Part shown: one piece after another, positions 1-29,369 of the stretch
Layout of the letters: each line of letters starts with the position of its first letter
How positions within the stretch are numbered: position 1 is the first letter of the stretch
Origin: a virus
Reading direction: 5' to 3' (one strand)
DNA length: 29,369 nt
Virus record (IMG/VR): IMGVR_UViG_3300000117_000159
Location: 1 to 29,369 of that record
The notes under the pieces: model-generated
Told to the model about the DNA's origin: nothing
The model's database searches: none
Seen by the model: the letters and a program-made list of their open reading frames with translations, nothing else
Position numbers and translations under genes: made by a program

Positions 1-42
1 GCTTTTTTTTAACTTTGCTTTTTTGCTGTAATTCCTAAAGAG

Positions 43-168
43 ATGAAAAGATTTAAATTTTGTTTGTTGTTTACTCGAAGAAAGAAAGCAACTAAAAACG
101 TACAAGAAACTAAACACGTGAAGATGCTGTGTTCCTGTGCTGTGGTGTCATGCGCGGCATCAGTATGA
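43..168 (+). CDS. Small basic protein, unknown
   Basis: A 41-codon reading frame starts with ATG eight bases after an AAAGAG-like purine stretch. The product begins MKRFKFCLLFTRRKKATKNV and is rich in Lys/Arg in its first half. The C-terminal half is rich in Cys, Ala and Val (CSCAVVSCAASV), so a membrane-associated or metal-binding peptide is possible. I recognise no family. The opposite strand is also open here but starts poorly. Moderate to low confidence that it is translated. Confidence 0.4.
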   Translation: MKRFKFCLLFTRRKKATKNVQETKHVKMLCSCAVVSCAASV

Positions 169-281
169 GTGTATATTAAAAGTGTTTCCAGTAACATAAC
201 CACTAATATTAAACTTTGCGCACTCATCACCAAGTTGATAACTAACTATTAATAATAGCTTAAACTACTAAAACTATAACT

Positions 282-455
282 ATGGCAAATACAATAACAG
301 GCAAACAAGAAGCCTTAAAAGACATTAAGACATACATTAACTCTACTCCATGTAGTAAGATTGCTGATAAGACGCAGTTTGAAGTGTGGGATGTATGTGT
401 ATCACATTTACGTGATAAGGAGAATACTAAGCTTAACACAGAGTTAGGCTTATAG
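282..455 (+). CDS. Small protein (57 aa), unknown
   Basis: ATG follows the leader ACTACTAAAACTATAACT, which closely resembles leaders in front of the genes at 1123, 1600, 1748 and 1922. That shared leader is the main reason to accept this gene. The product begins MANTITGKQEALKDIKTYIN and is mostly charged and probably helical, with two cysteines (CSK and VCV) and no membrane segment. It is the last gene before the long structured non-coding stretch and stops at most a few bases before its first hairpin. Function unknown. Confidence 0.6.
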   Translation: MANTITGKQEALKDIKTYINSTPCSKIADKTQFEVWDVCVSHLRDKENTKLNTELGL

Positions 456-461
456 CTTAAA

Positions 462-1099
462 TTGGCAACAGTGCCAAAAAATACTAATCCTAGTCTGGCT
501 ACGTAAAAGTCAAACAACAGAAGTGTTGTGATTAGGTAGAGCCCTTGAATTATGTGTAATAAAGGGAAATCTGTAACTAACACTTAACGTCCATCGGTTA
601 AACGGTACAGGGAGGGTAATCAGTCCTCCTATTATATATACAAGTTTCAAAAACCCAAAGAAAGAGGTGAGAAACAAGTGTCGGTATATATTCTTATAAC
701 AAACGGCTATTAAACAAGAGTAAGTATCTCAAAGGAATATAAGAATAGTGGGTGGCAATCCTCTACCTTGAGTATTTACTCTTGTTATGTTTTAGCATTA
801 GTTTGGTAACACCTATAAATAATATTAGGTTGAGGTTCGATTCCTTGTTTTGCTACTAGGGGAGGCAGTGCTAACTGCGTAAATAAGGAAAAGGATATAA
901 GGTGAAACTTATAGACTATAAATGCAACTGAGTTGCTACCATTAGCCATACTGTTATGAACAGACATTAACAGCCTGAGATTTATTAAGAATAGACAGTC
1001 CCCAAGAAATGTTCTACTTAATATAAACTGTATTCTTACTTCAAATAAGACAATGCAGAGTTCTCTATAAATACGTAGGTTAAACGTATTTACTTTTTT
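462..1099 (+). ncRNA. Large structured RNA candidate (~640 nt) with two pseudoknots
   Basis: No convincing gene lies in this 667-base gap, but helices are dense. Hairpins: 462-467/472-477 (6 bp, tetraloop ACAG), 514-519/524-529 enclosed by 484-489/530-535, 542-546/562-566, 865-869/874-878, 896-901/908-913, 924-928/932-936 and 951-955/959-963. A branched domain is closed by 580-585/676-681 and contains 609-615/625-630 and 644-648/671-675. An arm of about 21 bp (713-735/766-786) carries loop bases 738-747, which pair perfectly over 10 bp with 689-698: a pseudoknot. An 11-bp helix 986-998/1028-1038 has loop bases 999-1003 that can pair with 859-863: a second pseudoknot. The element ends at an intrinsic terminator. 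It recalls large phage RNAs such as GOLLD or ROOL in size and style, but I cannot align it to either. The exact 5' end is unknown. Confidence 0.7.
1068..1099 (+). terminator. Intrinsic terminator of the structured RNA
   Basis: A 9-bp stem (1068-1076 with 1084-1092, TAAATACGT/ACGTATTTA) has a 7-base loop and is followed by C and six T. It sits between the structured RNA and the start of the gene at 1123, so it probably defines the RNA 3' end. Confidence 0.8.
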
Positions 1100-1122
1100 A
1101 TTCACTATTAAAACTAATTATT

Positions 1123-1518
1123 ATGAAACTATATGACAAACATTTCAGTGACTATGGGGTTATTAACTCTAAGTTAGCTATGAAGTATGTAGACCAGAGA
1201 GGTGGTGGATATAAAAGAATATTCTTTATATTTACAAAGGTTAGTGCTAAGAGAAATTTAACTCCTAATTTTAGGGAGAATAATATATCTAAGTTATCTA
1301 ACTCACGGTGTAAGGTTATACTAGTCAACAACAAAGCTCTAATGGACTTTAATCATGAGTATGCTCACGCATTCAATAAGGTAAGGGAATTAGTCTTTGA
1401 TGGTAAGCTAGGGCAAGGTTTTGAAACAAGGAGCAAAGAAGGGCATTTACGCTCTTGTGGTTCTTATTTCCATTGTCTTAGTAATACGGAGACTAGTGTT
1501 ACGCCTAGGTTAAAATGA
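1123..1518 (+). CDS. Hypothetical protein (131 aa)
   Basis: ATG follows ATTAAAACTAATT, the leader type shared with neighbouring small genes. The product is basic and begins MKLYDKHFSDYGVINSKLAM. A central stretch (about 33-66) is rich in Lys/Arg/Asn. Residues 77-85 read FNHEYAHAF, whose HEYAH superficially resembles a metalloprotease HExxH motif (HEYAH fits H-E-x-x-H). The C-terminal third is less regular, has two Cys and contains RSKEGHLRSCGS. It follows the RNA terminator and may have its own promoter. Function unknown; I would not call it a protease on five residues alone. Confidence 0.55.
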   Translation: MKLYDKHFSDYGVINSKLAMKYVDQRGGGYKRIFFIFTKVSAKRNLTPNFRENNISKLSNSRCKVILVNNKALMDFNHEYAHAFNKVRELVFDGKLGQGFETRSKEGHLRSCGSYFHCLSNTETSVTPRLK

Positions 1519-1599
1519 GTATAAAGACTCAGAGCAGCTATGCTTGGTAACAGAAAATAGTATCATTTATTGTAAAACTAACTATTTAATATTGTAATT

Positions 1600-1716
1600 A
1601 TGAAAAATAAAATCATATTAATAACGGGACTATTGAGCGTATTGGCTTTTACGTCTTGTAGCACCACACAGTCAACCTCTAAAGCAGAGTGTGCTGTTAT
1701 GTGGGCAAATAAATAA
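1600..1716 (+). CDS. Small lipoprotein (38 aa)
   Basis: The product begins MKNKIILITGLLSVLAFTSC and has a textbook lipoprotein signal: basic start, hydrophobic core (residues 5-17) and lipobox FTSC, with Cys20 the predicted lipidated residue. The mature part would be only about 19 residues, starting CSTTQSTSKAEC. It is preceded by the recurring leader AACTATTTAAT...AATTATG. A tiny phage envelope lipoprotein could act in superinfection exclusion or lysis, but nothing in the sequence decides this. The signal is clear; the role is unknown. Confidence 0.65.
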   Translation: MKNKIILITGLLSVLAFTSCSTTQSTSKAECAVMWANK

Positions 1717-1747
1717 TTTACTAACTATTTACTAAAACTAAGAAATT

Positions 1748-1900
1748 ATGGATTTTGAAGAAGCTCAATTTATGGCTGCTATGTATAACATCAGCCCAGA
1801 ATTAACATGTCAATGTGATGAAGTTCACATATGTCAACAATGTATGGAAGATGAATCAGACCAAGCTCAAGCTGATGATTTAATCTCTCCTTATGAATAA
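1748..1900 (+). CDS. Small acidic Cys-rich protein, possible zinc knuckle
   Basis: A 50-residue acidic product begins MDFEEAQFMAAMYNISPELT. Residues 21-32 read CQCDEVHICQQC. The C-x-C ... H-x-C-x-x-C spacing would suit a small zinc-binding knuckle. The remainder is rich in Asp/Glu/Gln and ends ISPYE. The leader ACTAACTATTTACTAAAACT is nearly that of the gene before it. Zinc binding is inferred from the spacing only; the fold is unknown. Confidence 0.6.
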   Translation: MDFEEAQFMAAMYNISPELTCQCDEVHICQQCMEDESDQAQADDLISPYE

Positions 1901-1921
1901 TATTAACTAAAAACTATAACT

Positions 1922-2041
1922 ATGTTTACATTAACTTCATTATTATTTAACAGTGACGCAAAAGAAAGTATGGAAGAGAAAGCAGGTATATTACTACTAA
2001 ATGTATTTTTAGATTCATGTATTATACTATCTTTTCTATAA
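1922..2041 (+). CDS. Tiny membrane-type protein, paralogue of next gene
   Basis: A 39-residue product has a short acidic stretch (AKESMEEK) and a C-terminal hydrophobic segment, ILLLNVFLDSCIILSFL. The next gene (2070-2180) has the same architecture, including a shared LDxCxI core, so the two look like a tandem duplication. A single C-terminal membrane helix is the likely topology. It is translated from the recurring leader AACTAAAAACTATAACT. Function unknown. Confidence 0.55.
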   Translation: MFTLTSLLFNSDAKESMEEKAGILLLNVFLDSCIILSFL

Positions 2042-2069
2042 AGTAATTAACAATTAAAAACAAGCAATC

Positions 2070-2180
2070 ATGACTATATTGCAATTTGCTATTAAAGCTG
2101 AAAAAACTAAAGAAAGATTAACAATATTATTAACATGCCTCTGTTTAGATGCGTGTGTTATAATACCTCATTTATATTAA
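2070..2180 (+). CDS. Tiny membrane-type protein, paralogue of previous gene
   Basis: A 36-residue product begins MTILQFAIKAEKTKERL, followed by LTILLTCLCLDACVIIPHLY. The LDAC core and the charged-then-hydrophobic order match the gene at 1922-2041 (LDSC). The leader AACAATTAAAAACAAGCAATC is a degenerate form of the local family. It is probably a one-helix membrane peptide. Cys residues in and beside the helix are conserved between the two copies (LDSC / LDAC). Function unknown. Confidence 0.55.
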   Translation: MTILQFAIKAEKTKERLTILLTCLCLDACVIIPHLY

Positions 2181-2192
2181 AATAAAAACGCT

Positions 2193-2357
2193 ATGAAGCA
2201 CAATCAAGAAGAAAGACGAAGTGGAGCATTAAACAGACTAGAAGCTCAATTAGAAAATGGTACTAAAAGTACTAAGGCAGGAAATGTGCCTTTATCTGAT
2301 AAAGATGTAAAACGAATTAATAAAGAAATAGGAGTTCTTAAACAAAGATTAATATAA
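2193..2357 (+). CDS. Small charged coiled-coil-like protein
   Basis: A 54-residue product begins MKHNQEERRSGALNRLEAQL and ends RINKEIGVLKQRLI. It is almost all charged or polar with heptad-like Leu/Ile spacing at both ends, around a Gly/Thr/Lys-rich middle (ENGTKSTKAGN). This suggests two short helices that could pair. It starts 12 bases after the preceding stop. Function unknown. Confidence 0.55.
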   Translation: MKHNQEERRSGALNRLEAQLENGTKSTKAGNVPLSDKDVKRINKEIGVLKQRLI

Positions 2358-2414
2358 CAGTGTAATAATGTAAGTATATCAGCCCTTTGTGGTACTATTT
2401 AAATGATAACTTTA

Positions 2415-2439
2415 ACCTTCCAATGATAGTGAGGAAGGT
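2415..2439 (+). other. Intergenic hairpin, weak terminator or processing site
   Basis: ACCTTCC (2415-2421) pairs with GGAAGGT (2433-2439) across an 11-base loop. The sequence downstream is ATTATTAACTTTT, not a clean T-run, so it is at best a weak terminator. It lies in the 109-base gap between the genes at 2193 and 2467. Confidence 0.4.
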
Positions 2440-2466
2440 ATTATTAACTTTTAAATTAATTAACCA

Positions 2467-2643
2467 ATGAGAGATTCCTTTAAAGACTTAACAGATAAAG
2501 AATATGCAGAACTTGTTTGGGGAAATAATATGAAAAGTATTGCTTTTATGGGAGTAAAAGGTAAAAGAGTATATTTTATTAAAACCAAATGGTTTAAGCG
2601 TATTAAACAAGTAAATAAAACTAAATTTTTTAAATATAAATAA
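2467..2643 (+). CDS. Small basic protein (58 aa), unknown
   Basis: The product begins MRDSFKDLTDKEYAELVWGN. The N-terminal half looks like a short acidic helix. The C-terminal half is strongly basic and aromatic (VKGKRVYFIKTKWFKRIKQV), ending FFKYK. The next gene starts three bases after its stop, so the two are probably co-translated. A nucleic-acid-binding role is possible from charge only. Confidence 0.55.
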   Translation: MRDSFKDLTDKEYAELVWGNNMKSIAFMGVKGKRVYFIKTKWFKRIKQVNKTKFFKYK

Positions 2644-2646
2644 ACT

Positions 2647-3048
2647 ATGAAACAACTACTAACACTTATATTAATGCTACTAGGTAGTGTTATATACTCA
2701 CAAATAGATTTATACACTGATTATAGAGAGTTTTGTATATACAATGAAAAAACAGAAAGTTTTTCAACTTGTATAAATAAGAATGAGAATTCTATATTCA
2801 AGTTTAATAAAGATGCAACAATATTTACGCATCAAATAGATAGTCTATCACGTACTTATTATGTTAAAGATACTGACCATGATGAATCAAAAGGTGATTT
2901 TATGTATTACTGTGAAGCAAATAATATTGAATATATTGTACAAATAGACTTAGAAAATAATATAATAAGAATAATAGAAGCAAATTATGCACAAACTTCT
3001 CAGGTTTGTTTAATAAGGTATTATATATCAGAAATTGATAATTATTAG
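2647..3048 (+). CDS. Secreted or periplasmic protein (133 aa), unknown
   Basis: The start MKQLLTLILMLLGSVIYSQ is a good signal peptide with likely cleavage after about residue 18. There is no cysteine at the cleavage site, so it is not an obvious lipoprotein. The mature part is rich in Tyr, Asn and acidic residues and has an IVQIDLENNIIRIIEANY stretch suggesting beta strands. The product is short for a beta-sandwich. Its location upstream of the tmRNA gives no clue. Export is supported by sequence; function unknown. Confidence 0.65.
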   Translation: MKQLLTLILMLLGSVIYSQIDLYTDYREFCIYNEKTESFSTCINKNENSIFKFNKDATIFTHQIDSLSRTYYVKDTDHDESKGDFMYYCEANNIEYIVQIDLENNIIRIIEANYAQTSQVCLIRYYISEIDNY

Positions 3049-3050
3049 TT

Positions 3051-3188
3051 ATGAGAAAATTTACTAGAACTATAAAGATTATTTCATCTAAAAGAGGTAG
3101 GAAAATAATTTCTTATAATGTTGAAATTAATGAAAAATTGAGAAGTCAAGAGTTTGCTATGAATGTATTAAAAAGTATATTTATATAA
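3051..3188 (+). CDS. Small basic protein (45 aa), unknown
   Basis: ATG directly follows the previous stop (TAGTT ATG). The product begins MRKFTRTIKIISSKRGRKII and is basic at the N terminus with a mixed second half ending NVLKSIFI. Its stop lies 11 bases before the tmRNA 5' end, so the tmRNA may be cut out of the same transcript. No family recognised. Confidence 0.5.
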   Translation: MRKFTRTIKIISSKRGRKIISYNVEINEKLRSQEFAMNVLKSIFI

Positions 3189-3199
3189 TATTAACATAT

Positions 3200-3555
3200 G
3201 GGGGCGTTTTGGTTTTGACATGTGTAATGGATTAATAATATCAGCAGTCAGTGGTGACTTTAAACACTGTAGGTGAATTTCAATAATTGGAAATATATCA
3301 AAAAACAGCGCTGCATTTGCAGACAAAGTAGAAGCAATGGTCTTTAATATTGCACCAGTTGAGGAAGAGTTGCTTATGGCAGCATAAGAATCAACTAAAT
3401 GAGTTTCTTTATTCTCATACAAAATAAAGTGGTGGTAGCCCAACATTCATTGTTGGTCTCAGAGTTTGTTAGGCGCTCTTTAAATGCCTTACATAAGCTG
3501 TATAAATATTATTATGAAGAGCATATGGACCAGGGTTCGACTCCCTGCGCCTCCA
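3200..3555 (+). ncRNA. ssrA: Transfer-messenger RNA (tmRNA)
   Basis: tmRNA frees stalled ribosomes: it enters as alanyl-tRNA with SmpB, then templates a degradation tag. The 5' end GGGGGCG (3200-3206) pairs over all 7 bp with CGCCTCC (3548-3554); the third pair is G-U, the alanine identity element. It is followed by TTTTGGTTTTGACA, typical of tmRNA 5' ends. The T-arm CAGGG-TTCGACT-CCCTG (3531-3547) is perfect. After the tag stop, ATGAG/CTCAT (3399-3403/3414-3418) forms a stem whose loop CTTTATT (3407-3413) pairs with AATAAAG (3423-3429): a pseudoknot as expected. A hairpin follows at 3440-3444/3452-3456. Discriminator A3555 is followed by CTA, so CCA is not encoded. Length of about 356 nt is normal. 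No SmpB gene is seen here, so host SmpB is presumably used. Confidence 0.95.
3319..3387 (+). other. tmRNA tag reading frame
   Basis: The frame ending at TAA 3385-3387 encodes a tag that ends ...EEELLMAA. The terminal Ala-Ala after a hydrophobic pair is the usual protease-recognition end of tmRNA tags. The resume codon is not certain. GCA at 3319 would give 22 residues (begins ADKVEAMVFN); GCA at 3313 or GCT at 3310 would give 24 or 25. This is longer than the common 8-15 residue tags. Confidence 0.75.
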
Positions 3556-3578
3556 CTATTAACTAAATTAACTTAATT

Positions 3579-3707
3579 ATGAAAAAAATATTTAAAAATA
3601 CGTTTTTTTACTTAAAAATATTAAGATTGCGTAAAGAATTTCCAAATGATGCAGATTTTGGAGCAGAAGTAAGTCAATTAATAACTAAATATAAAACATT
3701 GTTATGA
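3579..3707 (+). CDS. Small basic protein (42 aa), unknown
   Basis: It starts 24 bases after the tmRNA, after the leader AACTAAATTAACTTAATT that matches the local leader family. The product begins MKKIFKNTFFYLKILRLRKE and is basic with an amphipathic first half. Its stop overlaps the next ATG (ATGA), so translation is probably coupled. Function unknown. Confidence 0.5.
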   Translation: MKKIFKNTFFYLKILRLRKEFPNDADFGAEVSQLITKYKTLL

Positions 3708-3847
3708 ATAATATATTAAGTGCCAATGATTGGCTTAAAAAAAATAAAAATAAGTATATAAATGGTAGTTCTGTTGCTATAGTTATGAAGCAGTATGCTA
3801 TTTATTATAATAATATGTTAAATGAACTCAATAAAAAAAATAACTAG
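3704..3847 (+). CDS. Small protein (47 aa) overlapping the radical-SAM gene
   Basis: ATGA overlap with the previous stop, and a 26-base overlap with the next gene. The product begins MNNILSANDWLKKNKNKYIN, continues with GSSVAIVMKQYAIYYNNMLN and ends KKNN. No motif recognised. Coupled translation from the previous to the radical-SAM gene is the likely arrangement. Confidence 0.5.
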   Translation: MNNILSANDWLKKNKNKYINGSSVAIVMKQYAIYYNNMLNELNKKNN

Positions 3848-4685
3848 AAAAAGTATGTTAATTAGAGAGTCTGGTAGAAGCTCTGATTATATTACTCCTA
3901 GTTTTGGATATGGATGTTTATTTAATTGTAGTTATTGTTATATGAAAAGACATTTATCTAAAGGATTAACTGTTGCTAAAAATGCAGGAGATATTTTAAC
4001 AGAAATTAATAATCATGTTTATTTTTATGCAGATGTAAAAAAACCTAATCAAACTCATAAAGAATATATTACTTATGATATATCTTGTAATGAAGATTTT
4101 GCTTTGCATTCTAAATATCATGACTGGAAATATATATTTAAATTCTTTAGAGATAATACAAAAGCTTTAGGTACTTTTGCAACTAAGACTATTCCTATAA
4201 ATTTTTTAGAGTTTAATCCAAAAAAGAAAATAAGAATAAGATTTAGTCTTATGCCTCAGAACATAGCTGATAAACTAGAACCAAACACTGCTAAAATTAT
4301 TAATAGAATAAAAGCTGTTGATGCTTTTATAGAAGCAGGATATGAGGTTCACTTAAACTTTTCACCTGTTGTTGTTTATGACGGTTGGTTAGAAGATTAT
4401 GAAATGTTATTTGAAATGTGTAATGATTATATAGAGAATAAAGAAGAAGTTTTATCTGAAGTTATATTTCTTACACATAATGAAAAGAAGCATAAAGATA
4501 ATTTAATCAATAATCTACCTGGTGAAGATTTATTATGGACACCAAAAACTCAAGAAACTAAAACATCTCAGTATGGAGGTGTAAATATAAGGTATAAACA
4601 TAATCTTAAAAAACAGTACATAAAAAAATGGACTAGTTTACATAATAAGATTATACCTTGGAATACAATTAGATATATATTTTAA
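3822..4685 (+). CDS. Radical SAM enzyme, spore photoproduct lyase-like
   Basis: The radical-SAM cluster site is C-x3-C-x2-C (Cys32, Cys36, Cys39, in YGCLFNCSYCYMKRHL), binding [4Fe-4S] and SAM. Three further stretches fit spore photoproduct lyase, which reverses the thymine dimer 5-thyminyl-5,6-dihydrothymine in spore DNA. They are YDISC (Cys89, placed like that enzyme's H-donor Cys), TFATKT (about 118-123), and HLNFSPVVVYDGWLEDYEML, typical of the C-terminal barrel of that family. At 287 aa it is shorter than Bacillus SplB (about 340). Phage genomes do carry SplB-like proteins, but nothing here suggests a spore-forming host, so the substrate may differ: another DNA photoproduct or a nucleic-acid modification. 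Family assignment is good; substrate unknown. Confidence 0.8.
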   Translation: MNSIKKITRKSMLIRESGRSSDYITPSFGYGCLFNCSYCYMKRHLSKGLTVAKNAGDILTEINNHVYFYADVKKPNQTHKEYITYDISCNEDFALHSKYHDWKYIFKFFRDNTKALGTFATKTIPINFLEFNPKKKIRIRFSLMPQNIADKLEPNTAKIINRIKAVDAFIEAGYEVHLNFSPVVVYDGWLEDYEMLFEMCNDYIENKEEVLSEVIFLTHNEKKHKDNLINNLPGEDLLWTPKTQETKTSQYGGVNIRYKHNLKKQYIKKWTSLHNKIIPWNTIRYIF

Positions 4686-4688
4686 AAC

Positions 4689-4796
4689 ATTACGGTTGGG
4701 GTTTTTGTAGTTTCATCCATTTATGAAATGTTTGCTTGATATATTTATGCGAAGATGAACTACGTCAGCATATCAAGGGGGCAGAGTAAACGTAAT
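4689..4796 (+). ncRNA. Pseudoknotted structured RNA candidate
   Basis: The 134-base gap after the radical-SAM gene contains nested and crossing helices. An outer ATTACG/CGTAAT pairs 4689-4694 with 4791-4796. A long helix GTAGTTTCATC (4707-4717) pairs with GATGAACTAC (4754-4763), with one bulged T. CTTGATAT (4735-4742) in its loop pairs perfectly with ATATCAAG (4770-4777) beyond it, making an H-type pseudoknot. A competing hairpin TTTCAT/ATGAAA (4711-4716/4723-4728) would exclude the long helix, so the RNA could switch. G-rich single strands (4698-4701, 4777-4781) lie outside the helices. It sits directly before the small gene at 4820. It could be a riboswitch-like leader or a processed small RNA; no known class matched by eye. 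Confidence 0.6.
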
Positions 4797-4819
4797 ATTA
4801 AAATTAAACCAAAACAAAG

Positions 4820-5002
4820 ATGAGTAAGATTTCATTATTAGAGTTCTATACTAAATACTTTAAAGTAAATGGCAAAGAACCTACTATAACAGATAAGGAT
4901 AAATGGTTACTTGAAAATTTAGAGAGTGGTAATATACAAAGAGTATGGACTCGTAAATATGGGTGGCAATACAAACAATTAAACCAAAACAAAGATGAGT
5001 AA
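4820..5002 (+). CDS. Small protein (60 aa), unknown
   Basis: It starts in the first copy of the 24-base repeat. The product begins MSKISLLEFYTKYFKVNGKE, continues with PTITDKDKWLLENLESGNIQ and has RVWTRKYGWQYKQ near the end. This aromatic/basic tail recalls short phage proteins of unknown role. The C terminus NQNKDE is encoded by the second repeat copy, which also holds the next start codon. Function unknown. Confidence 0.65.
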   Translation: MSKISLLEFYTKYFKVNGKEPTITDKDKWLLENLESGNIQRVWTRKYGWQYKQLNQNKDE

Positions 5003-5087
5003 AGAGGAATTAGGTAAACTTATAGTATATTTTGTAGTAATTGGATTATCTATACTATTAGGTATAGGATTGTCGGATAAATTTTAA
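4995..5087 (+). CDS. Single-pass membrane peptide (30 aa)
   Basis: ATG lies inside the second repeat copy and overlaps the preceding stop by eight bases. The product is MSKEELGKLIVYFVVIGLSI followed by LLGIGLSDKF: a short charged start and one membrane helix (about residues 9-26). Its stop overlaps the third repeat copy. The shared start element and clean helix support it as a real gene despite its size. Function unknown. Confidence 0.55.
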   Translation: MSKEELGKLIVYFVVIGLSILLGIGLSDKF

Positions 5088-5099
5088 ACCAAAACAAAG

Positions 5100-5240
5100 A
5101 TGAGTAAGGAAAAACTTGTTGGTATGATATGTAAAGAGAGGTTGCAAACTCTTGAGGAGAATCCACCCCGTTGCCCGCGCAGTAAGGGAATAAAGAAAGT
5201 CCTCACACCTTATTCATTTATTAAACCAAAACAAATATGA
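5100..5240 (+). CDS. Small Pro/Cys-containing protein (46 aa)
   Basis: It starts in the third repeat copy. The product begins MSKEKLVGMICKERLQTLEE, followed by NPPRCPRSKG. The codons for that stretch (about 5160-5190) are clearly more G+C-rich than the surroundings, which may mean recent transfer or an embedded signal. The last codons are read from the fourth repeat copy (IKPKQI), and the stop overlaps the next ATG (ATGA). Function unknown. Confidence 0.5.
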   Translation: MSKEKLVGMICKERLQTLEENPPRCPRSKGIKKVLTPYSFIKPKQI

Positions 5241-5482
5241 GTAAAGAAGATTATAGCCATTGGGCAGATAAAAGAGATACTTGGTTTAAGACAATGCAAC
5301 TAGCAGAAGAAGAAATATCTGAAGTTAAAAAGAAATATTTTAACAGATGGAATATTATAGGTGGTGTATCTAAGGAACAGTTTGATGAATGTAGTAAAGA
5401 AATACAAGCTGTCTATGCTAAGTATAAAATTCAAGTAGATAGAGAAGGTAAAATTATAAACCAAAATAAAGATGAAAAATAA
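5237..5482 (+). CDS. Helical charged protein (81 aa), unknown
   Basis: It starts in the fourth repeat copy. The product begins MSKEDYSHWADKRDTWFKTM and is dominated by charged helical sequence (QLAEEEISEVKKKY; EQFDECSKEIQAVYAKYKIQ), which could form a helical hairpin. The C terminus INQNKDEK is encoded by a degenerate copy of the leader repeat and overlaps the next start by 11 bases. Function unknown. Confidence 0.65.
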   Translation: MSKEDYSHWADKRDTWFKTMQLAEEEISEVKKKYFNRWNIIGGVSKEQFDECSKEIQAVYAKYKIQVDREGKIINQNKDEK

Positions 5483-5810
5483 ATTAATAATAATGGGATT
5501 AGCTATTCTAATGTATAGCTGTTCTGCAAGTAAAGATTTAGAAAATGGCATCTTTAATAATGGGTACTCATTAAATAAATTTAGCACTGTTAACTATGAT
5601 GTTGTTTTAAATGATGTAGTAATAGCACACGTTACATCTATAGAGTGGGAATACTTTAAGGGTGAGCTAGTTAGAGAAATATCAGTAACAACTAAAAATC
5701 ATATGTCAGATAATGATATTATAGACATGATAAAATTTCTACATTCAAAGTATCCTGACTTTAAGATAGAGGTCAACAATGATGGAACAGATAAGTTTTA
5801 TGAGCACTAA
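5472..5810 (+). CDS. Lipoprotein (112 aa), unknown
   Basis: The product begins MKNKLIIMGLAILMYSCSAS: a lipoprotein signal with lipobox MYSC, Cys17 the predicted lipid site. The mature part alternates hydrophobic and polar residues (VVLNDVVIAHVTSIEWEYFK) and ends with a helix plus strand (SDNDIIDMIKFLHSKYPDFK then IEVNNDGTDKFYEH), a small alpha/beta domain. A phage lipoprotein may act at the host envelope, for example against superinfection, but this is inference. Overlaps the gene before it. Confidence 0.65.
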   Translation: MKNKLIIMGLAILMYSCSASKDLENGIFNNGYSLNKFSTVNYDVVLNDVVIAHVTSIEWEYFKGELVREISVTTKNHMSDNDIIDMIKFLHSKYPDFKIEVNNDGTDKFYEH

Positions 5811-5822
5811 ACTAGAGCAAAG

Positions 5823-6032
5823 ATGATTAATAGTGGTAGAGAATGGGATTGGATGGATAAAGAAACAAAAATGGCTGAAAAAGACGTTATATACGCATTA
5901 GAGCTATTACATACAGTGCAAATAAAAAGAGAGTGTTTACAATTTGCTTCATTTGTAAATGAGAAGTTTAAAAACTTAACTAAACTAGAAAAAGATAAAC
6001 TTTGGTTAAAATATTTAAAAGAAGATGGTTGA
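5823..6032 (+). CDS. Small helical protein (69 aa), unknown
   Basis: The product begins MINSGREWDWMDKETKMAEK, continues with a long helix DVIYALELLHTVQIKRECLQ and ends KLEKDKLWLKYLKEDG. It is entirely charged and helical with no membrane segment. Its C-terminal end overlaps the next start by eight bases. The leader AGAGCAAAG is a degenerate form of the local initiation repeat. Function unknown. Confidence 0.6.
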   Translation: MINSGREWDWMDKETKMAEKDVIYALELLHTVQIKRECLQFASFVNEKFKNLTKLEKDKLWLKYLKEDG

Positions 6033-6108
6033 AATAGTAATATTTAGTTGGTGTTTAGGCGGATTAGTCTGTTTATATCTATTCTATAAAAAAAATAAAT
6101 TAAAATGA
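6025..6108 (+). CDS. Tiny membrane peptide (27 aa)
   Basis: ATG overlaps the end of the previous gene and the stop overlaps the next ATG (ATGA), so it is locked between two good genes. The product begins MVEIVIFSWCLGGLVCLYLF and ends YKKNKLK: one membrane helix followed by a positive tail, suggesting N-out/C-in topology. Function unknown. Its size makes it uncertain, but the tight coupling on both sides favours translation. Confidence 0.5.
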   Translation: MVEIVIFSWCLGGLVCLYLFYKKNKLK

Positions 6109-6293
6109 AAAATATATTATTAATTATGATGATGCTACTAGGTAGTTTATCTTCATGCACTAAACATCCTGATAGTCCAGGATACCATTATTTTGATGAT
6201 ATGGAGGAATCACCTGCATATAAAGCATATGATGCCGTTCGTGATACTCATATTACGTGTAGAGACATCCCTAAAGGTACTATTAAATATTAG
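6105..6293 (+). CDS. Small lipoprotein (62 aa)
   Basis: The product begins MKNILLIMMMLLGSLSSCTK. The hydrophobic core and lipobox LSSC place the lipidated residue at Cys18. The mature part is short, acidic and Tyr/His-rich (HPDSPGYHYFDDMEESPAYK), with one more Cys near the end (ITCRDIP). This is the third lipoprotein-type gene in the early region. The envelope location is supported by the signal; the role is unknown. Confidence 0.65.
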   Translation: MKNILLIMMMLLGSLSSCTKHPDSPGYHYFDDMEESPAYKAYDAVRDTHITCRDIPKGTIKY

Positions 6294-6303
6294 ATTAAAT
6301 GCT

Positions 6304-6459
6304 ATGGAAAAAAGAAAAATATTTTATCTAGGTGCAAATATAAAACCTAGAGACAGACAAAAAGCATTAGCACATTATGCTCCATCACATTATGTATCAA
6401 CTAAAGAATATGGCATAATGTTGTCAAAAAGAAAAAGAATTAAAAAAACTAGTTGTTAG
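6304..6459 (+). CDS. Small basic protein (51 aa), unknown
   Basis: A start at 6304 is preferred over one further upstream, because the upstream codons overlap the lipoprotein gene and read as random sequence. The product begins MEKRKIFYLGANIKPRDRQK and ends MLSKRKRIKKTSC. It is very basic with a central His/Tyr-rich part (ALAHYAPSHYVSTKEYG). Possibly nucleic-acid binding, judged by charge only. Confidence 0.6.
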   Translation: MEKRKIFYLGANIKPRDRQKALAHYAPSHYVSTKEYGIMLSKRKRIKKTSC

Positions 6460-6486
6460 TAAACAATAGTAGTTAGTTAAATAGTT

Positions 6487-6560
6487 AAAATAAAGGGAGT
6501 GAAAAAGTTAAAAAATGAAAGATATCCAGGACTTAAAATGTTCGTGGCTCCCTTTATTTT
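6487..6560 (+). promoter_or_regulatory. Long-stem structured leader or terminator
   Basis: AAAATAAAGGGAG (6487-6499) pairs over 13 bp with CTCCCTTTATTTT (6548-6560). The 48-base interior contains an A-rich strand and a second hairpin, CCAGGAC/GTTCGTGG with one bulged base (about 6526-6547). The downstream stem strand ends TTTATTTTTAT, so it may terminate transcription, but the complex interior is unusual for a simple terminator and resembles a leader that folds around something. It lies before the gene at 6592. Confidence 0.55.
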
Positions 6561-6591
6561 TATACTATAAATAAGTAATAAATAAATAATT

Positions 6592-6801
6592 ATGAAAAAC
6601 TTAACAGCAGAAGAAACAGCAAAAGCTGACATGGAAAAAGAATTTAATACAGTATTATTAGAAGACACTGCAGTAGTTTATGCAGGGCATGTAAAAGAAT
6701 TATACAGTAAATCAATAGAATTTATACCTAATAGAAAACACGGAATACGTACTACTATAGGTTATATTAATTTATGGCATGAAAGACATACTAACAGCTA
6801 A
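6592..6801 (+). CDS. Hypothetical protein (69 aa)
   Basis: It starts after AAATAAATAATT. The product begins MKNLTAEETAKADMEKEFNT with an acidic helical N terminus, then a more beta-like part (VLLEDTAVVYAGHVKELYSK) and a basic end (IPNRKHGIRTTIGYINLWHE). It overlaps the next gene by 23 bases. It is the first gene after the long-stem structured element, so any regulation by that element would act here. Function unknown. Confidence 0.6.
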   Translation: MKNLTAEETAKADMEKEFNTVLLEDTAVVYAGHVKELYSKSIEFIPNRKHGIRTTIGYINLWHERHTNS

Positions 6802-6988
6802 AAAAGGAGATAAAGTATATTACTATAGTAAACATGGTGGTAAAGAATTAATTGAAATTAAAAATATTTCTATAGCATATAGTTATCAAGGTACTAATCT
6901 AGAACCTATGGGTATGTGCTGTTTAGACATTCTAGTTACAAGTAAAAAAAGAAATGTATATGCTATGGAAGATTTAAAATTTGAATAA
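6779..6988 (+). CDS. Small beta-rich protein (69 aa), unknown
   Basis: The product begins MKDILTAKKGDKVYYYSKHG. KKGDKVYYY, then ELIEIKNISIAYSYQG and CCLDILVTSKKRNVYAMEDL, look like alternating strands of a small SH3-like barrel, common in short phage proteins. No catalytic motif. It overlaps the previous gene by 23 bases, so translation is coupled. Similar short beta-barrel segments occur in the larger protein at 12133-12984, but I cannot show homology. Confidence 0.6.
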   Translation: MKDILTAKKGDKVYYYSKHGGKELIEIKNISIAYSYQGTNLEPMGMCCLDILVTSKKRNVYAMEDLKFE

Positions 6989-6991
6989 GTA

Positions 6992-7261
6992 ATGGCAAAA
7001 AGTAAAAATAAAAGAAAAAACGGTAAAAAAGTATCAGGAAAAGCATTGAAATCAACTAAAAAAGATAATATTAAAAGAAGAACTGCTTATTTTGATAAAC
7101 AAGAAGAATATAGTAAATTAAGTGACCAAGAATTACTTGATTTACACAATACTGGGACTGTAAAAGGTAGTTATTTAATTGCACTAGAAACAGTAATTGC
7201 TTTTAAAGCTAGAGCTAGTATGACTACTATAAAGAGTGATGATGAAGATAATAATACATAA
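6992..7261 (+). CDS. Basic N-terminal tail protein (89 aa)
   Basis: The product begins MAKSKNKRKNGKKVSGKALK: the first 35 residues are nearly all Lys/Arg/Ser/Gly. Then comes a compact helical stretch, YSKLSDQELLDLHNTGTVKG then SYLIALETVIAFKARASM, and a strongly acidic end (KSDDEDNN). A basic tail with an acidic C terminus suggests nucleic-acid or protein binding. It overlaps the next gene. Function unknown. Confidence 0.6.
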   Translation: MAKSKNKRKNGKKVSGKALKSTKKDNIKRRTAYFDKQEEYSKLSDQELLDLHNTGTVKGSYLIALETVIAFKARASMTTIKSDDEDNNT

Positions 7262-7571
7262 TAAAAAAAAATATAGTTCCTTTAAAATAAAAGTTACTAA
7301 ATTCCTTGTTAAAAACAGTTGGAAAAAAGTAAAAAAAATAGAAGTTGGAGACTATGTTATAGTATTAGATTCAAATTTACCTTTACATTTTTTACAAAAT
7401 AGGCAAGTAATAGGATACATGCCTAATGGTAAAATATTAGTATCAGGTAATTCTCACTACTCTGCTTTTAATACTGTTTCTGTAACTATGAAACAGTGTG
7501 AAAAATGGAATCCTGAATTACATACAGTTGCTTGGAGAGAGAAAAAAAGAAAAATTAATTTAATAACTTAA
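7239..7571 (+). CDS. Hypothetical protein with SH3-like segment
   Basis: ATG at 7239 (or the next codon, 7242) is chosen over a GTG three bases earlier. The product begins MMKIIIHNKKKYSSFKIKVT. Residues about 30-65 read KKIEVGDYVIVLDS followed by NRQVIGYMPNGKILVSG, a pattern of a small SH3/KOW-like barrel with the GD turn. The C-terminal part is Lys/Trp-rich (MKQCEKWNPELHTVAWREKK). Overlaps the preceding gene by 23 bases. Function unknown. Confidence 0.6.
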   Translation: MMKIIIHNKKKYSSFKIKVTKFLVKNSWKKVKKIEVGDYVIVLDSNLPLHFLQNRQVIGYMPNGKILVSGNSHYSAFNTVSVTMKQCEKWNPELHTVAWREKKRKINLIT

Positions 7572-7581
7572 AATAATAATT

Positions 7582-7794
7582 ATGAGAAAGAAATTTATAT
7601 TTAATAATAACAAAAAAAGAAAACTAGGAAATGACGCATATTTAGTTAGAGCAGGTCTTAGACATAAATTAGTTGTACCATTAGATAGAACTAAGAAGTC
7701 TCATAAAGAAAGAGAAGCAATTAAAAAAGCTAAAGAATCATGTATAAAACAAGCTAAAATGACTACACTACTTAAAACTCACTGTGATGGATAA
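7582..7794 (+). CDS. Small basic protein (70 aa), unknown
   Basis: It starts after AAAATAATAATT. The product begins MRKKFIFNNNKKRKLGNDAY, has a KLVVPLDRTKKSHKEREAIK middle and ends KMTTLLKTHCDG. It is highly basic with one likely helix (KEREAIKKAKESCIKQAK). It overlaps the next gene by eight bases. Possibly RNA or DNA binding; no family recognised. Confidence 0.6.
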   Translation: MRKKFIFNNNKKRKLGNDAYLVRAGLRHKLVVPLDRTKKSHKEREAIKKAKESCIKQAKMTTLLKTHCDG

Positions 7795-8104
7795 CTATAA
7801 AGAAATTACTAACTATATAGAAGAGTGTACAATAAGTACTATTGTAACTCTTATGGAATCAAATATATCAAACAGTGCATTCTTAAATGCTTGTAATAAT
7901 ATAGATGCTTATAAAAACAAACAATTAGAAAAATGTACTTTTTTTAAAAATAGTGCAAACTGCTTGGCTAAAATTAAGGCAATGACAAAGGAAACTTTGG
8001 AATTAATAGTAGTTAACTCAGAATATATAAAAGATGAAGAGCATTTATCAGAGACTATTAGAGTCTTAGAAAACTGCTTTAAATCAGGTGAGTTAAGAAA
8101 ATAA
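7787..8104 (+). CDS. Helical protein (105 aa), unknown
   Basis: ATG at 7787 is preferred to a GTG at 7784. The product begins MDNYKEITNYIEECTISTIV. It is a regular helical sequence with four scattered Cys (EECTIS, NACNN, KCTFF, NCLAK) and an acidic C-terminal half ending LENCFKSGELRK. It is the last gene before the terminator at 8145, so it closes the small-gene operon. Function unknown. Confidence 0.6.
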   Translation: MDNYKEITNYIEECTISTIVTLMESNISNSAFLNACNNIDAYKNKQLEKCTFFKNSANCLAKIKAMTKETLELIVVNSEYIKDEEHLSETIRVLENCFKSGELRK

Positions 8105-8144
8105 TTTTTGTTTGTTTGAAAGTTAAGTATAATTGTTAATTATA

Positions 8145-8173
8145 GGGGGTATATTAATTTATATCCCCTTTTT
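8145..8173 (+). terminator. Intrinsic terminator ending the small-gene operon
   Basis: GGGGGTATA (8145-8153) pairs over 9 bp (one G-U) with TATATCCCC (8160-8168) across a 6-base loop, followed by five T. It separates the small-gene block from the LytTR/polymerase block. Confidence 0.85.
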
Positions 8174-8185
8174 ATAAAAATACAA

Positions 8186-8671
8186 ATGAAAAAAAGAAAA
8201 GATGTATATTTAAATTGCAGTCCTTATATTTGTTATGAAATAACTGTTGAAGAAATTTTTAACAACACTATGGCTGATGTGAAAGACATAGTTTTTATGC
8301 AATCAAGTGGTTCTGGAGTTGTTATTAAAGATTTTTGGAACTATTATTATAAAATAATAAATGCAACTGTTAAGGAAGTTTATGAAAAACTGGAAGATAA
8401 AAATGATTTTTTACTAGTAGGAGAAAATATAATGGTTAATATGAGATATATAGATACTATTACTTCTAATTTTATACAAGTATCAGAACACCTTATACCT
8501 ATAGATAACAGTATAAAAGAAAATTTATATAGTTATCAAGCAATGGTATATAAGACAAAAGAAAGATATGATAAAATATGTGACACAGCAGCAGAGTCTA
8601 GATATAACAACTCAGAAGAAGACTTGGGACAAAGAGGACGTGATTTATTCGACTATTGGGGAAGTACTTAA
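8186..8671 (+). CDS. LytTR-like DNA-binding regulator
   Basis: Residues about 28-118 follow the LytTR DNA-binding pattern. It starts with MADVKDIVFMQSSGSGVVIK (the usual 'DI.yi.a.gn.v.i' start), then KIINATVKEVYEKLEDKNDF (the 'stl.ele.kL' helix), then LLVGENIMVNMRYIDTI (the 'r.HrsyiVN..yI' strand) and a final LIPIDNSIKENL. The usual His in 'HRSY' is replaced by Gly-Glu (VGENIMVN), so contacts may differ. There is no receiver domain, so it is a stand-alone DNA binder. First gene after a terminator, so it may control the polymerase/amidoligase operon. Its last 104 bases overlap the polymerase frame, unusually long here. Family call is by motif only. Confidence 0.65.
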   Translation: MKKRKDVYLNCSPYICYEITVEEIFNNTMADVKDIVFMQSSGSGVVIKDFWNYYYKIINATVKEVYEKLEDKNDFLLVGENIMVNMRYIDTITSNFIQVSEHLIPIDNSIKENLYSYQAMVYKTKERYDKICDTAAESRYNNSEEDLGQRGRDLFDYWGST

Positions 8672-10550
8672 ATATTGTAAAAATAAAAAAATACTTGGAC
8701 TAGATACTGAAACTAGTGGTTTATTTAATCATAATAATAAAATGATTATGTTACAAATAGGAGATAAAGATACTCAATTTGTAATAGACGTCAGAACAGT
8801 AGATATAAGTCCCTTAAAAGAAGTACTAGAAAATCCTAATATTATTAAAGTACTACAAAATGCTTCTTTTGACTATAAATTCTTTAGAATGTATAATATA
8901 ATGTTAGTTAACATATGGGACACTCAATTAGCAGAAATGGTACTTACTGCTGGACCTGATAATAATGAAGTTAATTTAGGTTTTATTACTAAGAAGTATT
9001 TAAATATAGAATTAGATAAAAGTGTTCGTAATCAGTTTGTAGGAATGAAAAGTAAACCTTTTACTTACAAGCAAATTATATACGGAGCAAAAGATGTAGA
9101 ATATTTATTAGATATTAGGGAAAAACAGCTTAAAGAGATTGAAAAGTATGATTTAGAACCTTGTTTAAGACTTGAAAATAAATTTGTTAGTGTATTGGCT
9201 GATATAGAATATAATGGTTTTTATTTAGATAAAACTATGTGGTCTAAATTAGAGATTACTAACAAAGATAATTTAAGTAAAGCTAGAAAAAGTTTAGATG
9301 ATTATATATTAAATAATAATATTACTGAATTTATTGATTTACAATATAATTTATTTTCTGAAGGTTTTAAATGTAGTATAAATTGGGACTCACCTAAGCA
9401 AGTAATACCTTTTCTTAAACATTTAGGAGTAAATACTATTACAAGAGATAAAAGAACAGGTAAAGATAAAGATACTTGTGAAGAAAAGGCTATAGGAAAA
9501 TATAAAAAAAAATTCCCTTTTCTTACCTTATATTTTAATTATAAAGCAATCGCTAAAGAAGTTAGTACTTATGGAATAGATTTTTTAGACCATATAAATA
9601 AGTATACTGGTAGAGTTCATTCTAGTTTTTGGCAAATAGTTTCTACAGGAAGAATAAGTAGTAATCATCCTAATTTACAGAATATACCTGCAAGAGAAGA
9701 TGAAACAGGTTCTCAGCCTTTTAGAGAGTGTTTTAGAGGAGCAGGAGATAATACTCTTATTGTAGCTGATTATAGCCAACAAGAGCCTCGTGTGACTGCT
9801 GATGTATGTAAAGACCCTGCTTTAGTAGAGTTTTATTTAAATGGAGATGGTGACACTCATTCTATGGTAAGTAGTAGACTGTTTTCTGTAATAGAAGGTA
9901 AAACTGTTAAAATAACTAAAGGAGACCCTAGAAGACAAATAGGAAAAGTACTTAATCTTAAATTAGACTATGGTGGTTCTGCATTTACTGTTAAAGACGA
10001 TTTAAAAGTTACTACTGAAAAAGAAGCTCAAGTATTTATTGACGCATTAGAAGAGGCTTTTCCTGGTAAAGCAGAGTATTTTGATAGAAAACTAAAAGAA
10101 ACTATGAAAAATGGTTATATTTTAATAGATTCTATAACAAAAAGAAAGTTATTTACTAAAGATTTTGATGACTTTAAAATATTACAAAAAAGATTAGATA
10201 ACTCTAAAAAGAACCCTTCTTTAAAAAGTAATTTTCCTTGGAGTGATTATTTTAAATTAAAAGGTAAAATATCTAGACTTTCAAGAAATGCTCCCATACA
10301 AGGAACAAGTGGGTCTATGACTAAGCTTGCTGCTATTATGTTAAAAAAAGAATTACAAGAAAAAAATTTATATAAAAAAGTATGGATAGTAAATCTTGTA
10401 CATGATGAAATAGTAATAGAAACAAGTGAAAAATACATAGAAGTAGCTTCAAAGTTATTAACAAAATGTATGGAAGACGCTGGAAAAGTATTTTGTAAAA
10501 CAATTCCAATGGTTGCAGAAGCAGTTGTTTCTGACTATTGGGCACATTAA
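8568..10550 (+). CDS. Family A DNA polymerase (PolA-type) with 3'-5' exonuclease
   Basis: Replicative phage polymerase of the Pol I/T7 type. The exonuclease domain (about 25-200) has Exo I Asp46/Glu48 (LGLDTETSG), Exo II Asn98/Asp102 (NASFDYKFF) and Exo III Tyr172/Asp176 (YGAKDVEYL), so proofreading looks intact. There is no 5'-3' exonuclease domain. In the polymerase domain, motif A is DYSQQEPR (Asp401), motif B RRQIGKVLNLKLDYG (Arg456, Lys460, Tyr468) and motif C VHDE (His612, Asp613, Glu614). In motif B the position equal to E. coli Phe762 is Leu464. The 'Q..' of DYSQIELR is here QQEPR. At 660 aa it is normal for a phage enzyme without the 5' nuclease. ATG 8568 is the only ATG before the exonuclease domain, giving the long overlap with the regulator; a start nearer codon 25 (GTG) is possible. 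Confidence 0.93.
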   Translation: MIKYVTQQQSLDITTQKKTWDKEDVIYSTIGEVLKYCKNKKILGLDTETSGLFNHNNKMIMLQIGDKDTQFVIDVRTVDISPLKEVLENPNIIKVLQNASFDYKFFRMYNIMLVNIWDTQLAEMVLTAGPDNNEVNLGFITKKYLNIELDKSVRNQFVGMKSKPFTYKQIIYGAKDVEYLLDIREKQLKEIEKYDLEPCLRLENKFVSVLADIEYNGFYLDKTMWSKLEITNKDNLSKARKSLDDYILNNNITEFIDLQYNLFSEGFKCSINWDSPKQVIPFLKHLGVNTITRDKRTGKDKDTCEEKAIGKYKKKFPFLTLYFNYKAIAKEVSTYGIDFLDHINKYTGRVHSSFWQIVSTGRISSNHPNLQNIPAREDETGSQPFRECFRGAGDNTLIVADYSQQEPRVTADVCKDPALVEFYLNGDGDTHSMVSSRLFSVIEGKTVKITKGDPRRQIGKVLNLKLDYGGSAFTVKDDLKVTTEKEAQVFIDALEEAFPGKAEYFDRKLKETMKNGYILIDSITKRKLFTKDFDDFKILQKRLDNSKKNPSLKSNFPWSDYFKLKGKISRLSRNAPIQGTSGSMTKLAAIMLKKELQEKNLYKKVWIVNLVHDEIVIETSEKYIEVASKLLTKCMEDAGKVFCKTIPMVAEAVVSDYWAH

Positions 10551-10557
10551 GAATAAA

Positions 10558-11298
10558 ATGAGTAAAAGAAGAAGAAACAAAAAAAGAAACAAAAGAAAAA
10601 GTAACATGAGATATATTAATAATTCACGTTTTCACCTATATAATAGAAGTATTTATGTAGTAGGAGGAGACAAAGAGTATGCAAATTGGCTGCCTGAGAT
10701 GTATCATGTAGATAATGTTGAAGATGCTGATTTAGTTATGTTTACAGGAGGAGCAGACGTTAGCCCTTCTTATTATAATGAAAATGTAGGTACTTATACT
10801 TCAATTAATCCTTCTAGAGATAAAGAAGAAATAGAAATTTACAAACAAGCTATTTCTTTAAATAAAAAAATTATAGGTATTTGTAGAGGAAGCCAGTTAA
10901 CTTGTGTGATGGCAGGAGGTAGATTAATACAACACTGTACAGGACACGGTATAATGGGTACTCATAAAATTAAATGGAAATCAGACGAAGAAAGTGATAT
11001 AACAAGTACTCATCATCAAATGCAATATCCTTTTGATTTACCTAAAGAAGATTATATTATGTGTGCATATTCTTTATCTAAGAAAAGTGATGTATATTTA
11101 GATGGAGATAATAATCCTATAGATATACCTAAGAATTTTGTAGAGCCAGAAGTAGTAGTATATACAAAAATTGACGCAATAGCTATTCAGGGACATCCTG
11201 AATATTTAGACAAAGAAGACGAAGGAGTCATAAAAATAAAAGAAGTATTAAATCAATTTTTTGTGGCTGATTTTAAAAATATTATAGAAAAAGTTTAA
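10558..11298 (+). CDS. Class I glutamine amidotransferase (peptidase C26/PuuD-like)
   Basis: A class I amidotransferase or gamma-glutamyl hydrolase fold. Start 10558 (MSKRRRNKK) is preferred to upstream TTG codons because it follows AAGAATAAAATG after the polymerase stop. The nucleophile elbow GICRGSQ puts the active Cys at about 109, the oxyanion turn is FTGGADVSP, and the catalytic pair is in QGHPEY (His213, Glu215). The family includes PuuD and YvdE-like gamma-glutamyl-GABA hydrolases and folate gamma-glutamyl hydrolase. These either cut gamma-glutamyl amides or release ammonia from glutamine. First of eight linked amide-chemistry genes, three bases before the next start. The basic N-terminal tail (about 20 residues) is unusual for the family and could mediate nucleic-acid contact. 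Substrate unknown. Confidence 0.85.
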   Translation: MSKRRRNKKRNKRKSNMRYINNSRFHLYNRSIYVVGGDKEYANWLPEMYHVDNVEDADLVMFTGGADVSPSYYNENVGTYTSINPSRDKEEIEIYKQAISLNKKIIGICRGSQLTCVMAGGRLIQHCTGHGIMGTHKIKWKSDEESDITSTHHQMQYPFDLPKEDYIMCAYSLSKKSDVYLDGDNNPIDIPKNFVEPEVVVYTKIDAIAIQGHPEYLDKEDEGVIKIKEVLNQFFVADFKNIIEKV

Positions 11299-11300
11299 TT

Positions 11301-12119
11301 ATGATAGAAAATGTAACAATAGGCGCAGACCCTGAGTTCTTTTTAAGAGATAAAATAACAGGAGAGCCTGTTTCTTCTGAAGGGCTAATAGGAGGAACTA
11401 AAAGAAAACCAAAACCTATTAGTGACTTGGGGCATAATGTGCAAGAAGACAATGTAGCAGTAGAATTTGGATTTAAGCCTGTAGTAGATGCTCAAAGCTT
11501 TATTAGAGATATTAATACATGTATAGATTATGTAAAAGAAAATATTCCTAATAATCTTGAACCTTATATAGTAGCATCAACTACTTTTGATAGTAAGTAT
11601 TTACAAACTATGCAAGCAAGAGCATTTGGGTGTGAGCCTGATTTAGATGTATGGGCAAAACAACCTAATACAGCGCCTTTTGCAGGTACTAACTTAAGAG
11701 TAAGTGCTGGACATATACATATAGGTTATGAAAAACCTAGAATTCCTATAACAGAGAAACTTATTAAAATGATGGATTTGTTTTTAGGTGTTCCTAGCGT
11801 TCTTATGGACGAAGATAGGGACAGAAGAAAAATGTATGGTAAAGCAGGTGCTTTTAGAATTAAAAGTTATGGTTGTGAGTATAGAACTTTATCTAATTTT
11901 TGGATTACTTCTGATAAGCTTATTGAATGGGCTTTTAATAATACTCAATTAGCTATAACTAATGTTAATAATAAAAAAGAAATAAGCACAGAAGACGCTA
12001 AAGATATTCAAAAATGTATTAATGAATATGATGAAAAGTTAGCTAATAAATTAATTAATAAATTCAATATTCCGTATATAAAAACAAATATATATAAGAA
12101 AGTTAAAGTTGAAATATAG
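11301..12119 (+). CDS. COOH-NH2 ligase, phiEco32-type amidoligase
   Basis: Glutamine-synthetase-fold ligase of the phage phiEco32 COOH-NH2 ligase type; such enzymes are predicted to join a carboxylate to an amine using ATP. Motifs: GADPEF (Glu12), NVAVEFGF (Glu55), SAGHIHIG (His138, His140) and EYRTLSNFW (Glu193, Arg195). These are the metal/nucleotide-binding positions expected in glutamine-synthetase-like amidoligases. Length 272 aa is normal. It sits between a class I amidotransferase (which could supply ammonia or reverse the reaction) and a beta-rich protein. Substrates are not known for this family as far as I know; roles in cell-wall or peptide-tag modification have been proposed from gene neighbourhoods. 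Family confident, substrate unknown. Confidence 0.87.
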   Translation: MIENVTIGADPEFFLRDKITGEPVSSEGLIGGTKRKPKPISDLGHNVQEDNVAVEFGFKPVVDAQSFIRDINTCIDYVKENIPNNLEPYIVASTTFDSKYLQTMQARAFGCEPDLDVWAKQPNTAPFAGTNLRVSAGHIHIGYEKPRIPITEKLIKMMDLFLGVPSVLMDEDRDRRKMYGKAGAFRIKSYGCEYRTLSNFWITSDKLIEWAFNNTQLAITNVNNKKEISTEDAKDIQKCINEYDEKLANKLINKFNIPYIKTNIYKKVKVEI

Positions 12120-12132
12120 TAATAAAAAAGAT

Positions 12133-12984
12133 ATGAGAGGAAATCAGAATTTTAATTTTACTTTAGGACAAAAAGTAAAGTGTGATAATCTTCATGGCTA
12201 TGAAGGAGAAGTATTAAAGAAAAATAGAATTTACACGGTTAGTTTTATAGGCGTTAATGTTATTGGTTTAGAAGAGCATTTAAAAGAAGATGATTCTCCT
12301 GTTAAATTTTTTAAGCATTATTTTCAAGAAGTTCAAGAAAACGTAAAAAGAATCTTTCGTACAGGAGACTCAGTAAGATATAGTGGTTGTAATTGGACTG
12401 TTATAGAACAGTTAGGAGTTAATCTTTTTTTATCTTATAATGGAGGAGGAGCAGATGACGTTTGTATAAATATATTAACTGATGATTATATAGTAACTAA
12501 ACAAAAAATTAGAAACAAAGATAAAGTAACATTAGTACCTTTAAGTAGTATTCAAAGGTTTTTAGAGGATGATAGATATTATTTAAATGAATCATCTATG
12601 GATAAAACGGATTTAGAAGGTATTTATATGGATTTAGAAAATACAGACAGTTATACTGTTAGTAAAGCATGTGAAAGAAGAAGAACAGTAATTTTAAAAG
12701 GATATAAAGACATTAACATTCCATTTGAGTTACTTATACCTTTAAAGGAACATTCAAAATATAATCCAATAGTGGTAGGAAGTAAAGTAGTTTATAAAAA
12801 AGGAAAATTTGCAGTTATAAACAAAGAGTACATAGTTAAAGACATTGTAAAACTATCATCTAAAACACTTTTAGGTTTAGAAGTAAGTAATGGTGTTATA
12901 TATGTCAATGAAAAACAATGTAAAAATACAAAAAATAAAGATGAAAAAAAAGTGGTTAAAAAGGAGCTTAAGGATATTCTCTAG
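12133..12984 (+). CDS. Beta-rich repeat protein (SH3-like repeats), unknown
   Basis: Start 12133 (MRGNQNFNFTLG) is chosen over a TTG at 12109. The protein has at least three stretches of the same rhythm: GQKVKCDNLHGYEGEVLKKN then RIYTVSFIGVNVIGLEEH, RTGDSVRYSGCNWTVIEQLG, and VGSKVVYKKGKFAVINKEY then IVKDIVKLSSKTLLGLEV. Each looks like an SH3/KOW-type barrel beginning G-x-x-V-x-Y/C. The tail is very Lys-rich (NTKNKDEKKVVKKELKDIL). It lies between two ligases in the amide operon, which suggests a substrate-presenting or scaffold role, perhaps binding the modified polymer or protein. No catalytic motif. Its end overlaps the ATP-grasp gene by 44 bases. Confidence 0.7.
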   Translation: MRGNQNFNFTLGQKVKCDNLHGYEGEVLKKNRIYTVSFIGVNVIGLEEHLKEDDSPVKFFKHYFQEVQENVKRIFRTGDSVRYSGCNWTVIEQLGVNLFLSYNGGGADDVCINILTDDYIVTKQKIRNKDKVTLVPLSSIQRFLEDDRYYLNESSMDKTDLEGIYMDLENTDSYTVSKACERRRTVILKGYKDINIPFELLIPLKEHSKYNPIVVGSKVVYKKGKFAVINKEYIVKDIVKLSSKTLLGLEVSNGVIYVNEKQCKNTKNKDEKKVVKKELKDIL

Positions 12985-13744
12985 ACATCCTTCTCATGAT
13001 GGAATAAGAGGTAAAATATTTGTACCTGCTAATTTATTAGCCTGTGTAAGATTTGGTAGTCAAACTATATGGAATAAAAGTGAAAAATTTCTTAATTCTC
13101 CTGAAGCTGTTAGTAATAGTTCTAATAAAGAAAAAATGAAAAAATGTTTTACAGATAAAGAAGTTAAAACAGCTCTTTGGTGGAATACTATGCAGTCTTT
13201 AATAGAAGAAGAAGAAATTCCTTTTCCTATTATAGCTAAGAAAAAATACGGCTCTAGAGGGCAAGGTATGGTTAAACTAGACAATCAAAATCAACTAGAT
13301 GTGTTTACTGTAAATAATAACTTTGAAAATTACATTTATGAAAAGTTTTATAACTATTCTCGTGAATATCGTTTACACGTTAGCTCTGAAGGTTGTTTTT
13401 ATACTTGTAGAAAAATGCTAAAAAGTGATATTCCTAAGAATCAAAGATGGTTTAGAAATGATTCTAATTCTGTATGGTATATAGAAACAAATGAAAACTT
13501 TGATAAGCCTTCTAATTGGGATGACATTGTTCAAGAGTGTGTAAAAGCAATGAAAGCTGTAGGGCTTGATTTTGGGGCTTGTGATGTTAAAGTACAAAGC
13601 GCTACTAATAAAGAAGGAGTTAAAAGAGAATATCCTAAGTTTATTATAATAGAAATCAATAGTGCTCCTTCTTTTGGTGAAGGAACTTTAGAAGCGTATA
13701 TTAAAAACTTACCTTTAATGTTAAAAAATAAATATGAAAAGTAA
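12941..13744 (+). CDS. ATP-grasp ligase (RimK-like)
   Basis: ATP-grasp enzymes make an acyl-phosphate from ATP and a carboxylate, then join an amine. Start 12941 follows AAAATAAAG, the local initiation style, and leaves an overlap with the previous gene. Motifs: FPIIAKKKYGSRGQGM (Lys101 and Gly-loop 104-109), YEKFYNYSREYRLHV (Glu134, Arg144), LDFGACDVKV (Asp215) and IIEINSAPSF (Glu238, Asn240, the Mg-binding pair). This is a complete ATP-grasp active site, closest in style to RimK or peptide ligases. It starts inside the SH3-like gene and ends 11 bases into the next. A good partner for amide-bond formation in this cluster; acceptor unknown. Confidence 0.88.
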   Translation: MKKKWLKRSLRIFSRHPSHDGIRGKIFVPANLLACVRFGSQTIWNKSEKFLNSPEAVSNSSNKEKMKKCFTDKEVKTALWWNTMQSLIEEEEIPFPIIAKKKYGSRGQGMVKLDNQNQLDVFTVNNNFENYIYEKFYNYSREYRLHVSSEGCFYTCRKMLKSDIPKNQRWFRNDSNSVWYIETNENFDKPSNWDDIVQECVKAMKAVGLDFGACDVKVQSATNKEGVKREYPKFIIIEINSAPSFGEGTLEAYIKNLPLMLKNKYEK

Positions 13745-14192
13745 AAAAAAGATAAGAGAAAGTAATATAAAAAAAATAAAAGAATTAATTAGTGCTTATT
13801 TTTGTAAAACAGGTCTAGAGAGTTTCAAATTACCGATATTAGACACGCCAAATGGCTTAAAAAGTATAGAATCTGCAGAAGAAGATGAGGATAATCCTTA
13901 TTATGATGATTCTTATTATACAGGAGTTACTTTGACTTATATTATGAAGTATATTATAAAGTATAAATATAAAAAAGATTTAGTTATATATAGTTTATTT
14001 GATATGTTAGATAATGAGGAAATAAAATCATTACATTGTCCTACTATAGGGAAAGTAGTATTTGAAAACAATAATACAGATCATTGGACATATAGAGTTT
14101 TAAAAACCCCTAAAAGAGACCATTTTGCAAATATAGCAGAAGCATTACCTAAAGAGTTTTGTACTTATATAGGTATAAAAAAATTATTATGA
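13734..14192 (+). CDS. Unknown protein in the amidoligase operon (152 aa)
   Basis: The product begins MKSKKKIRESNIKKIKELIS, a basic helix, followed by a region with an acidic Tyr-rich patch (ESAEEDEDNPYYDDSYYTGV) and a more regular alpha/beta C-terminal half (LVIYSLFDMLDNEEIKSLHC). No catalytic motif recognised. Overlaps at both ends (ATP-grasp gene by 11 bases, cyclotransferase gene by four) show it is a true part of this operon. A substrate carrying many Asp/Glu/Tyr residues would fit, but that is speculation. Confidence 0.65.
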   Translation: MKSKKKIRESNIKKIKELISAYFCKTGLESFKLPILDTPNGLKSIESAEEDEDNPYYDDSYYTGVTLTYIMKYIIKYKYKKDLVIYSLFDMLDNEEIKSLHCPTIGKVVFENNNTDHWTYRVLKTPKRDHFANIAEALPKEFCTYIGIKKLL

Positions 14193-14548
14193 AAAAATTA
14201 TGTGCTGTATATGGCAGTTTAAAAAAAGGTTATAGTAACCATGACATGTTTTTAGGAAAAGCTAAGTATGTAGGTAAAACTATAACAGGACCTAGATATA
14301 CTATGTATAGTTTAGGAGGTTTTCCAGGAGTAGTTGAAAATGGTGATACATCTATTCATTTAGAGGTATACGAAGTAACAGAAAAAGAAGATAAAAATAT
14401 AGAAAGTTTAGAAGGATATCGTAAAGATTCTCCTGAATATTCTTTTTATCTTAAAAAACAAATAAATACAGAATTTGGTAAAGCAAGTATTTATATTTTT
14501 AACAAAAAATCAGATGAATTACCTATAGTAGAAACAGGTAATTGGTAA
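14189..14548 (+). CDS. Gamma-glutamylcyclotransferase-like protein (AIG2/GGCT fold)
   Basis: This fold removes gamma-glutamyl groups from an amine as pyroglutamate (5-oxoproline). Start 14189 is chosen because it gives MKKLCAVYGSLKKGYSNHDM. The signature is VYGSLKKG (substrate-binding loop) near the start and ESLEGYR, whose Glu75 is the expected catalytic acid (the Glu before GYR). YSLGGFPGVV also fits the family's YxLGxyPg motif. At 119 aa it is a compact, AIG2-like version. ATGA-type overlap with the previous stop. In an operon with ligases and amidotransferases, it probably removes or rearranges a gamma-glutamyl intermediate. Confidence 0.85.
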   Translation: MKKLCAVYGSLKKGYSNHDMFLGKAKYVGKTITGPRYTMYSLGGFPGVVENGDTSIHLEVYEVTEKEDKNIESLEGYRKDSPEYSFYLKKQINTEFGKASIYIFNKKSDELPIVETGNW

Positions 14549-14571
14549 TTAGTAAAAAAACAAACAAACAA

Positions 14572-15840
14572 ATGATAAATTTTATTATAACATTATTATT
14601 ATTGCAATTTATTAACGCTTTAATAACAAAAAAACGTTCTGTAACTTTAGGATGTGGATTATTAGGTTACTCAGGAGAGTATGCAGCAGATAAAGATAAA
14701 CTTGCTATTTTATTTCTGTATAACCAAACAAGAGGAGAAGACTCTTGTGGTTATTATAATCATGACATTGCTATTGCTGCAGAGCATAGAATAGAGAAAA
14801 AAAGTGGTAAAGTGTCTTTAAATTTATTGCCAGATGAAATAAAAGACCCTACTAATTTATTTATAGGACATACAAGAGCAGCAACTAGTGGTACTGGACG
14901 TACTTCTGCATATAATGCTCATCCTTTTCTTTTTGGAAAGTGGGTAGGTGCTCATAATGGTACTTTAACTAATCTTAAAGGACTAATAAGAGAGTATGAT
15001 ATGGATGAAAAAACTATTGATATAGATAGTAAAATATTTCCAGCGTCTATACACCAAGAAAATAATTTTAAGATACTTAATAATTATGACGGTGCAGCTG
15101 CTTTAATATGGGCTAACACTGATATTAGTAAAAAAAGTCCTTTGTATGTGTATCACGATAAAGAAAGACCTTTATTTTCTGGTATTATTAAAAAAGGCTC
15201 TAAAATAGGTAGGTATATTTCTTCTATTAAAGAGTCTTTAAAAGCTATTGGTTGTACAAACATAGAGTCTTTTGAAGTAGATACTTTATACAGTATTAAA
15301 GATGGAGCTATAAAAGAAACAATGGCAATAAGTAGAAATAATCCTATTAAAAACAATTTAAAAAGAATTCCTGAAAGCATACAATTAGCTTGTAGAGAAA
15401 GTAAATCTATATTTACCCAACAAGGTAAAACAACTAATGTCTTTGATGACGGCACTGTAATAGTAACTGTTGATAGTTATTATGGTATTAAAAAGTGTAT
15501 TAGAGAAGAAGTAGTATATGACCCTAAAAGAGAAATAACTGTACATGTTCGTTATATGAGTGACGGAGGCTTTGAAGAAGTTTTAGTAAGTAACTATCGA
15601 GATAAAACAGATATTGTAACTAAAGACTCGGAAGAAGAAAATACAATAGCACTAGAAGATGTTATGGACTACATGGCTGAGTTATATTATAAATTAGATG
15701 AAGCTAGAGCTACTTTAAGTATAGCCCTTGACAATAAGGATATTAAAGAAGAAGACGTAGAAAGTCTAGATGACGTTATGCTTAATGTAACTAAATTTAT
15801 AGGTTCTTTAGCAGAAATAGGAGAAACAGCAGAAATATAA
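14572..15840 (+). CDS. Class II (Ntn) glutamine amidotransferase with hydrophobic leader
   Basis: N-terminal-nucleophile amidotransferases need their Cys as the first residue. Here the Cys is residue 28 (GCGLLGYSGEY), preceded by a leader beginning MINFIITLLLLQFINALITK, then KRSVTLG. The rest of the active site is intact: Arg102 in GHTRAATSG, AYNAHPF, and Asn129-Gly130 in GAHNGTL, with D/S acid residues in DIDSKIF. Start 14572 (ATG after AAACAAACAAACAA) is preferred to a TTG at 14542. Either the leader is cut to free Cys28, as in propeptide-bearing PurF-type enzymes, or the true start is non-standard; no Met lies just before the Cys. The C-terminal 250 residues end in a strongly acidic, helical tail, possibly partner-binding. 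Glutamine-hydrolysing, ammonia-delivering role likely. Confidence 0.85.
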   Translation: MINFIITLLLLQFINALITKKRSVTLGCGLLGYSGEYAADKDKLAILFLYNQTRGEDSCGYYNHDIAIAAEHRIEKKSGKVSLNLLPDEIKDPTNLFIGHTRAATSGTGRTSAYNAHPFLFGKWVGAHNGTLTNLKGLIREYDMDEKTIDIDSKIFPASIHQENNFKILNNYDGAAALIWANTDISKKSPLYVYHDKERPLFSGIIKKGSKIGRYISSIKESLKAIGCTNIESFEVDTLYSIKDGAIKETMAISRNNPIKNNLKRIPESIQLACRESKSIFTQQGKTTNVFDDGTVIVTVDSYYGIKKCIREEVVYDPKREITVHVRYMSDGGFEEVLVSNYRDKTDIVTKDSEEENTIALEDVMDYMAELYYKLDEARATLSIALDNKDIKEEDVESLDDVMLNVTKFIGSLAEIGETAEI

Positions 15841-15847
15841 TAAAAAT

Positions 15848-17287
15848 ATGGAAGATAAAATTAAAAAATTACTTAAAATAGAACCTAATAACGGAACTGT
15901 TTATACTGAAGATAATAGTTTTTGTGAGTCTGGCTCTATTTGTGGTGGTATTGTTTACAAAAAAAACAATAAATGGGATGTAAAGTATTTTTATAAGAGT
16001 AATAATTTGTATAATTTTTTACTTACTATTGATAACTTGCTTTTAAATTTTTATATAAAACATTTTGAATGGTCAGTAGTTTTACCTTACATAGCCCGTA
16101 AAGATTTTGGAATGCCTCTTTATTTTATAGATAAAGAAGCTATTGAGTTTTTTAATTTAAAAAAATATCCTAATTATTATTTAGTAAAAAAGCCTGCCCA
16201 AAAGAGTGTAAATCTTAAGCTTAAAAAAGGTAATAATAATTTAGGATTTGAATTTACTAATAGCAATATTGAAGCTTATAATCCTCTTACTAAAAGACAA
16301 AAGTTAAAATTTAAACAACAATTAGGAACAGACTCTAAAACTTATATAGCTACAGAAGGACTTAAGTATTCTTTTGGAGTAGAGTTAGAAACTTGTTCAG
16401 GATATGTATCTTTATCAGATTATTTTATTAATAAAGTTAATATACGTTCTGTAAGAGATGGGTCTGTAAGTGGTTGTGAATATGTTACAGGAGTTCTTAA
16501 GGGAGATGCTGGTTTTAATCAATTATATAATATTTCAAATCTTCTTAATAAGCAAAACAAAGTAGATAGAACTTGTGGTATGCATGTGCATATAGGAGGA
16601 GCTAATTTTAATAAATCTTTTTCTGTTTATGCTCACATATTAAGTGAAAAAATACAGGATTCTATGTTTTCTATAGTTTCTAAAACTAGAAGAAACAATT
16701 CTTATTGTGGAGATGTAATACCTCTTGGATTAGAGTCTATTATTAAGAAATATGGAATTAGTTATGGAGTTGAGGTTGCTTATGAAACTTTGTTTAAAGA
16801 AATGACTTACGGAAGTTTGCCATCTAGTACTTATAATAGAAAAATTAGTAATCATCATTATGGTAGATATTGTGGCAAGTATAACGGTATAGAAGATGAA
16901 GATAATTTTAGATATAAATGGGTAAATTTAATTCCTTGTAATTTTAATGTTAGAAACTATGCTCATCCAGCTCATGGTTACGATAATGAGGCAAATACTA
17001 TAGAGTTTAGATTTCATTCTGGTACATTAAATTATGTTAAAATTAAAAACTTTACTCTTATATGTATGGCTTTTGTAAATTATGTAGAAAATAATAAAAC
17101 AGACATATTAAATAAAGAAGTAATTACTTTGGAAGATATAATAGAGAGTACTTATAGAAAAAATGTAAAACCTTTGTTATCTTATGTTGATATGAGACAA
17201 AAGTTATTTAATAATGACCCTGAATTATTAGAATCTAGTGATAAACAAAAAATCTTTAAAACTAAAAAAGAAAGAATATGTGTATAA
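15848..17287 (+). CDS. Amidoligase (COOH-NH2 ligase, Amidoligase_2 type)
   Basis: Second glutamine-synthetase-fold ligase of the operon, from a different subfamily than the one at 11301. The catalytic part starts at about 170. FGVELE (176-181) with Glu179/181, RSVRDGSVSGCEYVT (Asp204, Glu211), CGMHVHIG (His246, His248) and NTIEFRFHSGT (386-390) are the signature positions. About 170 residues before the domain are not typical and contain no recognised motif (beta-like, aromatic), possibly a substrate-binding domain. Starts seven bases after the previous stop and overlaps the next gene by ten bases. It should make an amide between a carboxylate and an amine; the two different ligases in one operon suggest a branched or two-step product. 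Confidence 0.87.
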   Translation: MEDKIKKLLKIEPNNGTVYTEDNSFCESGSICGGIVYKKNNKWDVKYFYKSNNLYNFLLTIDNLLLNFYIKHFEWSVVLPYIARKDFGMPLYFIDKEAIEFFNLKKYPNYYLVKKPAQKSVNLKLKKGNNNLGFEFTNSNIEAYNPLTKRQKLKFKQQLGTDSKTYIATEGLKYSFGVELETCSGYVSLSDYFINKVNIRSVRDGSVSGCEYVTGVLKGDAGFNQLYNISNLLNKQNKVDRTCGMHVHIGGANFNKSFSVYAHILSEKIQDSMFSIVSKTRRNNSYCGDVIPLGLESIIKKYGISYGVEVAYETLFKEMTYGSLPSSTYNRKISNHHYGRYCGKYNGIEDEDNFRYKWVNLIPCNFNVRNYAHPAHGYDNEANTIEFRFHSGTLNYVKIKNFTLICMAFVNYVENNKTDILNKEVITLEDIIESTYRKNVKPLLSYVDMRQKLFNNDPELLESSDKQKIFKTKKERICV

Positions 17288-17940
17288 TAATGGCTAAAAG
17301 AGCAGGAGTAAAGTTAGACATGGCAGAATTAAAAGATGCAGTTAAAACATCTTCTTTACATAATTGTCATGGAACTGGCTTTGCTCTAAAAAGAAAAAAT
17401 AGTTCAAATATAATTCTTTCTAAAGGGTATGTATATTATGAGATGGCTTTAGAGGTAATAGAAGACTTAAAAATACAAAAAGACGATGAGCTTATGGTTC
17501 ATATGAGGTATGCAACTGCAGGCGAAACTAATGTAGAAAATTGTCATCCTTTTATAGTTTCTGATAATATTAAAGATATTTTATTAGATGAAGTTGTAGT
17601 TAAAGGAAAAGCAGTAGTAGCTCATAATGGTACTTTTGATTATTATGTAGATAAAAAATCTGACTATTCAGATACTATTCATTACATTAAAGATTATTTA
17701 AGTGAAGAAGGTGTATTAGAATCTATGAGAAATATAGAATATGCTTCTTATTATCAAATGCATAGATTAATGGGAAATAATAGACTTTGCCTAATATATC
17801 CTGATGTTAATTTAGATATGGATACTTATGGCGATTGGAATATGAGAAAAAAAGACTCATTAATATATTCTAACTATTATCATATTCAGCCTCATAATGG
17901 ATATCAATTAGAGCTTACTTCAAAACATAAAATAATATAA
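17278..17940 (+). CDS. Class II (Ntn) glutamine amidotransferase, short form
   Basis: Cys2 follows the initiator Met directly (MCIIMAKRAG), as in standard Ntn amidotransferases. Arg77 is in HMRYATAG, NCHPF follows, and Asn117-Gly118 is in VAHNGTFDYY, the normal oxyanion pair. Ser/Asp residues in SDYSDTIHYI correspond to the region after it. At 220 aa it is a single glutaminase-type domain without a synthetase. It overlaps the amidoligase gene by ten bases and has no leader, unlike the other class II enzyme, so the two may have different partners: one ligase each. Product unknown. Confidence 0.85.
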   Translation: MCIIMAKRAGVKLDMAELKDAVKTSSLHNCHGTGFALKRKNSSNIILSKGYVYYEMALEVIEDLKIQKDDELMVHMRYATAGETNVENCHPFIVSDNIKDILLDEVVVKGKAVVAHNGTFDYYVDKKSDYSDTIHYIKDYLSEEGVLESMRNIEYASYYQMHRLMGNNRLCLIYPDVNLDMDTYGDWNMRKKDSLIYSNYYHIQPHNGYQLELTSKHKII

Positions 17941-17941
17941 T

Positions 17942-18277
17942 ATGTTTTCAAAATATAAAAAGAAAAAATTTGCAGTAGAAAAAGTAGAAATAAGAAAAAA
18001 AAGTTATGCTAGGGAGAGTAAAGATGCTCTCCTTAGTTATAACCCTCTTAAAGAATTTGTTTCTATAAGGACAGAAAATATACCTTATGCACTAGAAATA
18101 CTTAAAGAATTATATCCTGCAGGTACGCTTGACAATAATGTAACAGCTGCAACTTTAATTAGATATGAATTTCAATGTGAATGTACAGCAAAACAAGTTG
18201 AAGATTCTAGAGGTTACTATATGACTTCAAATGAAGAAGAGGATGCAAGATATATTTATAGGCATTGTTTAGAATAA
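17942..18277 (+). CDS. Unknown protein (111 aa), end of the amidoligase operon
   Basis: It starts just after the previous stop (TAATATG). The product begins MFSKYKKKKFAVEKVEIRKK, a basic N terminus, then LKEFVSIRTENIPYALEILK then ELYPAGTLDNNVTAATLIRY, ending CECTAKQVEDSRGYYMTSNE and EEDARYIYRHCLE. No motif recognised; a CEC pair lies near the end. Whether it belongs to the amide cluster or to replication cannot be said from sequence. Confidence 0.6.
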   Translation: MFSKYKKKKFAVEKVEIRKKSYARESKDALLSYNPLKEFVSIRTENIPYALEILKELYPAGTLDNNVTAATLIRYEFQCECTAKQVEDSRGYYMTSNEEEDARYIYRHCLE

Positions 18278-18282
18278 TTAAA

Positions 18283-18462
18283 ATGAAAGAGATAGAAGAA
18301 GAAGAAACGTGTTTAAATTGCTTTGATACAGGAGAATATTTTAATGGGAAAACTATGGAAATATGTGAATGTAAAGCAGGTAACACAATAAAAAAAAGTG
18401 AAGATGGAGATAGTAGTGAGGATGACAGAGAAAACTTTAATATTAAAAAAACAAAGACCTGA
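18283..18462 (+). CDS. Small Cys-motif protein, possible zinc ribbon
   Basis: ATG at 18283 is preferred to an upstream TTG. The 59-residue product begins MKEIEEEETCLNCFDTGEYF. It has CLNC and, about 17 residues later, CECKAG, a C-x2-C ... C-x-C pattern with Gly after the cysteines, like a DnaJ-type zinc knuckle. The C-terminal part is acidic then basic (SEDGDSSEDDRENFNIKKTK). It overlaps the next gene. Zinc binding is inferred only from spacing. Confidence 0.6.
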   Translation: MKEIEEEETCLNCFDTGEYFNGKTMEICECKAGNTIKKSEDGDSSEDDRENFNIKKTKT

Positions 18463-19009
18463 TGAAATATTAATGTTAACTGTGTTACAGAAAGAAAAAA
18501 AAGATTTCTTTGATAAACTAATAAAAGACGAGTATTATAGAGTTACACTTAAAAATTTAATAGAAGATAAACTTATAAGATGCGCTGTTCCTATTAATAA
18601 ATTTATTAAATATGAGGATGTAAAACTTAAAGAAGACGCTTCTAGCGCTTTTTTTGTAAAACCGACTATAAATTCATATAAAAAAGGAATTAATGGTTGG
18701 ATTAAAGACTATAGAGACTTATTTCCTAAAGGTATGAATCCTAACGGATATCCTTTTAAAGGAGATAAAAAAGGTTGTATAAATAATATGGCTAAATTTC
18801 TATATAATTATCCTGAATTTAATGATAAAGAGTTGATAATAAAAGCAACTAAATGTTATTTAGAACAAAAGAAAAAAGATAACTATGCTTATATAGCAAT
18901 GGCAGATAGATTTATTTGGAAAAATGACATGAGTACATTAGCAAGTTATTGTGAACAAATTAAAGAAGGAACTTTAAAAGATGAAAAAAGAAATGTAATT
19001 AATTTATAA
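18404..19009 (+). CDS. Putative replication accessory protein before the helicase
   Basis: The likely start is ATG 18404 (or 18422), not the GTG six bases before; the A-rich stretch ahead of 18404 favours it. The product begins MEIVVRMTEKTLILKKQRPD and contains INGWIKDYRDLFPKGMNPNG, NNMAKFLYNYPEFNDKELII then KATKCYLEQKKKDNYAYIAM and, near the end, FIWKNDMSTLASYCEQIKEG. These helical stretches are like short proteins placed directly before DnaB-like helicases, which in many phages are loaders or primase-helicase couplers. Its stop overlaps the helicase ATG (TAATG). Role inferred from position; no ATP motif seen. Confidence 0.55.
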   Translation: MEIVVRMTEKTLILKKQRPDEILMLTVLQKEKKDFFDKLIKDEYYRVTLKNLIEDKLIRCAVPINKFIKYEDVKLKEDASSAFFVKPTINSYKKGINGWIKDYRDLFPKGMNPNGYPFKGDKKGCINNMAKFLYNYPEFNDKELIIKATKCYLEQKKKDNYAYIAMADRFIWKNDMSTLASYCEQIKEGTLKDEKRNVINL

Positions 19010-20082
19010 TGAGTTATTCAGATGAGGTAAAAAAAGAAATTGATAGAGGTATCAATGGTGACGTAACATGCATTCCTATAGCTCATAAAAAATTAGGTGA
19101 ACATATAAATATAAATCAGGGTATGTATACCTTATTAGGTGGAAGTGCTGGCTCAGGAAAAACTAGCTTTACTGATTATACTTATGTTTTACAAGCTTAT
19201 AAATGGTTTAAAGAACAAAAAGATAAAGGGGAAACAGATATTGACTTAGAAATAATTTATAGGTCTATGGAGAGACCTCGTGCTTATAAAATAGGCAAAT
19301 GGTTGTGTATGAAACTATTTCAAGATTATGGTATATTAATGGATGTGCCTACTATTTTTGGATGGGGAGTCAAAAAAAATCATGTATCAGAAGAGGTATA
19401 TCAAAAGATTGTAGAGACCTTAGACTACTTTGATGAAATGTCAGATGTAGTTAAAATAATAGACGGTGCTGAAAACCCTACAGGAGTTTTTAAACAACTA
19501 GAACAAACTGCTAAAGACAACGGTAAATTAAGTATTAATGAATTTGATAGAACTTATACACCTAATAATGATAAAAAAATCACTTTAGTAGTTTTAGACC
19601 ATATAGGTAAAGTAAAAAAAGAAAGAGGATTTAGTAAAAAAGAAACTATAGATAAAATGTCTGAGTATCTTGGTATATCTAGAGACCTTTATAAATTTTC
19701 ACCTATAGTAGTTTCACAATTTAATAGAAGTTTATCAGACTCACAAAGAGCAAGGAATAAAGAAATTACTCCTGACCCTGATGACTTTAAAGATTCTGGT
19801 AATCTATATGAAGATTGTGATGTTGCGTTGGCTTTATTTAACCCTTATAAGTATAAAGTATTTGACCATATGGAATACGAAATAGATAAATTTGTTAATA
19901 ATAAAGGTTATAACAGATTTAGGTCTATTAGTGCCTTAAAAAACTCTTATGGAGTTGATGATGTTAGATATGGATATGGATTTATTGGGGAAATAGGTAT
20001 GTTTCATGAATTACCTAAAGCCGATGATATGAGTGACGCTTATTATGAGAATGTAAGAAGCGTAGGAGGATTATTAAAATAA
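19009..20082 (+). CDS. DnaB-like replicative helicase (RecA-fold)
   Basis: A RecA-fold ATPase in the DnaB/gp4 family. The Walker A motif GGSAGSGKTS lies at about 44-53 (Lys51, Thr52). A Glu in IYRSMERP (Glu88) corresponds to the DnaB catalytic glutamate, the Walker B is ITLVVLDH (Asp197) and the sensor Gln is in VVSQFNR (Gln237). There is no N-terminal primase-interaction domain (only about 40 residues before Walker A), so it is a helicase-only form of 357 aa. It should unwind the fork with the primase at 21450 and the polymerase. Overlaps the preceding gene by one base and is followed by an A-rich leader and the Sak4-like gene. Confidence 0.87.
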   Translation: MSYSDEVKKEIDRGINGDVTCIPIAHKKLGEHININQGMYTLLGGSAGSGKTSFTDYTYVLQAYKWFKEQKDKGETDIDLEIIYRSMERPRAYKIGKWLCMKLFQDYGILMDVPTIFGWGVKKNHVSEEVYQKIVETLDYFDEMSDVVKIIDGAENPTGVFKQLEQTAKDNGKLSINEFDRTYTPNNDKKITLVVLDHIGKVKKERGFSKKETIDKMSEYLGISRDLYKFSPIVVSQFNRSLSDSQRARNKEITPDPDDFKDSGNLYEDCDVALALFNPYKYKVFDHMEYEIDKFVNNKGYNRFRSISALKNSYGVDDVRYGYGFIGEIGMFHELPKADDMSDAYYENVRSVGGLLK

Positions 20083-20095
20083 AAAAAAATAAAAA

Positions 20096-20800
20096 TTGAG
20101 TGAAAAAGTAGAAATAGTTCTGCCTAGTAAAAAAATTAAAGTTAAAAATAGAAACCCACGAACATTTGTGTTATATTCCCAGCCAAAAATGGGAAAAACA
20201 ACTCTTATATCACAATTAGATGAATGTCTACTTGTAGATTTAGAAAATGGAAGTGAGTTTGTTGACGCTGTTAAATACAAAGTTAACACTATTAAAGAAC
20301 TTTATGCGCTAGGTGAGAAAATAAAAGAAAAAGGAAAGCCTTACAAATATATAGCAATAGATACTATAAGCCAATTAGAGCATTGGGCAGAATCAGCAGC
20401 TACACATAAATATAAATCTAGTAATATGGGTAAAAATTTTGCAGGAAAATCGGTATTGGAGTTACCTAATGGTGCAGGATACTTACACCTAAGACTAGCT
20501 TTTCAATCAATGTTAGAGTATACAAAAACACTAGCAGAGCATGTAATATTTGTAGCGCACCTTAAAGACAAAATGATTAGTAAAGGCGGAAAAGAAGTTT
20601 CTGCCAAAGATTTAGCACTTACTGGACAAATAAGAAATATGGTAAGTGCAAATGCAGATGCTATAGGCTATCTTTATAGAGAAGAGGAAAAGCTTATGGT
20701 TAATTTTCAAGCAAAAGAAGAATTAATCTGTGGAAGTAGATGTGAACATCTTAAAGGACAGAATTTTGAATTTGATTGGAAGAAAATTTACGTAGATTAA
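20096..20800 (+). CDS. Sak4-like RecA-fold ATPase (recombinase), TTG start
   Basis: A short RecA-fold phage protein of the Sak4 / AAA_24 type. The Walker A-like motif is YSQPKMGKTTL (Lys34, Thr35) and the Walker B YIAIDT (Asp89). A variable part HLKDKMISKGGKEVSAKDLA then LTGQIRNMVSANADAIGYLY fits the C-terminal sensor region of this family. The start is taken as TTG because no ATG lies before the Walker motif, and TTG AGT GAA follows the usual A-rich leader (MSEKVEIVLP). Sak4 proteins act as phage single-strand annealing recombinases and often need SSB. An SSB-like gene follows directly, supporting the call. Confidence 0.8.
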   Translation: MSEKVEIVLPSKKIKVKNRNPRTFVLYSQPKMGKTTLISQLDECLLVDLENGSEFVDAVKYKVNTIKELYALGEKIKEKGKPYKYIAIDTISQLEHWAESAATHKYKSSNMGKNFAGKSVLELPNGAGYLHLRLAFQSMLEYTKTLAEHVIFVAHLKDKMISKGGKEVSAKDLALTGQIRNMVSANADAIGYLYREEEKLMVNFQAKEELICGSRCEHLKGQNFEFDWKKIYVD

Positions 20801-20827
20801 TAAAAAATAAAAATTAGATAAAATAAT

Positions 20828-21397
20828 ATGATTACAACAGAAGGAACAGAACAGGAGAAAGGTAGAGTATCAAAATTTATTGAACCTGGTATTAGTGAGT
20901 GTAAAATTGCTTCAATGGAGTATACAACTTCTCAAAGAGGTACAGAAGGAATTAAAATTATATTTAATTCTCATCCCGTAAAAGAGTTAGACAATGACCC
21001 AAGAACAGCAGAAACTACGTTATGGTTTTCTGAAAATGGTAAAAAATACTCTTTACAAAAGTTAGTAGCTTTTGCACAAGCTTTAGGAGTACGTGAACAA
21101 TTAGATGGAATTAAAGCACCTGATTACACAGAATATGCTAAAGCAATTACGCCTATTATAGGTAATAAATTCTTTAGAATGAAATTTATTGGCAAAGAAA
21201 TAGCTGGTAATAAAGGTAATTGGTGGAAAGCAGAAGTGCCATTTAGAAGTTTTGTAGAAAGTTTAGATGTGCCTGCAGAAAATTCTAAGTTACAGTATGA
21301 TGTTAACAATGAATATGACATGGTTAAATTACCAAAACATGATATGGATGACATGGCATCTGCACCTACTACAGAGGTGAATGATTTACCCTTTTAA
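20828..21397 (+). CDS. SSB-like single-stranded DNA-binding protein
   Basis: The 189-aa product has a beta-rich middle (ECKIASMEYTTSQRGTEGIK, GIKIIFNSHPVKEL, TTLWFSENGKKYSLQK) and an acidic tail ending EVNDLPF. The tail is like the C-terminal tip of bacterial SSB (acidic run ending DIPF), which docks partner proteins such as recombinases and nucleases. I did not identify a full OB fold, so this rests on the tail, beta content and location directly after the Sak4-like gene and before an intrinsic terminator. Would coat single strands for replication and recombination. Confidence 0.65.
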   Translation: MITTEGTEQEKGRVSKFIEPGISECKIASMEYTTSQRGTEGIKIIFNSHPVKELDNDPRTAETTLWFSENGKKYSLQKLVAFAQALGVREQLDGIKAPDYTEYAKAITPIIGNKFFRMKFIGKEIAGNKGNWWKAEVPFRSFVESLDVPAENSKLQYDVNNEYDMVKLPKHDMDDMASAPTTEVNDLPF

Positions 21398-21408
21398 TAT
21401 GTAATAAC

Positions 21409-21438
21409 AAGGCTGGGGATAACACCTCAGCCTTTTTT
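21409..21438 (+). terminator. Intrinsic terminator after the SSB-like gene
   Basis: AAGGCTGGGG (21409-21418) pairs over 10 bp (one G-U) with CCTCAGCCTT (21425-21434) around a 6-base loop, followed by TTTT. It ends the operon that includes polymerase, amidoligase and helicase genes. Confidence 0.92.
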
Positions 21439-21449
21439 AATTAAAACTT

Positions 21450-22442
21450 ATGATAAGTACCAGTGAATTTAAAGAGCTTACTGCTGAAAATATATTTATT
21501 AAAATCACAGGCTTTGATATATTTAAATATTACGTAACTAATTTTAAAAAAATGGATGTAAGTTTTTGTAGTGAATTAAGAGAAGACAAGAATCCAGGAG
21601 TTAGAATAAGGCAAAATAAAGGTAATTGGTTATATAAGGATTTTAGTTTTGAAGAACATACCTTTAGTCCTATTGGATATGTAATGGCTAAATATGTTAT
21701 TAGTTATGGTGATGCATTAAAAAAAATAAATAGTGATTTTAATTTAAACTTAGGAGCAGCTCCTATGTATAAAACAAAAGAATCTCCTATTATACATAAT
21801 AGAGAAGATATTGAGAAGTTAGAATTCTCAGAAACAGAAATAAGAATAGTATCTATGCCTTATAAAAATAAGCATTTAGTATACTATGCAGAACAAGGTA
21901 TATATAAACCTGTATTAGATTATTACAAAGTAAAGGCACTTGAAGGATATTTTTTAAAAAAAGATGGAAATAAGAAGTATATAAAAATAAATAAAAATAA
22001 CAAAGCATTTGCTTATTGTTATGGTAATTATAAATATAAAATACTTCAACCTGATAATAATTTTAAATGGATTACAAATGCTAATAAAGAAATAGTACAG
22101 GGCTGGTCTCAATTACCAGAAACAGGTGATTTATGTATTATAACATCATCTCTTAAAGATGCTATGCTATTTTATACATATGGATACGCAGCTTGTGCGC
22201 CAGGTTCTGAAATGGGGTTTATACCAGAGAGTAAATTAAAAGAGCTTAAAGAGCGTTTTAAAGAAGTTATAATTTTTTTTGATAATGATAGTCCAGGCAT
22301 AACAAGTGCGGCTAAGTATGCTTCTAAATATGACATACATTTTACTCATATACCAGAAGAATATCCTGAAAAAGATATAACAGATTTTTATAAAAAATAT
22401 AAAAAAGAAAGAACAAAAATCTTAATAGATAGTGTTCTATAA
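21450..22442 (+). CDS. DNA primase with Toprim domain (zinc-finger lacking)
   Basis: The N-terminal part SFCSELREDKNPGVRIRQN then KGNWLYKDFSFEEHTFSPIG resembles the start of phage DnaG-type primases (SPFR.DkNPSf ... D). The usual zinc-binding Cys set is missing; only Cys40 is seen. The Toprim part starts at about 226: LCIITSSLKDAMLFYTYG takes the place of the 'vvEGe.Da..l..G' motif, with Asp237 but Ser-Ser-Leu-Lys where the catalytic Glu normally sits. The second Toprim motif, IIFFDNDSPG (Asp278, Asp280), is normal. So it may be a divergent or reduced primase. First gene after the terminator at 21409, probably with its own promoter. Confidence 0.75.
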   Translation: MISTSEFKELTAENIFIKITGFDIFKYYVTNFKKMDVSFCSELREDKNPGVRIRQNKGNWLYKDFSFEEHTFSPIGYVMAKYVISYGDALKKINSDFNLNLGAAPMYKTKESPIIHNREDIEKLEFSETEIRIVSMPYKNKHLVYYAEQGIYKPVLDYYKVKALEGYFLKKDGNKKYIKINKNNKAFAYCYGNYKYKILQPDNNFKWITNANKEIVQGWSQLPETGDLCIITSSLKDAMLFYTYGYAACAPGSEMGFIPESKLKELKERFKEVIIFFDNDSPGITSAAKYASKYDIHFTHIPEEYPEKDITDFYKKYKKERTKILIDSVL

Positions 22443-22451
22443 TAAAAAAAT

Positions 22452-22616
22452 ATGGATAAAAATATAGTAAAAGTAACGCATTTAGAGTATGGTTTTGTAA
22501 TTTTTACAAACCCGACACCAAGACAAGAGGAAGTATTACAAGTGTATGAAAATTATGTAACTGCCTTAAAAGAAATAGAAAATGATTTAAAAAAAAATGT
22601 GGAAAAAAAAGAGTAA
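22452..22616 (+). CDS. Small acidic protein (54 aa), unknown
   Basis: It starts ten bases after the primase stop. The product begins MDKNIVKVTHLEYGFVIFTN, then helical (PRQEEVLQVYENYVTALKEI) with an acidic C-terminal part that ends ENDLKKNVEKKE. It overlaps the next gene by 20 bases. No family recognised; it may be a small partner of the primase or nuclease. Confidence 0.6.
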   Translation: MDKNIVKVTHLEYGFVIFTNPTPRQEEVLQVYENYVTALKEIENDLKKNVEKKE

Positions 22617-23085
22617 TATAAAAGCTCCTAATCCTAAGCAAAAAATAAAAAATGCAACAGCATTAACAGTTGATGGTATAAAATTTAGGTCTAAATTAGA
22701 GGCTTATACTTATAGAAGGCTTAGTGAAGAAGGAATAAATTCTGAATACGAAGTTCATAAATATAACTTACTTAATAAAAATACATATAAAGGTACTATT
22801 TATGAGCCACATAAAGTAAAAGGAATTAAAGCTTTTAGAAAAGTCTCTAATAATATTAGAGCAATTACATATACTCCTGATTTTGTAAATAAAAAAGATA
22901 AATGGATAATAGAGGTTAAAGGCTATGCTAATGATGTTTTCCCTTTAAAGTGGAAAATGTTTAAATCTTTAGTAGAAATACAGGGCTATACTTTGTATCT
23001 ACCTAGTACTCAAAAACAAGTCAGAGAGACTGTAGATTTAATTAAAGCCGAGAAAAATGAAAAAAATAAAAAAATATTGGTTTGA
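22597..23085 (+). CDS. PD-(D/E)XK nuclease, DUF1064-like
   Basis: A phage nuclease with the pattern FRSKLEAYTYRRLSEEG (Glu35), YTPDF (Asp95) and WIIEVKGY (Glu106, Lys108), a complete PD...ExK site, with a late PLKWKMFKSLVEIQGYTLYL helix. The family includes small endonucleases often found in phage replication regions, some proposed as Holliday-junction-type or RecB-like nucleases. Length of 162 aa is typical. Start ATG 22597 overlaps the previous gene; the basic N terminus (MWKKKSNIKAPNPKQKIK) may contact DNA. Precise DNA structure not known. Confidence 0.8.
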   Translation: MWKKKSNIKAPNPKQKIKNATALTVDGIKFRSKLEAYTYRRLSEEGINSEYEVHKYNLLNKNTYKGTIYEPHKVKGIKAFRKVSNNIRAITYTPDFVNKKDKWIIEVKGYANDVFPLKWKMFKSLVEIQGYTLYLPSTQKQVRETVDLIKAEKNEKNKKILV

Positions 23086-23482
23086 AATACTTTTAGTATT
23101 TTTACTTGTAGTATTAGTACTTGGCGTAAGTCATAGTCAAGAATGTAATATAAGTAATATTAAAAAAGAACTGATAAAACAAAAAGTTAAACATCCAAAT
23201 ATAGTAATGAAACAAATTATTTTAGAAACAGGTTGGTTAAAATGCACTAATTGTTCTCTTGATAGTAATAATATATTTGGATTTTGGTATAAAAAAGCAT
23301 ATAAAAAATTTGATACCTGGCAAGAAGGTGTGTTATATTATAAAACATGGCAAGAGAAGTGGTATATTACAGGAGATTATTATGCTTTTTTAGAGTGTAT
23401 ATATAAAGGAAGTAAAGGGGACTGTAAAAGATACGCTTCTGACCCTATGTATGTTTACAAACTAAAAAAAATACATATATGA
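23057..23482 (+). CDS. Membrane-anchored glucosaminidase-domain lytic protein
   Basis: It starts inside the nuclease gene. Residues 7-27 (YWFEILLVFLLVVLVLGVSH) are a membrane/signal segment. The rest follows a glucosaminidase (PF01832) pattern, KHPNIVMKQIILETGWLKC with Glu57 the likely catalytic acid, and NNIFGFWYKKAYKKFDTWQE then GVLYYKTWQEK. At 141 aa it is short for an amidase or muramidase but enough for a one-domain lytic enzyme with a signal-arrest-release-type N terminus. It may be the endolysin or an entry/cell-wall enzyme. No holin is recognised next to it. Confidence 0.75.
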   Translation: MKKIKKYWFEILLVFLLVVLVLGVSHSQECNISNIKKELIKQKVKHPNIVMKQIILETGWLKCTNCSLDSNNIFGFWYKKAYKKFDTWQEGVLYYKTWQEKWYITGDYYAFLECIYKGSKGDCKRYASDPMYVYKLKKIHI

Positions 23483-23489
23483 TTAAAAA

Positions 23490-23798
23490 ATGGAATATAC
23501 AGATGATTTTAAAACAAAAGTCTTTAGAATCTGTAGATTTGTGCCTGTTTACGCTAAATTAATGAAAGCGTTAGAAGAAAATAAGCACAATTCTGTAAGA
23601 ATAATGCTAGAAGATTTAGTAGATGACAGCCTACTATACAATGAATACACAGTGGATGATAAAGTTGTTAAGAAAGTGAGAGAAGATAAAAAGTATACAT
23701 ATACAAGTAGAGTTAATTTATACTCTGAGTTTATGGAAATGTATACACAATATTTAGATGATGGAAGATTACTTCAAGAGAATAGATTATATCTCTAA
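23490..23798 (+). CDS. Unknown protein (102 aa)
   Basis: The product begins MEYTDDFKTKVFRICRFVPV and is mixed helical (YAKLMKALEENKHNSVRIML; EDLVDDSLLYNEYTVDDKVV), ending MYTQYLDDGRLLQENRLYL. No motif recognised. It overlaps the exonuclease gene by 41 bases, so translation of the two is probably linked. Its role is unknown, but the location suggests a nuclease partner. Confidence 0.6.
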   Translation: MEYTDDFKTKVFRICRFVPVYAKLMKALEENKHNSVRIMLEDLVDDSLLYNEYTVDDKVVKKVREDKKYTYTSRVNLYSEFMEMYTQYLDDGRLLQENRLYL

Positions 23799-24723
23799 TA
23801 GTATGTTGGGATGGCTATCAAAGTCTCCAGCGTATTATAAACATAAAATGGAATCTGTAGGAGAAAGTACTCCTTCTATGGAGCTAGGAACTATGGTACA
23901 TATGGCTCTTTTAGAGCCTGAATTATTTATTGTGTCTGATATAGATAAACCTAGTGGTTTAATGGGAGTACTTTGTGATAAATTTTTACAATCTAATTTA
24001 GAAGATTTTGACTCTAAGTTTGAAGATGCGTATGAATTATCAGGGTATAAAATGAAAAAAGATACTGTAAAAATAAAATTTATTAAAGACGGTATGCGTT
24101 ATGTAGAAGAACGTCAAAGTAACCCTGACGCTATTTATTTAGACAAAGCTACTAAGTATACAGTTGATAAATGTGTAAATGCAGTTACAAATAATCCTGA
24201 AGCATTTCAGTTGCTACAAGAGAAAGAAAATTCATTCTCTGAATTAGAAATATTTTGGGAAAATAAAATCAAAAAGAAAGCAAAAATAGATAGATTAGTT
24301 GTAGATATAGATAAAAAAATTGCCTATAATATAGACGTTAAAACAAGTTCTAAAAATGTATTCAAACTTCCTTTAGAAATAGGAGAGACTACTAATATTT
24401 TAAAGAACTATATATTTAGAGGTTTTATGGCCTCATATATATCTTATGGGTATTATAGACAACAAGCTTACTATGAAGAAGCTATAAAACATTTTGTAAA
24501 AGAAAAATACAATATAGATGAAATAGAAGTACAACACATAATAATAGCAATAGAAACAACTACACCTAATGACTGCGCTGTTTATAAGTTTGATAAAAAA
24601 TGGATAGATGCAGGAAAAGAAGAAGTTGATAATTTAGTTGATAGATGGATATGGCATACAGAGAGTAATAACTGGAATTTACCTGTAGAATATCAAGAAT
24701 CAGGAGCTATTATACAATTATAA
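23758..24723 (+). CDS. RecE-like exonuclease (PD-(D/E)XK, DUF3799 type)
   Basis: A RecB-family nuclease as in phage exonuclease VIII. The product begins MMEDYFKRIDYISNSMLGWL and then SKSPAYYKHKM. ELGTMVHMALLEPELF (His48) is the conserved 'GtxxHaalLePe' motif; FSELEIFWEN (about 160-169), KKKAKIDRLV (Asp178) and YNIDVKTSS (Asp193, Lys195) complete the nuclease site. A later YYRQQAYYEEAI is the Q-Y motif of this family. Processive 5'-3' digestion for strand annealing with the Sak4-like protein is the probable role. Start 23758 (or the next ATG) overlaps the preceding gene by 41 bases. Confidence 0.82.
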   Translation: MMEDYFKRIDYISNSMLGWLSKSPAYYKHKMESVGESTPSMELGTMVHMALLEPELFIVSDIDKPSGLMGVLCDKFLQSNLEDFDSKFEDAYELSGYKMKKDTVKIKFIKDGMRYVEERQSNPDAIYLDKATKYTVDKCVNAVTNNPEAFQLLQEKENSFSELEIFWENKIKKKAKIDRLVVDIDKKIAYNIDVKTSSKNVFKLPLEIGETTNILKNYIFRGFMASYISYGYYRQQAYYEEAIKHFVKEKYNIDEIEVQHIIIAIETTTPNDCAVYKFDKKWIDAGKEEVDNLVDRWIWHTESNNWNLPVEYQESGAIIQL

Positions 24724-24729
24724 TAAATA

Positions 24730-25287
24730 ATGACTAAAGAGAAGTTTGATATAGAGAGAGATAGAAATAGGTCATTTACATATATACTTCCTATGTTAGG
24801 AGAAATTCAGGAAGAGTTTAAATTTTTAAAGCAATGCTTTATAGGAGATAATACTAAACCTGAGTTAAAAGACAAAATTTTTGCTTTATTTGAGTTAGAT
24901 AAAGAAAATGAATGGGTAGAATCTTATGAAAATGCATTACAAGAGAATGAATTATACCATTACCATTATAAGTGTGATGATTTACATACTATGTATGTAT
25001 TTAATTTACCTAAATATAGTAAAGAAAATTATTTTAAATTTAAAAAAGGAAAATATTCACAGTTTACAGATAAATACAAAAGACATGTATTATCATTTCA
25101 TAATTTAGGAATGAGGAGTGAAGTGGGTAAAGTACTTTATAGAGCAGAAGATAAATATGTAGAGATGGAAAAGCTTATAGGTCAAAAAATTGACAGAAGG
25201 CAAGAAATAGGCAATATGCCTAATAAGTACGAAGAAGAGTACAGTGAAGAAATGAAAATATTTAAAAAAAAAGAGGAGAATGGATAA
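24730..25287 (+). CDS. Unknown protein (185 aa) before the reductase
   Basis: The product begins MTKEKFDIERDRNRSFTYIL. It has LGEIQEEFKFLKQCFIGDNT, a Tyr/His-rich middle (NELYHYHYKCDDLHTMYVFN) and a basic helical end (KLIGQKIDRRQEIGNMPNKY ... KIFKKKEENG). It overlaps the reductase start by eight bases. No family recognised; the strong Tyr/His content is notable. It may be functionally linked to the reductase or exonuclease. Confidence 0.6.
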   Translation: MTKEKFDIERDRNRSFTYILPMLGEIQEEFKFLKQCFIGDNTKPELKDKIFALFELDKENEWVESYENALQENELYHYHYKCDDLHTMYVFNLPKYSKENYFKFKKGKYSQFTDKYKRHVLSFHNLGMRSEVGKVLYRAEDKYVEMEKLIGQKIDRRQEIGNMPNKYEEEYSEEMKIFKKKEENG

Positions 25288-27133
25288 AGGAGCAAAAGCT
25301 TTAAGTGAAGTAGTACATTTTAATAAATATGCTAAATATATAGCAGAAGAAAAAAGAAGAGAAAGTTATGAAGAAAACGTAGATAGATACATACAGATGA
25401 TGAAAGATAATTATCCTAAACTTATAGGAGATATTGATAGTTATTCGTCATTTATATATGAAAAAAAGATATTGCCTTCTATGAGAGCTATGCAGTTTGC
25501 AGGGAAAGCAATTACAAAAAATGAATCAAGAATATATAATTGTTCTTATTTACCTATAGATGACTATAGAGCCTTTTCAGAGGTAATGTTTTTATTATTA
25601 GGAGGAACAGGAGTGGGATATAGTGTTCAAAAACATCATGTAGCTAAATTACCTGAAATAAAGAAACCTAAATCATCTCAAAAATATATAGTAGCTGATT
25701 CTATTGAGGGATGGGCAGACGCAATAAAGCATTTAATGAAAGCCTATTTTGGAAAAAGAGAAACTGCACCTAGATTTGATTTTTCAGCTATTAGACCAAA
25801 AGGAGAAAGATTGTTAACAGCAGGAGGTAAAGCTCCTGGACCAGAGCCTTTAAAAACTTGTTTATTTAATATAACTACTATATTAGATAGAAAGGATAAT
25901 GGGCAACATTTAACAACTTTAGAAGTGCACGATATAGTATGTTTTATAGCTAACGCAGTATTAGCTGGAGGCATACGTAGAGCTGCTCTTATTGCTCTTT
26001 TCTCTGCTGGAGATACTGATATGCTTACTTGTAAAAAAGGAGAATATTGGAATTTAAATCCACAAAGAAGTAGAGCTAATAATTCAGCTGTAGTACTTAG
26101 ACACAGAGTAACAAAGAAATTCTTTGATAAAATATTTACAATGGTAGAAGAAAATAAAACAGGAGAACCTGGCATTTATTTTACTAATGACAAAGAATGG
26201 GGAACTAATCCTTGTTGTGAAATAGCTCTAAGACCTTTTCAGTTTTGTAATTTAACTGAAATTAATGGTTCTGATGTTAAAGACCAACTAGATTTAAATA
26301 GTAGAGCAGAGGCAGCGTCCTTTTTTGGTACTTTACAGGCAGGTTTTACTGATTTTCATTACTTGAGACCTATATGGAAAAGAACAACTGAAAAAGAGGC
26401 TTTAACAGGAGTAGGAATGACAGGTATATGTTCTGGAGCTACTCTAAGCTTAAACTTAGAAGAGGCTGTTAAAAAAGCTACTGCAGTTAATGCTGATATA
26501 GCAGACATTATAGGAATAAAGCCTAGTGCTAGAGTTAGTACTATTAAGCCTAGTGGAACTACAAGTACTATATTAGGCACAAGTTCTGGTATACATGCAT
26601 GGCATAGTCAGTATTATATTAGAAATGTACAGTGTATGGTTGGTGACGATGTGTATAATTATTTTACAAATGAACACCCAAAATTAATAAAAATAATGGA
26701 CCAAGACCCTACTTCAGCAGTTATAGGATTTCCTATTAAAGCTCCTGAAGGCTCTATACTAAGAGAAAAAGAGACTGCATTGAAGTTTTTAGACAGAATA
26801 GAGAAGTTTAATACTGAATGGGTAAGAACAGGTCACATTAGCGGAGATAATACTAATAATGTTTCTGCAACTATTAATATAAAAGATAAAGAATGGGAAG
26901 AAGTTAAAAAATGGATGTGGGAACATAAAGACTCTTTTAACGGACTTTCTGTACTACCTTTTGACGGTGGGGTATATAAAGACGCTCCCTTTACTGAATG
27001 TACTAAAGAAGTATACGAAGAAAAATTAAAATTAGTAACAAATGTAGATTTATCTACAATTAAAGAAGAAGTAGATAATACAAATAGAATGGAAAACCTT
27101 GCATGTGCAGGTAATTCATGTGAAATTCTATAA
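25280..27133 (+). CDS. Adenosylcobalamin-dependent ribonucleotide reductase (class II)
   Basis: Converts ribonucleotides (probably triphosphates) to deoxyribonucleotides using coenzyme B12. Key residues by comparison with the Lactobacillus enzyme: Cys88 (NCSYL) and Cys323 (QFCNLTEIN), the reducing pair; Cys312 and Glu314 in NPCCEI, the thiyl radical and base; STIKPSGTTS (420-429), the phosphate-binding loop; and Cys609/Cys614 in CAGNSCEIL, the C-terminal shuttle pair. At 617 aa it is shorter than the Lactobacillus enzyme (about 739). SD-like AGAGGAGA precedes ATG 25280. It overlaps the previous gene by eight bases. Host cobalamin is needed; no small subunit gene is present, as expected for class II. 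Confidence 0.92.
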   Translation: MDKGAKALSEVVHFNKYAKYIAEEKRRESYEENVDRYIQMMKDNYPKLIGDIDSYSSFIYEKKILPSMRAMQFAGKAITKNESRIYNCSYLPIDDYRAFSEVMFLLLGGTGVGYSVQKHHVAKLPEIKKPKSSQKYIVADSIEGWADAIKHLMKAYFGKRETAPRFDFSAIRPKGERLLTAGGKAPGPEPLKTCLFNITTILDRKDNGQHLTTLEVHDIVCFIANAVLAGGIRRAALIALFSAGDTDMLTCKKGEYWNLNPQRSRANNSAVVLRHRVTKKFFDKIFTMVEENKTGEPGIYFTNDKEWGTNPCCEIALRPFQFCNLTEINGSDVKDQLDLNSRAEAASFFGTLQAGFTDFHYLRPIWKRTTEKEALTGVGMTGICSGATLSLNLEEAVKKATAVNADIADIIGIKPSARVSTIKPSGTTSTILGTSSGIHAWHSQYYIRNVQCMVGDDVYNYFTNEHPKLIKIMDQDPTSAVIGFPIKAPEGSILREKETALKFLDRIEKFNTEWVRTGHISGDNTNNVSATINIKDKEWEEVKKWMWEHKDSFNGLSVLPFDGGVYKDAPFTECTKEVYEEKLKLVTNVDLSTIKEEVDNTNRMENLACAGNSCEIL

Positions 27134-27144
27134 ATAAAAATAAA

Positions 27145-27447
27145 ATGGCAACAAAAGAGAAGAAAGAAGAAATAGTGTTAGACACTATAGTGGAGAAGGA
27201 ATATAGATTTGCTATCTATGATGATAAAGCAGAAACTACATCAGAAGTGCTCCTTAAAGAGTCTGAATTAACAGACGAGCATCATAAAGCTATGTTTTAT
27301 GATATGTGGGAATATTTTGAAAATGCATCAAAAAATGCACAACAGTTATTTCTGTTAAAATTACAAATGTCACAATCTACACCTACAGAGGGACAAGTAG
27401 ATAGTACTAAAAAGGCATATAAAGACGAAATAAAAGGAGTAGAATAA
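27145..27447 (+). CDS. Small acidic protein (100 aa), unknown
   Basis: It starts 12 bases after the reductase. The product begins MATKEKKEEIVLDTIVEKEY, then RFAIYDDKAETTSEVLLKES, and a helical part (MFYDMWEYFENASKNAQQLF). It ends EIKGVE. Mostly acidic/helical, no motif recognised. It may be a small partner or assembly factor, given its operon position. The sequence just after its stop holds the hairpin at 27453. Confidence 0.6.
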   Translation: MATKEKKEEIVLDTIVEKEYRFAIYDDKAETTSEVLLKESELTDEHHKAMFYDMWEYFENASKNAQQLFLLKLQMSQSTPTEGQVDSTKKAYKDEIKGVE

Positions 27448-27452
27448 TTATA

Positions 27453-27473
27453 ATGGGGGTGAAATTCCCCCAT
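27453..27473 (+). other. G+C-rich hairpin in front of a small gene
   Basis: ATGGGGG (27453-27459) pairs over 7 bp with CCCCCAT (27467-27473) across a 7-base loop. The downstream T-run is interrupted (TTATATAAAAG), so it is a weak terminator or a translation/processing element. It stands out because the surroundings are A+T-rich. A start codon lies in the stem but the more likely start is 27489. Confidence 0.55.
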
Positions 27474-27488
27474 TTATATAAAAGTAAT

Positions 27489-27653
27489 ATGAGAGAAGAC
27501 ATAGAAGCGTTATTATCAGATATACTAACAGACTGCCAAATGGCATTAGACAATACATGGGACAGGTCAGATGATGGTTTTATTGCTATACAAGAAAATA
27601 TATATGAAGTAGCTGCTAGTTACGACCTTAAAGTGAATGGAAATTATGAATAA
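27489..27653 (+). CDS. Small acidic protein (54 aa), unknown
   Basis: The start at 27489 (AAAGTAATATG) is preferred to the ATG at 27453, which is inside a stable hairpin. The product begins MREDIEALLSDILTDCQMAL and contains DNTWDRSDDGFIAIQENIYE. It is acidic and helical with no motif. It overlaps the next gene by eight bases. Function unknown. Confidence 0.55.
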   Translation: MREDIEALLSDILTDCQMALDNTWDRSDDGFIAIQENIYEVAASYDLKVNGNYE

Positions 27654-28005
27654 ACCAGAATATTATACTAATAAAAACGGTAGTTTATACCAATTTTGTC
27701 AAAATCAGGGATTAAATTCTTATGAATTTGATATATTAAAAAGAATTATCAGGTGTAGAAAAAAAGGAAAGTTTAAAGAAGATTTAGAAAAAACTAAGTT
27801 TTTAATAGATTTATATTTAGAAGAAGAAAAAGACAATTATTCTTTTCCTTTTTCTGAAGGAGAAGATTATTACACTATAGAAAAAGGCAGTGTTGTGTGG
27901 TCTTGTTGGGACGAAGAAAGTGAAGTAATACATACAATAAACCCTACAAAAAAGTACTATAAAAGTAAACAAGACGCTATAGACGATAAAATAACAAGCA
28001 AATAA
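27646..28005 (+). CDS. Unknown protein (119 aa)
   Basis: ATG 27646 (AATTATG) is chosen; 27637 is an alternative three codons upstream. The product begins MNKPEYYTNKNGSLYQFCQN, then QGLNSYEFDILKRIIRCRKK and a more beta-like C-terminal half (GEDYYTIEKGSVVWSCWDEE). The first part recalls short phage helical domains that bind DNA or partners, but no family is recognised. It stops within an 11-base tandem repeat. Confidence 0.6.
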   Translation: MNKPEYYTNKNGSLYQFCQNQGLNSYEFDILKRIIRCRKKGKFKEDLEKTKFLIDLYLEEEKDNYSFPFSEGEDYYTIEKGSVVWSCWDEESEVIHTINPTKKYYKSKQDAIDDKITSK

Positions 28006-28028
28006 TTAACAAATAATTAACAAATAAT
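27999..28028 (+). repeat. Three-copy 11-base tandem repeat
   Basis: CAAATAATTAA occurs twice exactly (27999-28009, 28010-28020), and a third, partial copy CAAATAAT (28021-28028) runs into the next ATG. It contains the stop of the preceding gene (28003-28005) and the leader of the next. Probably a local slippage duplication that supplies an A-rich initiation leader. Confidence 0.85.
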
Positions 28029-28467
28029 GGAATTAACAGTTAAAAACATAAAAGACGACGATTATGAGATTGGGTATCAATCATGGCATATAAATAATAA
28101 AATCTTTTATCAAAGCAAACAAAGTACATACTCTGTAAATATATGTGATTCTTTTACAGGGTGCGGTTTATTGATTATGCATTCCTGGCAAAAAGGAGGT
28201 TTAAATAATACATTAAATAGAGAAACAGGAGAAAAAGACATAGAGGTAAAAGAATTTATTGATTCCCTAATTACAAATTTACGAAACAGACCATTGAGTG
28301 AAAATGGTTATGGAGCAATACAATGTACTGTAGGAATGAATTACTATGGTCAAGAGTTTGAAAAGGGCATTATAAAAGCAGGTTTTAAATGCATTTTAGA
28401 ATTTAAAAATTACAGGCACTGTTTAAAAGGAAAATACACACAAAAAGTTTACACATTAAGTTTATAA
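28027..28467 (+). CDS. Unknown protein (146 aa)
   Basis: It starts directly in the 11-base repeat region. The product begins MELTVKNIKDDDYEIGYQSW and has alternating hydrophobic stretches, FYQSKQSTYSVNICDSFTGC, LLIMHSWQKGGLNNTLNRET and GYGAIQCTVGMNYYGQEFEK, that resemble a compact alpha/beta domain, perhaps of an acetyltransferase-like or small enzyme fold. No catalytic motif secure. Four Cys occur. Function unknown. Confidence 0.6.
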   Translation: MELTVKNIKDDDYEIGYQSWHINNKIFYQSKQSTYSVNICDSFTGCGLLIMHSWQKGGLNNTLNRETGEKDIEVKEFIDSLITNLRNRPLSENGYGAIQCTVGMNYYGQEFEKGIIKAGFKCILEFKNYRHCLKGKYTQKVYTLSL

Positions 28468-28474
28468 TAAAAAA

Positions 28475-29038
28475 ATGAGAGATACTTACGAAGAAAATAT
28501 CTGTGATTACTTAGTACTAAACGCAGAAGGAGAAATTATATTAGATGAAACGGAGGTTGCATGTTTTGCAGAACTTCCTGAACCTGAAAAAGGTAATAAA
28601 ATAAAAATATACAGTTTATTATGTAGGCATACTGAAGAATATATAGCAGATTATATGGATTTTATTAATGAAATACAGCCTATAGACTGGGATGGGGGTG
28701 ATATTGTTTCTTTTGAAACTACAGGAACTAGAGCTAAAGACCTAGCTATTTGCTGTATGATAAGAATGCTTTGGGAAAAAAATGATATAGATTTAGATTT
28801 ATTTTTTAATACTTTATTATATGAGTTAAAAGAAAAAGACCCTATTAAAAGGTTTATAAAAGCTTATAACACTCATGGTGTTGTAGGAAGCTATACAGGA
28901 CAAGGGCATGCCTTTGGTTTCTCAACGAGGTATAAACTTGCTTTAACTAATAAATCTTTAAAAACTTGGAAAAAAGCTACAAATCTTAGGAACCATTATG
29001 ACTTTTTTACTAATAGTACGGTAAAAAGAAAGTTCTAA
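28475..29038 (+). CDS. Unknown protein (187 aa), last gene of the block
   Basis: The product begins MRDTYEENICDYLVLNAEGE, an acidic first half (ILDETEVACFAELPEPEKGN), then regular helices (YIADYMDFINEIQPIDWDGG; DLAICCMIRMLWEKNDIDLD) and a basic end (LTNKSLKTWKKATNLRNHYD). No motif recognised. It is the last + strand gene and is closed by the terminator at 29049. The sequence after it belongs to the opposite strand. Confidence 0.6.
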   Translation: MRDTYEENICDYLVLNAEGEIILDETEVACFAELPEPEKGNKIKIYSLLCRHTEEYIADYMDFINEIQPIDWDGGDIVSFETTGTRAKDLAICCMIRMLWEKNDIDLDLFFNTLLYELKEKDPIKRFIKAYNTHGVVGSYTGQGHAFGFSTRYKLALTNKSLKTWKKATNLRNHYDFFTNSTVKRKF

Positions 29039-29048
29039 ATAAAACAAA

Positions 29049-29075
29049 AGCCCCTTAATTGGGGCTCTGTTTTTC
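29049..29075 (+). terminator. Convergent intrinsic terminator
   Basis: AGCCCC (29049-29054) pairs with GGGGCT (29061-29066) across a 6-base loop. It is followed by CTGTTTTTC on the + strand and preceded by AAAACAAA (a T-run for the - strand), so it can stop transcription from both sides at this convergent border. Confidence 0.85.
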
Positions 29076-29113
29076 TTTATTTTTACTTTATGTTTTTTTT
29101 ACACCTTATGAGT

Positions 29114-29369
29114 CTACAATATTTTTTGTTTTAAGTATGTATTTTTACTTCTTGGGTCTCCTAATTCAAAAAAGTTTTTAGCCATTGACCTCTTAATTAG
29201 TAATTTTTCAAGTTTAGTGTACCCTTTATAAGTACCTCTACTTACTTCCACATTTGGGCCCCATGTACCTTCATCATCATAAGAAAACATCATACCTAAA
29301 CCATCCATAACACTTTCTACTTGGTTAATACCAGCAGCAGGGGATTCTAAGATACTTAACACCTCACGA
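29114..29369 (-). CDS. C-terminal part of an opposite-strand gene (cut by the window)
   Basis: On the - strand the frame is open to the right edge and stops at 29114-29116. The visible 84 or so residues include SPAAGINQVESVMDGLGMMF, DDEGTWGPNVEVSRGTYKGY and the end LGDPRSKNTYLKQKIL. There is a possible GTG at 29362, but upstream codons are also open, so the gene probably continues beyond the window. No family recognised. Convergent with the + strand block, it suggests a second module, perhaps structural or packaging genes. Confidence 0.6.
   Translation of the reverse strand, partial: REVLSILESPAAGINQVESVMDGLGMMFSYDDEGTWGPNVEVSRGTYKGYTKLEKLLIKRSMAKNFFELGDPRSKNTYLKQKIL

Follow-up and report, generated by a model that had tools for sequence, protein, structure and literature searches.

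Near the start of a 29,369-base virus record, the whole of which was analysed here and is called the window, a gap separates two short ORFs. A preliminary description, made from this sequence, proposed that it encodes a single non-coding RNA of ~640 nt (462-1099) of an undescribed family, carrying two pseudoknots and its own terminator. The locus thus raises the question whether such an RNA is encoded and how far it extends.

A gap without genes and the relatives of its 5' part

The genes of the window lie on the plus strand, and no plus-strand ORF in the gap (456-1122) exceeds 35 aa, which bears out the statement that no good gene occupies it. The G+C content of 462-1099 is 34.5% compared to 28.3% window-wide, placing it at the 97.6th percentile among windows of the same length. 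Folded as a single sequence, 462-1099 has a minimum free energy (MFE) of -156 kcal/mol (z -2.86, with 1 of 100 shuffles as good). Such folding was rejected as proof, since an equal or lower z is seen elsewhere on the contig: 5 of 20 other 638-nt windows (15 shuffles each) have a lower value. Folding energy alone could not decide the matter.

Homologues were sought with both DNA and protein queries. With the window RNA as query, blastn and nhmmer on the loci, whole-record DNA searches of 6 and of 34 records (the latter representing 53 loci) and a DNA search of the phage collection returned no homologue. Contigs L002 and L003, whose DNA polymerases share 85-87% protein identity with that of the window, stop short of the gap region. 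The upstream 57-aa protein led to one contig, L149 (genome G041), which holds a clear copy of 481-789, and a minus-strand frame spanning 481-789 led to L150 (G042), L151 (G043) and again L149 (as L152). Neither the protein encoded at 1123-1515 nor the 106-aa minus-strand frame at 785-1105 found a relative. The three copies of 481-789, hereafter the core (module A), are 87.3, 86.3 and 83.0% identical to the window, and the alignment of all four sequences (A3) has 315 columns with a mean column identity of 90% (Table 1).

Table 1. Positions of the features in the window and in the related contigs
Feature	Position	Strand	Basis or remark
Gap	456-1122		Between 57-aa ORF (282-455) and 131-aa ORF (1123-1518)
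Short hairpin TTGGCA/TGCCAA	462-477	+	16 nt, at the place of the relatives' larger 5' domain
Conserved structured RNA core (module A)	481-789	+	Homologues in three phage contigs; R1 scores
Core homologue	L149 3951-4252	+	Located via upstream 57-aa protein
Core homologue	L150 2873-3176	-	Located via minus-strand frame query
Core homologue	L151 2878-3183	-	Located via minus-strand frame query
Three-way junction	Stem 489-495/530-536; hairpins 496-500/508-512 and 514-519/524-529	+	Centroids of all four
Hairpin	542-546/562-566	+	Two double compensatory changes
Branched domain	580-681, closed by 580-585/676-681; hairpins 593-606, 610-630, 644-675	+	Kept in four of four
Candidate pseudoknot, ATATATAC with GTATATAT	634-641 with 684-691	+	8 bp, invariant in four of four
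Long arm	713-728/770-786; inner helices 732-735/766-769 and 746-752/759-765	+	z score, compensation
Window-only segment	790-1099	+	Without homologue or folding signal
tRNA-like stretch	794-857	+	T-arm and part of acceptor stem; below curated thresholds
AT-rich 9-bp hairpin, then CTTTTTTA (six T)	1068-1099 (hairpin 1068-1092)	+	Candidate weak terminator
Second conserved non-coding module	L150 2627-2872 (-), L151 2640-2877 (-), L149 4733-4885 (+)
One-piece tmRNA	3200-3558	+	ARAGORN; Rfam RF00023, 96.3 bits
Circularly permuted tmRNA	L150 92-332 (oriented G042 5561-5924)	-	RF04321, 57.3 bits; ARAGORN tmRNA*

The covariance model R1 scored 331-362 bits on all four known members, which were also its sole strong hits in 50 records. 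At E <= 1, 14 of the 50 records matched, these four included. One of the four weaker hits whose alignments were viewed overlaps coding sequence on the opposite strand, and R1 even hit the antisense strand of the L151 homologue with E 2.4e-4, so that comparable E values carry little meaning. The core had no match among 50,697 phage records, nor in 395 genomes of a single phylum, that of a Flavobacterium MAG, in a search run without a positive control. At the gathering threshold of Rfam 15 the sole match of the whole window was the tmRNA, and as both ARAGORN and Rfam put tmRNA at 3200-3558 alone, a tmRNA identity of 462-1099 was rejected. Eight weak matches were returned for 400-1150 up to E 10, none of them GOLLD, ROOL or another large RNA family; RF00028 is absent from these matches, which disposes of a group I intron. 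The Infernal comparison that the preliminary description had proposed thus leaves 481-789 outside every Rfam 15 family, and we found no paper naming this RNA among those under open licence.

The core stands out by its conservation. In blastn comparisons, from which blocks of 60 or fewer columns were excluded, the window shares two blocks with G042, namely the core (84.0%, 312 columns) and 122 nt in a small gene, and three with G043, namely the core (81.8%), 2170-2357 and 23231-23355. The core is the longest block in both comparisons, and beyond it and short pieces of genes almost nothing can be aligned between the window and these two genomes. Between G042 and G043, the core and the module that follows it are 92% identical over 586 nt, compared to 66-85% for the 13 remaining blocks listed. 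G041 shares several blocks with the window at 84-94% (the core at 86.8%), and because it is a close relative, the L149 copy contributes less.

Consensus fold of the core

The RNAalifold consensus of the four sequences comprises 81 pairs at -66.5 kcal/mol, a value reached by none of 100 column shuffles (mean -37.7 +/- 4.3, minimum -51.5 kcal/mol). Across the four sequences, 98.4% of 322 pair cells are paired, and just 36-48% are when the partners are slid by 1-3 columns. Four pairs have changed on both sides yet still pair, a number matched by 3 of 500 shuffles, and the covariation score of the fold is likewise equalled by 3 of 500; these values are to be read for four sequences with most helices invariant and for a structure derived from the same alignment. 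The fold computed from the window alone has 89.8% of 256 cells paired and one double change, which 141 of 500 shuffles reach, and it is worse partly where the arm of the window differs. When each sequence is folded by itself, the three-way junction, the long arm and the hairpins 610-630 and 644-675 recur in every one of the four centroids.

The clearest compensations are those of two hairpins. At 542-566 the stem reads CCCTT/AAGGG in the window and CCTCT/AGAGG in the three relatives, and at 644-675 a double change has replaced both sides of the stem in L151. The three-way junction is mostly invariant, with G-U/G-C and A-U/G-U exchanges. The branched domain previously proposed from the sequence is retained in all four phages, and its closing helix is invariant, so that covariation is uninformative there. 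The long arm also proved sound: the region 704-790 folds beyond chance (MFE -28.6, z -5.1, 0 of 200 shuffles), and the arm is kept in the four phages with compensation, namely one double change, several one-sided changes that keep the pair, and G-U/G-C exchanges.

The two pseudoknots of the preliminary description fared less well. The 10-bp pairing of 689-698 with 738-747 does exist in the window, where 7 of 400 shuffles reach it, but it is not kept in the homologues: the five bases behind it are an insertion of the window, and TATTC/GAATA is what remains in the other three phages. The pseudoknot is unsupported because these bases are missing there. The second, 859-863 with 999-1003, is at chance level, as 399 of 1000 shuffles pair at least 5 bp between those stretches. 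Another crossing pairing, 634-641 with 684-691, is a possible pseudoknot; it competes with a pairing of 481-485 with 683-687, and since it is invariant in the four sequences, covariation says nothing on it.

Two readings that dispense with an RNA bear on these data. The gap might be coding or hold a decaying gene, as the window has open minus-strand frames of 106 aa and of 55 aa (510-677). The former is the frame without relatives mentioned above, and changes in the latter are spread evenly over the three codon positions (5, 5, 7; 5, 8, 6; 9, 11, 10). None of the frames stays open at length in every one of the four phages, and decay of 481-789 is ruled out by a conservation above that of most of the genome; for the core this reading is scarcely credible and we regard it as refuted. 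It is also quite improbable that the core functions as DNA, for example as an origin of replication or a site for packaging, and is rich in inverted repeats by coincidence. It is intergenic and conserved, and a replication module lies nearby, but changes that keep pairs through G-U make sense in RNA alone. Moreover, the plus strand of 481-789 has z scores of -2.7 to -3.5 in all four phages and surpasses the minus strand, judged against its own shuffles, in each of them.

Taken together, the helices of 481-789 do carry compensatory changes among the homologous phage sequences. Neither of the findings that the preliminary description had named as counting against an RNA, helices lacking compensation and conserved coding potential, was encountered in this interval. 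Compensation with no coding signal, the general mark of a structured non-coding RNA, is therefore present in the core, in four sequences, and we conclude that 481-789 very probably gives a genuine functional RNA.

The 3' half and the variable side parts

The gap is two different things, a conserved RNA in its 5' part and an unsupported segment in its 3' part. Homology and folding signal both end at ~789, which speaks against one RNA of ~640 nt. The proposal of a structured RNA from an undescribed family holds for 481-789, with its compensation, no shared frame and no Rfam match, but not for 790-1099. It was homology rather than single-sequence folding that told the two halves apart. The 3' segment folds with a z of -0.87 (38 of 200 shuffles as good); comparison with the downstream regions of the relatives gave no blast or alignment signal, 188, 230 and 282 of 300 shuffles aligning equally well. 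This part may contain a decayed gene.

The stretch 794-857 is probably a degenerate tRNA-like sequence. The mascRNA model (RF01684) scored 24.5 bits on 794-854, against a gathering threshold of 42.5 (E 0.016), with two mismatched acceptor pairs, and a tRNA or mascRNA-like element was rejected on this score. The MFE of 794-857 is no better than that of shuffles, and ARAGORN gave no hit there at default settings; permissive settings produced many false genes and were left unused. Any likeness to mascRNA is limited to 794-854, outside the conserved core. As to the intrinsic terminator proposed at the end of the gap, the AT-rich hairpin followed by CTTTTTTA is present. With few G-C pairs in its stem, missing from the output of the terminator scan and absent from the homologues, it is a possible weak terminator.

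A motif seemingly common to contig L006 and positions 906-962 was striking by eye and unproven: the score of the local alignment was reached by 5 of 500 shuffles; two other scorings gave 48 and 460 of 500, and with the latter the best alignment lay elsewhere. A pattern scan for 906-962 found L006 alone among the viral contigs, as well as ten matches in genome contigs that looked like chance, and R1 gave no hit on L006. That contig has a long ORF-free stretch at 1102-2145; a degenerate tRNA scoring 40.5 bits lies within it at ~2068-2139.

The surroundings of the core differ between the phages. In L149, L150 and L151 it is preceded by a 5' domain whose ends (TACTCTCATCCAA and TTGTGAGAGTA) are conserved and whose middle varies. 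Two copies of this domain, both with these ends, occur in L151 (oriented G043 68-190 and 334-437), one of them free-standing ahead of a small ORF. A second conserved non-coding module of ~240 nt directly follows the core in L150 and L151. Its first 155 nt are found in L149 480 nt further on, past a small ORF and other non-coding sequence; it is nearly invariant across 150 nt in the three phages and had no match in the phage collection. We envisage a folded core joined to variable side domains, which would be the 5' domain and the 3' module in the relatives, and in the window the 16-nt hairpin plus 310 nt of unrelated sequence. Because the core of the relatives bears other side parts, the full transcript may reach the length first guessed, with different pieces.

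Neighbouring RNA genes and the possible role of the core

The RNA would be transcribed along with the plus-strand genes. It could be a cis-acting leader or intergenic element controlling its neighbours, similar to a riboswitch or an attenuator, or a processing site of the operon, since it sits between co-directional genes and, in the window and L149, has an ORF (1123 and 4281, respectively) close to its 3' edge. Against this, the gene immediately downstream is different in all four phages, the conserved ~240-nt module comes first in L150 and L151, and no Rfam cis-regulatory family matches, which makes control in cis improbable. The differing downstream gene is the one ground for favouring action in trans over a leader, the molecule presumably working as RNA. 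Judging from the comparison of the four phages, 481-789 is likely to be a conserved, trans-acting structured non-coding RNA of a family outside Rfam 15.

In three of the four phages a tmRNA gene lies downstream of the core and on the same strand, at 2.4 kb in the window and 2.8 kb in G041 (both one-piece) and at 2.5 kb in G042 (permuted); none was found on the 29.4-kb record of G043. Its form thus switches between relatives; permuted tmRNAs of phages had been described previously (PMC9004378). Neither tmRNA model (RF00023; permuted RF04321) matches the core, and no tag frame is common to the four sequences. ARAGORN found no tRNA gene in the window, G041, G042 or G043, and degenerate tRNA-like elements recur across these genomes. 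From this neighbourhood, namely the tmRNA 2.4-2.8 kb downstream and the recurring tRNA-like elements, we suggest tentatively and with low confidence that the RNA helps the phage to manage translation during infection. That it might be a new modular RNA machine, with a slowly evolving core and swappable modules, acting on host ribosomes or translation factors in the course of infection, is a doubtful proposition.

We place the core as a new family among the large structured phage RNAs. In PMC12286853, GOLLD and ROOL are described as such RNAs of unknown function that often lie near tRNA genes or islands and form homo-oligomeric RNA cages, GOLLD having one conserved and one less conserved part. 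The core resembles them, as there described, in being a large structured phage RNA of unknown function. It differs in having no Rfam match to either, in a conserved part of ~305 nt and in a tmRNA as neighbour, with no tRNA gene found, where the two in that text are often by tRNA islands. PMC7567579 reports that a long ORF-free stretch of phage ICP1 yields an abundant transcript of ~800 nt; by that description, the gap is similar in being long, ORF-free phage DNA. GOLLD, ROOL and similar RNAs are among the least understood, and an additional family near tmRNA genes offers a compact ~305-nt object for structure work and lets one ask whether phages manage translation through such RNAs.

Several further observations were made. 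A tRNA-like sequence, GCCATTA...TAGTGGCAC, is common to L151 (~1850-1940, minus strand), L150 (~1524-1676) and L017 (~824-921), in the last of which ARAGORN did not call it. L036 (6280-6404; Rfam tRNA 41.4 bits) and L061 (8687-8827) have tRNA-like genes whose ends match (AGTCAGG...CCTGACT) and whose middle is unusually long. Among the matches listed for the window in the phage collection, the top one is a Leptolyngbya phage (39%), and crAss-like phages are included at ~28-34% identity. The window also encodes a spore-photoproduct-lyase-like radical SAM protein at 3822-4685 (Pfam SPL, 88.6 bits), for which viral contigs yielded 53 relatives and the phage collection 0, and clustered genes at 11301-17287 for COOH-NH2 ligase, glutamine-amidotransferase-like and amidoligase-like proteins.

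Follow-up and report, generated by a model that had tools for sequence, protein, structure and literature searches.

A full-length tmRNA gene in a phage genome, and its place in a phage clade of long-tag tmRNAs

We identified a complete one-piece tmRNA gene (ssrA) in the window, i.e., the whole linear IMG/VR record of 29,369 bases, and placed it in a clade of phage tmRNAs that carry unusually long tags. Phage tmRNAs as such are known, and the new part is the long tag, which in our judgment is with high probability a selected feature of these phages. The best explanation overall, which we consider likely, is a working phage tmRNA that takes part in trans-translation with host SmpB and adds a selected, phage-specific tag. 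The sequence-only reading of this DNA had proposed a complete tmRNA gene and, as one possible role, a phage-specific tag; the observation is confirmed, the interpretation as a whole is supported in part, and that of a phage-specific tag is strengthened and widened by the analysis below.

The tmRNA gene of the window and its syntenic relative

The single gene called by ARAGORN in the window is a tmRNA at 3200-3556 (+), with the tag GNISKNSAAFADKVEAMVFNIAPVEEELLMAA followed by a stop. Rfam RF00023 matches 3200-3558 with 96.3 bits (E 1.1e-36; gathering score 47) over model positions 1-374 of 374, so that both programs named beforehand as checks, ARAGORN and an Infernal tmRNA model, gave a positive result; apart from RF00023, no Rfam family scored over its cut-off in the window. 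The features of the gene are as follows.

3200..3558 (+): one-piece tmRNA gene (ssrA); ARAGORN, RF00023 at 96.3 bits, syntenic relative L222
3200..3206 (+): 5′ strand of the acceptor stem, GGGGGCG, including G3 of the G3-U70 alanine identity pair; 7/7 pairs with 3548-3554, pairs 5 and 6 changed on both sides in L222
3207..3219 (+): D-loop region, UUUUGGUUUUGAC, presumably part of the SmpB-binding face; alignment to the RF00023 consensus
3289..3384 (+): tag reading frame of 32 codons, GNISKNSAAFADKVEAMVFNIAPVEEELLMAA, with resume codon GGA at 3289-3291; ARAGORN, frame kept by 3-base indels relative to L222
3385..3387 (+): tag stop codon UAA; sequence reading and ARAGORN
3495..3506 (+): AAGCUGUAUAAA, by which the phage tmRNAs are recognized (AAGCAUGUAGA in the bacterial pattern that we searched); together with the T-arm, 60 IMG/VR stretches and 0 in genome_contigs
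3531..3547 (+): T-arm, CAGGG UUCGACU CCCUG; 5/5 pairs
3548..3555 (+): 3′ strand of the acceptor stem, CGCCUCC, and discriminator A; pairing and RF00023 alignment

The G3-U70 pair, T-arm and tag frame described in the sequence-only reading are thus all present: the acceptor stem (GGGGGCG/CGCCUCC) and T-stem are fully paired, the base at 3555, where that reading ended the gene, is the discriminator A, and the 32 codons before UAA form an open frame with a small hydrophobic end (LLMAA). The gene ends in ACUA where a mature tmRNA has ACCA; the terminal CUA is probably removed and CCA put in its place, a step for which the host CCA-adding enzyme is needed. The region of the four putative pseudoknots in the mRNA-like domain aligns to RF00023, although many of the pairs that Infernal aligns there are non-standard, and the folding tool that we used draws no pseudoknots. 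The folding free energy of the RNA is a weak signal when taken alone (z -1.66; 8 of 100 shuffles equal it). A scan for promoters and terminators gave nothing above shuffled sequences; for example, promoter-like sites in 2900-4000 were no commoner than in shuffles (10 versus a mean of 8.6, sd 2.8). Elsewhere in the window, at 794-854 (+), we observed a tRNA-like element that has D-loop-like and T-arm-like stretches and ends in ACTA, as the tmRNA does; it has a sub-threshold match to the Rfam family mascRNA-menRNA (24.5 bits versus 42.5; E 0.14) and was not called by ARAGORN in the scan of the window, and it is possibly a degenerate tRNA.

A fragment of another viral contig, L222, matches 1896-3840 of the window (84% over 1979 bases) and has a tmRNA at the same place. 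Pairs 5 and 6 of its acceptor stem are changed on both strands, from GGGGGCG/CGCCUCC to GGGGAUG/CAUCUCC. Within the tmRNA, the two differ most in the tag, yet its frame is kept: the two indels within the tag are of 3 bases each, whereas the five outside it are of 1, 4, 1, 1, and 1 bases. Judging from these comparisons of sequence, the tmRNA of the window is a living RNA. Between the two tags, pN is 0.45 and pS 0.70 in this one sequence pair; since a single pair is too little, we make no strong claim of selection on the window's own tag, for which the evidence is weak. A pattern for closer relatives, TTTTGGNTTTGACATGTNTA, was found in six stretches, one of them L222; the other five have no T-arm in reach and were taken as chance matches. 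The closest polymerase relatives of the window, L002 and L003 (87 and 85%), align with it only from 6087 and 6357 on, and are therefore uninformative on the tmRNA.

A phage clade with long tags

We searched IMG/VR for the signature AAGCUGUAUAAA together with a T-arm, and found 60 stretches. The same pattern is found in 0 stretches of genome_contigs (84,980 species of bacteria and archaea, each represented by a single genome), a phage-only distribution that depends on the pattern by which the clade was gathered; genome_contigs does contain tmRNAs, since the same scan with the bacterial motif AAGCAUGUAGA gives at least 118 stretches. A looser signature pattern matches 77 stretches, which together with two Callevirus records, FpV4 and the window make up the 81 loci that we examined. 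Using acceptor pairing, we extracted a complete RNA from 70 of these loci; 50 of the RNAs are distinct. All 70, that of the window included, have G3-U70 and discriminator A; stem pairing was required by the extraction, the G-U pair was not. The 11 loci that gave no complete RNA include eight with only 11-374 upstream bases, where the RNA is probably cut off, one in which no 5′ end was found, and two (L385 and L389) that the final pattern does not match, which had long ANM tags in an earlier reading.

Tags were read by the rule that the resume codon encodes G, D, or A and follows N, I, or T. Long tags are present in 45 of the 50 distinct RNAs, each in one open frame; they are 23-45 residues long (median 35), begin with Gly (39) or Asp (6), and end in Ala-Ala in 43 cases. 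Of the remaining RNAs, four carry short tags that follow GN[TV][EQ]LAMAA, and no tag was assigned to the fifth, L390. The sequence ANM is found in 42 of the 45 long tags, within a core of the form Q-x-x-A-N-M-x-x-V-x-x-[LI]-[LI]. The clade was defined by the AAGCUGUAUAAA signature and by tree position, and the ANM core was no criterion: the window has the signature, the tree position and a tag of at least 20 residues (32), and lacks the Q-x-x-A-N-M core. ANM is likewise absent from the tags of L222 and L218. The window's tag is a divergent member of the clade and, because the tag of L250, next to it in the tree, has the ANM core, probably a derived form from which the core was lost.

Across the 42 core tags, the residues Q, A, N, and M never vary (42/42 for each) and V is found in 41. 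The codon used does vary for Q (CAA/CAG), A (GCN), and N (AAC/AAT). The pN/pS ratio of the core, over 42 sequences, is 0.41 in frame (column bootstrap 0.24-0.61) versus 0.90 and 1.42 in the two other frames, in a calculation that pools related pairs and makes no kinship correction. Since the ratio is low in that frame alone, and synonymous codons vary, what is conserved is the peptide and not the RNA only. AlphaFold models the tag of L233 as one helix, with confidence that is moderate for so short a peptide (pLDDT 75.8, pTM 0.40). An amphipathic helix was considered for the core and dropped, as 225 of 2000 column shuffles reach the observed amphipathicity. Sequence searches gave no Pfam match at E 1 for four tags, no match to PDB sequences at E 10 for one tag, and nothing at E 10 when the tag of L204 was compared to phage records by tblastn.

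Members of the clade are found in named phages. The Callevirus tmRNA (Cellulophaga phages phi38:1, phi40:1, and Calle) has the same signature and, in our reading, a 30-residue tag, GNNTNAVNAQIEANMEAVNAILNLEVAVGV, which unlike that of the window has the ANM core and ends in GV, and which in phi38:1 contains no K or R; ARAGORN begins this tag eight residues later. The gene is annotated as a tmRNA in Calle_1, where it was counted as such (PMC8776804), but not in phi38:1, in which the unannotated tmRNA lies at 26803-27164 of NC_021796.1, with a short antisense CDS (gp041) annotated inside it. The phages of Flavobacterium psychrophilum (FpV4, Fpv1, FPSV, and others) belong to the same clade: FpV4 has a 35-residue tag, GNTNNSVVSLEDNAQVEANMNMAFSLIREDVAVAA, and its RNA differs by GATT in place of GACA in the D-loop region and by one T-stem pair that is A-U, not G-C. 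In 29 F. psychrophilum phage records we found a tag that shares 74% identity with the L251 tag; nothing under the match is annotated as a tmRNA. TTGATT in place of TTGACA in the D-loop region was also observed in L204, L205, L208, L216, L224, L259, L384, L387, and L390. Two of these, L205 and L259, are on one 105-kb phage contig (IMGVR_UViG_3300025853_000041), which thus has two tmRNA genes; their tags are alike in the N-terminal part and the core, and unlike in linkers and ends. For many members of the clade, automated calling thus yields no tag or one that begins too late: ARAGORN misses several of the RNAs, and in others, such as that of Callevirus, it places the start of the tag too far along.

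Long tags may not be confined to this clade. With a T-arm pattern that was not chosen for tags, we obtained at least 120 viral stretches and 94 ARAGORN calls. Among the matches listed, 14 of 41 distinct one-piece viral tags, as against 2 of 61 bacterial ones, are at least 20 residues long (Fisher p 3.6e-5), in a comparison of ARAGORN tags, some of them mis-framed on both sides, from samples that were drawn differently. Three of the 14 belong to the window's clade, and the two long bacterial tags are probably a mis-frame (L365) and an uncertain case (L344). We take generally longer viral tags as a lead. There are other groups of viral tmRNAs with long tags, e.g., DVELSTMTFEDAMAFVGADYAVAA and similar tags in L135, L161, L162, and L186, which are alike (...DAM[AS]F[VI]GADYA[VL]AA) and apparently unrelated to the window's group; the presence of long tags in apparently unrelated phage tmRNAs (e.g., ...STMTFEDAMAFVGADYAVAA) suggests that they arose more than once.

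Likely hosts, ancestry and genomic setting

Among the best 20 of 2005 annotated-phage matches, the DNA polymerase I of the window is closest to that of a Leptolyngbya phage (39% over 91%), followed by crAss-like phages of Bacteroides and human faeces (32-34%). The only annotated-phage matches of the tmRNA are seven Cellulophaga phage records (12% of the query, 80-81%). From these polymerase and tmRNA matches, a Bacteroidota host is likely for the window's phage. We compared its tag with those of bacteria. Of 120 genomes from one flavobacterial family, that of Maribacter flavus, 113 have a single tmRNA match each at E 1e-15, and the other seven have none under these strict filters. All 113 tags are 8-10 residues long, and 86 are GENNYALAA; ARAGORN gave a wrong frame for three of the RNAs and left one uncalled, and by hand all four read GENNYALAA. 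A second bacterial sample, drawn by pattern from many phyla (at least 118 stretches), gave 111 ARAGORN calls, spread over 110 loci, and the tags called were almost always 8-14 residues long; when 13 suspect or uncalled loci were re-read, 11 had ordinary short tags, L344 stayed uncertain, and none was seen in L309. At 32 residues, the window's tag lies well outside the 8-10 residues of the host type. Compared to the Bacteroidota tmRNA (RF00023), the window has in common the one-piece gene, the G3-U70 acceptor, the T-arm, the Gly start, and the Ala-Ala end of the tag; it differs by the length of the tag (32 versus about 9 residues), by the AAGCUGUAUAAA variant, and by its separate branch in the tree.

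That tree was built from 91 tmRNAs (50 from phages and 41 from Bacteroidota). The 45 long-tag phage RNAs are all on one side of a branch (98/96), and the 41 bacterial ones are on one side of another (100/100), in a tree for which the program warned of long branches meeting and of a bootstrap not settled. The window and L222 are sisters (100/100) and group with L250 (98/87).

We also clustered the neighbors of the 45 long-tag tmRNAs (ORFs with an ATG start and at least 45 aa, within 8 kb; many of the stretches are shorter than 8 kb). No gene family lies beside the tmRNA in more than 12 of the 45 loci, so no neighboring partner gene or adaptor is evident; since neighboring genes differ among the members, the tmRNA has moved between different phages, or persisted in them. 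Shortly after the tmRNA, at 3822-4685 (+), the window encodes a radical-SAM-like protein (Pfam SPL, spore photoproduct lyase; E 4.7e-25); ARAGORN called no tmRNA in the loci of its 53 viral relatives, and an RF00023 search of the whole records of 37 of these and of five polymerase relatives gave nothing over the cut-off. Further on, a run of genes at 10513-17940 (+) encodes a peptidase C26/GATase, a phiEco32-like COOH-NH2 ligase, a gamma-glutamyl cyclotransferase, GATase_6, Amidoligase_2, and GATase_4 (peptide-bond and glutamine chemistry), and we take it to resemble a phage amidoligase cassette.

Proposed function and rival explanations

Infection produces broken mRNAs, so that rescue capacity is useful to a phage. 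Given its anatomy, the phage tmRNA very probably performs ribosome rescue, and a boost to ribosome recycling, as proposed in the sequence-only reading, fits the data. SmpB was found in none of 44 phage records (the window, two of its polymerase relatives, and 41 records that carry a long-tag tmRNA), an absence that is firm only for the three complete named genomes among the 41, most of the others being fragments; the control found it in 10 of 14 genomes, namely in all ten bacteria. ClpP was over the cut-off in none of 43 phage records, with one sub-threshold match (18.1 bits versus 20.2). The phage tmRNA should thus use the SmpB, AlaRS, EF-Tu and proteases of the host. Host AlaRS would charge it with alanine, and host EF-Tu and SmpB would bring it to ribosomes stalled on broken mRNAs during infection, which trans-translation would then free. 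The message appended would be the 32-residue tag, in place of one of about nine residues of the G-E-N-N-Y-A-L-A-A type; in the clade generally it would have Gly or Asp at its start, in almost every case Ala-Ala at its end, and some 15-35 extra residues between them that include the core Q-x-x-A-N-M-x-x-V. The Ala-Ala end resembles those of bacterial tags (AVAA, AMAA, and ALAA), so tagged chains are probably still degraded, and this end may stay a ClpXP-type degron. The extension may give the phage its own route or rate of disposal, via a protease, an adaptor or a fate that the host tag does not use. That the long tag redirects proteolysis is a tentative reading, and we are equally cautious about its wider form, in which Bacteroidota phages would have evolved an ssrA tag language of their own, the core diverting rescued proteins to another protease, adaptor or place.

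Ordinary rescue with an inert long tag would account for much of this, the extra residues being a drifted spacer that is tolerated as long as the Ala-Ala end works. The tags of the window and L222 do diverge more than the remaining RNA, linker lengths vary widely, and 4 of the 50 distinct RNAs make do with short GN[TV][EQ]LAMAA tags; but longer tags cost more translation per rescue, and a spacer would not be expected to keep Q, A, N, and M unchanged in all 42 core tags while the codons for the first three of these residues change synonymously, and we consider an inert tag rather unlikely. The same invariance includes a Met whose AUG might start a separate micro-protein (e.g., MNKVFSLLREEVAVAA), and this would explain the conservation of the core; since the amino acids Q and AN, which precede the Met, are just as invariant, and the AUG is absent from the window and L222, such a start codon is hardly credible as the cause.

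The RNA might instead act as a decoy that titrates host SmpB or alanine and so inhibits trans-translation by the host, as was proposed for the tmRNA of mycobacteriophage DS6A, which consists of the tRNA-like domain only (PMC4131195, PMC11915505). Our failure to find SmpB in the 44 phage records would suit a decoy, whereas a decoy has no need of a full-length mRNA-like part, in which 45 of the 50 distinct RNAs have a long open frame that ends in a stop, and we hold this role to be improbable. Finally, ssrA is a known site of phage integration (PMC11590407), and the gene could be a remnant of host ssrA at an attachment site, or a pseudogene. Its full length, the syntenic relative and the compensatory changes in L222 disfavor such a relic, as do its place in the tree, far from the 41 Bacteroidota tmRNAs that we tested, and the lack of an integrase among the 20 ORFs of the window scanned with Pfam, which together make this origin very improbable. 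We thus prefer a working phage tmRNA with a selected tag. The claim of a phage-specific tag holds in that the tag is radically unlike host-type tags and the tags of the clade are selected as peptides; for the window's own tag it is less secure, with one close relative and weak evidence of selection.

There are precedents for parts of this proposal. Mesoplasma florum has an ssrA tag of about 27 residues. Its tag, different from the usual one and read by its own Lon, is a precedent from a bacterial system (PMC9097571). The Methylophilales phage Melnitz also encodes a tmRNA, but one that is two-piece, of alphaproteobacterial lineage and under riboswitch control; its authors propose selective tagging of host proteins (PMC9004378). 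The gene had been called uncommon for a phage, which is fair, as 402 of 18,146 phage genomes (given as 2.3%) had a tmRNA in a 2021 count (PMC9004378), though it is not new: ten phages with tmRNA were listed in 2014 (PMC4131195), and a tmRNA database paper of 2025, for which viral genomes were searched, gives 10 as the commonest tag length (PMC11915505). Our full-text literature search, at the level of titles and abstract openings, found no description of long or conserved phage tags; single ones may well stand in the tmRNA database or in subscription papers.

Why some phages carry a tmRNA is usually answered by extra rescue capacity or by a relic of an integration site. In this clade the tag itself is a likely reason, since the message is three to four times longer than in the likely hosts and is under selection as a peptide. 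The clade is testable in a cultured phage, phi38:1 on Cellulophaga baltica, using public mass-spectrometry data on infected cells (PXD066074 / MSV000098485, named in PMC13288928), and long phage tags may yield new degrons or protease-routing signals. If the proposal is true, it would be the phage, and not the host, that settles the fate of unfinished proteins during infection.

Follow-up and report, generated by a model that had tools for sequence, protein, structure and literature searches.

Genome Setting and Flanking Genes

The virus record consisted of 29,369 bases, and the whole of this stretch is referred to as the window. The top match of the phage DNA polymerase was a phage of the cyanobacterium Leptolyngbya, and several crAss-like records (crAss001, cr108_1, and others) were among the best named phages, all with less than 60% identity. 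Amidoligase-type families were encoded as well. The phage is environmental and possibly crAss-like, which is offered as a lead. At 3200-3558 the phage carried a tmRNA, for which a long tag was predicted (GNISKNSAAFADKVEAMVFNIAPVEEELLMAA); ARAGORN detected none in 48 related loci, all of them fragments.

On the + strand, a radical-SAM gene encoding 287 aa (3822-4685) belonged to the Pfam SPL (spore photoproduct lyase) family (PF20903, E 4.7e-25). Its stop codon formed the left border of a non-coding gap of 134 nt (4686-4819, + strand), which was bounded on its right by the start of a 60-aa gene (4820-5002, + strand). Stop-to-stop frames overlapping this gap were at most 28 aa, except for that of the downstream gene itself. 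Comparison of the short frames with related loci by tblastn gave a best E of 0.05, and a hidden peptide was rejected on this basis. The 60-aa gene was the first of a repeat-led run of small genes and matched no PHROG family; six neighboring proteins compared with PHROGs gave no named family. The G+C content was 36% in the element of the gap described below, 25% in the upstream gene, 29% at 4821-6300, and 38% in the phage tmRNA.

When gaps of at least 70 nt between + strand ATG frames of at least 40 aa were listed, they totaled 2,573 of the 29,369 bases. The region 456-1122 (667 nt, G+C 34%) contained no + strand ATG frame of 40 aa; a sub-threshold tRNA-like (mascRNA) match lay inside it at 794-854, where ARAGORN predicted no tRNA.

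Leader Repeat and Small-Gene Run

The first small gene had its start codon within a 24-nt leader repeat (4804-4827, + strand; TTAAACCAAAACAAAGATGAGTAA). More copies were found at 4979 and 5084 (exact), at 5221 (1 mismatch), and at 5456 (4 mismatches), and the copies stood at successive gene starts between 4804 and 5479. An 18-nt form of the repeat occurred in at least 120 IMG/VR stretches, and a 25-nt form was exact in two PLSDB plasmid records. The order of the small genes differed between phages, with reshuffling visible among the loci L001, L002, L124, L139, and the window. Judged by these comparisons, the leader repeat is the border mark of gene cassettes shuffled among phages.

A terminator-like stem was found at 6479-6575. 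This stem, near 6490-6560, was kept in the related loci L061 and L062 as a short hairpin with compensating changes, while the window carried about 39 nt inserted in the loop. Because this stem was kept in both loci, the small-gene run probably ends near 6490-6560.

Anatomy of the Element at 4689-4796

The original prediction had placed a pseudoknotted RNA between the radical-SAM gene and the repeat-led operon, with crossing helices of about 10 and 8 bp and a 6-bp closing stem. All of these helices were there, all were Watson-Crick, and the element filled positions 4689-4796 of the 134-nt gap. The closing stem of 6 bp (4689-4694/4791-4796, + strand) abutted both gap borders, beginning 3 nt past the stop codon and ending 7 nt ahead of the leader repeat. 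Helix A consisted of 10 bp with U4713 bulged (4707-4712 and 4714-4717/4754-4763, + strand), and helix B consisted of 8 bp (4735-4742/4770-4777, + strand); the two helices crossed. A competing hairpin had been proposed to switch off the long helix. Such a hairpin of 6 bp did exist (4711-4716/4723-4728, + strand), but it was weak, at -2.1 kcal/mol versus -7.5 kcal/mol for helix A folded alone.

Comparison with Shuffled Sequences

Thresholds of 10, 8, and 6 bp, which had been picked after the structure was seen, were used for counting the shape in shuffled sequence. Dinucleotide shuffling of the 108 nt gave 4 sequences in 20,000 with a Watson-Crick helix of 10 bp or more crossed by one of 8 bp or more, and 0 in which these were also closed by a stem of 6 bp or more. 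With a looser energy score that allowed G-U pairs, the observed value was reached in 32 of 2,000 shuffles, and at 31 of 2,439 + strand positions and 5 of 2,439 - strand positions. A first pseudoknot score that allowed mismatches (two helices, 18/400; three helices, 2/400) was superseded by these stricter scores.

The real window held exactly one closed event, that at 4689-4796. Crossing helices of 10 and 8 bp lacking the closing stem were found at four other + strand sites (near 679, 9433, 13609, and 16135). When the whole window was shuffled, 10 of 60 shuffled windows held at least one closed event of equal shape (mean 0.23). The excess over chance was thus clear locally and borderline for the whole window. 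As 10 of the 60 shuffled windows contained such a shape, all that stood out was how exactly it fitted a non-coding gap; a chance event inside such a gap would be uncommon, since the gaps made up only 2,573 of the 29,369 bases. A shape that is rare locally, yet appears in about one-sixth of shuffled windows, illustrates how difficult it is to judge pseudoknots in a single sequence.

Nested Folding

The nested minimum free energy (MFE) of the 108 nt was -21.0 kcal/mol (z -0.83), and 34 of 200 shuffles were as good. A z-score as low or lower was obtained in 421 of 1,084 windows of the same sequence. A free energy similar to that of shuffled sequence, which the original prediction had named as a finding against itself, was therefore observed for nested folding. 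Besides the closing stem, the nested MFE structure showed a hairpin of 4 bp around a 15-nt loop and a third stem with GGGCA at its end. Within the nested ensemble, the pair probability was about 0.01 for helix A, 0.97 for the first five pairs of helix B, and 0.53-0.88 for the closing stem. Prefix folding, in which the chain grows, gave helix A first, at 4763-4770, and favored helix B afterwards. In these models the pseudoknot is possible and is no requirement of the fold. The lowest folding z-scores of the whole sequence (to -6.4) were found at 17956-18307, inside or edging open frames.

Neighboring Genes in Related Loci

The radical-SAM protein was found in 53 IMG/VR loci at 52-89% identity, which represented 36 distinct downstream sequences; no relatives were confirmed in GTDB. 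The element was beside the gene in 0 of these 53 relatives. In 52 of them the next ATG frame (at least 25 aa) began at most 43 nt past the radical-SAM stop, and in L019 it began at 101 nt, with a GTG ahead of it as the possible true start. The gap of the window was thus an outlier among 54 homologous sites in a gene array that was tight otherwise. L001 was 90.6% identical up to position 4689, and in L001, L003, L004, L005, and L050 the stop codon passed directly into a similar leader.

The first small gene recurred in L002, L124, and L139 with 96-98% DNA identity. The element preceded it in none of the three, and another open frame stood ahead of the gene there. Since the element was found beside the relatives of neither gene, it is bound to neither neighbor. 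By sequence comparison, it looks like a lineage-specific non-coding insert in a shuffled cassette run.

Search for Homologues

A search of 4,227 Rfam 15 families revealed nothing above, or near, a cut-off at the element, which bore out the claim that no known class could be recognized. No tRNA or tmRNA was predicted at the element, and both assignments were rejected. Blastn in phages and plasmids gave short pieces only. Exact words of 24, 17, 16, 17, and 18 nt from the element were found in 0, 1, 5, 4, and 2 IMG/VR stretches, respectively, and the first ten of the loci hit, which exclude L202 and L203, were unrelated when viewed. An exact 21-mer had no match in GTDB. The reach of such exact-word scans is limited to close relatives.

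Of two single-sequence covariance models run against 38 related records, R2 had no match and R1 had six weak matches (E 0.84-5.3). BLAST against sets of 20, 50, and 33 related records (103 distinct) gave only short matches of at most 47 nt; the best of them covered 22 of 23 nt and lay inside an unrelated open frame of L205. Nothing convincing was found by nhmmer over the related loci. As no homologue was found in any collection searched, nothing pointed to selection for the structure; these collections may omit records very near the window's own, so that nearest relatives may exist outside them.

Comparison with Known Systems

H-type pseudoknot riboswitches and ToxI-type RNA antitoxins are short RNAs with two crossing helices; the type III (ToxI) RNA antitoxin consists of tandem repeated short pseudoknots next to an endoRNase toxin gene. 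The element resembled both in its two crossing helices and differed in having no Rfam match and no tandem copies, none being found by self-comparison of the window.

The closest RNA family by score was the CyVA-1 small-RNA family (RF02965), far below its cut-off. A highly diverged member with an enlarged third stem would explain why the window's best RF02965 match begins where the closing stem does, at 4689, and why the stems of the nested MFE (closing stem, hairpin, and third stem ending GGGCA) stand in an order similar to the consensus. This assignment is very improbable. The match scored 11.8 bits against a gathering threshold of 41.4, and its E values of 7.6 and 4.1 placed it among three and five families, respectively, at chance level; when RF02965 alone was searched in the window, E was 0.26. 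Two of 38 other records scored higher (14.8 and 12.6). The 5' half of the element resembled the consensus, while the model completed the closing stem with the wrong 3' strand, and a search for real family members gave only short matches at chance level. The consensus has 77 positions, versus 108 nt here.

The closest printed arrangement found was that of the extended start-associated sequences (ESAS) of cluster K mycobacteriophages, whose start-associated sequences the leader repeat TTAAACCAAAACAAAGATGAGTAA recalls. In the ESAS report, a short repeat stands at many translation starts with inverted repeats just upstream of some (PMC3203893), and the window likewise has a start repeat and upstream inverted repeats. 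According to the same report, the inverted repeats are present at about half of the sites as simple 17-bp pairs, and DNA-binding sites are favored on the grounds that the two arms lack the co-variation of paired RNA (PMC3203893). The ESAS inverted repeats thus recur, whereas those of the window cross and are single copy, with no second copy by self-comparison. The 13-bp ESAS repeat (GGGATAGGAGCCC) had 0 matches in the window at up to 2 mismatches. The element was not named in the accessible parts of the literature searched, which covered CyVA-1 (PMC7002113), structured RNAs and pseudoknots of crAss-like phages, Weinberg-type motif lists, start-associated sequences, and marine crAss-like or flavobacterial phages with tmRNA.

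Interpretation of the Element

No terminator, Bacteroidota-type promoter, or sigma-70-like promoter pattern was found at the element. As there was no terminator pattern in between, co-transcription with the small genes is likely; a free-standing small RNA is disfavored, as neither a terminator nor a Bacteroidota-type promoter pattern was present. A ligand- or protein-responsive element or a small stable RNA, as the original prediction suggested, stays a proposal, and the absence of the element beside the 53 upstream and 3 downstream relatives argues against a riboswitch serving either neighbor. RNA pairing with the leader repeat was rejected (-7.7 kcal/mol, with 713 of 1,000 shuffles as good).

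The element is a candidate only, and no demonstrated regulatory RNA. A plausible, tentatively preferred reading, whose transcription, folding, and function we infer, is that of a lineage-specific insert that is co-transcribed in a polycistronic mRNA, forms a single closed domain there, and acts in cis as a structural insulator. An insert of about 115 bp would have entered at the head of a small-gene run that is shuffled between phages at the common leader repeat, and would be transcribed within the polycistronic mRNA. The closing stem and helix B would make up the closed domain, with helix A either crossing B as a pseudoknot or yielding to it. The domain might insulate the radical-SAM message from the small-gene message, for instance as an obstacle to a nuclease or to a ribosome arriving from upstream, or might serve as a stability element, and would be no metabolite switch. 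Counted for this cis-acting RNA domain were its rarity in local shuffles (4/20,000 and 0/20,000), the sole closed event lying in a gap, the border fit, the raised G+C content, the outlier gap among 54 sites, the lack of a terminator pattern, and the folding of helix A and then B in the growing chain.

Nearly equal in rank is the reading that the gap is a spacer or decayed gene cassette without RNA function, left over from gain and loss of small genes, and that chance produced the pseudoknot, which was singled out from 29 kb. The ordinary, shuffle-like nested folding energy, the 10 in 60 shuffled windows that hold an equal event, and the lack of homologues argue for chance or decay and count against the RNA domain; the small genes reshuffled among L001, L002, L124, L139, and the window and the 22/23-nt match to the unrelated open frame of L205 also fit with chance or decay. 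However, the shape is locally rare, the closing stem fits the gap exactly, the G+C content is raised, and the gene array is tight elsewhere. It is less likely that the inverted repeats are protein-binding sites in DNA, such as a phage promoter, operator, or recombination site heading the cassette run. By analogy with ESAS, inverted repeats lie directly upstream of a start-associated repeat, and a shuffled cassette run would suit an expression or recombination site; but the repeats are absent from the other leaders by self-comparison, cross unlike simple palindromes, and come with no sigma-70-like or Bacteroidota-type promoter pattern. A metabolite riboswitch of the radical-SAM gene or the first small gene would agree with the intergenic leader position and the competing hairpin. 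It was rejected for lack of a conserved association, as the element followed the upstream gene in 0 of 53 relatives and preceded the downstream gene in 0 of 3 (L002, L124, and L139); no riboswitch family matched in Rfam, and this reading is accordingly given hardly any weight.

A bolder form of the RNA-domain reading, which we consider doubtful, is that the element represents a novel class of compact RNA with a closed pseudoknot. It would then be a non-coding cassette within the shuffled small-gene run of a possibly crAss-like phage and would affect the repeat-led operon as a whole. If the element is real, an RNA cassette would be moving between the protein cassettes of a phage operon and would serve structurally at its head.

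A further gap was observed in a related locus. The 191 nt at L003:4625-4815 lacked any + strand ATG frame of 40 aa, and no Rfam family was over its cut-off there. A strong terminator-like hairpin stood at the end of this gap, which is perhaps a small RNA.

Follow-up and report, generated by a model that had tools for sequence, protein, structure and literature searches.

Gene content of the locus

The window, i.e. the whole stretch of 29,369 nucleotides analysed here (IMG/VR record IMGVR_UViG_3300000117_000159), is a fragment of a crAss-like phage, and near-identical DNA was not found in the phage collection. Nine open reading frames, all on the plus strand and spaced by -44 to +23 bp, were located at positions 10558-17940, with the 3' end of the DNA polymerase A gene lying 7 bp upstream of the first of them. 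These genes and the one following them are listed below.

10558..11298, plus strand: GAT1, class I amidotransferase of Peptidase_C26/PuuD type, probable gamma-glutamyl hydrolase (PF07722, phrog_7218, motifs)
11301..12119, plus strand: LIG2, phiEco32-like COOH-NH2 ligase type 2, GS fold (PF14395, phrog_3815, model)
12133..12984, plus strand: protein without family, 283 aa (closest relatives only)
12941..13744, plus strand: ATP-grasp-like ligase, resembling RimK/S6 glutaminyl-transferase (phrog_2599, motifs)
13734..14192, plus strand: acidic protein without family, 152 aa (17 loci of the set)
14189..14548, plus strand: GGCT/GGACT, gamma-glutamyl(amine) cyclotransferase (PF06094, phrog_2520, motifs)
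14572..15840, plus strand: GAT2, class II (Ntn) amidotransferase, a long form headed by a hydrophobic helix (PF13522, phrog_4736, purF, model)
15848..17287, plus strand: AL2, Amidoligase_2, second ligase (PF12224, phrog_2443)
17278..17940, plus strand: GAT2b, short class II amidotransferase of the GATase_4 family (PF13230, motifs)
17942..18277, plus strand: protein without assigned function, 111 aa, adjoining the cassette in close relatives (12 loci)

Seven of the nine products are enzymes: three ligases (two of GS fold and one ATP-grasp), three amidotransferases (one of class I and PuuD/C26 type, two of class II) and a GGCT. Active-site motifs were intact in all seven enzymes, and in the three families that were aligned the catalytic motifs were invariant across 35-43 relatives; profile matches and motif conservation of this kind are far beyond chance. 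The initial annotation had proposed nine adjacent genes with a common theme of amide or isopeptide chemistry, which was borne out by the reading frames, profiles and motifs, and most of its family assignments were confirmed by profile search.

Ligases

LIG2 is a COOH-NH2 ligase type 2 with a glutamine-synthetase fold (PF14395, 2.5e-15, 56.8 bits against a curated cut-off of 25; phrog_3815, 5e-76), in which D10, E12, D50, E55, R133, H138, R186, E193 and R195, the GS-type active-site set, are invariant. A search of PDB sequences with the LIG2 and AL2 profiles returned zero matches at E up to 1, and fold comparison was therefore needed. The predicted LIG2 structure (pLDDT 94) appeared closest to YbdK (Z 15.3), followed by glutamate-cysteine ligase (Z 14.3) and by PafA and Dop (Z 13.8). 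The chemistry of all four enzymes is centred on the gamma-carboxyl of glutamate.

AL2 is a member of the Amidoligase_2 family (PF12224, 1e-10, 42.3 bits against a cut-off of 22; phrog_2443, 2e-20) with invariant E179, E181, E211, H246, H248, E386 and R388, forming the ExE, HxH and EFR motifs. The product of 12941 matched the ribosomal S6 glutaminyl-transferase PHROG (phrog_2599, 2e-36), has intact SNK, AKKxxGSRG, EYRLHV, DVKVQ and EINSAPS motifs, and shares 53% identity in alignment (50% by tblastn) with g038 of Cellulophaga phage phi14:2. Assignment to the Pfam RimK type (PF08443) was not upheld, with 12.1 bits against a cut-off of 21, and other Pfam matches were also weak and under cut-off. 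Judging by phrog_2599 and the motifs, we consider this protein ATP-grasp-like, yet do not file it as RimK.

Probable gamma-glutamyl-removing enzymes and proteins without family

GAT1 matched Peptidase_C26 (PF07722, 1e-17) and phrog_7218 (7e-35), and was present in 31 of 43 relatives. Its motifs, GICRGSQ at 107 and GHPE at 212, follow the pattern GxCRGxQ...GHPE and place it nearer to PuuD-type gamma-glutamyl hydrolases than to synthase-coupled amidotransferases, a better description than the initial one. GGCT (PF06094, 9e-17; phrog_2520, 1e-23) has YGSL and LEGY motifs, and its family was found in 34 of the 43 relatives.

Neither the 12133 protein nor the acidic 13734 protein had a Pfam or PHROG family above cut-off. 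Profile matches of the former were confined to six loci, the window included, while an iterated profile of the latter detected 17 loci at E<1e-4, in some of which GGCT adjoins. The 111-aa protein was found at 12 loci, and gene order places it after GAT2b.

Class II amidotransferases and the N-terminal helix of GAT2

GAT2 (PF13522, 1e-7, 32.1 bits against a cut-off of 27; phrog_4736, 5e-22; purF, 1.5e-12) and GAT2b (PF13230, 3e-5, with 23.4 bits barely above the cut-off of 23) are class II glutamine amidotransferases by profile and by the nucleophilic Cys, RxAT, NxHPF, HNG and D. GAT2b, with a Met1-Cys2 start (MC) and MRYAT, NCHPF, HNGT and SDT motifs, is a less common component (10/43 relatives). 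In the GAT2 model, residue 38 (numbered from 14542, the start of the longest reading frame) aligned with residue 1 (Cys1) of PurF and GlmS at Z 25, and Cys38 is predicted to be the nucleophile. The model also matched EgtC (Z 22), which is a gamma-glutamyl hydrolase. PDB matches ended near residue 270, the C-terminal part being modelled at low confidence, and none corresponded to a synthase domain (PRTase, SIS, synthetase) behind the catalytic one, so that the ammonia or product of GAT2 probably goes to a partner.

The product starting at 14542 or 14572 has 27-37 residues ahead of Cys38, whereas that of GAT2b begins with Met-Cys; a catalytic cysteine at the N-terminus of GAT2 would thus need cleavage. 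The extension, which the initial annotation had overlooked, consists of a hydrophobic helix (5-29) and KKRSVTLG, directly followed by C38. With basic residues C-terminal to the helix, inner-membrane placement with a cytoplasmic catalytic part would be expected, and the arrangement of helix, basic stretch and cysteine predicts a membrane-anchored pro-enzyme. A misassigned start codon was ruled out as an explanation: no start codon adjoins Cys38 (the preceding codons are ACT TTA GGA), several relatives have an in-frame stop directly ahead of the same Met-helix, and the Met-helix start recurs in divergent relatives. A bacterial lipoprotein (LGC lipobox) was likewise ruled out, as KKR sits between the helix and LGC, where the six positions ahead of a lipobox should be uncharged.

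The same arrangement was found in 37 other distinct sequences, making 38 of the 106 classed as either anchored or Met-Cys. The remaining 68, among them sequences from phage groups with the same cassette, lack the helix, and membrane placement is therefore not essential. Anchored and Met-Cys labels were interleaved on the GAT2 tree, with at least 8 label changes forced by supported branches, and a single origin of the helix within the tree was not supported.

Distribution and relation to known systems

Relatives were counted as 43 viral LIG2-anchored loci flanked by 6 kb at either end, and LIG2, AL2, ATP-grasp and class II amidotransferase were taken as the core. The complete core was present in 43 of 43 of these loci and in 47 of 50 ATP-grasp-anchored ones. 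At least 566 viral relatives were found, against only 12 loci encoding the ligase in 84,980 cellular species genomes. The cassette is a conserved, virus-restricted and co-directional enzyme set whose four core genes travel together; scattered or single genes in related phages had been named as evidence against the initial reading, and linkage was what we found. It is embedded among replication genes (DNA polymerase, primase, UDG, RusA), away from lysis and surface genes. Named isolates with the complete core are phiEco32, phi14:2, Lbo-JY46, cr108_1, Slicky01 and LUZ24-like phages, and the hosts of named phages were, among the matches listed, Gram-negative or cyanobacterial. The core together with GGCT occurs also in phiEco32, phi14:2, Lbo-JY46, LUZ24-like phages and RIO-1-like podoviruses.

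In RIO1-like, phiEco32-like and LUZ24-like podoviruses the same set has the published name "peptidoglycan modification cassette" (PMC5498523, PMC11945000), and its genes are tabulated in PMC3890496. PMC5498523 cites Hardies 2013 and Iyer for the cassette, and that paper offers altered peptidoglycan peptide side chains during infection as a hypothesis. By its core set and GGCT, co-directional and placed among replication genes as in those phages, the operon of the window belongs to this cassette. The view that it is unusually full was consequently abandoned, given the same core in all 43 well-flanked relatives and in named isolates and its earlier naming in print. It differs from the published cassette by two further enzymes, one of class I that resembles PuuD and a short second one of class II, by the hydrophobic helix with which the long amidotransferase begins, and by the missing X protein (phrog_11055), which elsewhere, where present, always sits between LIG2 and AL2 (34/34).

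In phi14:2 (Crassvirales), g037-g041 encode consecutively GGCT, ATP-grasp, COOH-NH2 ligase, GAT-II and amidoligase, all shared with the window, and its GAT-II starts with a helix, KKR and Cys like GAT2; however, gene order is different, neither GAT1 nor GAT2b is annotated there, and UDG and RusA follow. Leptolyngbya phage Lbo-JY46 (PP438436) is the closest isolate by LIG2 (42%) and DNA polymerase (39%) and also has both ligases, ATP-grasp, GAT-II and GGCT. Unlike the window, it has three C26 hydrolases, a longer ATP-grasp and GAT-II, and adjoining PncB and PrsA, and its GAT-II begins with Met-Cys. In PuuA/PuuD, YbdK/GCL, EgtA/EgtC and BtrJ/BtrG, a GS-fold or ATP-grasp ligase adds a gamma-glutamyl group that a C26, GATase-II or GGCT enzyme later removes, and the operon shares this add-then-remove logic, although to our knowledge none of these pathways unites all the families seen here. 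Eht1/Eht2 of JBD44, considered as a related system, had no relation to the cassette.

Possible function of the cassette

We favour, at a probability of roughly 0.4, gamma-glutamyl or amide chemistry on a cell-envelope precursor, perhaps directed against superinfection. From the chemistry of the families, the class II amidotransferase would free ammonia from glutamine or strip a gamma-glutamyl group; LIG2, AL2 and the ATP-grasp enzyme would spend ATP on linking amines to carboxylates, probably to glutamate's gamma-carboxyl; and the PuuD-like hydrolase and GGCT would later take off gamma-glutamyl groups that had served as activators or protection. More tentatively, the acceptor may be an envelope precursor on the inner side of the membrane, the simplest candidate being the stem peptide of peptidoglycan. 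A wall altered in this way might benefit the phage already inside, for instance by keeping superinfecting phages out. Intact families and motifs, core co-occurrence, virus restriction, the LIG2 fold, the lack of a matched synthase domain in GAT2, the predicted inner-membrane helix, the hosts of the named phages and the literature speak for this reading. Against it stand the helix missing in 68/106, the location in the replication module and the failure to recognise any transporter, sugar-precursor or Mur-type gene in the window; moreover, cleavage before Cys38, if it occurs, would release mature GAT2 from the membrane. Neither biochemical characterisation of any cassette member nor muropeptide data were found in the literature searched. 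A more specific version for the crAss-like branch, which we regard as unlikely, has GAT2 tethered by an N-out/C-in helix and activated at the inner membrane by self-cleavage before Cys38, serving two GS-fold ligases and ATP-grasp that would remodel a lipid-linked wall precursor.

The initial short list of possible products was sound, and its other entries deserve weighing. A small, soluble product (a gamma-glutamyl peptide or amine), glutathione-like or an antimetabolite, aiding the phage in redox, nitrogen or counter-defence, seems to us rather doubtful, even though the enzymes parallel those of thiol and amine pathways: the LIG2 fold resembles glutamate-cysteine ligase and YbdK, ATP-grasp is also used by glutathione synthetase, GGCT and PuuD-like hydrolases degrade gamma-glutamyl compounds, the GAT2 model also matches the hydrolase EgtC, and in Lbo-JY46 the three C26 hydrolases lie beside PncB and PrsA. 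The set in phage ZRK32 was indeed interpreted as nitrogen metabolism (PMC10945688). Such a product, however, would not need a membrane helix on the amidotransferase, and a dedicated precursor-making enzyme is not conserved in the set.

RimK- or Pup-like attachment of a peptide or amino-acid tag to host or phage proteins would accord with the S6 glutaminyl-transferase match of ATP-grasp and with the proximity of the LIG2 fold to PafA and Dop, and the acidic 13734 protein and X family could be substrate or adaptor. We nevertheless hold it improbable, as each of these two families is missing from part of the set, a Pup-like C-terminal Glu/Gln tag was not identified, and the known targets of GGCT and PuuD are small gamma-glutamyl compounds, not proteins. 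Modification of phage DNA bases, rightly ranked low from the outset, is very improbable. The operon does sit among replication genes, and cassette-bearing Gordonclarkvirinae, phiEco32 included, resist restriction-modification for no known reason (PMC11990801), but the same study implicates dCTP deaminase and nucleotidyltransferase instead. Furthermore, 11 of 16 restriction enzymes digested DNA of the LUZ24-like cassette phage U17 (PMC11945000), that of phage tf was cut by HaeIII and fragmented for cloning with RsaI, HpaI, EcoRV and SmaI (PMC3517423), and genes for base synthesis or base hydroxylation are not conserved alongside the set.

Significance

What is added here is the predicted membrane anchor on the long class II amidotransferase, the cassette as such being already known; in the literature searched, nothing relevant was found on a propeptide or membrane-anchored phage class II amidotransferase. 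The cassette is widespread among phages of Gram-negative bacteria, with hundreds of carriers that include crAss-like phages, and the window adds a new copy. Its near-obligate four-gene core and near absence from cellular genomes imply that the product matters specifically to infection. The anchored variant gives a concrete hint to the site of the chemistry, and, should GAT2 be an anchored pro-enzyme, the several points on the tree at which the anchor was lost or gained would represent switches of location. If the cassette does act on the wall precursor, it would represent a general phage strategy of remodelling the host envelope.

Organisation of the operon and identity of the phage

The nine genes proposed in the initial annotation were real: they are co-directional, lie -44 to +23 bp apart, and follow directly a family A DNA polymerase gene in the window, an IMG/VR virus record of 29,369 bases. 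Profile searches for each gene assigned seven of the nine products to a family, and catalytic motifs were found in all seven enzymes identified. The genes at 12133 and 13734 had no family match in these searches.

Families assigned by profile match (all genes co-directional)
10558..11298, GAT1, Peptidase_C26/PuuD-type class I amidotransferase
11301..12119, LIG2, phiEco32-like COOH-NH2 ligase type 2
12941..13744, ATP-grasp enzyme
14189..14548, GGCT
14572..15840 (longest ORF from 14542), GAT2, long class II amidotransferase
15848..17287, AL2, Amidoligase_2
17278..17940, GAT2b, short class II amidotransferase

Catalytic motifs were invariant in alignments of 37 GAT2, 43 LIG2 and 35 AL2 sequences.

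The polymerase was closest to that of Leptolyngbya phage Lbo-JY46 (39%) and also near those of crAss-like phages, e.g. cr108_1 (34%). Genes for a primase, helicase, SSB-like protein, resolvase, exonuclease and ribonucleotide reductase lie downstream, and we take the window to come from a crAss-like phage or a related one. The ribonucleotide reductase (25280-27133) shares 52-56% identity with enzymes of a Microcystis phage and of marine Oceanospirillum and Vibrio phages; as this kinship differs from that of the polymerase, the sequences suggest gene exchange. It should be added that a tmRNA gene is located at 3200-3558 (+) (Rfam RF00023, 96.3 bits, E 1e-36; ARAGORN agrees), with an unusually long tag read by ARAGORN as GNISKNSAAFADKVEAMVFNIAPVEEELLMAA.

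Distribution of the cassette

The operon had been considered unusually full, which did not hold. Its core (LIG2, AL2, ATP-grasp and GAT2) is common to cr108_1, Lbo-JY46 and Slicky01; phi14:2 carries GGCT, ATP-grasp, COOH-NH2 ligase, GAT-II and amidoligase consecutively, ctOsX528 both ligases and GAT-II, and phiEco32, namesake of the ligase family, all five. The cassette is virus-restricted: LIG2 is encoded in at least 312 records of a phage collection and at least 566 viral stretches, against 12 loci in a scan of 84,980 species genomes from bacteria and archaea, some of these loci being on short metagenome-assembled contigs.

Among the best 80 LIG2 loci, i.e. relatives nearest the query profile with near-duplicates counted, 43 had 6 kb on each side, and all 43 contained ATP-grasp, AL2 and GAT2; GGCT was present in 34, GAT1 in 31 and GAT2b in 10. 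With ATP-grasp as anchor, 47 of 50 loci had the entire core. Gene order varied among relatives, while detected members were nearly all co-directional.

The unassigned protein family phrog_11055 (motif RQWKKGL), absent from the window, lay between LIG2 and AL2 in all 34 loci having it (L078:3419-4099 and 33 others; L009:9983-10552) and may be an additional cassette component. Furthermore, two different phages, Lbo-JY46 (4549-9380 of its locus) and Slicky01 (13630-15911), have PncB and PRPP synthetase genes close to the cassette, hinting at a link to NAD or PRPP metabolism.

Predicted structures of LIG2 and GAT2

The confident LIG2 model (pLDDT 94) has a glutamine-synthetase fold. Its top VIA match was YbdK (Z 15.3, rmsd 3.5, 233 aligned), followed by plant glutamate-cysteine ligase (Z 14.3) and PafA/Dop (Z 13.8), Z differences under 1 being ties. 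The substrate site of these families is the glutamate gamma-carboxyl, and gamma-glutamyl ligation is thus the natural guess for LIG2 from its modelled fold. The GAT2 catalytic domain matched PurF and GlmS at a Z of about 25 and EgtC at a Z of 22; for a synthase domain C-terminal to it no match was obtained, that region being of low confidence in the model.

In the longest ORF of the window GAT2 the catalytic Cys falls at position 38, and in the model this residue superposes on Cys1 of PurF and GlmS. Before it come a hydrophobic helix and then KKRSVTLG, and no start codon lies beside the Cys38 codon. This layout, shared by the phi14:2 GAT-II, occurred in 38 distinct GAT2 sequences versus 68 starting Met-Cys. 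In a tree of 99 catalytic domains both forms were interleaved inside one large group, supported branches requiring at least eight changes between them. Net positive charge was greater after the helix than before it in 35 of the 38, which predicts a cytoplasmic catalytic domain. Helix-bearing GAT2 may be membrane-anchored and processed.

Possible function

The cassette would employ glutamine-derived ammonia or gamma-glutamyl chemistry; the ligases may attach gamma-glutamyl groups and the C26/GGCT enzymes may take them off. We favour an envelope precursor as acceptor, with a probability of about 0.4; what speaks for it is the predicted membrane helix, the fact that hosts among the matches listed are Gram-negative or cyanobacterial, and the published reading. 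The gene set was named a 'peptidoglycan modification cassette' in RIO1-like podoviruses, with phiEco32, Salmonella 7-11, PA11, tf, MR299-2, LUZ24, PaP3 and CW02 as listed carriers and superinfection exclusion offered as a hypothesis (PMC5498523), and this reading was repeated for a LUZ24-like phage (PMC11945000). The cassette genes also stand in the UFV-P2 gene table (PMC3890496), and in the ZRK32 phage they were interpreted as nitrogen metabolism (PMC10945688). No biochemical test of the cassette is described in these passages.

A soluble gamma-glutamyl metabolite as product is a rather doubtful alternative, and tagging of proteins is unlikely. DNA modification appears more improbable still: according to the passages concerned, 11 of 16 restriction enzymes cleaved the DNA of the cassette-bearing LUZ24-like phage U17 (PMC11945000), and common enzymes cut that of tf (PMC3517423), although the cassette-carrying Gordonclarkvirinae (phiEco32-type phages) are described as resisting restriction-modification for a reason left unexplained there (PMC11990801).

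The cassette is already in print and the window holds another copy of it, in which the helix before the catalytic Cys of GAT2 is a new detail of a known system.
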